The notes below the pieces were generated by a model. It ran no database searches, was not told the origin of the DNA, and saw only the letters and a list, made by a program, of their open reading frames with translations. A stretch of DNA of 64,000 bases, taken from the NCBI RefSeq assembly GCF_026151205.1, contig NC_087073.1, positions 13,225,837 to 13,289,836 on the forward strand, given 5' to 3'. Made by a program: the position numbers and the translations under genes. Position 1 is the stretch's first letter; each line of letters starts with the position of its first letter. Positions 1 through 64,000 of the stretch are shown here, one piece after another. Origin of the DNA: Bolinopsis microptera (lineage: Eukaryota; Ctenophora; Tentaculata; Lobata; Bolinopsidae).

Positions 1-2049
1 AGTTATTTAAGCACCAAATTATCAAGCTTTTTTGATAAGTAAATAAGTATTGCTTTGTTAGACTGATATTTTGCTGTGTCACAGATGCGAGCTAAATATT
101 TGTTCGTTTTCTTTGTTATGATCTTCGATCCTTACTTCTTAGACGCTTCAAGACATTCGATTGAGGTCAGATTCCACAATCATCACTAAACCTTTTTCCA
201 GCTATCGGATTAAGTTTTACTGTTAGCCCTAAACCTTGCAAATCATATTTCACCACAAAATTAGACCGGAAACCTTAATTCCACCCCTAAACCCGAACTC
301 CGGTCGTCTGGCTAGATTTACCACAAGGGACCACTAGGTTTTACGTTAGACCTAGACCCACAGTGTTAGACGACCAGTCCTACTTTAATAAGCCATTATC
401 TGAGGTTAATGCTTTAATTGTGGTTCCATTGTGTACGTGCCCTAGACCCCGGGTGTAACCTAGCCTTTATAGCACGATATTATCAGACAATCACTGCCAC
501 TAGAGGTCCCCTCCCCGTTAATTCCCATGTGACGTAATACAATTTAGTGGAAACAATTGAGGTGTAATTGTTGTTAACACGATAGGTGTGGAGCGGGTGA
601 TTGAGTTAGAGCATTTCTGTGAGGGGTTGTAGAACGGCAAATACCGCGACTTACGGTGAAGAAGAAGCTCTCAATGCTGTACAGTAAAACAATTACCTGG
701 ACAATTCATGCAATTAACTGACACACGGACATGGTAAAATGTGGCGGAGTGGAAGGTGTCTGAAACCGCAACCACTGAGCTATTCCGGCCCCCAACAATT
801 GCAGCTGTTGCGCTTTTTAATTATTCGCGTTATATTTGCGAGCAGCGACTTTTATAGATTGAGTACTTTTGTCTGTTCTTACTTGGCATTATATTAGCTT
901 GATGATTTGGATAGTGAATCTACTGAGATTACTTCCTTTCGAACGAAAAATTGAACGAAAAATTGAACGAAAAATTGAGTTACAGATTTAACTGAAACTA
1001 AAATAGATTGGAGCTTAAATTTTGTTTTACTTTGTGGCACTACCAGCAACGGGATGAAAACCCTTTGCGATATTTGTTTGTGTTTGAAATTAGCTATTAA
1101 TTAAGTGTTTTTAAATGAGAAGAGCAACACGTTGCCAACTGCATTTTTAACTGTACCCAGAGAACTGCTCTGAAAAATGACTCTTAAATTATCCTTATCT
1201 GATCCTTATCCGACCCTTAACTGACCCTTAACTGACTCATAAATGACCATTATCTGGCCCTTAAATGACTATTATCTGACCCTAATCTAACCCTTATCAA
1301 CCCCTGCAAAGATGTCGGATTGATTCAAGATAAGATTTGGTCTGAGTTAGGTTAAAGTTTCGGTTGAGATTGGGTAGAGATAATTTAAAATAAGGGTTGA
1401 TTTTATTTTTACTCTGGTTTTACACCAGTGTGAATCTTCTATCAGCTCTGTTTAGTCAGGGTTTCACAGGATCATGTGTCAAAACAGCTCATATTGCCAG
1501 CAACTTTATATGGTCGCCAGCTACAAACTTCCAAGATCCAATCTTTAAACGAACTACTGATTGTTCTGCCGGCCGTAACTTATTTTCACATGGCGATCAT
1601 ATTACATGTGTATATCCATTATACCACTGTATCTTTCAGCTTACAATTGTTACAGTTACCTTCGTAGGTAAATTGTGCCGAGATCCGTTCCTTGGACCAA
1701 CTTATTTCCAGCTCCTACAATTTAAGCCACTTTTATGTAATAAATTTACCTTTAATTTTGTCGTAAATGTCTTCATTCCTAGGGTACAACTTCGTTTGTC
1801 ACAGTTGACTAAAGTTAACCAGGTGCAATTTGTCACTAAATTGTTTGATGTGGTATAATTCAAAGAGACACCATGTAATGTTATTGATACGGTGAAAAAT
1901 GTAGTTTTCCTCTGAGATTGCGAGCTCGCCATACGAGGATATAAGTCGAAATGGATATTTGTTACATAGTGAGATAGTACTGGTGTTGGAAGTATTAAGA
2001 CCATCTTGATTAGTCATTTGATGATTTTAACGTTTTAAACTTTTGCCAG
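1..2049. other. no recognisable gene; short repeats only
   Basis: I find no convincing exon here. The longest open frame (1397-1858, +) has no domain, no compositional bias towards coding and no splice context. The stretch holds a 12-bp tandem repeat (941-976) and, at about 1190-1310, a degenerate array of TGACCCTTA-like units. It may contain introns of the gene whose last exon lies at 2050. Confidence 0.6.
941..976. repeat. 12-bp tandem repeat, 3 copies
   Basis: The unit gaacgaaaaatt occurs three times in perfect tandem. Simple satellite; no function suggested. Confidence 0.9.
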
Positions 2050-2196
2050 GACCGTAATGCAACTGATTATGGATTAAGTTTAAAGTTCTCGTCGAGTAAA
2101 AGAAGATCTGTAGCAGCGGCATTGAAAGAACTCCAAGAAAAAAGACACATCTTCAAGTCACAGATCAGAAACCTATACAAATCAAGTAAAGATTGA
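2050..2196 (+). CDS. terminal exon of an unidentified gene (partial)
   Basis: A 48-codon open stretch follows a splice-acceptor-like ttttgccag and ends at TGA 2194-2196. It reads DRNATDYGLSLKF, then a basic, helix-prone tail containing KRRSVAAALKELQEKRH and ending KSSKD. The composition (Lys/Arg/Glu/Ser, with no in-frame stop before the end) looks like the C-terminal exon of a longer protein whose earlier exons lie upstream or outside the window. I do not recognise the family. The stop lies only 127 bp before the ATG of the next gene on the same strand, so the two transcription units are very tightly spaced. Confidence 0.45.
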   Translation, partial: DRNATDYGLSLKFSSSKRRSVAAALKELQEKRHIFKSQIRNLYKSSKD

Positions 2197-2323
2197 CTTA
2201 TTCATCACAAACCTGAGGAATAACTGACAGTGACAGGGTGAGAGTATTTGATTTGTATCTACTATTAAGTGGGATATTATCGAGGACTACCAACAAAGAG
2301 CCGGATTGAACGACTAATGTAGG

Positions 2324-5300
2324 ATGCTGGGTGTACTGTTACTCCTACCCCTGCATTTAGTGGTGGCTGATGAGTATGACGCTCTCTTCAAAAAGATGAT
2401 GGTATGTATAATATTTAATTCCTCTAGGAAGAAATGAAATTTGGGACATTTGCAGTTTTTTTCACTTCAACCATTCTATTCGATTTTTTTCTTCAAAATC
2501 GACATCGACTTTTTGCAGAAATTTCAATGATTGTAACGTTTTTGAAACTTGAAAGTTAGCTTTCCAAGAAATACTGATATCAATTGTACTTCAGGATTGC
2601 AACCCTAGTACGGCGGCTTTCGCTATAAGTGCTGTGAAAGATGGAAAGTTGGAGTTGAATAGAGCCTACGGTAAGGCTAACAGAGAAAAAAACATTGATG
2701 TCACCAACAATACCAGGTTCACGTCCTTCTGTCACCAACTTTATTGTTTAAAAGCTAACTTTCCAGTTTGATGACATGACATATGGTGGCCAAAAATTAA
2801 ACTTTCAACGCTTCAATAGGGAAACCCTGCTTTGTACGTTTAAAAGCAGAACAGGGCACAGTTCCGTGAAACTTGGATTGAAACAATTTTAGGGCTACTA
2901 TGAAATTTACTATGGTTTCCAGCTATAACACATAACCTCTCTATTTCAGGTTTAGTATAGGGTCGATATCTAAAGAGTTTACTGGTTACATGGCTGGTAA
3001 ACAAGTGCTAGAAGGTCACTACGACTGGCAGGAGAAGATTACAGATATATTTGCCAAGAAAAACGTTAAAATGTCCATGCAAGGTGCCTTTAGGTAAGTT
3101 TTGATTGAATCTGACCTTCAAATTCTATGCATGAAATAAGACAATAATTTTTGCATTAAATTTATTAAAAATGTATGATGATACACATATTTTAATTACA
3201 ATCTGTGGTACAGGAACAAAACGTGCACGCTAGAAGATGCCATGACGCACAGAACTGGTATTAAGATGCACGACTGGTTACTCACAGACGACAGGGACAT
3301 CTCCCGATCAGATTGGGTCACCAAATTTATCCCACTTTTCCAAGAGGTTATTTTTTGAGCTTTTATCAATCAACGTTGTTGTCAAATTGGATCTATCTCC
3401 AGTTTTTTTTACTGATTTGAAAATATATTTATTAACTTTCTGAAAGACAGTTTATACTTGTCATAAAATTAAACACAGGTGCTAGACGCTGGTAACATAT
3501 TGCAACACTATCCAGTGGCAAATAAAAGAGTAATTTGCAATTGACACTTAATGAACCATGTAATATTGTAAAATTATTATAAGTCCTCGTTTGATCGAGC
3601 AGGAGGCATTCAACTTTCTAGAAGCGTTCTAAAACAAATTAATAAATCATGACATGTTCTTGTTAAAGTAATTATAACTTATTGGCGATGATAATGACAA
3701 ATGCGTGCAATTCAATAAAATTGCATAAAATTAATCACGTCATTAATAAGTAATGACTTAATTAAGTGAACGCAGATGGCCGCACAATTAACAATTTTAA
3801 CAGCATTATTTCTTGAGAACAAACATATTTGTGGTTTTAACTGTCAATATAGTTTCATCAAAAAGGTAAATACAATTACATTGTTAATCAACATTGCCAA
3901 CGCTCAAAACACCATTACATGTTGACGCATAGGGAGAGAAAATTCTGTAAAACCATCCGTCATCTTCAAAGCGAATATTTCAGGAATTGGAGATGAGATC
4001 TTCATTTTACTACAATAACTGGTTTTACACTCTGGTGGGATACATCGTGGAGTTGTTCGGAGGGAAATCATTCGAGAAACAGGTTTTTATTCACAGACTA
4101 GTCTTTATATACGATTCTTTTTCTTTTTGTTAGGCTTGTTAAAAATAACAAGCCTGTCTTTATGTATTAGAACGGCGAATAAAATACCTTCACCACTCCA
4201 GGGTAAATATTACAAACTGTTCACATCAACTCACCTCAGGTAAAAGAGTCAATATTTGATCCGCTGGAAATGAAACAATCATGTTTTGTGTCTGACGACG
4301 AGTTCGACGCGTTAAGCGAGAAAGACTTTGCTCAGCCGTACCAGGAAGGAGAGGACCGCAGTACTCTGTACCCCGTCCCTAAAGAGGCCATGAAGTTCAT
4401 AGGGATACACAACCCAGCAGGTATGAGAGAAGCAGCTCACACTGAAACTATGTTTTGTAGTGTCATTGATATATTAGTTCCACTGGTACCAAGGGAGCCT
4501 CTGGTACCGCTTGCACCATTCGAATCGGGATAGCACCATACTGAGCATTAGGTTCATTAATTTCCGTTTGACCTGTTTACCAACAGTCTCGCACATAAAT
4601 TAATGTTCCTGATTCAGGTGGCATCATATCTACAGCGGGTGATATGGCCAAGTTCATGATCGGTGTTATAGACGCACTGAACGGTGAAGATGGAGCCGTG
4701 CTGAGCAAGTAATTGATTTTAAATCAACCTTCTATATAAAAACACTACAAACCAAAACTTAATTCCTCTAGACCTACAAGATCGCGATCACACTACCTAA
4801 ATTTATATTTCAATTGTAAAAAGGTCGTTTTACTTGTGGTAATTAAAAACTACTGAATTGTTTGTTCTCTTGTCTGAATCTTCTTCCTCAGGGACGTTAT
4901 GGAGAGTATAACAGAGCCAAAGACACTGATGGGTATGCAGTTAGGGGACTCCACATTAATAGAGAAACCTACCTTCAACGCTACCTTCAAAGACAGTGGT
5001 TATGCTTATGGGCACATCATCGGAACATACAGAGGTACTGTGCTGTATGCAATATGTTGTTCTAAAGCGAAATTCAATAGTCAACTACCCTATCGGAATT
5101 TATTCGGTCGGACATTACTTAGTTACTTGGACGCTGGAGGGCTCGTAATTATGTCTCAAAGTTAAATAGTTGCATATTAAAAATACTATATACCCAACTA
5201 GTTGGATATTACACTTGCACATTATTTCATCATAGATTGGTTTAAAAGTATCACAGCCCAAACCTTTATCTACCTGTACTAGTAGCTGCATCATGATTGA

Positions 5301-6676
5301 TTAATTAAAGAAATCACCAGGGTACAAGTACGTTAACCACGGAGGTTCCACCTACGGGCACTACAGCCTCATCACTGTAATCCCTAGTCTAAAGATAGGT
5401 GTGTTCACCGTGATAAGTGGCAACAACTACAAGAACACTAATATGTGGAGGATGCAGAAGCCCATGCAGATGTTAGTTGTTTAAATCAGTATATTGTCCT
5501 GAAATCCATAAATATGAAGTAGAGATTATGACTTATATAATATAAGTATTTTTATCAGATATATAGAAACTCTATGAGTTTCTACATATCTGATGAAACT
5601 TCATTTAACAACTCATATTACGATGGTCATGGTCTATATCGTTCGCGTTTTCTATTCGCGGCACATTATAAACCTTCTGCTTTTACTTCTACAGTATATT
5701 TATGGGGAGGAGGAGTTTGGCGGGGACTCATGGCCCTGAAGCCCAATATCAAATATGATAATTTGTTTTTGCACTTTACAACTTTGCAGCTACATGCTTG
5801 ATAAGTTGATGAAGCAAGACGTGTGGCTGGACGCAGAAAATGCTTGTACCTTCCCCAAACCATGGATTGGAGAAAACACTGACACTTTTGAAGGGGCAAA
5901 GAGAAAGGTGGAAGAGGAAATAGTCGATAAACCATTGTCCGTGGAAGAGGCTGAGTATGTCACAGGAAATTACTCAAATCCAGTTTATCCGACAATGAAA
6001 TTGAAGCTGGAGGATTCTCAATTAAAGGTAAAACCAGCTCCAACCACAAATAGTTTAACTTTAAGATCGCAAGGATTTGAGAAGGTTCAGTATATTATTT
6101 AATGCGATACGAACTTAACAAGATCCACTTTCAGTTTGAAATGGGCAATTCCAACGGCACAATAATCCGAACACCCGGAGAAAATGAAAACAGATTAAAG
6201 ATAATCCTGAACATGCCGGTAGACCCTCTAAACCTACCCGAGAAGGAGAAGATGGTAGCCTACTTGATATACCCGACTGCGCCTTTAACTGCTAATAAGG
6301 TGAATTCACAACATCATTGTATTTGTAATTAATTTTGTCATGTGCTAATGCACTTACCATTTACAAGTTGAAATAATGAATTTTCTAATCTCTGTCCTAA
6401 TCGATTGTAAAAGAGGATGGATTTTTGCAAATAAAGGAGCTATCAAGAAATTGATTCAGCGTGCAACCATAATATTATATTGGCATCGTCGATAAATGGT
6501 CATTAGCTCTAACTGAGGGTTAATAAAACTTTGAACGATTTCAGGTTGAGAATTTAGAATTTGAAATGGGACAAGAGAGATACCAGTTCACCAGAAACGG
6601 TTCAGACACTCATCACCTCTCCGTATTTCTTGTGATCGGAGCATTTATAATCAAACTGTTATCAAATAACTGTTAA
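2324..6676 (+). CDS. serine beta-lactamase-like hydrolase, 12 exons, secreted or membrane-anchored
   Basis: Exons: 2324-2401, 2595-2716, 2950-3093, 3214-3346, 3984-4082, 4240-4420, 4618-4708, 4892-5034, 5321-5471, 5790-6027, 6135-6299, 6545-6676. All are GT-AG, and the phases join to 558 codons without a stop. The first about 15 residues (MLGVLLLLPLHLVVA) form a signal peptide. The class C beta-lactamase/penicillin-binding-protein triad is visible: S72-I-S-K75 (SxxK, in GSISKEFTG), Y169-N-N171 (YxN, in YYNNWFYTLVG) and H337-G-G339 in place of KTG. The C-terminus is hydrophobic (LSVFLVIGAFII), which fits a GPI signal or a short membrane anchor. Animal members of this family act as peptidases or esterases; the substrate here is unknown. 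The exon 2 donor (AG/gttcac) is weak. The family call is strong; individual boundaries are moderately certain. Confidence 0.85.
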
Positions 6677-8078
6677 TTTAGATAAGAATACACGAAATGT
6701 ACTGACTAAAACTAAATTCAGTAGCCAATTTAATTTCAGCTAGTTTTCCATAGGAATAGGATCAAGGGTCACAGATTTAAATATCATCGTCATAATTCAT
6801 ATTATGCCATGATGCTAAATAGTTTGCATTTCCGATTACTTTGCTCAACAGCAACATTTTGAAACCGTCACTGCACGTTTCATCGATAACGTGTTCTATT
6901 TATTACATATTTGAAATTTTCTCTGAAATCAAGAGAAGTAACTGTAAGTTTATAAGTAGATTATCTTATTAAATTCTTTTGTTAGCTCCTCAACTCTAGT
7001 TTTTTTGTCGTAAAAATTAAAATGTTAACCGGTTTTTGTTTTCGTTGTGATTGTTTTTAGTAAAATTTATATGTCCGTTCACGCAATATTTAGTTTATAA
7101 GTAGATTATCTTATTTAATTCTTTTGTTAGCTCCTCAACTCTAGTTTTGCTTGTCGTAAAAATTTAAATGTTAACCGGTTTTTGTTTTCGTTGTGATTGT
7201 TTTTAGCAAAATTTATATGTCCGTTCACGCAATATTAGTCCAAATTACGTCCAATAAAGTAATCAAAAATATTCTGTATTCAATTGATTAATTAAATTTA
7301 ATAAATTAGAGCTAGCGTCTCTTTTAATTTCTCTGCGGCCAAATTTGGTGAAGATTTAGTAATTTTCAAAGTAAGAATCCCGTGAAAAAGGACGGGAAAT
7401 TGAACCAGATCCCGGTCGTCCAGATCCCGGTCGACCACAGCTGGTTTCGGAGCTAACTCAGTTAGTGACTGGCTGGAAATTATGCACAATACAATTGAAA
7501 CGACATATTATGAAGTAATGGAATGATTATTGAATCAAGAATTTACAATATCACGGAACAAACCACGATCATAACGATCAATGATAAAGCATTTGAAAAG
7601 CTCTGAAATTTAGAATCAAGTACTTATATCTTACATTGAAACTTAACCGTTAAACATTTTAACTATTTAATTTACAAGTTAAAAATCATTTCTATATTAA
7701 CTGAACTAAACAGCATCACAATTATAAATTTAAAATATAAAACTAAAATTTCAACAGCTCTGATTAAACAGAGCAGTGTCGTATCTATTTGTAATTAATG
7801 TACTGGAACGTTATTATATTTGTATTACGCACGGGTAAAAAACCTATAACAATATGATCGTTTTCACATTTTTAGTGTTTTCAAATTCGTATAATTATAG
7901 ACATGCAGTGTGAAAATATGATAATATTAGGTCTTCTTCAAAAATCAAGTCTTTCAATTCGAAGTGTAATACTATAACTAACTTACTGATAACAGCAATG
8001 CCAACTTTCTAGCGGATATCACTCAAACGCAAAATTCTCGCCAAAATGGTAAATTGAATAAATTAAAACTGTTCTAAT
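6677..8078. other. intergenic, no gene seen
   Basis: AT-rich spacer between the convergent hydrolase (+) and metacaspase-like (-) genes. It contains a 145-bp tandem duplication (listed separately) and an AATAAA near 7253 that is far from either stop codon. No exon-like open frame was found. Confidence 0.6.
6947..7236. repeat. 145-bp tandem duplication
   Basis: The block starting agtttataagtagattatc at 6947 is repeated from 7092 with only a few differences. Both copies contain ttaaccggtttttgttttcg. A recent local duplication in non-coding DNA. Confidence 0.9.
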
Positions 8079-11000
8079 TCAGAACGTGCTGTTAACAGTA
8101 CAAACATAAGTTTCTGGAGGAGCTGAAGGCTGACTAACAGACCTTATCCCCTCTGACACCCCACCCTGTATCACACCCCGGGGATCACACACCCCCTCCC
8201 CTGCAACATATCTCTCAAACTCTGAGTGGGTCACACCCTCTAGGTCACGTGTCACCAGCTGCTCCAGAGCCAGAGCAAATGCGTTAAACTGTTCGTGTGT
8301 GTCCAGCTCCTTCTGGAAACTGTCGCGCTCACAGAGGAGTATGCAGAGGGAGCTGAGACCGTTGAGGAAGATGGCGAAGTAGAGGCGGGAGTAGCTGAAT
8401 GTTGGTTCACTTAGTAATACCTGTGAGGGGGACAGGGTTTTAAGTGTACGGTAAAACCCCGATTTACCGCAAACTCCGATTTACCGTGGCTGTTTCTTTT
8501 TCCCAACGTCCGCAGTAAATCGTGGTATTACTGAATTTGCTTAGTCAGACTGTTCGTTAACATTTCAGTAGGAGAACAAATACTGTGGACACTTAAAATT
8601 AAGTAACATATAACACATGATAAAGGTAGGTCTACAATCTACATTCTACAGGCACCCTAGGCTGCATACCTTGGCGTCCTTCATCCGCTCATACCACCAG
8701 GACTGATAAGCGTACGACTTCCTGATCCTGCCTGACCAGTAGTCTACTAGACCTGGGTCTATCTGATCATAGTAGGAAGCGTCCGTCTCCACCTCACCAT
8801 CAGGCCCTAGGTGTGCTAGTACTGGTCTTTGCTCTACCTGTTGGATGCGTTTATTATTATTATTAATCAACTATATACAGCAAACACAAGATAATAGGAA
8901 ATAAATCATAAAATCGAGTGGCCGAGTAGTCTCGACTCACCCATAGCTTCTCCATAAGCGTCTATCATGAGCTTTGTACACTAAATCGTTGAAATTACTT
9001 AAACTAAATCTTTTATTTACAATCACAATAATATTCTTCGTCATAATGTCTTTTAATAATAAATCAAATAAATTTGAACGAGGTCTGCCCCTCCTTCCTT
9101 TGTAGTCAAGACATCCTAAACATGCAAATCTAAAAGATAAGAAAGCGGGAGTGTCATCACCGCTTCTGAGAACGTGCCCAAGCATCTTCCATCGTGCTTT
9201 CTTGATCCTTTCAGTAAGGGGACTGACATTACATCTCTTATATAAGTTCTCGTTACTGATAACCGTAGGCCAATAGGTGTTGATTATCTGTCTCAGATGC
9301 TTTCTTTGAAGAACGTCGACAGATGCCATTACGGTTTCAGGAGCAGCCCAGCTGCTACAGTTATACAACAACACTGAAGTGACAAGAGCTTCGTACAACT
9401 TCAGCTTTCTACTCTCACTGATCTGAACAGAACTATTCAACCAGACTTTCTTGTAGGTGTAGAAGGCAACATTGGCTTTGTTGCGTCTGTTGACAATATC
9501 TCTTTCTGAACAGAGCTTTGATCCTAATAGCACTGACTCTCGCCACTCTTCATTTCCTCTGATTTTATTGCCATGGGCATCCAAAGCATCTGTCTCTGCC
9601 AAATACACTCTTGTAAACACCGTCTTTGATTCGTTAACAAAGAGGCTCCAGTCCTTTAGTATGTCACTGGCAATCTCTAGTATCTTCACCAGACTCTGAC
9701 CATCTTCACTCAGAAGCTCAGCATCGTCAGCATAGGCGGACTCTAACGGGAGGCCTCTATCAGAGACTGGGGGGTTTGGTCTAGGAATTGTGACACTGAT
9801 CACGGCTCTGATGTGATTCAGGGCACCGGCAAGGGTCAATGTAAACACTTTACCTGCCAGACTGTCTCCCTGGTAAGCTCCAATATTAATCACGAATTCA
9901 CCAGACTCAGCTCTGTTGACCGTCACCTTGAGCTTTGTATTTGAGAGGAGGTACTGAACCAGGCGAATGTCGTCTCTAGAGCATCCTGCATCAATGAGGA
10001 GGTTGATGATGGTCTGTCTGCGGATGGTATTAAACGCAGCGGTCATGTCAATGTTGATTTTACTATACTCAAACTCGCGCCTGGTAACCACTGATGTCAA
10101 CATTCTCTGAGACCAAACCAGGTCAGCACAACTGCGACCCTGCTTGTATGCCACCTGCCAAGGTCCAGTGTACATATCAACGTGGTAATTGATTCTGTTC
10201 AAGGCTACGAGGGATAGGACTTTTCGAGTTCCATTTAGCAATGTGAGGGGCCGGATAGACTTTACCGGACCTCGGGGTTTTCCTGGCTTCTGAAGGGGTG
10301 TCAGGATACCTTCTCCAATAGCTGAGATGTATGTGTTGGTCTCAAAGGAGAGATTGTAGATCCTAGCCAACTCATAGTGGAGGGGATATCCAGCAGCTTT
10401 CATTAGCTCATTAGGTATACCGTCAGGGCCACACGCTCTACCGGATTTCAGCTTCATAACAGCACGGCCAACTTCTTCAGGTGTTATGGGACAGAGGAGG
10501 CTTCCAGGAGGGTCTATGAATGCTGGGAGGTGGGGTTCATCTTTGTCATTGAACTCATTATTAAAGTATTCTTTAATAGCTTCTGCTTTTAATGAGTCAG
10601 ATCCTAAGGTGTTGCCGTCTGCATCGTGGACAGTCACTCCATCTTTCTTCATCCTACACTGGGCCAAAGTTCTATTCGCTTCAAACATGCTTCTGCAGCT
10701 GTCGGTGTTGTTGATGACATCTACTAGGGCGTTAGCAGTGGCCTCGTTGATAGATTTCAACCTCTTTTTGATGGTACGTTTGAGATGGTTGATTCTTTTT
10801 CTGAGGTCACTCCTGTCACTTATCCCTGTGAGGCTACATTCTTGCTGAAGGGACTTTCTCTCTGCTGAAAGTTTAACGACAGTTGGATCGTCGCTGTACT
10901 GATGAGGCTTCCCCGGGGGCACTTTACCAACCACCTGGACGGCACATTTACTCAATATACCAAAAATATCAGAATTTTCAGAAATAGCATTATTAGTTAA

Positions 11001-13772
11001 AACTCTACAATCAATATCACTTTTAAAAGAATCAAAAAATTTAGACTTAATATCAGAATCATTAAGGCGATTGACATCAAACCTTATTTTGTCAGACTTA
11101 GGCCGCTTATGTACAATGTATTCACAACCAAGTTTAAAACGTGCGACCACAGGTTTATGGTCAGATTTCACAAAATCACCGCAAAAAGAGCGGGAGTCTG
11201 TTAAACAGACTTTAAAGTTAGTACGACATAAAATATAATCAATTTGTTTAAAATAGTTCACAGTGTCTTTTGAACCCTTGGGTCTGCCCTTGGGAACACA
11301 TCTAGCCTTCCAGGTGGTAATATACTTCGCTCTGTGTTGGAACGCAGTATTGCACGCAAACAGACCATTATCAACAATAAAGTCCAGTAGAAACTCACCG
11401 TTCCTGTTTCTCAGACCATTACCGAACTGACCAATATGATTATTAAGGCCAGCATCATACTCTTTCCTACTGCATCTCCCAAGTCGGGCATTAAAATCTC
11501 CAGCAACAAACAAATCGTACCGAGCTGGGATATTGATAGCAGTTTTCAGATCATTGAAATATGATTGTAACAATGGGGAGTTACCTGTGACCTTACTGAT
11601 GTCATCATCGACAATCTTCTTGGTTGGTCCGTATACGTTAACGATCCTGATCCTACGATGAGATCCGTTGGGTTCTGTGAGTCTTATATCAATGAAAGCC
11701 ACTCTGTTACTAAGTGATCTCCATGCAACGATAGAAGGTACAAGGACTGGGCAGATTAGAAAACCGAGACCATAATGATACCAATTGTCTGATTGTGCTA
11801 GTGTTACAAGTTTGTGACCGTCAATAATTGTTTCCTCGAAGTCTCGGCATTTTGTCTCTTGGAGACATACTACATCGAAATGATAACGTTTAGCGTCACT
11901 TACTAAATGTTCTCTCCTAAGAATGTTACCTTTAATACCATTGAGGTTCCAACTTGAAATGTTCAGAGTCGAAGACATCGGCATAAGGAGAAGTAAGGTG
12001 AGCAAAAGGTAGACTTCTAGCGAGCACGTCTGTTACAACTGCCATTCTGCTAGTGGGGGGCGTCACTCCATTCCATCCTGACTATGCGTTTATAAAGCCA
12101 CTAAAGTAAACAAACCTTGTAAACTCTATTTGTCCGTGTAATTTCTTTTTGACTTTGAAACCTTGATGTCAATCAATGACATACATTATAATTATTTGAA
12201 CTGTAGATTACAGATTATGATAATTGATATGAAATCATTTCAAATCCCATAAAAACTCCATAAAACCCCGTAAAACCCCAGGAACCCCCCCCCCCCCCCC
12301 CCCCCACGTACTTGTTTATCCTCCACTGTGTAAGTAAACCTACTGAGAGGTACCGCATATTTCTTAATAAAACGTGTTAGCCCCAACATGGACACCTGAT
12401 GAACTGGGGCGCTGAAATAAAACGTCAGTCGAACTGTTGCGAGATAATGGTCTAAGTGGTGTAAAACCTTTGTTTGGGAGATGATTTTTAGTTATCAGAG
12501 CTATCAATATTTGAGAAACACCAAAATTTATCGGGGTTTTCAGAGCTATCAAATTGTGTCAAGCAACCCGTTTTTATGTTAGCGATCAGGTTTTATCAAA
12601 CTTCTTTAACATGAAACAAATTATGCATTATTCTATTGACTTACCAGACAAAGTTAAAGTAATGTTTGATAAAGAAGGTCATGTAACCGTACTCCAACCA
12701 CGACTCATCTGACACGGAAGGTTGTGACATCTCACTGCTGGCTAACAGGTACAGATGTTTGTCCATCTCTTGATCACCTCTCACCCGGTAGAAAGCTTCT
12801 GTGAACTTCTCCGCGTAACAACAGTCCAGTATCAGGACTATCCTCCGACAGTCTGACTTTGAAAACCATTTGTAGAAGTGCCTAGCTGAGATACCTGTCC
12901 CGTGGGTGTCCTCCATTCTGAAACCAGAGGTATTTTAAAGACTTTAGATTAATGATTGCTGTAAAGTGTATAGTTCTTTTGTTGTTTTTATAGGAGAAGC
13001 TTGACGTGAAGCCAAAATAGTTGTGAACGTAACCAGGAAAAGAAGAAGAAAAAAGGTTTAATAAATGCAATAGGAATACCTGAAGTCCTGTGGAACAAGA
13101 TAGTGCTCATCCTGAACAGTGTGTCCGTGACCGCTATAGTATATCAGGACCATGTCCTCCCTTTTTGTCGTCTTCAGTGCGTCCTTCACTGCCTTCCTGA
13201 TATTTTCCCTGGTCGGACGTTTTCTGTGTGAAGTGAGGAGCTTTACCCGACTTGGCTTCATGCCAAGATGTAATCTGCATATATCGGACATGACAGTGGC
13301 GTCGTTTTCTGGCGCTTTTCCAACAGAGTCCAGAGGAAGGTTATCCTGGGTTGATACCCCAACTATAACCGCATAGTCTGTCTTAGCTGGTGAAAGATAC
13401 GAGTTTAAACAAATCTGCAAGTATTTAGACTACGAGCTGTTTGAGTGCAAACAATGTGTCGGGGATTGAGAAAATTAATAATAGAAAATGAGAATGCTAG
13501 AAAATTAGACTTATAACCTGGTGCTAATAAATAATTATCATCTCAATTCTAATCTTCATTACGATTAACCTACCTATCTTGTGCCTAATATCGTTTTCTG
13601 CGGTCTCCCCAAAGCGCCCAGCTCCAGGTTCCAACAGAGTACGGAGGTTGCTGAACTTTATCACTAAATCCTGGAACTGTTTTCCTTTGTCATCGTCTGA
13701 GTCTAATTTCGAAAAGTCACCATACCCAGCATCTTCCACTGACATCGTCCTCAACACCTCCTCCACCGACAT
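8079..13772 (-). CDS. caspase/metacaspase-like cysteine protease (C14 p20-type), 6 exons
   Basis: Exons in transcript order: 13772-13574, 13386-13080, 12917-12645, 12342-12312 (31-bp microexon), 8837-8670, 8420-8079; phases join to 439 aa. Residues about 70-260 form a caspase-fold domain: DYAVIVGV first strand, catalytic His153 in YYSGHGH, and catalytic Cys202 in LILDCCYA. The DxC context and the SGHG box match metacaspase or prokaryotic-type C14 proteins; animal caspases have QACRG instead. The domain closes with RFTYTVEDKQ joined to VEQRPVLAH. The following about 170 residues match no domain I know. The start is the first ATG after an in-frame TAG; the peptide opens with a doubled MSVEE/MSVED motif. 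For exon 4, splicing to the tempting upstream ttattaag would create TGA, so the ctctcag acceptor is required. Intron 4 carries a complete LINE. Confidence 0.78.
8845..8854. repeat. target-site duplication, 3' side of RTE LINE
   Basis: atgcgtttat, identical to 12084-12093. It lies only 8-17 bp upstream (in gene sense) of the splice acceptor whose AG is at 8839-8838. Confidence 0.85.
8855..12083 (-). mobile_element. full-length RTE-clade-like LINE inserted in a metacaspase-like gene intron
   Basis: The 3,229-bp element is read on the minus strand. It is flanked by identical 10-bp copies of atgcgtttat (plus-strand reading), carries one long EN-RT frame and has a short 3' region ending in an AAT-type tail rather than poly(A). 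Size, single ORF and microsatellite tail are typical of the RTE clade. The intact frame and perfect target duplication indicate a recent insertion. The element lies in the same transcriptional orientation as its host gene. Confidence 0.85.
8937..11984 (-). CDS. RTE-like LINE polyprotein: endonuclease and reverse transcriptase
   Basis: An intact frame of 1,015 aa from the first ATG (11984). The N-terminus is an apurinic-type endonuclease (EEP fold): SSWNLNGIKGN, LQETKC, GDFNARLG and SDHKPVVARF. A central linker leads to a reverse transcriptase with FNTIRRQTI, GAYQGDSLAG and the catalytic YADDAELL at about residue 750. The C-terminal part (LLYNCSSWAAPE, KKARWKMLGHVLRS) is usual for LINEs. It nicks target DNA and reverse-transcribes its own RNA there. 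No ORF1 precedes it. The upstream codons are open, but TTG would be needed to start earlier. No frameshift or internal stop is seen, so it may be a source-competent copy. Confidence 0.9.
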   Translation of the reverse strand: MPMSSTLNISSWNLNGIKGNILRREHLVSDAKRYHFDVVCLQETKCRDFEETIIDGHKLVTLAQSDNWYHYGLGFLICPVLVPSIVAWRSLSNRVAFIDIRLTEPNGSHRRIRIVNVYGPTKKIVDDDISKVTGNSPLLQSYFNDLKTAINIPARYDLFVAGDFNARLGRCSRKEYDAGLNNHIGQFGNGLRNRNGEFLLDFIVDNGLFACNTAFQHRAKYITTWKARCVPKGRPKGSKDTVNYFKQIDYILCRTNFKVCLTDSRSFCGDFVKSDHKPVVARFKLGCEYIVHKRPKSDKIRFDVNRLNDSDIKSKFFDSFKSDIDCRVLTNNAISENSDIFGILSKCAVQVVGKVPPGKPHQYSDDPTVVKLSAERKSLQQECSLTGISDRSDLRKRINHLKRTIKKRLKSINEATANALVDVINNTDSCRSMFEANRTLAQCRMKKDGVTVHDADGNTLGSDSLKAEAIKEYFNNEFNDKDEPHLPAFIDPPGSLLCPITPEEVGRAVMKLKSGRACGPDGIPNELMKAAGYPLHYELARIYNLSFETNTYISAIGEGILTPLQKPGKPRGPVKSIRPLTLLNGTRKVLSLVALNRINYHVDMYTGPWQVAYKQGRSCADLVWSQRMLTSVVTRREFEYSKINIDMTAAFNTIRRQTIINLLIDAGCSRDDIRLVQYLLSNTKLKVTVNRAESGEFVINIGAYQGDSLAGKVFTLTLAGALNHIRAVISVTIPRPNPPVSDRGLPLESAYADDAELLSEDGQSLVKILEIASDILKDWSLFVNESKTVFTRVYLAETDALDAHGNKIRGNEEWRESVLLGSKLCSERDIVNRRNKANVAFYTYKKVWLNSSVQISESRKLKLYEALVTSVLLYNCSSWAAPETVMASVDVLQRKHLRQIINTYWPTVISNENLYKRCNVSPLTERIKKARWKMLGHVLRSGDDTPAFLSFRFACLGCLDYKGRRGRPRSNLFDLLLKDIMTKNIIVIVNKRFSLSNFNDLVYKAHDRRLWRSYG
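12084..12093. repeat. target-site duplication, 5' side of RTE LINE
   Basis: atgcgtttat, identical to 8845-8854; marks the 5' boundary of the element and implies that it is not 5'-truncated. Confidence 0.85.
12285..12305. repeat. poly-C tract
   Basis: 21 consecutive C (G on the gene strand) just after the exon 4 donor of the metacaspase-like gene. Such tracts are prone to length variation and can form G-rich RNA structure in the intron. Confidence 0.95.
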
Positions 13773-16542
13773 CGTCCTCGTCTTCAATCCATCCTAATTC
13801 TACAGTTTATGTGTTATGTGTATTCTCTAGACCATTTATTATTGATATTATCTATAATTGGTAAGGTGGTTTATATTTAAACCGTAATGACGCAGTATAT
13901 AAGCTGCAGACTCACTATGCATGGGGTGTCCGAAAAAGGCGACTGAGTGATTTTTGTTATTAACTCATCTCAGATTTAACCTTACGGCTAACGGCTAGTT
14001 ACTTCTCTTACAAATTTACAAATTTCTGGGCAAAACTCTATTAGAGAATAAGGAACCTGTTCATTTGGTCCCTTATTTTTCTGCCAAAATGGGCACTCAT
14101 TATTTAAGCTTTCGGATGAAGATAGCTAAACACAATAACAAGAATTCAGACCTTCCACCGTTTGAGGTATACATTTGAAGTTTACCCGTTTAAACTACAT
14201 AGTGTACACTGTACATAGCATTTGAAAACTTCCCTCGTCGTAGAAGAGGCATCGCTGTTATATAACAAGTTGAAGTACAATGTACAATGTACGATTAGGT
14301 ATATACTTAGTACACCTACTCAACTATACCACTAACGCAAAGTATAAACCAATCCGAAAGTAAACGTTACACATTGAAATAAACAAAATGTACACTCGAG
14401 TACTCAGTACGCGAGTACAAAGAGTAACTAAAGACGGAAACAGCACGAAGTACAAGCTTTACAGGGACCACTGTAAGTACAAGTATTAAGTTTGTGTAAA
14501 TACAATTACATGCACACTTACAGAGGGAGAGATCTATATTGGCATATGTTAAGGCTGTGTTAATCATTTAATTGACTAAACTATTCTACGAACGTCAGTA
14601 CATAAACCAATCGCAATAGCTTGCTTATACTCTTATACATGACGTACGTTGCATACCTATATTTTTTCGCACGCGAAGCGCGCGCCGGCCGGGTGGCGTG
14701 CACGCTTCACGTGCACTAAAGGCTTAAAGGGATATTATTATTAGCGACAAAATAAACGCAATTGTCGGACGTGAGGAGAATGAGGACTACTGCAACGTGT
14801 AGCAAGCAATAACTATTAGGGACTGAGGGACTCCCAAATAGAAGGTGGTGGAGTCTGTTTCAGCAGGTGAGGGTGATTTGCCGATCAGCTAGCCGCTTGA
14901 TCTGGTCTTATGAGACAAAGCTATTTGCCTATGTTACTGAAAGTGAAGGAAGTTGGGACAAACTCTACCGACATGGTTATCTGTATTGGTTACCGTGTCG
15001 TCCAATCAAATCCAATACACGCTACCACGTGTCAAACTAACTACCACCAGCTTCTCCGTTACCTTCCACATCTCTCACTGGAGCCAAAGAAAGAAGAGAA
15101 AAGTGTCGAACAACTCAATACTGATAACTATAAAATGGGTAAACAAAACATATCGCATTCTCACATCACAATCCACGTGTACCTTGTTGAGCAAAAGCCA
15201 AAAAATAGAGCAAGTCAGAAATTTAATTAACAAAGATCAAGAAACTGGCACAGCTGTCCTCCCGAGACTCTGTTCTAATGTTCTACAATGTTCTAATGTT
15301 CTACACTGTCACAATGTTCTAGTATCCTAATTGAGGGTGAGCAGTTTTAAGGGGCACTAGAAATAGAACACCCCCTTTACCGGGCTTATTAACCAGATCC
15401 TGATAATACGTTACCTCACAGAGAAGGTGCTGTGTGGTTCCTGTCTCACAGAGGGAATGATAAGAGAAACTGATACCCCTCAAATTAGAATATTATCAGG
15501 ATTCAGGGTGATGTTACAGTTCATATCACCAGTTTATTATTCATCAACATAATAATAAATCCCACGACTGGCCAATGATAACGAATTATATCGAATCAGG
15601 GGTCTTATTAAGTTATTACACTATGAGACAATGCAATGTAACATAGAATCCCAAAAATGAAAACCTAATCTAGAGCATCGCATGAATAATGAAAAGCCCT
15701 GAGAAGTTGTTATCTAAGATAGCGAGTAAACTGAGGGTCTCAAGACGACAAGGTGATACGCTATAAGAATTCAACAAAGTGGGTAAAGTATGAAAATGAC
15801 TGGCTCGAGCGACTATCATCACTAGACCTCCTTCTCTCCACCAAATCCAAAGTCGAAGTAATTTTTCAGCTATGCTGGCCTATTTCCATGCCGAATGGTT
15901 CGTGGTTTACATTCCGTTAAAATTAAAACGGTGTGGCAACTCTTGATATCACACTCGCACGGCTCGATATGCTTATTAAACAATCCACTGTACTGTGTAG
16001 CCAAATACTAATATCCAACAACAAATCTTTTGGGACGGATAAAATCATATGTTTTACGTCAATTTGGTGCAAATATTTCGTTGTAAGAACAAAAAATCAT
16101 CAGATTTATCGGGGTTTGAAAAATAAAAAAGCACGAACCTTTCCCTACTCTTAATTACAGAAACATTGCCGAAAAGTGTAGCAACACGGAAGTTGCCAAA
16201 ATGGCGAAATGCCAAATAATATGGCTAACGACTATGAATATAAAATGTCCACTTGAGCAACTGTAGATCAGTGTAAGGAGCTGGCACAGTTCATTGTGTT
16301 CCGAGTAATGACACCACCTGTTCACATTCAACTAACTTCGTTACACCACATCACGTGATCTAACATCACATGCCCTTATAAGGGTATCAGGTGACTATAT
16401 TGATTACAGAGTATAATTGGTATTTTGTTTTATGTTATATTAGGAGGTATCCGTATCTGGTTGTGGAGGACCCGTACACCAAAACAGGGTAACGTGTCGT
16501 CCAGCGTTAGTAGAGATCCTAGTGATCCTACAAGAACAAAAG
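13773..16542. other. upstream region of the metacaspase-like gene, no gene seen
   Basis: Presumably contains the promoter of the minus-strand protease gene, but no core element can be defined. GC-rich sequence with cgaagcgcgcgcc at about 14669 resembles hairpin termini near 55230 and 35500. The open frames at 14910-15330 have no conserved motif and are treated as chance. Confidence 0.5.
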
Positions 16543-16578
16543 ATGGTGACTAATAATAGAAGAAAAACACTTCACCAG
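16543..16578 (+). CDS. possible first coding exon (MVTNNRRKTLHQ)
   Basis: ATG followed by 12 codons ending exactly at CAG/gtaagt, a perfect splice donor. The peptide is short and basic, with no recognisable family. The following sequence is occupied by the 17.0-20.0 kb inverted-repeat element. The phase-0 exon-like block at 22889-23041 would join in frame, but I cannot show that they belong together. Confidence 0.25.
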
Positions 16579-17700
16579 GTAAGTACCCTACATAACACAC
16601 TAGTGTTATACGCAGTTACATATTGAAACCTAAGGTATGATTAATGATACCGTTTACTGTACAACTATTACATTTCAACTCTGTCAACTTCTTTCTAAAT
16701 TCATATAAAAAAGAAGTCTCAATAAAGTAGTCAATGAAAAGCAAATAAATCAATGACAAGATGAATCGGTATCTGCATTAGGCATTCTAAAAATTCGAAA
16801 CGAGCTTTTGAGTTTTGAAAGCCAAATAAAAAGGAGAATGAAGGTTTACAAGGTTTACAAATATAGAATCTTTACTACATCAATGTTATGTCAGATTGTA
16901 TGAAATTCACTTCCTAACACGGTCGCGGTGTTTGGTATCTCACCGTACTGCAATTTCACCCGTAATCTATCTAATATAGATTACGAACTTATTCAAATAC
17001 TAGTGTAACCCGGCCTACGGCCGGGATTTCACTGCCGCAGTTAAAAAGGGTAGGAGTAATTACCCGCTGAGTCAAAACCCGCATTAGGTGACCCAATAGT
17101 TTCTTAAACAATAATCTCATAATCAGTTATTTCTTGTGGATAATTAAGTCATTATTAGCCATGAGGCACCACACTCCATGATCATAAGGTCTGAACACCG
17201 AGTATTACACCTCATCACTCCCGTCTTGAACCGCTTTCTATTTTTATTTAAATCGTTATAGAAATTAACCCTTGTTAACTCCGCACCACACCCGCATATT
17301 ATATTTGAAAACACGCATAACATTGTCGTATGAACTCTCTCTCTCTCTCTCTCTGCAGTCCAAACAGACCCCAAACACTAACAGTCCCCCCTCCCCTAAT
17401 AAGCTTAAGGTATAACATTACAGCGAATCTTCCAGGCTAATCCAATTATGACGCTACTTAAATGCAGCTATAACATATTACACAGTAATGAGAGAGAGAG
17501 CAAGCCCCGTAACTCTTGCCGTTCTGCTCACGCAATTTTATGTAACATTTGTGGTACAAAACCATCAATTAAACCACTTACCATCGGCCGATTTTTAAAA
17601 AAATTTCCTATGGGCTTCATCAGAGTTTTGTCGACACTATACCGAAAAAATCAGTCCCGTAACTCTTACCGTTTTTTTTGTATAACCGACCGGAAATTAC

Positions 17701-17740
17701 ACACGGACAGACAGACAGACAGACAGACACACACACACAC
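17701..17740. repeat. GACA/CA microsatellite within left arm
   Basis: gacagacagaca followed by a run of ca. The right arm carries the reverse-complement counterpart at about 19405-19447, longer in the CA part, so the arms have diverged by repeat slippage. Confidence 0.9.
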
Positions 17741-18797
17741 ATTCTGGTGTTATTAAGGTGATAAAACACACTCAACCGTTTATAAGGTAGATGTTCCACA
17801 ATTAAATCACTATTGCAGTACACCTCAAGATAACAATATCATGTAAGAGTCTAATTATAAGATCATCTTAAGTCTTAACATGATCGTATGCCCTTATAAG
17901 GGTATTATAAGGGTATCAGGCGATGGTTACATCAGTGCAGAGACAAAGCAGTTACGAAACTAATGGGCTCATCATTGGTCAAGGCAGTATAACTTTTGTT
18001 CTGATATGTGTAGTCGCACACGGAGTGTGCAAGATAAAGCATATGTATAGTTAACAATATAGTGTTTACAAGATTTTGAGCGATATTTTAAAGAAATGTT
18101 TAGCAATAATGTCTGATCTCAAAAACATACAAATAGTATAAATAGTAAGTACCCACTACCCACTGTAAGAGTTATCAGATTAAGTAAACTTTGACGGTAA
18201 TAATAAATACTGGAAACTATAAGTCATAGGCGATTGTAAATCCAGTTAGAGTTGAACTAAATTGAGTATTTGTAAAGAGTCCGAAAAATAAAAGGGAACA
18301 TTAAAGTCTAGAAGTAAGACATCATAATTGAAGTGTCCGCTTCTAGACGAACAAAGTATTACAAGTCACATGAATCACACGAACAGATCACACAAATGAA
18401 CCATAATCAGAGAAAGAGAGAAACAACTATCAGCTGCACCTGGAGTTATGAATCTTAAGACCATGTGCAGTTCCTGGCAGCCCGCAGCACTTCTATAGTT
18501 CCTAACATAACGAAGGTAGACTTCCTAGTATCTAGTATTTTTCCAATTTTTTACTGACCAGAATTTTAAGCTCGTTCTCAATACCAGTACCACAGTAAAT
18601 ATGTCTGTCCTTCCATCTGTCCATCACAGTCACACTTCGTCGTAGCAACGCAGTACTCACGGTATAGTTATCCAACTTGAATCTTTAACAGCAAATTAAA
18701 TAAAACATGATCACTGTTTATGTTTAGTGCGCGGCGTATGTGTGATGTGGAACACATTGAATGTTTCAACCTTCTCGTGGTATAAACTATTATAGTA

Positions 18798-18850
18798 GTA
18801 CAGACTACAGCTGAATTATTAGTTGTTAGTACAGACTACAGCTGAAACAT
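18798..18850. repeat. short direct repeats inside the inverted-repeat element
   Basis: gtacagactacagctgaa occurs twice here. A second small pair, gttgttagtgcgatagcg, lies at about 19228-19260. No coding content. Confidence 0.7.
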
Positions 18851-20042
18851 TGATTGCGAAAGCTTGAAATGATGCTGCAATGATAATAATTAATTTTCCA
18901 CTTTGACTATAAGCCTCATCGCTAATAAAATTATAAATTTTTCAAACTGAGCAGTATAATAAGCACTAAGCAATGATTGAACTTAAACTTAAAGGAATAA
19001 ATAATATATTTTGGCTTAAGTACACCATCATAGTTGAATCGATAATTTTGATTTTTGATTGAATTGATATTGAAACATATAGCTAGGCCTAGAATACAAT
19101 TAAAAATAAAACTAAAAGCAAGGTTCGGTGTGGTAATGTTAAAATGTATCGTATTGATATGAAATTAGTTATAAATCTTGTTTATAAGTTTAAAGAAGCG
19201 AGGTAATGATTACATATTACTATTAGTTGTTAGTGCGATAGCGTTGTTAGTGCGATAGCGTACGGACACGTACGGTAAGGCGTTTTGAAATCAGGCTGAC
19301 TATCGCCCATGCTATGTTATTTAATTACAATGCCTACATAAGCAAAACGCGTCAAAGGACTTAGTTTTTAATCAGGTCTATAATCACCTTAATAACACGA
19401 GAATGTGTGTGTGTGTGTGTGTGTGTGTGTGTCTGTCTGTCTGTCTGATCGTCTGTGTGTAATTTCCGAACGGTTATACAAAAAAAACGGTAATAGTTAC
19501 GGGACTGGTTTTTTCGGTATAGTGCCGACAAAACTCTGACGAAGCCAATAAGCAAATTTTATAAAAATCGGCCGGTGGTAAGTGGTTTAATTGATGGTTT
19601 TGTACCACAAAATATGTTACATAAAATGGCTTGAGAAGAACGGCAAGAGTTACGGGGCTAGCTCTCTCTCTCTCTCTGCATAATATTATGTAGCGTATAT
19701 ATTATATGGCGTATATATTACATGGTCATATAATACTATAAACTTATTAGGGGAGGGAGTGCTCAAACGGTCTGTTTGGACTGTAGAGAGAGTTCATACT
19801 TTCATACGACAATGTAATGCATGTTCACAAATATGATAGGCTGGTGTGGTGCATGGTGTTAAGGGTTAATTTCTATTGATTATTGATTAAGAATTACTAT
19901 CTTTTAAGCATACTATTGGATACGTGAGGGCACTCCGAATAGAATTGCTCGCCTAATCCGGGTTTTGACTCAGCGGGTAATTACTCCTACCCTTTTTAAC
20001 TGCGGCAGTGAAATCCCGGCCGTAGGCCGGGTTACACTAGTA

Positions 20043-21223
20043 TATATATAATATAAAAGTATAAAAGTGGTGACGTCCGAACGGTTCAAAAGAGCATATA
20101 AGCTTGCAACTATAAGCGCACGAAACATTCCACATTATATTATAGTTATACATGAACATTCTGAAGTGCTCTTTTGAATTCACCTATACAACGATTATGC
20201 CTTACATGGGCGCAGGTCACGCGTCCGGTACATTTTATCGAACATTTTCTATTTGACGGCGGAATTTAGCTTTGAATCTATTATGTCATAATCTGACTTT
20301 GTACGTGTAAGAGTATAGTTTACTTTGTGCTTCCGATATCCTAATAATTACAATCACAAGTAGTTTCGTGGATCTTAAGCATAATTTATGTGTTATGAAG
20401 TGTACTGATCAGAGCATGCAGTGGATGGAAATCTAGCGTCCCCGTCAACAAATCAGAAAGCGGATGCAATTCTTGCTTTATATGAAAGATTGACAATCCA
20501 AAAACGTATGGTTTTAATTTTCAAATCAGAAAAGTCTGTATTCCCTTTTTAATTTAAAAATTATCGAATCTTCGAGAAAGCATAATAAGGACTTATTGTT
20601 GTGGCAAGTTATACCTGCCTGATGAGATCGAACAACTAAAGAATTAAGCAGTTGCAATTCCAATCAAGTGATGTGAGCCGAACAAGCTACTGATGGAGTG
20701 AAGACATCACGTTCCTGTCACATTTTAAAATGGTCATAACTCCGCCAAATTTCAAACAAAAGGCACCCAAAAAAAGTTGCAATATTAAGGCATTCCAATT
20801 TTATAACGAAAAGAGTGAAAAAGAAGGAGGCCACACCCGCTCTGAAGTCTGAACGACGAAATTCTATGAAACTTTCAGGAAATCTAAGTACGATCCATAT
20901 TTGTGGAGGGTAATTGAAAACACAGATTTCAGTAATATGAAATTATTCATTCGAGTACCAAGTAAATTGTACCTCAAAAACACAATATAGTAGAAAAACC
21001 TGAATAATTACTTATTAGGTTAGAAAATTGTTATATCACATGAGTAAATCAATAACATGACATTTAACTTAGATATTTTAAAACATTTGTTCCTTCTTAG
21101 AGTATGTCCATTGGTGGTTTGAAGACCGAAATATCTAATCCAGTCCAGGAGGCAGGAGTTCAGGAGTGACCGTGTATTTATATTTCACGTTCAATACTTT
21201 CTTCCAAATTTGACTAAAAATGT
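20043..21223. other. no gene seen
   Basis: AT-rich spacer between the inverted-repeat element and the 3' end of the peptide-precursor gene. I see no exon, repeat or RNA gene here that I can support. Confidence 0.5.
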
Positions 21224-21644
21224 TTAGTCTCTCAGCATCTGGACTCCAGAACCTTTTTGTTCTTGATCTTCGTGGTTAAAATAGCCGGCTTGTCGCTTGC
21301 TACGATTAAACAACCAAACTTGATCTTCTTCACTGTGAAAGTAGCCCGCTTGACGCTTCGCTAGTTTATTATTCTCTGCTTCTTCTTCCTCCTGCTCAAA
21401 GTATCCGACCTGCCTCTTTGCCAGGGTGTTAGAACTGTTTGCTTCCTCCTTCTTCCCTGAAAATCATTGCAAAGCGTTTAGTTTAGTTAAGCTCACGACA
21501 AGTTCCCGCCTGATAGTGATTGATTTTCATATTAACATTCAAATTGTTAGTTGTACCATCTGATATTTTGTGCATTGGTGTCGCCAGTGTGGTCTCCACC
21601 AGAAGTATAAGCAGAACTGCTGACGTGATCGCTCTTTTAGCCAT
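21224..21644 (-). CDS. putative neuropeptide or secreted-peptide precursor with three KR-bounded QxGYF peptides
   Basis: Two exons, 21644-21497 and 21456-21224, joined at C/gtgagc...ttttcag/GG, give 126 aa. Residues 1-23 (MAKRAITSAVLLILLVETTL...) are a signal peptide. Exon 2 contains LAKR, LAKR and SKR sites at residues 61-64, 81-84 and 102-104, each followed directly by Gln: Q65-VGYF, Q85-AGYF and Q105-AGYF. The peptides are spaced exactly 20 residues apart, with acidic spacers (EQEEEEAENN, HSEEDQ). This layout (signal, repeated dibasic cleavage, conserved peptide heads, acidic linkers) is that of a neuropeptide prohormone. N-terminal Gln would probably cyclise to pyroglutamate. No amidation Gly precedes KR, so conservation is at the N-terminal end. 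I do not recognise the family. An AG immediately before the ATG region (ttaaacag/agcATG) suggests a spliced 5' leader. Confidence 0.72.
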
Positions 21645-22241
21645 GCTCTGTTTAAAAGATGTATTTATTACCTGCTTGCATGTATAAGATATATTTTGTA
21701 TTCGCGCTATTCGCTTAAAATGAGTAGGAGGGTTAAAGCGTTTAATAAAGTTGAATAAAGCAGTATACTTGAACACAAGCAAATTATCGACCAATCTAGA
21801 AACATCAGAAAGAAAAATATAAATATCGTTCACTCTCAGTATTCAAACAAGGTGGGTCGCCCCATCAGGCGGCATGATTCTTTGCATTACCAGCATCTCA
21901 CTGCATTATGTACCACCACTAATGACCAATCAAACCATTATGAATATAATGATAGTAATTATGCTGTTTTCTCTAACTATTAAGAAATGAGAATCGAGTT
22001 TTATTCATTTATCATTATGCTAATTTGGTAACTCGGTAATGGCCCTATGCACGGTCCCAACACTAACAGTAAAAGACATCAGTGGAACGGTTAGCACACA
22101 GTCGGTCCGTGCACAGTTTGTGTACTCACCCGACTCCTATCGTGAGGCCTATAATTAAGAGTTAACAATCAGTGAACCCGCAATCCATTGCTGACTCTAC
22201 TTCTACAAGTTCCAACCTTCACCCTCCAACTACTCTTACAA

Positions 22242-22325
22242 CTCCATCACCCGTAACTAAAACTCAATCACCTGTAACTCCAGCTCAATCACCTGTAACC
22301 CCAGCTCAATCACCAATAATTCCAG
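22242..22325 (+). repeat. 21-bp tandem repeat, 4 copies, coding for SPVTPAQ units in one frame
   Basis: ctcaatcacctgtaactccag-type units repeat four times. On the + strand one frame reads as seven-residue SPVT(P/K)(A/T)Q repeats, embedded in about 56 Ser/Thr/Pro-rich codons that lack Met and end at TGA near 22340. After a one-base shift the frame continues with NDAAKLDLPQ and CYSC. It may be a decayed exon or retroelement fragment. Confidence 0.5.
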
Positions 22326-22867
22326 CGGACCTTCAATGATGCAGCCAAACTAGACCTACCCCAGTGCAACACTCCAAGTCCATGCTACAGTTGCAAAACG
22401 TGACGTGCTCTCCAACATATTAATATCCATTTGCAAAGGATATTTTTAACAAAAACCCCCGTACTCCAGACTCCATATTCCGAAAAAGCAGTACCCTTCC
22501 CTAAATATAAGGAAATAATTAATTTGATTTAAAGTTAGAATTTGAACAATGTGTGCATAGTGATAGACCGTGTGCCGCGAGGGAGGGTGGACCGTGTGTC
22601 GATCAATTACCGACCGTGCGCGGACTGTGTGCTGACCGTGCCCCGACCGTGTACCAAGCGATCATTGTGCAATGTGCATCAACTGTATTATAAAAATATA
22701 AAGAAACAAACAACATGAACATAAACTCAGCAATTTTAAATTGGTAACCTGCTGACGTAATGTAGGGAAATTTGTTGAGCTAGTTATGCTTTGAGACTGG
22801 CTAACGGACTGTTTCCGCAGATCAAACCACAAAAAGAACTTAAGTTTCAACATGGCGTTCGCAGTTT

Positions 22868-23041
22868 ATGTTTTTAATCGCTGTTCAGTACGAGGAAACG
22901 TTATTTATTTGCCTAGACGCTAGGGAGTGGGAGATTTGCTACTTCCAACCAAATAAGGACCAAGTGACCTATGACTCTATAACATATATAACCTACAAGT
23001 ATAAAGAACAGGGTGGAGATTACATTTTGGTAAAGAATTAG
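22868..23041 (+). CDS. small exon-like ORF, unidentified
   Basis: An open frame of 57 codons from ATG 22868, or from a splice acceptor at 22887-22888 (ctgttcag/tac), to TAG 23039-23041. It reads YEETLFICLDAREWEICYF, then a Tyr-rich segment ending GGDYILVKN. The high Tyr/Glu/Asp content and lack of repeats look coding, and the acceptor is good. No family recognised; it could be the last exon of a plus-strand gene or a fragment of a mobile-element protein. Confidence 0.35.
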   Translation: MFLIAVQYEETLFICLDAREWEICYFQPNKDQVTYDSITYITYKYKEQGGDYILVKN

Positions 23042-23140
23042 TACCTGCCCACTTAATTACGGCTTAAGAACTACTAAATGGTACCGGTGGAAGGCTTTTG
23101 CTAAATCACTCCCTAAAATTATTACCAGACTGTGGTTGTA

Positions 23141-23180
23141 CAGAAAAGTACAGAAAAGTACAGAAAAGTACAGAAAGTAA
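23141..23180. repeat. 10-bp tandem repeat, 4 copies
   Basis: cagaaaagta repeated four times (the last copy one base short). Simple repeat. Confidence 0.9.
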
Positions 23181-23327
23181 AAAACGCTTACCACAATGCG
23201 ACCTTTAAAGTATTGATAACTTCTCCTCGAAGCCTAACCCATACCATATATGGTTTTACACTTTCTGTCCCTGCTATTCTCCTAAGGACATACTATTAAC
23301 AGGGCGAGGAATATGCGGGCTTAAAAA

Positions 23328-23573
23328 CCATAACCATAACCATAACCATAACCATAACCATAACCATAACCATAACCATAACCATAACCATAACCATAAC
23401 CATAACCATAACCATAACCATAACCATAACCATAACCATAACCATAACCATAACCATAACCATAACCATAACCATAACCATAACCATAACCATAACCATA
23501 ACCATAACCATAACCATAACCATAACCATAACCATAACCATAACCATAACCATAACCATAACCATAACCATAA
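23328..23573. repeat. CCATAA hexanucleotide array, about 41 units
   Basis: An almost pure array of ccataa (ttatgg on the other strand), 246 bp long. It generates long artefactual frames on the minus strand (poly-LW, MV and GY) that are not genes. The unit differs by one base from the common animal telomere repeat TTAGGG, but it is interstitial and no other telomeric feature is present. Confidence 0.95.
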
Positions 23574-24320
23574 ACCGTAACTTCCAGGCCCGCACATAAA
23601 ATATGATACAAATTAAATTTCTTGTTTCATTGAAAAATCTTGTATCATTGATAATTTGTCAATTATATTTAAAAGCATAAAACTAATTTATAATATAATA
23701 AGATTTCAAGCCTTACGTTGTGTGTTTCCTTTCGTGTCCAAAAGCATTATAATTAATAATAAGATTGAAAGCCCCTCGTAAGGGGTTAGGGGATTGTTTC
23801 TAATGGACTAATTTATTGTTTACATCATAAACATTAATCAGTTAACCAATAAAAACCCCAATGGGCACTCCTGAAAACATAACTACTAGAAAATATATCA
23901 AAACTAAATAGAAAAGTGAGGTTTAAAAATGTTATAAAAGTCAAGCAAAAGTTTTGTTCACAAATCACATTTACCATGCATGTTTAAGTTTTAAATTAAT
24001 TTCACTGTATGAAAAACAGATTATAGCATTGATTTAGTTTAGTAAAAAAGTGATAGGAATTGAAAAACAAATTAGAAACTCAATTCTGGACGTTTGAGCA
24101 GCAAAAACAATTACGAATTTCTATTTCTATTGGACCTACGGAGGCCGCTGATTTCGTGGATGATAAATTTACTCGTGGACACTGGACCACTCATTTACAT
24201 TATCAACCCCCTTCTGCAGCTTCAGTTTTGTTATATATATATATCCTACCTGGGCATTTTTGAATTTTTGTTTTACCTTATATTACAAAGATTTACCTTA
24301 TATAATATATTACAAGGTGT

Positions 24321-24740
24321 TCGACATAATTCCAGTAACCTAAATGATGTGGGAACGAAAATATGGGGATTTTTTTTCCAAAAGCTGCCAAATTTGGTAG
24401 TACCAAATTTGGCAGCTTTTGGAAAAAAAAATTTGGTACCCAAATTAAATCATGGTATTTGAAAATTTTTTTCATCTTTTTATTTTACAAAACATAATAC
24501 CCAATATTTCAATAAAATTAAATATAAAGTTTGAAAAATTCTAACTCAATTTCTTCGTCGTCCTCATTTAGTGGGTCAAATACGTTTCTCTCGAGCTGTT
24601 CTCCAGTGTAGTCCCAAGTGTCCGCTTCTCTGATCAGCTGTTTCATTTTGTAAACAATTTCTACGGCGCCTTTGAAAGTTAGCCTCAACTTAACTTTTAG
24701 TCCAGACGTTGACCATTGTTAATGATCTGGCCCGGCGCGC
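24321..24740. repeat. dispersed repeat, second copy at about 54240-54420
   Basis: Blocks such as gacataattcc, acctaaatgat, cccaatatttcaataaaatt, tctctgatcag and gaaagttagcctcaa occur in the same order in both regions. Both are diverged copies of one repeat family with no coding capacity. Confidence 0.6.
24371..24429. repeat. 59-bp near-perfect palindrome
   Basis: ccaaaagctgccaaatttgg and its reverse complement meet around position 24400, with poly-T and poly-A ends. It can form a long stem with almost no loop. Confidence 0.85.
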
Positions 24741-25154
24741 GCTACTTCGTAGCACTTGCCGTCGGGCATTTCGAGAAGAAAGCGGCGCGCGCTACTCTAA
24801 TTTAGACGAGTAACATCCGTCAAGTCCAGACGGTATAGGAGACCGACGGTTGTCTTTAATGCAATTCGTGATCGAATACTATAGTGTTAATTAATTTAAA
24901 TAAATTTATAACTTACTATATTGATTTTAAATCGATAAAGTCAAAAGTCATAATTTAAATTAAGCAAAATGCGTGGAAAATAATTTTGGGGGAAATAATG
25001 ACAGTGAGCTAAATTTTGGTAGTCCGAAAATATGGGGTATTTTTCGAAAAACCACCGAATTTCGCACCATATTCATATAAAATTAAATACTCAATCAGCT
25101 TTCAAAATTTTTGCATGAAGTTTTCGGAATCGACTCATAATCGCATTTCCACCT

Positions 25155-25605
25155 AGTGACAACACTATATAATGACAAGCACTTTATAATTACAGCTGAT
25201 ATTTGTCACTATATAGCGTGCAAAACGCACTATATAGTGACATCACCATATAGTGACAAGTTTATCTGATATCGACTTTTCTTTACTTTTCATTCCACTC
25301 TACTTTTCTTTAATTCTACTTTTCTTTAATTCTGCTTTTCTTTAATTCTTCTTTTCTTTAATTCTTCTTTTCTTTAATTCTACTTTTCTTTAATTCTAAT
25401 TGCTTTTCTTCTACCATCTTCGAGAGATGGCTGGTGCGACATCCAAGGTTAGCTATGCACTCGAAGTCCAGTCCTGAAAGAACTTCAGCAATGATCCGTT
25501 TAATTGATGTGTCCGATGTCGCTGCACTTTCCTTCATCGTCTTTCTTAAATCTATGTTATAAAGTGCTTGTCTTTATATAGTGAATTGTCACTATATAAG
25601 TATAT
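25155..25605. mobile_element. MITE-like inverted repeat
   Basis: The left segment (cactatataatgacaagcactttataa) is matched in reverse at 25560-25600 (ttataaagtgcttgtcttt...). Internal copies of atatagtgaca form further hairpins at 25204-25260. No ORF. Boundaries approximate. Confidence 0.45.
25301..25396. repeat. 16-bp tandem repeat, 6 copies
   Basis: tacttttctttaattc repeated six times, with variation only at the second and third base of the unit. Confidence 0.92.
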
Positions 25606-25936
25606 ATTGCGGGAATCTATAATAGCGTACGCTTAGCTGTATATTGACCACATACAGCAAAATTTGGCGAATTTTTCAACTTAAGGGGGGGGGGGGGGGT
25701 GGGGCAAGGGTTTTTGTTGTTGCAAAACTTGTTTTCGAGATAGCAGTTGACCAACAAACTTATGAGGGGGTCCCGGGCCACAACCGCCCGATTAAGCGTA
25801 CCTACGCTATAATCATTTTACTACTTCATAATCATTTTACTACTCATAATCATTTTACTACTTTCATTACGCATCAATATTTTTCCTCTGTAATCTACCT
25901 TTTCTTATCGCACTGAGCTTGTGATTTATACTGATC

Positions 25937-27706
25937 ATGCGACGAAATTCTACACCTAATACCTCTACACCTACATCATCCCAGAGGAAGAAACTAGCTT
26001 CTAAAGCTGCTTCTGAGTCAATCGCTGACTCAGAAGCACCTTCTACCGGTATGTTGGGGCTTGGGGTGTCAGGGAATTACACGTTTGCAGCAACAACATG
26101 CCTTCACTTGTTAAGCTTACTGCCTGCTCCCGATTTAGATTTTGAGTTCGAAAGACTCCGCCTCCTTTCGAAAAGTGCTACTAAAGCAAGCACAACGGAC
26201 AACAAAATTTCTTTTTTAAGGAAACATTTATTAGGCCAATGTGCCCTAGACGCTGACGAGACAATGAACAAATTAACTGCGAGTCTAAAACTCATTTCAT
26301 GTACCGTTAATGAAGAGGTTGAGAAGGCGGTCAACAGCATCACGGAACGAGCCTGCACTGCGATCCAGGAAGTCTCTGAAGAGTCCAGGAAGCAGACCTC
26401 TCTCATCGTTGAAGCAGCTAGCAGTAGTTCTCCACAGACTCTCTCCCCTTCCGGTGAAGTAGAAAGCATACCTAACCCACCACCTCCGGTAAGATTTTTG
26501 GACTGTGACTTTGGTGATCTTTCTTTTGATGAAATCTACCGCGAGCTTGACTTTAACATGAAACACCCGGGGGGCCGTTCAACGTCATATTTTGGCTCGG
26601 TACCTTACAGTTATGGCAGAACCAACCACCGTGCAACCCATGATAAGCCCTTGCCACCTGTCCTAAAGCGCATTTTTGATTGTTTGCATGAATCCGATCC
26701 TGACTTTACTCCCACGAACTATACCTGCCTCTGTACTTACTATAAGGACGGGTCAGTTGGTATTCCATTGCATAGTGACAGCGAATCCAGCATTGTTGAA
26801 GATAGTCTGATTTACACTGCATCATTTGGCTCTACCAGAATTATGAGAATGTCAACGTCGACAGGCCCTTTCGTTGAGCATAACATCCCGCTTGAGCACG
26901 GCTCTGTCTTTGCAATGTCTCGATCTGATCAGAACCACTGGCAGCACGGCATTGAACGTGATCCTATGCTAAGGCAGCCACGAATCTCGCTCACTCTTCG
27001 CAAGTTGAAACAGCCTGATCCCACGGCCTTACCAGCACCTGCAGCCCCTACTCGGGTCCCGCCTGTTGCACCACCTACACAGATACAGTCACCAGCGTCC
27101 CGTCACTCCAGAGTCCTCTTAATTCACGACTCAATACACCGAGAAACGCCAGAATGGCTGTTCGACCAGATACCTGGCCACCGATGTCAAAAGCGCCTTA
27201 ACTATCAACTAGTGAACTCACTGGAACATCAACATGAGTTCAAACATTCTAAAGCAGTCGTACTTTCCTGCGGCATTAATGACCTAGCTAGGTATGGGCA
27301 GTCGGCCAGGAGTCTTGCGGACAATTTCTGTCCCCGTTTTATAGACTCTTGTAACAATAACAAGAATACCGAGTTTATGTTTTGTGCTTTATCTATGACT
27401 AAATTTAACTGGTTGAATGCAGAGATTGACGCTTTTAATATCATAATGTTGAACCTGGCTAAGGATATTCCAAATCTGAGTTTTTTCGATGCCCATGCCG
27501 TGATCAAGCGTGCTAACTCATACTACGTATGGGACCGCAACGACAGACATGGCATCCACTTATATCACGAGGTGCAAAGGGTAGTGGCACATGAACTTGT
27601 TAACTGCGTTGGCAAGTTATGTGGATCTGAACAGAGACGTCACAGGAACTGTGAGTGGCTCTATCACCACAAGCCTAACAGTCTCTCCAGATATAACCGA
27701 AGCTGA
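25937..27706 (+). CDS. LINE ORF1: AlkB-like 2OG-Fe(II) dioxygenase fused to SGNH hydrolase
   Basis: 589 aa. Residues 1-180 are Ser/Thr-rich and helical, a probable assembly or RNA-binding region. Residues about 185-357 match the AlkB fold: a NYTC...YKDGSVGIPL strand, the iron-binding H279-S-D281 pair, H337 in HWQHGIE, and the 2OG-binding arginines in R349-ISLTLR355. A Pro-rich linker (361-388) leads to an SGNH/GDSL-type hydrolase at about 390-555: HDS in block I (LLIHDSI), GIND in block III (446-449), and D536-R-H538 in the last block. SGNH esterase domains are known in CR1-type ORF1; an AlkB domain with a full set of ligands is unusual. It might repair alkylated or methylated RNA or DNA of the element, but that is inference. 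Confidence 0.82.
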   Translation: MRRNSTPNTSTPTSSQRKKLASKAASESIADSEAPSTGMLGLGVSGNYTFAATTCLHLLSLLPAPDLDFEFERLRLLSKSATKASTTDNKISFLRKHLLGQCALDADETMNKLTASLKLISCTVNEEVEKAVNSITERACTAIQEVSEESRKQTSLIVEAASSSSPQTLSPSGEVESIPNPPPPVRFLDCDFGDLSFDEIYRELDFNMKHPGGRSTSYFGSVPYSYGRTNHRATHDKPLPPVLKRIFDCLHESDPDFTPTNYTCLCTYYKDGSVGIPLHSDSESSIVEDSLIYTASFGSTRIMRMSTSTGPFVEHNIPLEHGSVFAMSRSDQNHWQHGIERDPMLRQPRISLTLRKLKQPDPTALPAPAAPTRVPPVAPPTQIQSPASRHSRVLLIHDSIHRETPEWLFDQIPGHRCQKRLNYQLVNSLEHQHEFKHSKAVVLSCGINDLARYGQSARSLADNFCPRFIDSCNNNKNTEFMFCALSMTKFNWLNAEIDAFNIIMLNLAKDIPNLSFFDAHAVIKRANSYYVWDRNDRHGIHLYHEVQRVVAHELVNCVGKLCGSEQRRHRNCEWLYHHKPNSLSRYNRS

Positions 27707-28348
27707 GCGCTTTACAAATCATTGATACCATTCTGATTAAAAAATGCGATTCACTTTTTTCTCAACTTCCAGTCCACCTTTAACAGATCGTTACCAAGAT
27801 AGATCATATTATAATGAAATGATCTGATTGGTGGAATTTTTCTCATTATCTGATAAGCTCATTCATTATCAGTATCTCTTATCACCCGATCGCACACAAA
27901 ACATCTTACTCTACAAATCTGTATCATCCTAAATCAATGAGATTTCATAACTCTATACAACATTCAAAATTCACATACAAATCTATAAATAATCAAGTGC
28001 GTTCTCTTCAGTATTACTCAAGTTCAGTGCGATAGTCCCTTATTACGTAAACGCTACAAACAAATCAAATACAAATAACACCTCACAAAACTACACAACA
28101 CAAAAGCAACCACTTTATTCGATTTCTATTTTTTAGCCAAATCAGTTATTTAAATCATACTGATAAGGCCCTAGATAAGGACACTTTATTTCACTTAATT
28201 ATCCGATTTTAGCTTAAAATAATATAATTTACTTTTAAATCATATCACGATTCTGGAGCATACAGGACCTCCGGTTCTCGTGAAAGAATCTGATTTGAAC
28301 TATAGTTTTATATACTATCAGTATCATAATCATAATATTTAGTTATAA

Positions 28349-31300
28349 ATGGAACCCACTGTTACATCTGAAAATAAAGTCAAGATCAAATGTTCAAGCT
28401 GCAGCGGCTGGTGTTACTCTATTAGAAATATTCGCACATGCTCATGGTGTCAAAGTAATGTCCATGTCAAATGTTTTAAGGATAATTTAGGCTGTACAAG
28501 TTGCTGTGAAAGTATCATTCCTGGATTTCACGCAACCTACTATGAAATCTATGACGACTACAGTAAACTTAATAGTGACATATTTAATCCGTACGATCAG
28601 AATAGTCGATTTAATCTTATTGGCGACGCCATGACCAACGAAGAGCATCAAGATTCAACTTGGAGCAATATTTCATCTTTCCTAACTAGTTGTCAGTATA
28701 AACAGCAACGTAACGTGAAAAAATCTACCTGCTCTCAACTTAAAACATTTTCTATGAACATAAGATCCCTTATTAAGAATATAGATCAACTACGTGATGA
28801 TATTGAGACTTATGATAAGTATGATATATTGTGTTTTAACGAAACTAATTGCACTTTAGGGAAATTACCGAACGGAATAAACGACGTTACCTTAGATGGA
28901 TTTCATGAACCATTTATCCAGGATCCAATTCGCCCATCTGGAAAAGGTGGGGGGCTAGCCACTTATGTACACAAACGTGTAGTCGATTATGATAAAATTG
29001 ATATTTTCACTCCAAACCCTGAACCAACTAATACTAGTGGCGAATTTCAATTTATCAAGCTCCATCAGTGCAAAGGATACAACAGAACGAAAATAATTGG
29101 CAATGTTTACCGTTCTCCCGCTAGGAGACCTGAAGCGTTTCTAGAAATTTTCAAAAATACGCTGCACAACCTAGGGAGACACACCCGTAAACATATGACG
29201 CTTCATGGAGATTTCAACCTTGATTTACTGAAGCACAGCAGCGACCAAGCATGTCAGAACATTATAGATATTGCGTCCTCTTACGGTTTTATTCAAATTG
29301 TATCACGCCCAACTCGCCTAACGGACCATAGTGCCACGCTTATTGACCACATCTACACAAACAATCTTGAGGATACAATAAGCTGTAACGTCTTAACGAC
29401 AGATATGTCTGATCACTTAGCAATAGTCACTACAATAAATCTTGATAACACGCCAACCAGCAGCTACCGCTCTGCGTCTAACTCACAAAATGTATCTCAA
29501 ACTGAAACACGTAGATTTAACGACACCAACAATCAAAAATTCAGAGACTTAATTACAGATGAAAGTTGGTCAGAAATTTTTAACAATACCAATGATGCCA
29601 ACGAACAGTTCAATAATTTAAATACGGCTTATAATAAGATTTACGAGTCCGCCTATCCCACAAAAAGACAATCACGAAGACAAAATGAACGTGTTAATCC
29701 GAAACCATGGATGCTGCCCTGGCTCGAAGAAGCTATAGAACGTAAAAATGAGTCATATTATGATTTTGTTAAGGAACCATCTGATAGTAACCGCAGTAAA
29801 TATGACCGTCTGAAGAAGTTTTGTAATAAACACATCGATAAAGCTAAAAACAAGCACTTCAAAAAATTTTTTGAGCAAAACAAAGAAAATTCTAAGAAGC
29901 AGTGGCAAATGATAAACAGTCTTCTTAATAGGAAAAAATCTAAACCTACTTCAATTAAACTGACTGACGAAGACGGCTCAATCAGCACTCCGGCAGCTGT
30001 AGCAGAAAAATTTAACGATTACTTCTCAAACATCGCTCCTAAAATTAAGTCTGAAATTAGTAGTAGGACCACTTTTGATCCTGGTGGAACCCATAGCACA
30101 CTTCGCAACGCCACTCCAAGTAGTATTTACTTAAAGCCAGTCACTGCCACAGAAATTCAGGACGTCATAAACCTGCTTAAGAATAAAGCCACACTAGACA
30201 CTAAAATTGAACCTCTAAAAATCGCTAACAGCTGTCCCAGTTTTACTAGTGTACTAGCCCACGTTGTCAACAGTTCTTTTGAACAGGGGATCTTTCCACA
30301 GGCTTTGAAAGAAGCGAAGGTGGTCCCAATTCACAAAGGTGGATCTAAATCTGACATAAAAAATTACAGACCAATATCTCTTCTTGCTTCTTTCTCTAAA
30401 GTATTTGAAAAGCTAATGCATAACCGAGTTATAAGTTTTTTAGATAAATACAGCATACTATGTGAAAACCAATACGGTTTTCGCCCGGGTAGGTCTTGTG
30501 AACATGCTCTTCTCAACGCAAAAGACACCATTCTTAATTCAATGTCTAAAAAGCAGGTAACTTTACTTCTTTTAATCGATTTCAGCAAAGCTTTCGACCT
30601 TGTGGATCATTCCATACTCTTGCGCAAGCTGGACCATTACGGCATAAGGGGTCAAGCCTTAAACTGGTTTAAGTCATATCTCACTAACAGGAAACAGTTT
30701 GTATCAATTGGCTCGTCAAAATCTTCAACCAACCAAATTTTATACGGCGTGCCTCAAGGGTCAATATTAGGACCTTTACTTTTTATAATCTACATAAACG
30801 ACCTGCCTCAAATATCAGATATAGCCAATTTCATTATGTACGCAGATGATGCCAACATCTTCCTGATAGGAGAAAATCTTAATGAAGTTTACGATAAACT
30901 AATAACTCTTAGCGATGCTTTAGTTAAATGGGTAGATAATAATGGTTTAGCTCTCAACCTTAAGAAAACAAATTATATGATCTTCTCTCGACAAAGAAAT
31001 CTTAATTATCGTGATGTGGCAATTTCTGGTGTCACAATTGAGAGAAAAACAGAAGCCCGTTTTTTAGGAGTTATAATAGATGATAAACTAAACTGGTCCC
31101 ATCATATTTCTGCCATGAAAATGAAAATGTCCAGATACATAGGAGTCATGTACAAACTTAAAAAATATCTGCCTCTCGAAGCACGTCTTCAAATTTATCA
31201 AAGTTTTGTGCAGTCACACCTTAATTATTGCAGCCTTGTATGGGGTTTTGCTGCCAAGTCTCATATTGAATCGCTTTTTGTAAAACAGAAAATGGGCCTT

Positions 31301-31822
31301 CGAGCAGTATTACCTGGTTTCGTCAATTACTGGTACAAGGACGGTATCCCCCCAGCAAGTACCAAGTCTGGCTTTTATTCACATAAAATATTGACAGTAC
31401 ACAGTATCATTGTAAAGAACGCACTCATTTTAATGCATAAATTGAAAAACTTTCCTCATCTAGTACCATTGTCTCTCAAGAAAACAATTCCCAAAAGCGC
31501 ACCATTATTTAATACTAACCTGGATTCTATTCTCACTACACAATGGTCAGAAAAGTATGGTCAACACCCTTACAACAACTCAGTATTTTTTAAAGGTCCA
31601 TTATTAGCAATAAACCGATATAATGTTGCAGCAACTTCCCCGCCTAGTCTATTTAACCTGAACATTTACAAAACTTGTATAAAAACTATGCTCATCGATC
31701 AGCAAAATGAAAACATCGAAGACGATTGGCCTAATTTCATGTTATATTGTATAACAGGACTAAGAAAATCAAAGCGTAACATAAACCAAAATGCCGATAA
31801 TAACCTTGTCTCTACATCTTAG
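28349..31822 (+). CDS. LINE ORF2: zinc finger, endonuclease and reverse transcriptase (CR1-like)
   Basis: 1,157 aa with a proper ATG. Residues about 14-56 hold a PHD-like Cys-rich finger (CSSC, CSWC, H-x-x-C, CTSCC). Residues about 132-357 form the EEP endonuclease (MNIRSLIKN, NETNC, HGDFNLDLL, SDHLAIV). The reverse transcriptase follows with FRPGRSCEHALL, DFSKAFDLVDH, GVPQGSILGPLLF and catalytic YADDANIF at about 831. The C-terminus continues with the helical SLVWGFAAKSH type region. ORF1 stops 642 bp upstream, so the two proteins are translated separately. No stop or frameshift is seen, so the copy may be recent. Confidence 0.92.
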   Translation: MEPTVTSENKVKIKCSSCSGWCYSIRNIRTCSWCQSNVHVKCFKDNLGCTSCCESIIPGFHATYYEIYDDYSKLNSDIFNPYDQNSRFNLIGDAMTNEEHQDSTWSNISSFLTSCQYKQQRNVKKSTCSQLKTFSMNIRSLIKNIDQLRDDIETYDKYDILCFNETNCTLGKLPNGINDVTLDGFHEPFIQDPIRPSGKGGGLATYVHKRVVDYDKIDIFTPNPEPTNTSGEFQFIKLHQCKGYNRTKIIGNVYRSPARRPEAFLEIFKNTLHNLGRHTRKHMTLHGDFNLDLLKHSSDQACQNIIDIASSYGFIQIVSRPTRLTDHSATLIDHIYTNNLEDTISCNVLTTDMSDHLAIVTTINLDNTPTSSYRSASNSQNVSQTETRRFNDTNNQKFRDLITDESWSEIFNNTNDANEQFNNLNTAYNKIYESAYPTKRQSRRQNERVNPKPWMLPWLEEAIERKNESYYDFVKEPSDSNRSKYDRLKKFCNKHIDKAKNKHFKKFFEQNKENSKKQWQMINSLLNRKKSKPTSIKLTDEDGSISTPAAVAEKFNDYFSNIAPKIKSEISSRTTFDPGGTHSTLRNATPSSIYLKPVTATEIQDVINLLKNKATLDTKIEPLKIANSCPSFTSVLAHVVNSSFEQGIFPQALKEAKVVPIHKGGSKSDIKNYRPISLLASFSKVFEKLMHNRVISFLDKYSILCENQYGFRPGRSCEHALLNAKDTILNSMSKKQVTLLLLIDFSKAFDLVDHSILLRKLDHYGIRGQALNWFKSYLTNRKQFVSIGSSKSSTNQILYGVPQGSILGPLLFIIYINDLPQISDIANFIMYADDANIFLIGENLNEVYDKLITLSDALVKWVDNNGLALNLKKTNYMIFSRQRNLNYRDVAISGVTIERKTEARFLGVIIDDKLNWSHHISAMKMKMSRYIGVMYKLKKYLPLEARLQIYQSFVQSHLNYCSLVWGFAAKSHIESLFVKQKMGLRAVLPGFVNYWYKDGIPPASTKSGFYSHKILTVHSIIVKNALILMHKLKNFPHLVPLSLKKTIPKSAPLFNTNLDSILTTQWSEKYGQHPYNNSVFFKGPLLAINRYNVAATSPPSLFNLNIYKTCIKTMLIDQQNENIEDDWPNFMLYCITGLRKSKRNINQNADNNLVSTS

Positions 31823-32198
31823 ATTATATGCACACACTTATGCATCACTCAATAGACGTCACATATCTCATCAATTACACTGCCAACATAGGACATTCTT
31901 TTTTATCGCCGCGATTTCAAATCAAGTTACAAATTCTACAAATTTGAAGTGCTCAGTCTTGTTTTACTTTTTTTATCTTTACCTATTAACCATTGGAAAA
32001 TAAAACTTTAAGCTATAAACCTTAATTGCATACTTTACCGGTAGAGTCTAAATTGAATAGTTTGAGATTTCCTTTACATTTTATATTTATGCATGTGCCC
32101 CACGGGGATGAATTTCTTATTACCATTGATATTATATATACTTTTTTGAGTAAACATTGGCTGGTACCACGGGCCAGTCCCCAACAAAAAAAAAAGTA

Positions 32199-32253
32199 TA
32201 ATATAGATCCAGCTCGGATCGCAATACCTTAACAGATTGAAATCGAGTCATTT
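32199..32253. repeat. 55-bp direct repeat, partner at 33066-33120
   Basis: ataatatagatccagctcgg with its continuation through gaaatcgagtca matches 33066-33120 with about four differences. The pair brackets the small fold-back element at 32271-33053. Confidence 0.8.
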
Positions 32254-32270
32254 TAGTCAATTAATCAAGG

Positions 32271-33053
32271 ATCTGCGAATATTCCCGTAGACACGTCTTC
32301 CGCCCCGAGGTTTGAGACCTGGAATCAAGGATCTGCGAATATTACCCCATGAGTTAAGTGTGTATGTTTAATAAAAGGACGAATAATATAGGAAAGTAAT
32401 GTGAACTATACATCTTGACGACGCGACAAGCCAGTGACCGAAGTAGTGAACAGTGGAAAATAAATGAAAAAATGTCTCCAGATGCTTCTGTCGCCTTAGG
32501 TGGAAAGGGGTCAGGCAAGTAGATTAGTGATTCTTCTTTTGCATTCGCGGTCAAGAAGAATCACTTGCAATTGCAAAAAATAGGGTTTGACCTAATAACT
32601 CAATAACCTGAAGTCTGTAGATTTTACAACCACTCTCTACCCCACTCAATGTGATGATTCTGACCATTTCAATACCCAATAAGAGCGTTTAGCTCCAATT
32701 AGAAGCTGAGATATCCTGAAATAAGTGTGATAATTGTTACTCGCGAGACCGCAAAAGGGTCATATAACTCATCAAACTTATGTGAGGACTTTGAAATCAT
32801 GTTCTACCTCTCTAAATATGTTGATTCTGACCATTTTCATACCCAAGTTGATTTCTTTTCTTCAATCAGAGGTTGAGATATGTGGGTTTAGATATCGCAA
32901 AAGCGACGAAAAAGGGCGTGGTCAATTTCCCAAAACTGCCCCATATTCAGAAAGTCTACCCAAGCCAAATTTGTTTCTGAGGGGTCTCTCGAGCCGTTCC
33001 AGGTCTCAAACCTCGGGGCGGAAGACGTGTCTACGGGAATATTCTCAGATCAG
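32271..33053. mobile_element. small fold-back element, relative of the 50-53 kb element
   Basis: Inverted ends (gatctgcgaatattcccgta at the left, its complement at the right, continuing through the cttccgccccgaggtttgag box) enclose about 780 bp. Internal units contain taccccactcaatgtgatga and related text as in the 3.3-kb element, but there are only about two or three of them. No ORF. It probably moves by a transposase supplied in trans. Confidence 0.65.
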
Positions 33054-33257
33054 CTAAGCGTACGCTATAATATAGAACCAGCTTGGATCGCAATACCTTA
33101 ACACATTGAAATCGACTCAATTTATTCACTTTATCTTGTACATTGTACACACAATGTGTCTGAATGTGATGTGCAATATGATGTTGTAAAGTTACTTTAA
33201 ACTTTTGAAGTAAGCACAACGAGAGAGACTTTGCAAAGAAACCAGGGGCTATCATGG

Positions 33258-33345
33258 CGCCCCAGTAACTCGTACTCCGTTTTATAGATCTATGTTATAG
33301 CGTACGCTTAGCTGTATATTGACCACATAACACATTAGATATTTT
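33258..33345. repeat. left arm of an inverted repeat pair (partner 36408-36492)
   Basis: The arm includes tactccgttttatagatcta, tatagcgtacgcttagctg and ttgaccacataacacatt, found inverted at 36408-36492. Parts recur at 25620-25655 and 33053-33066. The pair frames a 3.2-kb composite of other elements and abuts the second LINE, so it may be the boundary of a larger inverted-repeat element. Confidence 0.7.
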
Positions 33346-33851
33346 ACCAAAACCCATAATCATGGGTAGAGTGGACCGCTGCCAGTGTCTCTCTTTCCCA
33401 AACAAAAGGAAATGATATTAATTTGATTGACCGTTCTCAAATGCAAAATGATACCGAGAATGAAATCGGTCGCTCGCTTTTCCCATTCATTCACGGCTTA
33501 CGAATTGTAATAATTTTCGATTGGTTACATGTCAATCAGATGCTGTAAAAATCTCTTTGGGTTGCGTTCGGGTCGATACCTAGTATTTCGGGGTAAGGGT
33601 GGTAGTTATCACTTATTGCATTAGCTGAAGTTTATTGAATCTTTATTGCCGAGTACAGCTGCCTTTGGGTAGTTCTTCTTAATCTATTACAATCGTAAAT
33701 GAATGGGAAAAGCGAGCGACCGATTTCATTCTCGGTATCATTTTGCATTTGAGAACGGTCAATCAAATTAATATCATTTCCTTTTGTTTGGGAAAGAGAG
33801 ACACTGGCAGCGGTCCACTCTACCCATGATTATGGGTTTTGGTAAAATATC
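33338..33851. mobile_element. 514-bp MITE with about 165-bp inverted arms
   Basis: The left arm from gatattttaccaaaacccat matches the right arm (ending at 33851) almost perfectly over about 165 bp, through ggaaatgatattaatttgat and cgctcgcttttcccattcat. The roughly 170-bp centre is unique. No coding capacity. High arm identity indicates recent origin or arm homogenisation. Confidence 0.85.
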
Positions 33852-35274
33852 ATCTCTTTTTGATTATAATTTGTCAGGGTACTTTATAAAGTCGAAATAT
33901 AAACTGATATCTTCATTATAATAAGGAGGAAGTTTCAACGATTTCGAAATTTTTCCTTTAAAAACATTTCCTTGTGTTTAGGTAAGCATATCGGTCCATC
34001 ACTGACTGAATATACCACTTAATACTCATTCAAGTTGACATTAAATTCATATATAATGACATTAAACTGTCGTGGCAAAGCAGAATTTGTTGGAAATCAC
34101 GAATGAGCAAAATTCTCACCTTTCGCACGTGCAAACTTTGAGCGGACGTTGCATGCGCATCCAATATTGAATCGCCGTAAATTTTTGCATGTAATTGTTT
34201 TATATATAGCTTAATAAGCATGCAAAGTTTCAAAGTATTTCAAGAAGAACTGTAATCACAACGGCACTCTAAAGTTGACAGAAAATGACGAAAACAGCAA
34301 TTTTCAGTGATTTTAGCAATTTTCTATCAATTTGGGCGTGTCCCCACGTGTGCAACTTTTCGATTTTCAACTTTAAAACTAGCCTAATGCACAATTTATA
34401 CCTATAGGAAGCAGAACTGAGCTCCACAACCCAAGGCATGGCCCAACACCAAAGAATACTAAATCGCAAAATTGACGTTTTTATAAAATAATTCTTCAAA
34501 AAAGCACAAACTTCAATGACAAATATCTTTATGAAGGAGCAAGCTAGAAAAACTTTCCGGTAGATTTTCAGAATGCTTGAACAATTATCTAAGATGAAAA
34601 TTTCCTCAGATTTTGAATAAAATTACTCCTTAATGGGTTAAAATTAATTTTAAAAGTTATTACTTTGTCAAAAATCAAGTTTTAAAAACGGTTAACTTGA
34701 TGACGTCATCAAGGGGTGTTTATGACGTCAAATAAATTTTGTATACAATGTAAACTAAAGTGTAAATAATTATTTGCAAGACCTGTGGTCGGAAATGGCT
34801 GTATCTTTTATACTTTTGAATCTATGGACACTTAAATACAGGCTACAATTGACTGGCAAAGCGTCTATCCCTGAATATATATGTATGTATATCTGTATGT
34901 ATATGTCCCGACAATCTGTCGTAAAACAGGGGTTCTAGAAAACCCATTTCCCGATGCTCCTGAAACCTGAAACTTTTTTTGCAGTCAATTTGGTCAACAT
35001 CTAGACGCCCTGAAAAATTTCAGATCTCTAACTCGATTTTAACATGGTTTTTAAGGCACCTGAATATGGCGATTTTGGGTTTTTTACCAAATTTCGTATA
35101 AGTATAACAGTGCTGGCGAGTATTTTATGCAAATTTCTTAAAAATCTCAACATAACTATTTTTTATTCCTGTCATCTTTGACATCAAATTAGAATGTTTT
35201 GAACTAAAAATAAATCTGCTGAACGACTTCCGATGAGTCTTAATGCCTGAAAAACTCCTGCCGGAGGCGGCGGC
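33852..35274. other. no gene seen
   Basis: AT-rich sequence with no supported exon, between a MITE and a long hairpin. The block near 34860 (tatgtatgtatatctgtatg) is a small TATG-rich repeat. Confidence 0.5.
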
Positions 35275-35549
35275 CTTCGGCCGCCGCCTTCGGCCGGAGT
35301 GCACGCTTCGCGTGCACGAAAGAGGCTTGTAACGTGTACCAAAGGGGGTATAATAGTAAAGGGGGTATAATAGTAAAGGGGGTATAATAGTAAAGGGGGT
35401 ACATAGTATACGGTATACTATGTACCCCCTTTACTATTATACCCCCTTTACTATTATACCCCCTTTACTATTATACCCCCTTTGGTACACGTTACAAGCC
35501 TCTTTCGTGCACGCGAAGCGTGCACTCCGGCCGAAGGCGGCGGCCGAAG
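35275..35549. repeat. 275-bp near-perfect palindrome with GC-rich ends
   Basis: The arms meet at position 35412. From outside inwards each holds a GC-rich stem (ggccgccgccttcggcc), gcacgcttcgcgtgcacg, a conserved aggcttgtaacgtgtacc block and three or four copies of aaagggggtataatagt. The structure can extrude as one long cruciform. It produces chance open frames but no protein. Confidence 0.9.
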
Positions 35550-35550
35550 T

Positions 35551-35589
35551 TGCATTTATTGTGGGTATACTATACCCACAATAAATGCA
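35551..35589. repeat. 39-bp perfect palindrome
   Basis: tgcatttattgtgggtata, a central c and the exact complement. It sits immediately after the long palindrome, interrupting or ending it. Confidence 0.95.
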
Positions 35590-35619
35590 CCGGTCGTGCT
35601 TGCCAGCACTGTGATAATA

Positions 35620-35770
35620 ACATAGGACTAGGAACTTAGGAACCGAGTACCTGTTAGGGATTTTGGTGCAGGACTGGAATCGGTCAGATATCAATCAATC
35701 TTCCTTTTTTCAGACCGGAGCCTATAGTGGCAAACAGGAGAATTAAATCTAACTGAAAAGATTTCCGACC
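35620..35770. repeat. dispersed repeat, inverted copy at 43404-43560
   Basis: The order ggaaccgagtacctgt, gactggaatcgg, gatatcaat...cttcc, tggcaaacaggagaatt is found reverse-complemented at 43404-43560. Non-coding. Confidence 0.7.
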
Positions 35771-35791
35771 CCCCCCCCCCCTCTACTAGTA

Positions 35792-36179
35792 TATGATTAT
35801 GATGTTTTCAAGGGTCACTTGGCGGAAAAAGTCAACGAAATTATGGCACTCAACAACATAGTTCATGAGCTAGTCCCCGCCAACATGACAAACTTGTTCC
35901 AGCCTCTAGATATTACGGTAAATCGTGTTACCAAGGACATTGTCGAACGTTCATATTACGTTCATATTACTCAGGGGAGGAAATGAAACAGTGTTAAGGT
36001 TAACTTAAAGTTGTCTAAGATAAAAACCACTTCACGCCGAATGGCTTGTAAAAGTTAACACTAAAATGCAGGACCGGGGTATTTTGATTAAAAAGGTTTT
36101 CATAAAGCTTGAAATCACTGATGCTTTAAGCATGGACTATTTCATGCACGAAAACCCATTTGATGAAGATGATATGTGA
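35792..36179 (+). pseudogene. pogo/Tigger-like DDE transposase relic
   Basis: The frame from 35792 reads YDYDVFKGHLAEKV, then VPANMTNLFQPLDITVNR, a signature of DDE-superfamily transposases of the pogo/Tigger group (consensus type VPANxTxxxQPLD). A stop follows at 35984-35986. Homology resumes in other frames: VNLKLSKIKTTS, and later a C-terminal piece ending HENPFDEDDM at 36179. Only the C-terminal catalytic third survives, with at least two frame breaks. The surrounding inverted repeats may be the non-autonomous derivatives or host repeats of this family; that link is unproven. Confidence 0.65.
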
Positions 36180-36407
36180 TATTAGACACTGATCATGTAC
36201 ACATATTTTAACATTTTTACTGCTTAACGACTGCTTTTCTTACTTACTGTATAAAAATGGATTTAAAATTCATTTGCTGAAATAAAAAAACGTCAAAAAA
36301 AATGAAAAAATTCTGATTTTTGGTTTTTAATGCCTTCTAGCGTTCATATTAATATCCGTTCATAATTGCGTCCGTTCATTTAATGTCCGTCCAAATAATG
36401 TCCGATA

Positions 36408-36492
36408 AGGTATATCAAATGTGTTATGTGGTCAATATACTACAGCTAAGCGTACGCTATAACATAGATCTATAAAACGGAGTACTGGGGCA
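36408..36492. repeat. right arm of an inverted repeat pair (partner 33258-33345)
   Basis: Contains aatgtgttatgtggtcaata, cagctaagcgtacgctata and tagatctataaaacggagta, the complement of the left arm. The second LINE begins just to its right. Confidence 0.7.
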
Positions 36493-36547
36493 ACATGTAA
36501 ATCCCTCGTTAACATATTGTGTGTACAAGTTACAGTGACTAAAATGA

Positions 36548-39500
36548 CTCGATTCCAATCTGTCAAGGTTTGCTAGCAGTAGCACAGTCTGCTTCCTGGT
36601 ACCGGGTGGTAAATCTCGTGCTGATGGAGATGGCTCTGGCGGCTCAACACCAACTAATAAAAATGACTCTAGGGAATCCACGAACCAGGACGGGAAAAAC
36701 GGAAACGGAAGTGGAAACTCTATCTACAATGGAGGACAGGACTCCTCATCAAGCGGCCCCCAGGACAAAGGGGACAGTGATGATGACGACGACAACCCTA
36801 ACAAATCTGGTAGTGAATCTTTCAAAGATACCAGCTTCTCAACCGATCATGACAACAAGAATGAAGAATCTGAGGAATCAGATCCCGCAAGCAAAGAACC
36901 CGAAAGCTCCATTCCTTCTACGGAGACCCCAGAGGAAGAACTCCCGTCTCTGAATCAAGATAAGAACAACTTTCTCACGAGTACCTTGAGTTGTCCCGGA
37001 AAGCTCAACTTTGGACCCGAAGAATCAGAAGAAGACCTACGCCGCAGACTAACACCAACAGATGATCATCTCAACTTCTGTGATGAGATAACATCCGTCA
37101 GACGGCTGAATACGTTACCGATCATAACAGGGCTAAACGACCCCGTCATCAGAATGAGAAATCTCTCATCATCTCCAGGATACACCTTAGTCAGTCCAGG
37201 AGGTGACTCTGCCGAGCTTTGTCGTGACATATTCCACTGCAAATCTCTCTTCCCAACAGAGCCTGCGAATATCCTATACTGGTCGACAGACAGTGAAGTA
37301 TCCTTCAGGAAATATGGGATCCACCAACGGGAGTTTTGTCTGTTCAGCTCTCGTTACCACCCATGCAACTCATGGGACACATATGATGCCAAGGAGTTCA
37401 AGGAAGTGCCTATCCTACTTCAGTGCATGAATCAAATCATCAGCGATCATCGCATCGACGAGAACCCCTCACTCAACAGCTGTGTGGTCGAAAAGATCAG
37501 AATGAACGAACACACACCAGAATCAACGGTCTTCCCATCCGACCTTGATTCATACGCAGAGGACAACTCCGTAATGGTAATCCTCTGCCTGGGTCAACAG
37601 AATGCGATCGATGTTATACCCAAGTCACACTCCGGATCTTTGCGTGGTAAGGTAGATGCAGGAAGGCTGTCTCCGGATCATGGGGGAGCGGTTTTCTTGT
37701 CCAAAGATGCACTCAAACGCTACCAAGTCCGGTCAGGAGTAGGACTCAGTAACTCTCTAAATAACGATGCAAGACCATCCTACAGACTTATCTTCTTTCG
37801 CTCGAAAATAGATACTGACGGAACGTTGTTATGGGACAGTACCGATATTCCCAATGAGAGTATCAGATCATCAAGATTCTGCAATACCCTAAGTTACAGA
37901 ATGGGTCAAGTTCATATATACCAACAAATATTGGACAAGCTTACCCCAGCTGACTTTACTTTGATACTGGATGCCATGGATCAATCCACATCTAGTAGCG
38001 ACTCCCTGAACGATATGAAAACAAGAACAGAAACTCTCTTAGCAGACCCTTACTCACCCCCCAGCTATGCCGCTGTAAGTGTAATAGTAACTAAGATGAA
38101 ACTGAAAGACGCGAAAGAGGAGCTTACTGCATGTAACCAGGAAAATAATGGTGTTGTAGCCTTGTTAAGACAGAGACTATGCAGATACTTAACTAGGGAC
38201 TCAGACCAGTCATGCGACAAAAGTGGAGAGTTCTTATACTCCCCTGAACCGCCACTCTCTGAAACTGCCCCGGTTCCAAACAGCGTTGTATCTCCTACTG
38301 AGTTCTGTTTTACCAGCTCACTGCCCAACGCTAAGGATTTCCTGAGATCAAAACTGGATAAACACTCCTCTACACAGCAAGCATCCAAAACTAAGAGGAA
38401 AAGACAACCAGCTGACACCAAGACTGATCTAAGCTTTCAAGGACTTGAAACTTACATTAAATCACTCGAATCAGCTACAGAAAATGAACTCACAAAGGAG
38501 CTCGGATTCCTCAAACTGAGCAGTGAAGGAAGCTCAAAAATCAGAAAAAAGAGGATCACTCAACATTTGAAGAACCCTAATCAACTCTCCGCTGCTAGCA
38601 GCAGTGCTACATCTGAGCAACTCAACGATGTGCAGAATAGACTGGAAGTGATGGAAAGATCCAATGTGTCAATCAGCTCTATTCTTACTGAAATTAAAAA
38701 TGAGATGAAAGAGCTAAAGCTCACGATAACAGAAAAGACCTCTGGAGCCAAATCGACTGGAGACTGTCAAATAGCAAGAAATTGTTCAAGTGGCACTGAT
38801 CTCCTTAAAAGCCTGACAAAAGCTACCCAAGACACCAGTCTGCTCCTCGAAAAATCAGAAAAAGGTCTAAAAGGGCTGACACAAACCCTAAAAGACACTA
38901 TGACTGTAAAGAAAGATCTGGATGTCTGGCGTCAGAGCGTTTTCAAAAGGGAAGAGAGTGACAAAATCAACGAAATCCATAACATCATTTCGACCCCTAA
39001 TTTTCAAGAAATCCTCAGTATCAGCCAGTTAGACCCAGGTGCAAATTCTAGCCAAGACCATGTGAGACATATCCCCAGGTCTCCGGCTGACACGAGGACC
39101 AACAGGGACACCCCTGGGCTATCACCAAATCAGGGACGATCCTCCTACAGGAGAGAGGGTATAGAACCCAGACAGAGAGACAAGAGAACAGGTGTCTTCC
39201 GGGCAGATAGACCAAAAAGAGCAAGTAACCGGCCTGTTCCAAGCCAAAAGTTCACACACTCCTTTGAACAGCCTGAGTTCATCCAAAGAATCTCCCAGCT
39301 AACCAAAGATGCCGAATCCGCCCCAAAAACCCATGAGGCAGTCGAAGCACTGAATAGGCACATTACAGAACTTATAAATGATGCCGCTAAAAATGAGCTT
39401 GAAATCTCTAAACAGACCCAGAATCCAAAACCCAAGTTCGATTCATGGTTTGACGGCAAGTGTCACACCGCACGACGCCTCTTCAAGCGGTCAATAAAGA

Positions 39501-41923
39501 TTGTCGATAATAACCCTGACAATCAAAGGATCAAAGCTCGACACCGTGCTAACTGCAGAGGATATCGAAAGATTGTCAATAAGAAACGGGATGACTTCTT
39601 CAATAGTCTTAACAAAAAGATTAAAAACGGTAAAACCATATCCTGGAGAGACTTCAAAAAGCTTAAGAGCTACAAGAAGGAAGAAGTCCAAACTGACTCA
39701 GAGCAACTTAAAACCTTCCATCAGTTCTACGCTGAGCTCTACTCTGACACTCATCCAACTGTAGACTCTCTCACCAAAAGAGCTCTCCTCGAAGAAGCCA
39801 ACACCCTAGCCGAGGGATCTGCCCCCAATGAGTCGCTGAACAGCGCATTTACACTGGGTGAGCTGAACGCTGCACTAGGCAAACTAAAATCCGGCAAAGC
39901 ATCTGCTTTTGACCACATAAGCAATGAAATGCTCAAGGGTTTGAACGTGAAAATGAGGTCCCTCCTCCTTAAACTCTTCAATCTGTGCCTTGAGACAGGA
40001 ACCTACCTCTGGAGCAAAAGTGTGATCACACCGATTCACAAAAAAGGGTGCATCAGGAACCCTGACAACTATAGAGCAATAGCAGTATGTAGCTGTATTG
40101 GGAAACTGCTCTCCACGATGCTGCTATCTCGGCTTGTCACTCACCGCCAAATCTCTCATCCAGATCCACCTAATCAAGCAGGCTTTACCAAAGGAAGTCA
40201 ATGTAATGACCATATATTCACGCTGATGTCCACAATCGAAAAATACAAGAAAGTGAAAAGTAAAATATATGCAGTGTTCATTGATCTCCGAAAAGCGTTT
40301 GATCTAGTGTGCAGACAAGCCCTCCTGTTCAAACTAGCCTGCTATGGCGTCAACGGCGGCTACTACGACATCATCAAAGACATGTACAGTAAATCAGAGG
40401 GTCATATCAAGATGAATGGTAAAATCAGTGAAGCATTCAAGATCCTCAAAGGGACTGAACAAGGACATCCACTCAGCCCCGAGTTTTTCAAAGTCTACTT
40501 TAAAAAGCTTTCTGACCTCCTCAATGAAGCCGTTGTGAACTGCCCAACTCTCGCTGGTATCTCAGTGACTCACCTAGCGTGGGCTGATGATCTAGTAATC
40601 CTCGCCCTAGATCCTGAATCACTCCAAAAGTTGCTTTCGATCATTGGGGACTACTGTATCGAATGGGGTCTGGAAATCAACATCTCCAAAACCAAATTCA
40701 TGGTCTTCAACGGTAAAGGACCTGACATTCCAAACTGGCGTCCTTCTATTCATGACAGAGATATAGAGATGGTCTCCAGCTACTGCTATCTTGGAATCAT
40801 TATAAGCAGCACAGGGAAATTTCGGCAGGCAACTGACTCTCTCTACCGTAAGGGACTCGGAGCTTACTTTAGCTTGAGAAGCACCATAGACCGGAGATAC
40901 ATTGACGCATCATGCCTTAACAAACTATTTGACACCCTTGTCAAGCCTATTCTACTATACGGTTGTCAAGTTTGGGCCCCAGTTCTACCCACCGTCAGTA
41001 AGGTCCTCTCTTGCTTCAGCAAGTTTCACAACCTTGATCATGCAGTCTCCCACATCGCAAAACAGAAACTGGAGCAAGTGCACCTACGTCACCTCAAATA
41101 CCTTCTTGGTATTAACAGAAGGGCAGTCAATGCTACAGCCTGGGGAGAAACTGGCTCATACCCAATTATAATTGAGATGTTGAAACTGAGTACTAAATAC
41201 TTCAAAAGAGTTATGAGCCTTCCCTCAACACAACTGGTCAAAGCTGCAATGACTGAGCAGATTAACCTCAAATTGTCATGGTTTGTAGGCATCGAATCAG
41301 TTATCAAGTCATTTAACAACATCGACCTTCCTGACAGGAATTCATCATCGTTGCTCAACGCAACCTTCCTCGCGGACTCCTGCAGCCCTGGATTGATGAC
41401 AGAGAACCTGCGAAAACTATTCCGTGATTCCTGGGGTTCTCTTGTGAAAGATTCTAGAAAGCTATCATTCTACAGTGAAGTCAAAAAAGAATTTGGATGG
41501 GAGCCATATCTAAACCACGCTAGGTCTTTCCAGGACAGAAGGGCAACCACACAGATTCGGTCCAGTTCTCATCACCTTAGAATTGAAAGGGGGAGGTACG
41601 ACAAAACTCCACTTGATGAAAGGACCTGTAACTATTGCGAGCTGAACATCAACCAGCTAATCATCGAAGACGAGAACCATATGCTCCATTCCTGCCCCCT
41701 AGGGAAAGTTCCAAGGGACAGATTTCAAAGCCTCAGTGGAAATCTAGTCAGCATTGACGGAAATGGTAGCTTCAATCTTGCCTCCACGTTTATCTCGCAA
41801 CCCGATTGCATGGACAAACTCAGCGATGAGGACGTAAGTTTGATCAAACTCTCGACCAGCACCATTAATAAAATCTACAGACTAACCCTCAACTTCAAAG
41901 AAAGTCTAAATGTAAATAACTAG
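36548..41923 (+). CDS. LINE polyprotein: degenerate AlkB-like region, SAP-like motifs, reverse transcriptase, CCHC knuckle
   Basis: An open frame of 1,791 codons with no stop. No in-frame ATG occurs near its beginning, so the true start is missing or unusual. Residues 1-150 are acidic and Gly/Ser/Asn-rich. Residues about 240-417 align by order with the AlkB domain of the neighbouring LINE (NSCVVEKI, FPSDLDSYAEDNSVMVILCLG, GGAVFLS, RPSYRLIFFR). However, the iron-binding His of HxD reads Pro (P-S-D) and the distal His reads Val. Two SAP-like helix motifs lie near 516-550 (LKDAKEELTAC) and 631-675. A coiled and basic region leads to the RT (about 1108-1400; DLRKAFDLV, GTEQGHPLSPEFF, catalytic WADDLVIL near 1344). 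A CNYC...H-x4-C knuckle is at about 1694-1715. I see no EEP or REL endonuclease. Confidence 0.78.
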   Translation, partial: LDSNLSRFASSSTVCFLVPGGKSRADGDGSGGSTPTNKNDSRESTNQDGKNGNGSGNSIYNGGQDSSSSGPQDKGDSDDDDDNPNKSGSESFKDTSFSTDHDNKNEESEESDPASKEPESSIPSTETPEEELPSLNQDKNNFLTSTLSCPGKLNFGPEESEEDLRRRLTPTDDHLNFCDEITSVRRLNTLPIITGLNDPVIRMRNLSSSPGYTLVSPGGDSAELCRDIFHCKSLFPTEPANILYWSTDSEVSFRKYGIHQREFCLFSSRYHPCNSWDTYDAKEFKEVPILLQCMNQIISDHRIDENPSLNSCVVEKIRMNEHTPESTVFPSDLDSYAEDNSVMVILCLGQQNAIDVIPKSHSGSLRGKVDAGRLSPDHGGAVFLSKDALKRYQVRSGVGLSNSLNNDARPSYRLIFFRSKIDTDGTLLWDSTDIPNESIRSSRFCNTLSYRMGQVHIYQQILDKLTPADFTLILDAMDQSTSSSDSLNDMKTRTETLLADPYSPPSYAAVSVIVTKMKLKDAKEELTACNQENNGVVALLRQRLCRYLTRDSDQSCDKSGEFLYSPEPPLSETAPVPNSVVSPTEFCFTSSLPNAKDFLRSKLDKHSSTQQASKTKRKRQPADTKTDLSFQGLETYIKSLESATENELTKELGFLKLSSEGSSKIRKKRITQHLKNPNQLSAASSSATSEQLNDVQNRLEVMERSNVSISSILTEIKNEMKELKLTITEKTSGAKSTGDCQIARNCSSGTDLLKSLTKATQDTSLLLEKSEKGLKGLTQTLKDTMTVKKDLDVWRQSVFKREESDKINEIHNIISTPNFQEILSISQLDPGANSSQDHVRHIPRSPADTRTNRDTPGLSPNQGRSSYRREGIEPRQRDKRTGVFRADRPKRASNRPVPSQKFTHSFEQPEFIQRISQLTKDAESAPKTHEAVEALNRHITELINDAAKNELEISKQTQNPKPKFDSWFDGKCHTARRLFKRSIKIVDNNPDNQRIKARHRANCRGYRKIVNKKRDDFFNSLNKKIKNGKTISWRDFKKLKSYKKEEVQTDSEQLKTFHQFYAELYSDTHPTVDSLTKRALLEEANTLAEGSAPNESLNSAFTLGELNAALGKLKSGKASAFDHISNEMLKGLNVKMRSLLLKLFNLCLETGTYLWSKSVITPIHKKGCIRNPDNYRAIAVCSCIGKLLSTMLLSRLVTHRQISHPDPPNQAGFTKGSQCNDHIFTLMSTIEKYKKVKSKIYAVFIDLRKAFDLVCRQALLFKLACYGVNGGYYDIIKDMYSKSEGHIKMNGKISEAFKILKGTEQGHPLSPEFFKVYFKKLSDLLNEAVVNCPTLAGISVTHLAWADDLVILALDPESLQKLLSIIGDYCIEWGLEINISKTKFMVFNGKGPDIPNWRPSIHDRDIEMVSSYCYLGIIISSTGKFRQATDSLYRKGLGAYFSLRSTIDRRYIDASCLNKLFDTLVKPILLYGCQVWAPVLPTVSKVLSCFSKFHNLDHAVSHIAKQKLEQVHLRHLKYLLGINRRAVNATAWGETGSYPIIIEMLKLSTKYFKRVMSLPSTQLVKAAMTEQINLKLSWFVGIESVIKSFNNIDLPDRNSSSLLNATFLADSCSPGLMTENLRKLFRDSWGSLVKDSRKLSFYSEVKKEFGWEPYLNHARSFQDRRATTQIRSSSHHLRIERGRYDKTPLDERTCNYCELNINQLIIEDENHMLHSCPLGKVPRDRFQSLSGNLVSIDGNGSFNLASTFISQPDCMDKLSDEDVSLIKLSTSTINKIYRLTLNFKESLNVNN

Positions 41924-42044
41924 CTTCCTCTTTCAGTCCTTCCTTTCTTCCTTTCTTTTTTTCCCCTTTTTCTTTCCGCCTTTTTTTCTTTTCCAGCTTT
42001 GGATCTGTGACGGATGTGATGGATTTCTTGCGGTCACTTTTATC

Positions 42045-42078
42045 CCTACATGGGCTCCCGGCCGTGCGTCCATGTAGG
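42045..42078 (+). other. hairpin in the 3' region of the second LINE
   Basis: cctacatgg and ccatgtagg form a 9-bp stem around a GC-rich loop (ctcccggccgtgcg). A stem-loop near the 3' end could be the recognition structure for the LINE's own RT; that role is inferred. Confidence 0.45.
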
Positions 42079-43403
42079 AGCCGTGGGGCCTTCCGAGTGA
42101 TAGAGTTACAGTGACTGTTAGTAGGGAAAGTATGAAGGCTATATCAGTAGACACAATTACCGAACGCAGGGCATTGGCTCGACCTCCAAGACAGGGTATC
42201 CGTGAGGACCCTGGTCGTAATCAGCTCTGCACTGCTCCAGTGTATCCTGATGCCTGAAATCTTGGACACTGCCTACGTACGGGGTAGACAGCCACTGATG
42301 ATTTTGTCTGTGAGTTTTTCATCACTTCCTGACATGAGTCAGACCTCAGCTGGATCCTTCCTGTTTAGCTTTTTCTGAGCTTCCCGCTCGACCTCCTTCT
42401 TCAATCATCATCATCAGTTAGAGCTGCCGTGCTCTCGAACTTTCCCTTCACACTCCACCACGGCACCTCCTTCGAGGCCTCTTGCCAGGTAACACCAGCT
42501 CTCAGACATAGGCAAGCTTACCGCGCACGGCGTTTTTTCTTTTTTGTTTCGTCCTTTCCGTGTGTGCCGTTTTGTGCCACCCTCTCTGCTGTTCCTGCGC
42601 AATTGCGCTCATTCGCTCTTCAATGGGCTGTTCATTTGACAGAGTTACTGGCTGGCACTCCAAACATCTTCTCACTCACAATCACCATCAATCAAATTCA
42701 AAATTATGCAATCAATCACTATACATCCACGATCATATGATCAAAACACAAAACTTTGTTATATACTGTTTCTGTTTGAGATTTGAATAACGTTACTGTA
42801 ATGTTTCAAATTATATTTTAAATGTTCAGGTATTGTGATCCAGCTTGACTAGTTATTCATTTCATAATTCATTGTCTTCCGTTGGTTGGATTAGGTCAAT
42901 GACAATAGTTCGATTCTGCGCTCACCGCACTTTGACTTATGTGTTGACTCTGTCGATAAAGTTGGCGGATGAAGTTACTTCGTTTCTCGGAGTGGGTTCG
43001 AGATTGTTTGTTGACACATGAAATTTAGCTTCCCGATAAACACCATATAATATAATCATTAATTGATTCCACCGCGAGGTGATGGGACTAGGAACCAATC
43101 GAATATATCCGGATGAATCCGATTCCAGCCGGATATACGGCTTAATATCCTTGCGTGACAGCATATCAACTGGAAATTTCAAGATTTTCAGGCAAATTGT
43201 ATAAACAAAAAATGTATGTAGGGATTTCAGGTAACATTCCGGGTTCTCACATTCTGATCTTGAGACCTAAAAGCATGTCTCGAAATCAGATCCGGTTAGA
43301 AAGTCTACATGCCGGGTCCTTAACATAGGATCACAGGGTCTTATGGCATGAAGTGCAAGAAATCGGAAATTTCAAAACTGTTGGGATACATTTTTTAATT
43401 TTC

Positions 43404-43560
43404 TGAGATTTAGCAGCGAGCGGTCGGAAATCTTAAAACTTTTTAGTGAGATTTTAATTTTCCTGTTTGCCACTCGATTCTGGTCTTAAAAAAGGAAGAT
43501 TTATTGATATCTGGCCGATTCCAGTCATGCAGCCAAATCCCTAGACAGGTACTCGGTTCC
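43404..43560. repeat. dispersed repeat, inverted copy of 35620-35770
   Basis: Contains cggtcggaaatcttaaaac, cctgtttgccact, aaaaaggaagatttattgat and acaggtactcggttcctg, the complement of the 35.6-kb copy. Diverged and non-coding. Confidence 0.7.
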
Positions 43561-45014
43561 TGAGTAAGGCTTCTCGTTTCTTCGCAAATTCTCTCTCGTT
43601 GTGTTAACTTTCAATGGAGTGACAGGGCGGCTAAACATAATTAAATAAAACGTGTAGTGATGAATAGTCGCACTCCAGTGAAGATTATACATTCCCGCAT
43701 AATTGAACAAGATAAGTGGAAAACAGTGAAATAGAGTACCTACTGCAAGTTAGTAAAGGATCGTCGCTCGAGATCGGAGATTTCAAAGCTGTTAGAGAAA
43801 ATGTTAAGAGGCAGAGGGAGGGTGGTCTTCATAAACATTTTCTCGGATTCGAATTTTTTGTTGTTTCTAATAGTAATAGAGGGAAGTAATATCAATCAGC
43901 TGCTTTTGATCCCATCGAAAAATATTGTTTCTAGCCGGATTTATCGCTGCCCCCTTAATTCTTTAATTCTCTGACATCGTATCAAGGTCAAAGATCCGGT
44001 AGACTAAAATTTTTTCCACTCGAGTTACTATCCAACTTTTTAATTTGCACGCGGTCGGAAAAACGAACAGAAATATATTTAATAGAGATTAAATATTACT
44101 AAAAAACCTGCTGGCCGAAATAAAAGCTTTGTACGGGGAAATTTTAAAAATCAGTTATGTTTTAATTTCTTTTCGTTATCTAGCTCTGTACTGTAGAAAG
44201 TATGGATTTTATTTGACGACAATGTATTCGGATTACGTAAACGATATTTTACCGCATCAAAAAATATCAACCACAACCAAAGCAGTGAATAGTGTCTTTA
44301 TGTATCGCGTGATTGTTAACGAGAGCTACTAGCTAGTCAATAGTCATGACGTAGGTATTACATGACGTACACATTTTCATTAAAACATTATCCGTTTAAA
44401 CTTTTAAAGTTAGACAGGGCCCTGGCCCTTGGACAAGCATTAGCCTTGGTGACGTCGTCCCGTATTTTGAAAAATCTCGAAGATCCAGTGTAGAATAATT
44501 TTAGTACCTAATCTTAAATCTCCGAGCTAACTTTTTATTGAGTCAATGTATATTCTCACATTCATTTTGCTTATTTCATGTCCAAGGTGTTACTATAATT
44601 ATAACATATGCCGTACAGTATAGTATAATACAAATCTATAAACTGCAGTACTGATAATATTGCTGATCCAGTTATTGATAGTGATGGTACCACGAGCATG
44701 CTAAATCACTTTACACTGAATTGTGCATGGATTACCGACATTTTTTTGTAAACGGGCCTAGCTGTCATGTTATAAATCTGTTTAACGGGATCGTCAAACA
44801 GTTGATACACCTGAGTGTCTAAGTGAGTAAGTGGAAACTTGTCTCTGGCCCTCGCTTATATGTTTATATTTCGAATCACACAGTATTCTGCTCCTGAATA
44901 TTTCCCTATTTTTGAACCGTCTATGAATATTGCTAAGAGTAATTCCAACCTGAAACGTCACTGTAGACCGCTCTCTATACTTGTTTTGAGTTTTCGATCC
45001 AAAACCAAATCCTT

Positions 45015-45175
45015 GAGTTACACGAGACGTTGTAGCCTGTGGCATGTTAAATCCAGGGGTTACACGATACGTGGTAGCCTGTGAGCGTGTAGACCGCTCC
45101 ACTATTGTTGTTTTGGGTGTCCGATCCAAAACCAAATCCTGGGGTTACACGAGACGTAGAAGCCTGTGAGCGTTT
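45015..45175. repeat. degenerate tandem repeat of about 50-110 bp spacing
   Basis: Three copies of ttacacgagacgt or ttacacgatacgt followed by gtagcctgtg (or gaagcctgtg), with two copies of gatccaaaaccaaatcct. Non-coding, immediately upstream of the kringle-protease gene. Confidence 0.6.
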
Positions 45176-45399
45176 TATGCAATGATGACATCTCGCAAAT
45201 GTTATCACTGCATATCATAGAGTTATAAAAGTAAGCTTTTTTAACATCTTACTATTTGTATAACACTACTCCTGAATATTAAAAACCGGACGTCAATATC
45301 TATTTTACTTTCGGAAATAGACCCTGGCCGGTAAGGTTTTCTGGCACGTGCCAGGTAATAGTCAGCAGTACAAGTAAGCTAACATCTAACTTTTAGGAA

Positions 45400-47996
45400 A
45401 TGCTATTCTTCCTAATAGGTCTGCTCGGCGGTTGCTGGGTAGCACAAGGAGAGAACATGAAAGACCAGGTCGATGAAGAGATCTTCAGACAAAGAATGAA
45501 AAGACAGATAATTGACGGAGTGAACGTCAGAGAACTCTACAAAGGTACCGTTGTTCACTACAAAGACCCTGATTTCGAGGCTGGTAAGAAAAGTTATCTC
45601 GATGCCTCTGCAACCGACCTCCTGAAAGATAAAAATCACTTCCGTGCTTTTAAGAAGAATGCTAAATTGGTCTTGGATCACAACTTGGAAAGTAATCTTG
45701 AGTGGGTTGCAACTATCAACCAATTTTCTTTGGAAACAGACGAAGAGTTCAGCCACCATTTAGGTGGGAACTTGACACGGCCGGTGGATGAAGAGATCTC
45801 TAGCTCTCCAAGAAAGAAAAGACAAGTAGATTTAGTAGTTGACAGATCCGTGATAGAAGAACTTGAAGCTAGAGACGTAGATTACACGCCATACCTCCCT
45901 CCCGTTAAGAACCAAGGGGCCTGTGGTTCATGCTGGGCATTCACAGCGACGGCAACACTTGAGTACCAGGTAAACAAAGACCGAACAGTCGGAGAAGAGA
46001 TGGTGGCTCTGTCGGAGCAGCAGTGTGTAGACTGCGCCCGTCATGGTAATGGGTGCGGGGGTGGTTGGCCTACTAGCGTTTACACGTGGGTACATAATCA
46101 TTACAGCCATTTTCCTTCGACTTACAACTACCCGTATGAAGCAGAAAATTCCTTGGAATGTAGAAACAATGACTACAAAAATGCGATATCGGGGTTTACA
46201 ATCTATGAAGTAAGTGGAGAATACATACTTACTGGTAATGATGAAGACCTTCTCGTTGCAGTGGGTAACAGCAAAATAGGCGTAATATCTACTTGCATCC
46301 AATTGGCATCTGATTTCACTTCTTACAGCGAAGGTGTATACTCAAGCGATGATTGCAACGATGGCGGTTCTGGCCACTGTGTGACCATAGTAGGGTATGG
46401 AAAATTGAACGGTGTCCCGTTCTGGAGGTTGCGGAACAGTTGGGGGCCAACATGGGGGGACGGGGGACACATCAACATGAAACGTGGAGTAAACGGTCAC
46501 AGCTTGAACATGTGCCAGGTTGCTAGTGATGCTCATTACCCGTACATTGAGGGGAGTGATGATGGACAAGGCAGTGGTACTGAAAGTGAAGCAATACGGT
46601 TGGATTGTGGGGACGGCAAGCAATTGGAATACAGGGGAGTCATCAATACAACTATTTCTGGGAGGGACTGTCAGAGATGGGACTCCCAAGAACCTCACTC
46701 GCACACCGCAAAACCAGAATTGCATCAATACAAGGGTCTTGAGGAGAACTACTGCAGGAATCCAGACAATGACGAAAGAGCCTGGTGTTACACAACGGAT
46801 TCTTCAGAACGATGGGAATACTGCAACGTTCCAGACTGTTCACTTGAAAAATGGTGTGAGCTCTTGGACTTTGAATACTCAGACAGACTACCAGGCAGCC
46901 AGGAGTATAAGACTAAGTATGAAGATTTGAACAGTGCTAAAAGCAACTGTTACTCAAATCCACTTTGCACCGGAATCTCAACATCCTCCGATGGTGCATT
47001 CACATTGATGGCAGGAGATCTCTCATTTAATAAGGGAAGTCATGTGTACAGCAAGGGACTTTGCAAACAGTTCACTCCCCCTCCTATCGGGGAATACTGC
47101 GAGATGGACAATGTGAAATTGATAAGCAAGATCGCGATGGCAACAGCTATCACACAACTGGAAGCTCAACAGATGTGCGACTTCCATGAAGAACTATGCG
47201 TGGGCGTGTCGGGGAGTGATGAACTTGGCTACAGCCTCCACAAGAACAAGGCATCTAGGGAAGACACTGCACAAACCACTTGGTTGAAAGGTGACTGTCC
47301 AGATCTGACCAAGTGCGGGTATGGGGATCAGGGAGACTATCGGGGGAACATCAGTGTAACAGCAGATGGGAAGACCTGTCAGCGGTGGGACTCCCAGACA
47401 CCTCATTCTCACGACAGAACCCCTGAGGAATACCCTGGTTATGGCTTGGAGGAAAATTACTGCCGAAATCCAGATGGTAATTATTCCCATGACCTTAAAT
47501 TGATTTTAGTGACTTACAAATTATATATGCCTGTAGTGAATTCCATCTAAAGCGCCGAAAGTACAACTTAAATTCTTACAAGTGCCCTAAAGGGTCGTTC
47601 ACATGTTACGTAATCAATAGTTAAGTAATTTTAACCCCCTCCCCCACCTCCGTAATCAACTGTTATTAAGAGCCAACCCCCCTCCTGACAGCAATATTAC
47701 TTAATCATGGCATGACCCCCCCCCCCCCTCCCCCCACACTAAAATATTGTCAAATTGTTATTATTGTAGAGAGTAAAAATAAAATTTTGATTACGTAATC
47801 AACAACCAAACACCCCCCCCCCCCCCCTCCCCTGTAATCAACCGTAAGCATTTGGAAACCCCCTCCCCCCTCGGCTGATTACGTAATATGTGAACGACCC
47901 CTAATACTTTATTTTACAGGAGATCCTACAGCTTGGTGTTACACGATGGACGCGAAGAGATATGCTGAATGTGATGTCCCAACCTGTGACGAGTAG
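45400..47996 (+). CDS. secreted papain-family cysteine protease with PAN/apple-like repeats and two kringles
   Basis: Exons 45400-47476 and 47920-47996 (G/gtaatt...ttacag/GA) give 717 aa. Signal peptide 1-17. The propeptide has an I29-like centre and two basic sites (RMKR near 35, RKKR at 138-141), so furin-type maturation is likely. The C1A domain (about 145-385) has oxyanion Gln172, Cys178 in GACGSCWAF, His326 in SGHCVTIVGYG and Asn346 in RNSWGPTWG. Kringle 1 spans C403-C480. C486-C555 and C567-C633 are two Cys-rich PAN/apple-like repeats. Kringle 2 spans C639-C715, its last part being encoded by exon 2. Kringles and apple-like modules bind proteins or glycans, so the enzyme is probably targeted to an extracellular matrix or surface ligand. 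A secreted digestive or defence role is possible. The first exon is unusually long for this gene neighbourhood. Confidence 0.9.
47590..47905. mobile_element. C-rich MITE in the kringle-protease intron
   Basis: The ends gggtcgttcacatgttacgtaatca and tgattacgtaatatgtgaacgaccc are inverted copies (shown here as positions 47590-47614 and 47880-47904). The inside is an irregular series of gtaatcaac separated by runs of C and CCCCCTC. The intron is little more than this element. No clear target duplication. Confidence 0.75.
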
Positions 47997-50040
47997 ATCG
48001 CAGTAATGATCGCAAAAAGGCTGAAGCATGCTCAAGTTTTACGCAGACTTAGACTTTTGAACTGAATTTACAATACAAATTTCAAAATTATAGTTGTAGT
48101 GATATGAAATATAATGTAAAAATAGAGATTGTTGGTACAAAAAGTTGCTTTTGATTTAACTAACTGCCAGAAGAAATATCAAACTTTCAACATCAATTAG
48201 GTTACATGCCAGGTCCTTTGCTTCGGATCTCAGGTGTGAGAAGTAAGCGAGGAGCAATTAATAATAAGTTCTCTAATAATAATCTGTTTTCGCTCTTTTG
48301 AGTGGTTCGGTCAAATAATTGATGTTATGGGACAAAGTGAGAGTCTCCACTCAGTTTTTCAAACAAATAGTTGTCGACGTTCCGGCCCACACCTTTGTCA
48401 TGGACGAGACGTTACAATTACTTCTTACAAAGCTGCAATTTACAATGGTGAAAATAATCTGTTATATAAATATCAATATCATGAAATACCTACAATATTT
48501 TACACAAATCTATACATTTGAAATGAAATGAGGTATTTATATCCCACTCATATGATTAACCAACAACACAAGGAAGGTGGTTAACCATGTCGGAGCGGCT
48601 GACTGTGAGTGATGTGAGCAAATGTGTAAAAATGTGAACAAAAGTATAAGGCATAGATAAAATTAAAACATCTTTTATTGTAAACCACACTAAACTAAGA
48701 AGAAGCAGAAACCATACAGTACATGTAGGTATAATAAAGGTTAGTACAGTGACATAATCAACCAAAAAGAAACAGGTCCTAAAATGAAGAAACTTAGAAA
48801 GGTAGAGAACAAGACGTAAAATGGAGTGCGGTAAAAAATAAAAGCCAAGGTGTCTTGCAAAGTGAAGACAAATGAAAACAAAAACAAACAAATAAACTTC
48901 AAAACTGATTACATAAATCTCAACATCCGTGGAAGAGAGTTCCATGCAACCGGTACATGGCTTGAGAAACGTCTGTCATCAACTTTGGACTTTTTATTCG
49001 TTGGTATCTTGAGCATGAGATCGTCACCTGGTCTCCTCGACCTGGTCATGGTGTTTGAAAGTTCTGTATCCACTACATCCACATCCAGTGATTCTTTTAT
49101 TTAAGGTAACCAGGTGCAGTACCATGAACTGATTTGTGGGTTAATAGACAGACTTTAAAGAAGATTCGCTGGTCTAACTCTTTAAGTATAGGGAGTTCAA
49201 AAATCAATAGTTCCCACAGTCAGACAACGAATGAGTTAAAGTTCCAACAAAATCTTTATAACATCATTGGTAAAATATTTTTGGACATCTTCGGTATCCA
49301 ATAAAGATAAGGGTTAATACTCCAATTATATCAGAAAATTATATTTAAAACTAAAGGATGTTAGGTAAAGGAAATTAAAAGTCAAACTCTCAAAAATGGA
49401 ATGGAAAGCACTCGGGTATGGGGGGTTGTGAGGCCCCAATTAGTAGAAAAAATACTAGTCCCTGCATTAAAGATGAGTATGTGGGATTTCTTATAGAAGG
49501 GAATCAAGTCCGTGGTTCTATCTTCTATGTTGTAGATGAAACGAACCTCCATTCGTAACCTTTCACTATTGCCTTTTTACAAAAGGGTGAAAAGGAAAAA
49601 ATTGATTTAAAACTATCTGTTAAAATTGCGCTTTTTTAGTTCTCCGCGACAAATTGCACATTTTCTTTAAATCTGAGGACCAAATTTGCGCATTCTCCTT
49701 TAAATCTGAGGGACAAATATCACGTTCTTTATAATATAAGGGTGACCGACGACTGAACCCAATTGGACCTAGTTCCAAAACAGTTCCCACGACAACTGAA
49801 CCCAAATTTTCCAAATGATTACGCTAGCGTAATTTTGACAGAATAGCTATTTGTAAAACTGATAACGGAGGGGGTTTCAAACATCTGTAGACTAGATTAA
49901 TTCATGAAGGAGTAACCAGCTATATTAAATTATACGCTCAAGAGGCCAGCAGCTACAAGTAGAATACCCGAAAACTATGTTTTTGGGTAAGTTAAAGGTA
50001 CTTTTTGGTGACTAACGGATTTGAGTCATTCTCAAAGTAG
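47997..50040. other. no gene seen
   Basis: Begins with the 3' flank of the kringle-protease gene, about 250 bp of which is duplicated at about 59600-59860. The remaining open frames (for example 48556-48945 and 48850-49104) have no recognisable domain. A block at 49870-49925 (tctgtagactagattaattc) recurs at 54160-54215 on the other side of the fold-back element. Confidence 0.55.
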
Positions 50041-51185
50041 TCATGGATCTGACGACATTCCCGTCTATATAACTTCCGCCCCGGGGTTTGAGACTTGGAA
50101 TACCTTAAGGGACCCATTAGAAACAAATTTGGCTTGGGTAGAAATTTTGGCTATGGTGCAGTTTTGCGCAATTGACCACGCCCTTTTTTTGCGCTTTTGC
50201 AACTTTAGAATGAAAATAACTCCGCTTCTAATTGGAATTAGAAGCTCAGCTTGGCTTTAAAGTTGTTCAGAATCATCACATTTAGGGGGGTAGAGCATAA
50301 TTTTAAAGTCAACAGACATCGGGTTGTTCAGTTATGTGACCACACCCTTATTTACCCTCGCGAGTCGTGATTTTCACACTAAATACGAGATATCTCGGCT
50401 TCTGATTGAGCTACGTGCTCATCCTGGGCATTAAAATGTTCAAAATCATCATATTGAGTAGGGTAGACCACAATTTCAAAGTCCTCAGATGTCAGGTTGT
50501 CGAGTTATTAGGCCACAACCTGTTTTTACGCTCTCGCGGGTAGCGATTGCAGCGCTTAAAATCAAAATAACTCAGCTTCCAATTGAAGTTAGGAGCAAAA
50601 CTGGGGCAGCAAAATGTTCACAATCATCACATTGAGTGGGGTAGAGTGGAGTTATTAGGCGGAACCCTATTTTTACGCTCTCGCGAGTGGACACTTAAAA
50701 TCAAAATAGCTCGGCTTCTGATTAGATTTAGGAACAAAAGTTGGGCATGGAAATGATCAGAATTATCATATTAAGTGGGGTAGAACGTGGTTTCAAAGTC
50801 TTCAGACGTCAGGTTGTTGAGTTATTAGGCAGAACCCTATTTTTACGCTCTCGCGAGTCGCGAGTCGACACTTAAAATCAAAATAACTCGGCTCCTGATT
50901 AGAGTTAGGAACAAAAGTTGGGCATGTAAATGTTCAAAATTATCATATTAAGTGGGGTAGAACGTGGTTTCAAAGTCTTCAGACGTCAGGTTGTTGAGTT
51001 ATTAGGCGGAACCCTATTTTTATGCTCTCGGGAGTCGCGAGTCGACACTTAAAATCAAAATAACTCGGCTCCTGATTAGAGTTAGGAATTAACCTTGGGC
51101 ATAGAAATGTCCAGAATTATCATATTAAATGGGGTAGAGTGCGGTTTTAAAGTTTTCAGACGACGTATTTCAATTATTATTAACA

Positions 51186-51460
51186 AATGTATTGAGTTCT
51201 ATGTTTATATTTATGATCTCAAATATTGTGTTCCATGTTTCTATTTATGATCTCAAATATTGATTTCTAATGCTTCTATTTATGATCTCAAATATCGAGT
51301 TCTATGTTTCTATTTATTATCTCAAATATCGAGTTCTAATGCTTCTATTTATGATCTCATGTATTGAGTTCTATGTTTCTATTTATGATCTCAAATATTG
51401 AGTTCTAATACTTCTATTTATGATCTCATGTATTGAGTTCTATTTTTCTATTTATGTTTG
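51186..51460. repeat. tandem array of about 35 bp units in the loop of the fold-back element
   Basis: Units of tttctatttatgatctcaaa plus tattgagttctaatgc, repeated about eight times with alternating variants. Non-coding. Confidence 0.85.
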
Positions 51461-51481
51461 ACGAACTTACGTCGACCTTAA

Positions 51482-51543
51482 TTACATTATTTATCGTATA
51501 AGGTGACCTACAAGGCTTATAGGTCACCTTATACGATAAATAA
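51482..51543. repeat. 62-bp palindrome in the loop
   Basis: cattatttatcgtataaggt and gacct pair with aggtcaccttatacgataaataatg around a short loop (positions 51482-51543). It may be a very short MITE. Confidence 0.85.
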
Positions 51544-53353
51544 TGTGATTATTCTTTCTTGTTCCTGGCCAAGATGAATTGCTCACAACTGCAATGGTAA
51601 AAGTAGTTTGAAAATTAAATTAATAACCAGAAAAAGTAAGTTTCGCCCAGAGCAAACAGTGAATACTCTCTAAATCCCGTACAACCACACTCTTTCCCAC
51701 TCAATGTGATAATTCTGACCATTTTTATGTCCACGTTCAGTTCCTAACTCCAATCAGAAGCCGAGTTATTTTGATTTTAAGTGTCGACTCGCGACTCGCG
51801 AGAGCATAAAAATAAGGTTCCGTCTAATAACTCAACAACCTGACGTCTGAAGACTTTGAAACCACGTTCTACCCCACTTAATGTGATAATTCTGAACATT
51901 TCCGTGCCCAAGTTTTGTTCCTAACTCCAATCAGAAGCCGAGTTATTTTCATTTTAAGTGTCGACTCGTGACTCGCGAGAGCATAAAAATAGGGTTCCGC
52001 CTAATAACTCAACAACCTGACGTCTGAAGACTTTGAAACTACGTTCTACCCCACTTAATATGATAATTCTGAACATTTCCATGCCCAACTTTTGTTCCTA
52101 ACTCTAATCAGGAGCCGAGTTATTTTGATTTTAAATGTCGACTCGCGACTCGCGAGAGCGTAAAAATAGGGTTCCGCCTAATAACTCAACAACCTGACGT
52201 CTGAAGACTTTGAAACTACGTTCTACCCCACTTAATATGATAATTCTGATCATTTCCATGCCCAACTTTTGTTCCTAACTCTAATCAGAAGCCGAGTTAT
52301 TTTGATTTTAAGTGTCCACTCGCGAGAGCGTAAAAATAGGGTTCCGCCTAATAACTCAACAACCTGACGCCTGAAGACTTTGAAACCACGTTCTACCCCA
52401 TTTAATATGATAATTCTGAACATTTTTATGCCCAAGTTTAGTTCCTAACTCTAATCAGAAGCAGAGTTATTTTGATTTTAAGTGTCCACTCGCGACTCGC
52501 GAGAGCGTAAATACTATGGTGTGGGCCTAATAACTCAACAACCTGATGTCTGAGGACTTTGAAACTACGTTCTACCCCACTCAATATGATGATTCTGAAC
52601 ATTTGTATGCCCAAGTTTAGTTCCTAACTCTAATCAGAAGCAGAGTTATTTTGATTTTAAGCGTCGAATCGTGACTCGCGAGCGCGTAAACATTTGGGTG
52701 GGGCCTAATAACTCAACAACCTGACGTCTGAGGACTTTGAAACTACGTTCTACCCCACTCAATGTGATGATTGTGAACATTTTGCTGCCCCAGTTTTGCT
52801 CCTAACTTCAATTGGAAGCTGAGTTATTTTGATTTTAAGCGCTGCAATCGCTACCCGCGAGAGCGTAAAAACAGGTTGTGGCCTAATAACTCGACAACCT
52901 GACATCTGAGGACTTTGAAATTGTGGTCTACCCTACTCAATGTGATGATTCTGAACATTTTAATGCCCAGGATGAGCACGTAGTTCAATCAGAAGCCGAG
53001 ATATCTCGTATTTAGTGTGAAAATCACGACTCGCGAGGGTAAATAAGGGTGTGGTCACATAACTCAACAACCTGATGTCTGTTGACTTTAAAATTATGCT
53101 CTACCCCCCTAAATAAGATGATTCTGAACAACTTTAAAGCCAAGCTGAGCTTCTAATTCCAATTAGAAGCGGAGTTATTTTGATTCTAAAGTTGCAAAAG
53201 CGCCAAAAAAGGGCGTGGTCGATTGCGCAAAACTGCACCATAGCCAAAATTTCTACCCAAGCCAAATTTGTTTCTAATGGGTCCCTTGAGGTATTCCAAG
53301 TCTCAAACCCCGGGGCGGAAGTTATATAGACGGGAATGTCGTCAGATCCATGA

Positions 53354-54730
53354 CTAAAGTAGGCTTTAACAATTATAGCATGTTTGAAGAGCCTTATCTG
53401 ATAGTAACAGCTATACTTATACTATACATTGCTATTAGGGATGAGATTATTCCAAATTTTGGTATATAATAGGTGTGCAGAAAGTTCTGTTGGAAGATAA
53501 TAGATATCCAATCTCAGTAATGGGACCAGACGAAGTTTTTCATTTTTAGGGCAGAACTTGAAAAGATCTTTAATGGACTAACTACTAGGGACATCAAATT
53601 TAAGGATTTTGAATAGTTCCATAAATGTATGATACATGTATTGCAGATTCTCCGGATTCATAATTTTCTGCTGATCAGTGAATAGCGGTTTATTATGTTC
53701 AAGACAGTAGTTCTTGCTAGCCATATTATTAATATGTTTATTATAAGTTCTCAAACGTGCACATGTTAAGTAGTAATAGTATTCTTTATGATCAAAATCG
53801 GGGATGTTACCAAATAGCAGTCTTCTAAGCTTATATATCGCTTTGTAATTGCACAAATTTTATTCAGCCTGTGTTTTGGGATTTCGATTCCACCTCAGCA
53901 AGTTATACAATAGCTAGTACAAGCTAAACATAAAGACAAGGTGCTGTTCTCTTGTGCATAGTACCGTTCTCCATGCGGTTCGGCTTTGTATTATAGATTC
54001 CTTAAGGCACGCTGATCGAGAATAGACGACTTCAAGTCTCCGTCGTACTCCATTCTATCGATTCGCATCTACCTGGATATAATAGCTCATAATGTTAGTT
54101 ATAAGTATTACGTTAATAACTTCACAATGTACAGGGTGTTCTGGTTCACGATACATCGGAACGGTATCAAACATCTGCAGTAGACTAGATTAATTCATGA
54201 AGGAGTAACCAGCTACCTTACGAGACATATTTTTGTTCGACATAATTCCGGTGACCTAAATGATTGATTTTTTCATTTCCTTATTTTACAAAAATGAAAC
54301 CCAATATTTGATAAAATTAAATAAAAAATCTTCTCTGATCAGATGTTTCATCTTCTAAACAATTCTCCGGAGACTTTGAAAGTTAGCCTCAATTTCACCG
54401 CCGTGGCCAATATTTTAAAGTAGTGACAGAGCTTGCTTATTTTTAATGGAACGTGTCCAAAATAATTTTTAAATCAATTCATGATCGAATCGAATACTAG
54501 TGTTCATTAATCGTTTGATGAATCATATTTATAACTTACTATATTGATTTAAATCGATAGAGTCATAATTAAGGAAAATACGTGAAAAATAATTTAGCTT
54601 AATCAAGAAAGAATTGATGGAGTTCAGGTTTGTTATAACTCATATACGAGTAAATTTTTGAGAATCAGATTTCATATCATTAGGCAGAGTCCGGAGTCGC
54701 AGACTGCGTAATTGTAAATTTATAACTGAA
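53354..54730. other. no gene seen; dispersed repeats
   Basis: Contains the second copy of the 24.3-kb repeat (about 54240-54420) and of the 49.87-kb block (54160-54215). The minus-strand frame at 53578-53856 has no recognisable domain. Confidence 0.55.
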
Positions 54731-55760
54731 CTAGAAAGCCCGTGGTCACAGGGAGGAATTGCTAATACTCTAATAGTAATACTAATAGTATTCTTTGGTA
54801 GTCAGTTTTTAAAGCATCAAAAAATAACCGTCACAACCGAAGATACAGCCGATTAAAATGTAGCTCGCACTGAACACAGCGTAATTACCACAAAATTGAT
54901 CAAAATGACGTTCCAACACCAACAATCATTATATAGTTATATTATTACATTGCAAGTGCGCGTGCGCTTTTAAACACCGTTACCATGGTTACTATGCAAC
55001 TTCTTATTTTTCATCTGATTTGCACGTGGGCGGTCGTACATACAGAGATAATTCTTTGAATTATGATAATGACTAGAAAGCCCGTGGTAACAGGGACGAA
55101 GCTATTAGTATTCTTTGAAAGAAAGTTTTAATCGCATCAAAAAATATCCATCTCAACCGAAGATACAGCCGATTTAAATATAAAACACTTTAAACACAAC
55201 GTAATTATTGACATACGTTGCATGCCACTTTTCGCGCGCGAAGCGCGCGCCGCCGAATATTTGGATACGAAACATGTATCAACGTAATTACCACAAAACC
55301 GCTCAAAATGACGTTAAAACAATCTTTGCACGTGCATGTGTGCATTGAAACACCGTTGCTATGGAACCTTTTGGTTGTTACCTAAATTCCTATTTTTCAT
55401 CTAATTTGCACGTGGGCGGTCGTACATACAGAATAATTCTTTGAATTATAGTAGAGACTAGAAAGCCCGTGGTCACTGGGAAGAAGGTAATAGTATTAGT
55501 ATTACTATTAGTACTTTTTGTTGGTAAGTTTGAAGTTTAAATCGCATCAAAAAATATCCGTCACAACGGAAGATACAGCTGATTAAAATATTGCTCGCAC
55601 TGAACACAACGTTATACTTATATTAATAACAACAAAAACGATCAAAATGCCATCTAATTCCCATAATGATAATCTTTGATTCCCATAATGATAATCTTTG
55701 CACGTGCACGTGCGTGAAATAACCCACGTTACCATGGTTAGACTTAGTGTTACTAATACT
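54731..55760. repeat. tandem array, three units of about 340-385 bp
   Basis: Units start at ctagaaagcccgtggt (54731, 55073, 55458). Each contains gcatcaaaaaatatcc, gaagatacagc, a tgaacacaacgt-like block and cacgtgcacgtgcg-like text. Unit 2 is enlarged by an insert around 55210-55265 holding gacatacgttgcatgccact and cgcgcgaagcgcgcg, also found at about 55928. Confidence 0.8.
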
Positions 55761-55787
55761 AGGTATGCAACTTCTATTTGTTTACGA

Positions 55788-56715
55788 GCGTGCTAAATCA
55801 CTCTACAGTCGATCTTCGAGATTGTTTTAAATTTGAATATTTTATGTAATAAGCGCCGTGAGTTGGCACAGAACTTTTTGTCTCTGACTGATTTTGATGA
55901 ATTTGGTACCAAAAGTTGCCTTTAACTTGACATACGTTGCATGCCACTTTTCGCGCCCGATATTTGGATACGAAATGCAAAATGTCTCAATGATCCACCT
56001 CTAACTCTAAGTGTGAATGATGCAGATTCACTTTGTAGTTGTAGCACGATAGCGTCGAGCTGTATATGGGCCTCCTGTGCATTGCAAGAGTGTAAAAAGG
56101 ACGAAAAAAAGGTAATTTCTTGCTTCAAATGCATATAGGCATAGCTCCTAAAATATCGAATATTTTGAAATAATTTTTACAGGATCGTAATACTATTACT
56201 AATAGTAATAAGCTTATAGTTATACATTATATTTACTGGGTCGCGCTCAGCCTGTCATTCCGCCGAATCTCTATACTATTCTATGTTTATGAACATAATA
56301 TTAATAGCCTGAGGTCCCCAGGTAAGTTTATAATTATTAGTCAGACGCAACTTTTAGTACCAAAATTATTATATTTGAAGGAAATTTGAAGGTAAGAGGC
56401 TCTTATCTGATCATTACCCTAACCCAATCCTTAACAAAAGCATATGCTGAAATCTTAACGGTAACCCTTACGAGAAATTAGACTATGGACTAACCTTTTT
56501 ATAAATATACGGGCATATCACGTGATCGAAACAGTTTCTCGCCAATATCTCGTCAGGAAAGCCATGGGGGGTTATTCAGAATCAGTGTCCAGAATCGATG
56601 TATTTTCGGCCGCGTGCAACCGAAGATACATCGATTCAAGTTGGTTTCAACTGTCGCAGGCCCTTTTAGAACAATCTCGAAGATCGACTGTAGTGATTTA
56701 GCAAGCTCGTTAAAA
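55788..56715. mobile_element. 0.93-kb TIR element
   Basis: The ends gctaaatcactctacagtcg and gactgtagtgatttagc are inverted and continue through atcttcgagattgtt. The inside includes an accctaacccaatccttaac block shared with the smaller element at 57284-57535, marking both as one MITE family. It also contains a Cys-rich open exon-like stretch (see next entry). Confidence 0.7.
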
Positions 56716-57125
56716 GTAAGACAAGTGCGTCAAATTCAGATTGGAAAGGTTCCGAAAAAGGCAAAAGGGCACGATTATTAATATTATAATGCAACGAAGA
56801 GGCAGCCAGTAGTTTTTTAATTATATAAATTTTGAATGTGTACATTTTAATATTTTTTTAAATCTACAAAAAAGGATCCATTTCTGATTTCATTATTTTC
56901 ACTTTTTGTACTTGTAAGATATTTTCTACTCTATATCATCATGTATTTACTCTATCTATATCTCAGATAGTATCTGGAAGTGGAGAAACTAAGAAAAAAT
57001 GCGGTGAAACATTAGATTTTAAATTGAATAAGCTCGTGTACGAGTTTAAGTGTGAGTATGTTATCGCAGATGACAGATCAGATCAAAATAGAAAAGGATG
57101 GGATCTTAACTCTATGCGATGTTGA
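55941..57125 (+). CDS. candidate Cys-rich two-exon gene
   Basis: Exon-like block 1 (to 56111) reads WIRNAKCLNDPPLTL, then a Cys-dense stretch (CSCSTIASSCIWASCALQEC) and KKDEKK, ending at AAG/gtaatt. Block 2 (56967-57125) follows tatatctcag, joins in phase and reads IVSGSGETKKKCGETLDF... with a further Cys at KCEYV, ending SMRC and TGA. Together they would encode a small, Cys-rich, charged C-terminal region of a possibly secreted protein. The true start is unknown: the ATG at 55941 lies within sequence duplicated at 55226 and may not be coding. Block 1 sits inside the TIR element while block 2 is outside it. No family recognised. Confidence 0.3.
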
Positions 57126-57283
57126 AATCTACGTGGAAAATGTAAGTGAAAATTTGTATCACGCATGATTATATTTATATGAATCAGAATGGTCAAGCCT
57201 CACTTTATAACCTCACCAAGGAAGTAGCCAGGATTTTTGGCAGATAGTGCGATTTGTTGCGCGAGTGAAGCACAAGGATGATG

Positions 57284-57535
57284 ATTAATCACTCTACACT
57301 CGACTGTCACGTGAATTTTAAACACGTCCTCTAGGTGGCTCCGAATGACTATTCGAAACCCCAACCCTAACTCTAACCCAATCCTTAACTGAAGCACATG
57401 CTCAACCCCTAACCTTAACGATAAATTAGACCAACTTCCTTAATCCTTATATGGTCAAATCACGTGATCGAAAATGCATCGAATCAAGTTTTAGAAAATC
57501 TTTAAACTCGACTGTAGAGTGATTTATCACGCTCG
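57284..57535. mobile_element. 250-bp MITE related to the 55.8-56.7 kb element
   Basis: Inverted ends attaatcactctacactcga and tcgactgtagagtgattta. The internal blocks ctaacccaatccttaac, caaatcacgtgatcgaaa and related text are shared with 56415-56540. No ORF. Confidence 0.75.
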
Positions 57536-58335
57536 GAATGCGGAAGCACGAAGCGTTGCCGATCGAGCTATGACAGGGTTCCGGTGGCCACAAAATTTGC
57601 AGGATGATTTTGGGGTTTAATTAGAAAATAGAATCACCATCACTAGTCACAGTCATAACTATAACATATAAGTGTAAGAAGCTAGGCAGTCAGCTCTAGC
57701 CAAAGTGCCAGCACTGTGATATGGCCATTGCAAACATTTTGCACCTGTTAGTGTTCGGAAGTCTCTGTAACCTTTTTAGGTCAAAATATAACCCACCTAT
57801 ATTTTTCCTAAATTTTCGAAGCCCTAAATTTTCGAAGCCCCAAACTTAAAATTGATTTCCAAGAGCTCAGGAGAATTGGATTATGAACTAAAATATACTG
57901 ATTGCCCTTAATAACTGATAAACGAGTCGAACTATTTTGATGTTTGGGTGCTGATCATATATTAATTCTTAAAAGTAACGTTCTCCTTTTTCAGCTGGTA
58001 TTATTTATAATTCCAACTCCGCCCACCCTCTGACTGAGCCCTTGGAGGGTGCTGTGTTCTACGAGAAGGGACTCTGCGAGCAGTTCACCCCACCCATTGG
58101 GGACTACTGCAAGATGGAGAATGTGAAATTGACAAGCAGCATAGCAAAAGCTTTCACACTACTGGAAGCTCAACAGATGTGCAGCTACCAAGAACTATGC
58201 ATGGGCGTGTCCGGCGGTATCTACAGTGGCGGTAGCTTCCCTGGCGGTGGTTACAGACTCCACAAGAACAAGGAATTCCAGGAAGACAATACAGAAACCA
58301 CTTGGTTTTAAGGTGACTGTCCAGTGTGAAGACGG

Positions 58336-59541
58336 CCTATATCCTGCACACCTCGATATTATAGTCCCTATTTCTAGTTAGTAAGTAAGTAAGTAAGTAA
58401 GTAAGTTAGTTAGTTAGTTAATGTGGAGACGGCCTATACCCCGATACTAGAGTCCCTACGTCCCCCTCTGGCCATCGAAGTGGAAGTGGAACTTCCCACC
58501 CATGAATCCCTAACACCAATTATTAGAAGCCTTAGCTCTAGAACACCGACTAACCGATACACTGCCCCAGTCAGTGCCAAGACCATTGTACTTCCCTTCC
58601 AATTCCATCACCAACCCTGTTAAAGTTACGGAGGGCCTATCTACGTATCTAAAATACCAGGGAACTTTGTGGAATTAGTTAATTGACTCCACAGAGTGAA
58701 CACCCGACCAATTTACCTAGACTCTAGAGCCGTCCCGGTAATTAAGGATTCCTAACGATATTCCTAGCGAGAATTATTGGCCAGTTCTCGGTTTTGCACA
58801 ATCGAGTTCGGAGTAGCTCCTCCCTTTAGGCTTGTCAGCTAGGCAGCCCCATCATATAGTTAATATTTTTATTTTCACATTTGCTTTATAGTAACCATTT
58901 TTTAATATATTTGCCATTATGTTGGTTGGTTTATCCCAACATCCCCAAATTACCGTCTCTCAATCGTCCAATTAGCTGGTAATGAAACTATCAGTCCAGC
59001 CTGTGATCTAAAGTAACCCAAGTAAATCCGTGCTTGTCACGATGACTCAAAAGTACGAAGTATTCTAAAATGAGACCAGATCCAGTCATTACAACTAAGT
59101 TATGAATGATCTTAAATTTGATCCTTCGAACAGCTGTTGAGCAATGAAACGCAAACATAATCTTAGCAAAATGAATATATTTCTTTTATCTTCAGCATTT
59201 AATCAGTCACATAATCTGAGAATATCAATGGTTAGTATGAAAATGTCAAAAATTCTCATTAAAAATGTAGTAAAGTTATGAATGAAATTGAAATTAAAGG
59301 TCATTAACCAAAACTTCTACATTAATTGCCTCTTCCTAAAATCCATCGGTCTGTCGTCAGGCCATTGGCCCAGAACGCAAGGCCCCGTTAACCCTCGTGT
59401 CGTAACCGGTCTAGAAGAACCAAGCCCTATGGATGCCTAGCCGTTAGTCTAGCTAGGCTGGAGCCTCAATTTAATAAGCACGGAGACTCGACACCTTATG
59501 ATGACACAGACTAAAGAACAACTTGTCCGTCCTTACATACA
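58336..59541. mobile_element. probable 1.2-kb insertion in the kringle-protease pseudogene
   Basis: The sequence interrupts otherwise continuous homology between gactgtccag and atctgaccaag. It begins tgtgaagacggcctat, repeated as tgtggagacggcctat at 58421, and both junctions end in CAG. The interior has a GTAA/GTTA microsatellite and no long conserved frame. It might be a solo LTR or other non-autonomous insertion; the type is unresolved. Confidence 0.5.
58379..58420. repeat. GTAA/GTTA microsatellite
   Basis: gtaa repeated about six times followed by gtta repeated about four times, lying between two similar tgtgNagacggcctat blocks. Confidence 0.9.
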
Positions 59542-59892
59542 GATCTGACCAAGTGCGAGATTTTCTAAATGTGATGTCACCAACTGTGACGATTATATTG
59601 CATTGATGAGCAATAAGGCTGAAGCATCGCAGACCTGGACTTTTGATGCATTTTAAATAAAAATTTCAACGTTATACTTATAGTTGTATCAATATCATGT
59701 AAAAATTGAGCTTGTTGGTAATGGTACGAAAAGTTGTTTTTGATTTAACCAGCTGCCGCCTGCCAGAAGAAATATCAAACTTTCAACATCAATTAGGTTA
59801 CATGCCAGGTCCTTAGATTCGGATCTCAGATGCTCGGAAAAGGTGAAGAGTGATTAATCATCTTAAGATCAAATCAGCTAAAATGTTGTCTG

Positions 59893-60530
59893 TTCATATG
59901 GAAGGGTTCACATATGACGTTAGCAAGATTTCGGCCAATTTTACCCCCCTCCTTTTGTCAGCAAATGTCATCACTGATCAGTCCAAACAACAGTGCAGAA
60001 AGAGATGAAATCATATTCTTCTGCCCTGAAGAAGACTTGTGCAGCTACTCTTACGCCAACGAAGATATGTACTGCATTAAAGACAATAGCTGAAAAGGAC
60101 GAAAGAAGCAGGAACGTCGTAATCTATGTAATAAGTGAATCCGACGGTGAGCAGTTAGAAGACAAAGTTGATGGAGTTCTTGGTGAGATTAACGAGAAAC
60201 CTTTATTACGTGACTGTTGTAGAATGTAGAGTTGGACTGAAGAGAGCCGACACATCACGACCTTCTAAGCTCTCTGAATAACCCTGATATGGCAGCTCAG
60301 ATGCTGAGAAAAGCTTAAAACGTTTACGCACAAAAGAGGGCTATTATAAAAGTATACATATTTGCCCGGACAGATCAGTGGAAGAAAGGAGAGCTTTCAA
60401 GAAGCTCTGGTAGGAATTGAAAGAGAAGAGGAAAGCAGAGCCTAACAGAGTTCATTTCATAAGGAACAATAAGATTTTCAGCTCTGATAAGAACAGTGTA
60501 ACAGCCTCGTCTAAAGAAATTTGAACTGTT
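59893..60530 (+). pseudogene. LINE ORF1-like relic
   Basis: The first frame (59993-60229) reads RNVVIYVISESDGEQLEDKV, then GEINEKPLLRDCC and a stop. After frame changes the homology continues: VGLKRADTSRP, NPDMAAQMLRKA, VYICPDRSVEERRAFKKL, RKAEPNRVHFIRNNKIF and SSDKNSVTASSKEI before TGA at about 60522. The series (RNVVIYG-type strand, PDMA, YICPDRSxEER) matches L1-type ORF1/RNA-binding proteins that accompany animal LINEs. At least three frame breaks or stops show that it is dead. It was inserted between the kringle-protease pseudogene and the separase 3' end. Confidence 0.65.
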
Positions 60531-60675
60531 TCATATTCTTCACCACACATTTATTTTTTCCACACTTTTGTTTCACACTTTTGTTTCGCATATTTGTTAT
60601 CACATCAGGGTCATGTAATTGCGGGCAGTTTACTGTGCGTGTTTGGTGCGTGTGCGTGTTTGGTCTCCTGACAGA

Positions 60676-60717
60676 TTTTACAGACGGGGGCAATGATTTT
60701 ACAGACGGGGGCAATAA
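60676..60717. repeat. 21-bp tandem duplication
   Basis: ttttacagacgggggcaatga, then the same with a final taa. Non-coding. Confidence 0.9.
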
Positions 60718-60835
60718 CTTAGTCGAGTTTCTTTGTACGTTATAATTGCTGTACTCTGTAAAGTTTTAAAAGTATTTAATAACAAATTTAAAAAATTATA
60801 CACTATAGTCCCCCAACAAAGAAAATAATGTTTTC

Positions 60836-60841
60836 TTTATT
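60836..60841 (-). promoter_or_regulatory. polyadenylation signal of separase
   Basis: AATAAA on the minus strand, 79 bp past the separase stop codon, in AT-rich sequence. Right spacing for a short 3' UTR. Confidence 0.6.
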
Positions 60842-60919
60842 TTGTATCAGTAATCATCAATAAGTAGTGAAACTGAAAGTAGTGAACTATGTATTGTTCT
60901 CACAACCAAGTCTGAAGCT

Positions 60920-63900
60920 CTACTCTCGTTGGGCGGTGAGAATATCCGGTACTCCGTACAGGACGGGAGCTGCCCCCACTAAGAAGGGTAGTTTACATGC
61001 CTCTCTGGACGGGTTCATCAGGGACAGGAGTGAGATGGTGTTACCCTCCGCCAGCCATAGCTCTAATAACTTCTTGGAGAATCTGAAAAAGAGGTATATC
61101 AATTATAGGACGGAATATCATAGTACAATAGCATAGTCGCACATAATATATGTATTATCAACAATACTTCTGGTCAAGCCGTTTGTAAAACAAAAATTCA
61201 TACAGCCTGACGAACCTGTCGCAGTCCCGGTCTGTAATATTCCAGAGATAACCGAGCACAGCGGGGCAGCCACTGAGCATGTACTCCACAGGCGGACCTG
61301 TACCCCCTACTGGGGTGTGCTTTATTTTCCCACTGCTGCAGCCCATTAACAGTGCTACCGCGCGGCTCTCCAACTCTTGGATAGGCTTTCCTGGGAACGG
61401 GGGTTTTAGAATTAGAGTCAAGAGTCAGCTAACTTAACTGCAATTGATTATTAATGAAGAAATGTTATGGATTCATAAATATACCAAAATCAATGAAATT
61501 AAATTGCAACTATGCGACGTAACCCACCCGCGAGAAATTCCTTCCCAGTTCCGTGACCAATGTATAGGAACATGTCACTCTTCAATCCAGCTTGGTACTC
61601 GGGAAGTGAGGGAGGCTTAGCAGCCACACCCCGCCACCCTTCCTGTTCCGCCAGCCATCCCTCAAAACATGCTTGGGTTGACGGCAGGTTCTGGGTCGGG
61701 TTCAGGATGTAAAATGTCTCCTCCTTGTTCAGCTTTACTGGTTGTTTTCTGAGCTGGAATAATACAATATAATTCGGTATTCGAAAAATATTTGAGTACA
61801 TTATGTTAACCCTGTATCCTGCTCGCAGACTAAACAGGAGAAAACCTTTGTTATTTTAAAAAATGTATTCATATGATTCATCCATGTTACCTTTTGTAGG
61901 GTGAGCGCAAAGTTGGTGCTAGGAACTCTCGATATAGGTTGGTTCCGGTACACTTTACACGACTCCCACGGCAGTATGTCCAACTCTGGACCTAAAGATA
62001 ATAATTGTACTAATATTAATTATAAATCACAAGTGAGTGAATTGGAAACACGAGGGCAGAAAAGAAGGACAAAATTTGGATTTTCACTCCAAACGCCCAT
62101 GCCCAAAAGTTGATATCAATATTTCAAGATCCTCAAGTCACTAATTAGGATCCAGGCTAAGTGATCACGTACCAAGTGCAAGCAATGTAGGATGTCGGGC
62201 GGGGGCAGCAGAAGGAGCCAAGTCATGAACCATACTGAGCACCTCTGATATAGGCAGTCCTGGTAAGTGTAACACCTCAGTAAGATGCTCTTCTGAGAGG
62301 ATAGAGTAGCAGTCCAACACGTACTCTGCTACAAACTCCTTCAACTCCACCTGGAGCAAAGTGTATACATTCAATCTCCGGACCAGTTAGGAACCGTTAG
62401 TTAGGCCTTGTTTTCCCTTGGTTAAATGGTCCGAAACATAAACGGCCGGAATAAGTTGGTCCGAAAGATATTAAATCTGGAACTTTGTTGGTTCGAGTTA
62501 CTTTAGACTAGAAACACCTAAAGACGACTTTTGTACGCGCAAAGAGAAATTTTTTGCTACTATACTAGACTAGACTATTCGTAGAATTCTGGGATAATCT
62601 AACTAAATAAAGTTAAACTAAACTATTCAGCACTCTTTACCTCATATTTAGATTTGATATCCTCTCTCAACTGAGCAGCACTTTTTGTAATAACATCTCG
62701 ATACTTGTCCTCTACAGGACACCCGAGAAGAAGACCCTTCCAGGGACCCAACCAATCTCCCTCTAGTCTTTCAACCATTTCCTCTAGCCGGCTATTTAAC
62801 TGGTACCTTTATAACATATAAAGCGTTACATCAACAGATATGCAGACCATTCATTAGAAGTTAGATAAGAAATTTAACTATTTAATTTAACTATTTAATT
62901 TAAATATTTAATTTAACTATTTAACTATTGAATTCCTCACTTCTTAAGTTAGCTTAAAAGTAGTTGAATAACACTTAAATATTATCGATCATTTCAGTGT
63001 AATATGTTACCTGCTCTTCCAGAACTTGACTTTATCAGTGGAGTGAGAGACACTGTCGTCGTTACAGGTAATTATCCGTCTCATTTCGTCCAAACAGCAC
63101 GTGTTTTCTCCCCCTACACCCTGGTCATGTGATAGTTGTTACAACTGGTCATGTGATATGTGTTACAACTGGTCATGTGACAGGTGTTACAACTGGTCAT
63201 GTGATAGGTGTTACAACTGGTCATGTGATAGGTGTTACAATTGGTCATGTGATTGTGGGAAGTGGATTTAAGTTGTTGTGAAAGATAAATCTAGTTTGAT
63301 TGGTGGATACTAAGCAACTTACCGCAGATTTTAGAGAAAATGGAAGTTCTCTTTCAAAGACAACCTCTCGTCCGCCCCTTTTCTGTCCGAGGTACAAGGT
63401 ACCATCTATTTGCAAGATGCTGGCAAAAGTCCAACTTTCCGGAATTGTAATGTCGTCTTTAGAGTTCGTGACGTCACTATTTTTCTTGATGACGTCACGT
63501 ATCTGATGTTTGAAGGGCATGTTGTGGTATTGCTCAACATCTCGCCAGAGTGGTGCTCGTTTTATCTTACGTTTCAACAGTTCTCTTTTTACGAATACTG
63601 GCTGCAATCCTTCGCACGCATCGAGACCTTGATATTAATTGGTGTTAAAAATAGTCGCATAACTTGAACATTATGATCGACGTGAGCCAACAATGGTAAT
63701 TTACATTAAAATCCGTTTTGATCGGGTTATTTTGATGGAAAAATCATTGATTGAAACAAAAATGAAAATATGTAGAGTTACCAAATTGAACATGATCAGT
63801 GGTCTCCGTTTGCTTAACTTGAGACTTCTTGCTAGCTGCTTGTCTCTTCCCAGCCTGTCTCCTTGTGGTTGGTCTTGTGGTCGTCTGTTTTACAGCTGCC

Positions 63901-64000
63901 TTGCTGTTCGAATTGTTCCTACTTCTACCTCTCCTGGCTGCCGGTTTTGGTTTGCTTTCTTCTTCTACTTTTGGTTTTGGTTTGCTTTCTTCTTCAACTC
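60920..64000 (-). CDS. separase (C-terminal part, 9 exons; 5' end outside window)
   Basis: Exons in transcript order: >64000-63782, 63609-63323, 63120-63011, 62806-62641, 62350-62173, 61991-61891, 61753-61528, 61390-61216, 61082-60920; all phases agree. Separase is the clan CD protease that cuts cohesin's Scc1/Rad21 at anaphase. The catalytic half is complete: FYILNPTQNL strand, catalytic His in LYIGHGTGK (exon 7), and catalytic Cys in LLMGCSSGK followed by GCPAVLGYLWNITDRDCDRF (exon 8). The C-terminus ends LYGVPDILTAQRE. The WKSR-YQLNSRLEEMVE and WLGPWKGLLLG segments are typical of the region just before the protease. The first exon in view is a basic linker with a duplicated VEEESKPKPK motif and many K/R/T residues, suited to phosphorylation or unstructured regulation. 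The exon 2 start is the least certain. Confidence 0.92.
63121..63257. repeat. 24-bp tandem repeat abutting a separase splice acceptor
   Basis: Five to six units of ctggtcatgtgataggtgtt plus acaa. On the gene strand each unit ends catgaccag. The unit adjoining exon 3 supplies that exon's AG at 63122-63121, so every unit carries a copy of the acceptor. Confidence 0.85.

Follow-up and report, generated by a model that had tools for sequence, protein, structure and literature searches.

A candidate ctenophore prohormone gene with three N-terminally conserved, non-amidated peptide units

A minus-strand gene of the ctenophore Bolinopsis microptera, located at 21644-21224 of the 64-kb window (the whole stretch of DNA analysed here), probably encodes a small secreted multi-copy peptide prohormone, from which three non-amidated, probably pyroglutamated peptides would be released to serve, presumably, as transmitters or hormones. 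The gene is real, single-copy and probably functional, its three units being conserved at their N-terminal ends. It begins with an ATG at 21644 and ends with a stop codon at 21226-21224, and consists of a signal-peptide-like start, one intron and a repeat-bearing exon (Table 1). The units KRQVGYF, KRQAGYF and KRQAGYF recur with a period of exactly 20 residues, their KRQ sites falling at residues 43, 63 and 83 of the 106-residue form, and are separated by acidic spacers. This arrangement of three KR-Q[V/A]GYF sites had been described in a first-pass annotation, and every element of it is present in the sequence.

Gene layout and splice form

The first reading frame from the ATG encodes MAKRAITSAVLLILLVETTLATPMHKISD, while exon 2, including the Gly codon that the intron splits, reads GKKEEANSSNTLA-KRQVGYF-EQEEEEAENNKLA-KRQAGYF-HSEEDQVWLFNRS-KRQAGYF-NHEDQEQKGSGVQMLRD. 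A weak poly(A)-like AATATA follows the gene at 21184.

Table 1. Features of the candidate prohormone gene, in coordinates of the window.
Feature	Position	Strand	Basis or remark
Exon 1 of the favoured model (ATG, signal peptide, short leader): MAKRAITSAVLLILLVETTLATPMHKISD plus first base of Gly codon	21557..21644	-	Donor atgGTACAA at 21556, phase 1
Signal-peptide-like region MAKRAITSAVLLILLVETTLA	21582..21644	-	Hydrophobicity and small-residue rules; predicted cut after TLA
Intron, 100 nt, GTACAA...TGATTTTCAG (alternative 40-nt form 21457-21496)	21457..21556	-	Splice pairing, actin introns
Exon 2 and stop codon; holds all three repeats	21224..21456	-	Sequence, reading frame
Unit 1, KRQVGYF	21398..21418	-	Pattern and codon alignment
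Unit 2, KRQAGYF	21338..21358	-	Pattern and codon alignment
Unit 3, KRQAGYF, preceded by RS (RSKR)	21278..21298	-	Pattern and codon alignment
Predicted peptide 1, QVGYFEQEEEEAENNKLA	21359..21412	-	Putative cleavage at KR
Predicted peptide 2, QAGYFHSEEDQVWLFNRS	21299..21352	-	Putative cleavage at KR
Predicted peptide 3, QAGYFNHEDQEQKGSGVQMLRD	21227..21292	-	Putative cleavage at KR
Acceptor-like CTTTTAAACAG, three bases upstream of ATG	21648..21658	-	Sequence; putative role

A single acceptor, TGATTTTCAG, with the intron ending at 21457, pairs in phase 1 with two donors that were compared here: atgGTACAA, giving a 100-nt intron and a product of 106 residues, and gtcGTGAGC, which carries C at position -1 and gives a 40-nt intron and 126 residues. 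Introns in six stretches of this genome that carry actin genes, all of one gene family, provided a yardstick. Nine of the 12 actin junctions tried could be resolved, as GT-AG, protein-consistent introns of 124, 125, 134, 185, 196, 198, 235, 252 and 301 nt; the 196-nt solution (L038) is a poor one (22/29 residues identical), and the set leaves out further inserts inside two actin tblastn matches. The remaining three junctions gave no GT-AG solution with a script that required the length to equal that of the reference actin. G occupies the donor -1 position in all nine resolved introns, one of which has a GTACAC donor, and their acceptors end in TTCAG in six cases and in ATCAG or TGCAG in the other three, a pattern that the acceptor of the candidate gene resembles.

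Because the actin introns are long and without exception have G at -1, we favour the 100-nt intron and the 106-residue product; the model with a 40-nt intron and 126 residues is disfavoured on these sequence grounds and was set aside, the measured actin introns being at least 124 nt in nine of nine cases. Of the two exons and signal peptide in the first-pass annotation, the signal-like start and the in-phase exon pair are retained, whereas its 40-nt intron, with C at -1, and the 126-residue product that depends on it are probably wrong. Counting against our own model, the GTACAA donor is weak, and 100 nt, like 40 nt, is shorter than every one of the nine measured introns.

The favoured splice brings together the two parts of an interrupted Gly codon (21557 / 21456-21449, minus strand), creating D-G-K-K, a possible amidation site. 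It is conceivable that this G-K-K, which is separate from the three units and upstream of them, gives one extra amidated peptide, TPMHKISD-amide.

A set of simple signal-peptide rules is satisfied by one of the 2138 ATGs that the window contains on its two strands, namely the ATG of this gene, and six of the 2138 pass when a hydrophobic peak and 25 open codons are required. The rules are not a trained predictor, and as the candidate itself supplied the peak threshold, the value of 1/2138 is an estimate of rarity rather than an independent test. As ctenophore mRNAs frequently carry a trans-spliced leader, present on 56% of Hormiphora Iso-Seq reads according to the accessible part of PMC8527503, the acceptor-like CTTTTAAACAG before the ATG may be a spliced-leader or 5' UTR acceptor. 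The Hormiphora leader pattern, searched with 3 mismatches, matched 2 sites compared with 0 for the control, too few to define a leader set.

Conservation and uniqueness of the KRQxGYF cluster

Codon-by-codon alignment of the three units, the sole basis for judging selection and drawn from a single gene of a single genome, separates the motif from its surroundings. Within KRQxGYF the three pairs differ at 4, 5 and 3 codons, synonymously at 3, 4 and 3 of them (10 of 12 comparisons of differing codons), and the two non-synonymous comparisons are both V/A at position x. In the 13-codon spacers 12 codons differ in every pair, with 1, 1 and 0 synonymous (2 of 36). When the same number of base changes is placed at random, the probability of so few amino-acid changes in the motif is 0.0016, 0.0015 and 0.006 for the three pairs, values that share sequences and are not independent. 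Neither Tandem Repeats Finder nor a direct-repeat search reported the units as DNA repeats, and hence they are no young satellite. Taken with the synonymous pattern, this shows that repetition and conservation lie in the protein sequence rather than in the nucleotides: three units with dibasic bounds, 20 residues apart, are conserved while the spacers between them drift.

The KRQxGYF cluster is unique in the genome and beyond chance. A search of all 264.65 Mb (264,652,675 bases in 232 contigs, both strands) with the looser pattern K[R/S]QxGYF returned seven exact matches, three of them in this gene and within 141 bp, compared with three matches genome-wide for a backward control pattern. The other four sites, three with KS and one with KR, are isolated, and no second unit lies within 120 residues on either side of any of them in that frame. 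At the density of these four, the expected number of additional matches less than 200 nt from a given one is ~1.5e-6.

Neither could a paralogue of exon 2 be found by tblastn against the same genome at E 10, which returned, besides the locus, a single weak match (E 0.111); the latter is a minisatellite on C11 and was rejected. This other match, L003 (G000:C11:19860959-19864144), is a degenerate minisatellite whose translation repeats AKRGTRYFGRRRTR and mimics a peptide precursor. A 901-base DNA query matched its own genome once only, and hence no alternate haplotype copy is seen.

Predicted processing, rival readings and relatives

As judged from its sequence features, the 106-residue product would enter the secretory pathway by way of its signal peptide, and a furin/kexin-type convertase would then cut at the three KR sites. 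The genome does contain a furin-type convertase gene (L045, 590.8 bits to solved furin 1p8j), along with eight P-domain matches. The KR sites are preceded by LA, LA and RS, the last of these completing RSKR, which we take to be a furin-type site, and the final unit ends LRD-stop. N-terminal Gln, once exposed, would probably be cyclised to pyroglutamate, a modification named as a conserved feature in the accessible text of PMC9525235. The predicted products are three peptides, acidic and 18, 18 and 22 residues long, with the N-terminus pGlu-x-Gly-Tyr-Phe in common and a non-amidated C-terminus. No amidation Gly is found at any of the three motif peptides, as none of the KR sites is preceded by Gly; the earlier proposal that the units are conserved N-terminally, rather than as C-terminal amides, thus holds. 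The shared N-terminus appears to be kept by selection and is therefore the probable receptor-binding part, with the acidic tails perhaps serving as spacers or solubilising tails, and the peptides would most likely act as transmitters or hormones released from neurons or neurosecretory cells.

Two points of biochemistry count against this reading. No clear glutaminyl cyclase was found: PF04389 (M28) gave four exon matches, none assignable to QPCT, in a search that can miss short exons. In addition, the ctenophore peptides kept by the survey in PMC9525235, as far as its available text describes them, form an amidated-only set, whereas the motif peptides have no amidation Gly. That survey identified mature peptides from 13 precursors by mass spectrometry of Bolinopsis mikado and retained the C-terminally amidated ones alone, and its authors expect non-amidated ctenophore peptides to await discovery.

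The cut ends of the peptides are where a closely related alternative departs from the one we prefer. Conservation stops at Phe, with the first acidic residue 1, 3 and 3 positions further on, so the same prohormone might yield much shorter mature peptides, pGlu-x-Gly-Tyr-Phe alone or extended by one to two residues, after removal of the acidic stretch by acid-directed processing; this overlaps with the preferred reading and differs from it in the final product. However, acid-directed trimming mostly removes residues from the N-terminal side of a mature peptide, and the end of spacer 2, QVWLFNRS, has no acidic residue and would remain. We regard such shortening as rather unlikely, although mature peptides of Bolinopsis mikado and Nematostella are reported to be cut at acidic as well as basic sites, and acidic sites are described as major in Bolinopsis mikado (PMC9525235, accessible part).

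Layout alone does not distinguish a hormone from other convertase-processed secretions, and the same cuts could release a repeat peptide with no signalling role, such as a secretion of glands or colloblasts, a mucus component or a substance for host defence, for which strongly acidic spacers may suit granule packing. Against this, conservation is confined to a short stretch at the N-terminal end that follows KRQ, as might be expected of a receptor ligand, the 106-residue product contains no cysteines, and the predicted peptides have net charges of -5, -2 and -2, which sets them apart from most antimicrobial peptides. We consider a non-signalling product unlikely. A decayed or never-functional open frame, its motif repeats arising by chance or as a remnant, would accord with the weak donor, the single genome copy and the retroelement-rich neighbourhood, but is highly improbable given a cluster density far above chance, the synonymous pattern, and two exons that are both open, in phase and headed by a signal-peptide-like start. 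The prohormone of unrecognised family put forward in the first-pass annotation is therefore still the best reading, in view of the synonymous drift, the signal-like start, the KR sites, the convertase gene and the lack of a family, though not with the intron and length given there.

No family match appeared in the collections searched. The small, signal-led product of 106 residues matches no Pfam family at E 5 and no NCBIfam model, the latter being built for prokaryotes; exon 2 has no meaningful relative in the PDB, where three rows at E 0.89 are attributable to chance, and Rfam has no match in the window. None of the strings QAGYF, QVGYF, KRQAGYF, QSGYF and QGGYF occurs in the literature searched, which yielded only an unrelated string xgyf, although published precursor lists, which for candidates number 30 in Mnemiopsis and 72 in Pleurobrachia (PMC9525235, accessible part), may already include the gene. 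None of 7 candidate stretches in viral contigs and none of 141 in genome contigs was confirmed for KRQxGYF, these sets being without bearing on animals.

Three known peptide systems stand closest to the candidate. The amidated ctenophore precursors (NPWa, FGLa, RWFa, VWYa, WTGa, NVFa/NIFa, TFQa, LNSa and PARa; PMC9525235, as far as its available text goes) have in common with the candidate the phylum, a secreted precursor, cleavage at basic sites and nearby acidic residues, but were selected for an amidated C-terminus, whereas here, in a comparison made without alignment, the conserved part is N-terminal. Pedal peptide/orcokinin-type precursors similarly give rise to several peptides that are related, 13-18 residues long and shown with no amide in the available part of PMC5656890. 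That type, however, is bilaterian, and its starfish members carry a C-terminal DPLSAGFTD in three of five peptides, to which we see no resemblance; by eye, no DPLSAGF-like stretch is present in the 106 residues. Hydra LW-peptide A, for which contraction is reported (PMC12440616), is likewise a non-amidated peptide from a taxon-restricted precursor of a non-bilaterian and sets a precedent for activity without an amide, but differs in being cnidarian and of LW type. KRQxGYF is not described in the accessible portion of that report, and an informal comparison shows no sequence resemblance.

It is possible, though on balance doubtful, that ctenophores have a class of signalling peptides with pyroglutamate at a conserved N-terminus and never an amide, of which this gene would be the first clear example; the class would have been missed so far because the survey in PMC9525235, in its accessible text, kept amidated peptides only. 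If so, part of the diversification of ctenophore transmitters bypassed amidation. With N-terminal pyroGlu, the monoisotopic masses predicted from the gene are 2108.9174, 2194.9708 and 2519.1135 for the full forms and 595.2642 and 567.2329 for the pentapeptides, so the proposal of a non-amidated precursor can be tested directly in ctenophore extracts or existing raw spectra.

Neighbouring and other genome features

A long (ATAACC)n array extends from ~23330 to past 23500. On the plus strand, an ORF with an AlkB-type 2OG-Fe(II) oxygenase domain (25937-27706) is followed after ~640 bases by an endonuclease/reverse transcriptase ORF (28349-31822), a retroelement-like pair that may form one element. 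Two more long reverse transcriptase ORFs lie at 8937-12005 on the minus strand, also with an endonuclease domain, and at 36986-41923 on the plus strand. A 716-residue open frame at 45400-47550 (plus strand) encodes a papain-family protease with two kringle matches, the second of which seems cut at its 3' end, as by an intron. Six nearly full-length, single-frame actin genes are clustered at C10:11726819-11822979.

The genome gave no match to COX1 and none to GFP, for which the control was silent as well. Glutamate receptor domains gave 32 matches, of which eight loci were cut out and four compared with solved structures. Ten of the 32 lie in open frames of 904-989 residues, suggesting those genes have few or no introns. 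The single-frame receptor L014 is identical to the solved ML032222a ligand-binding domain at 188 of 260 positions (72%) and scores 407.5 bits to it, compared with 243.4 for the next molecule listed, which identifies the genome as a ctenophore's; ML gene identifiers denote Mnemiopsis leidyi, following usage in the available part of PMC9525235. L012 and L018 also have ML032222a first, the latter by a small margin (222.5 versus 219.3 bits), while for L011 kainate receptors come first.
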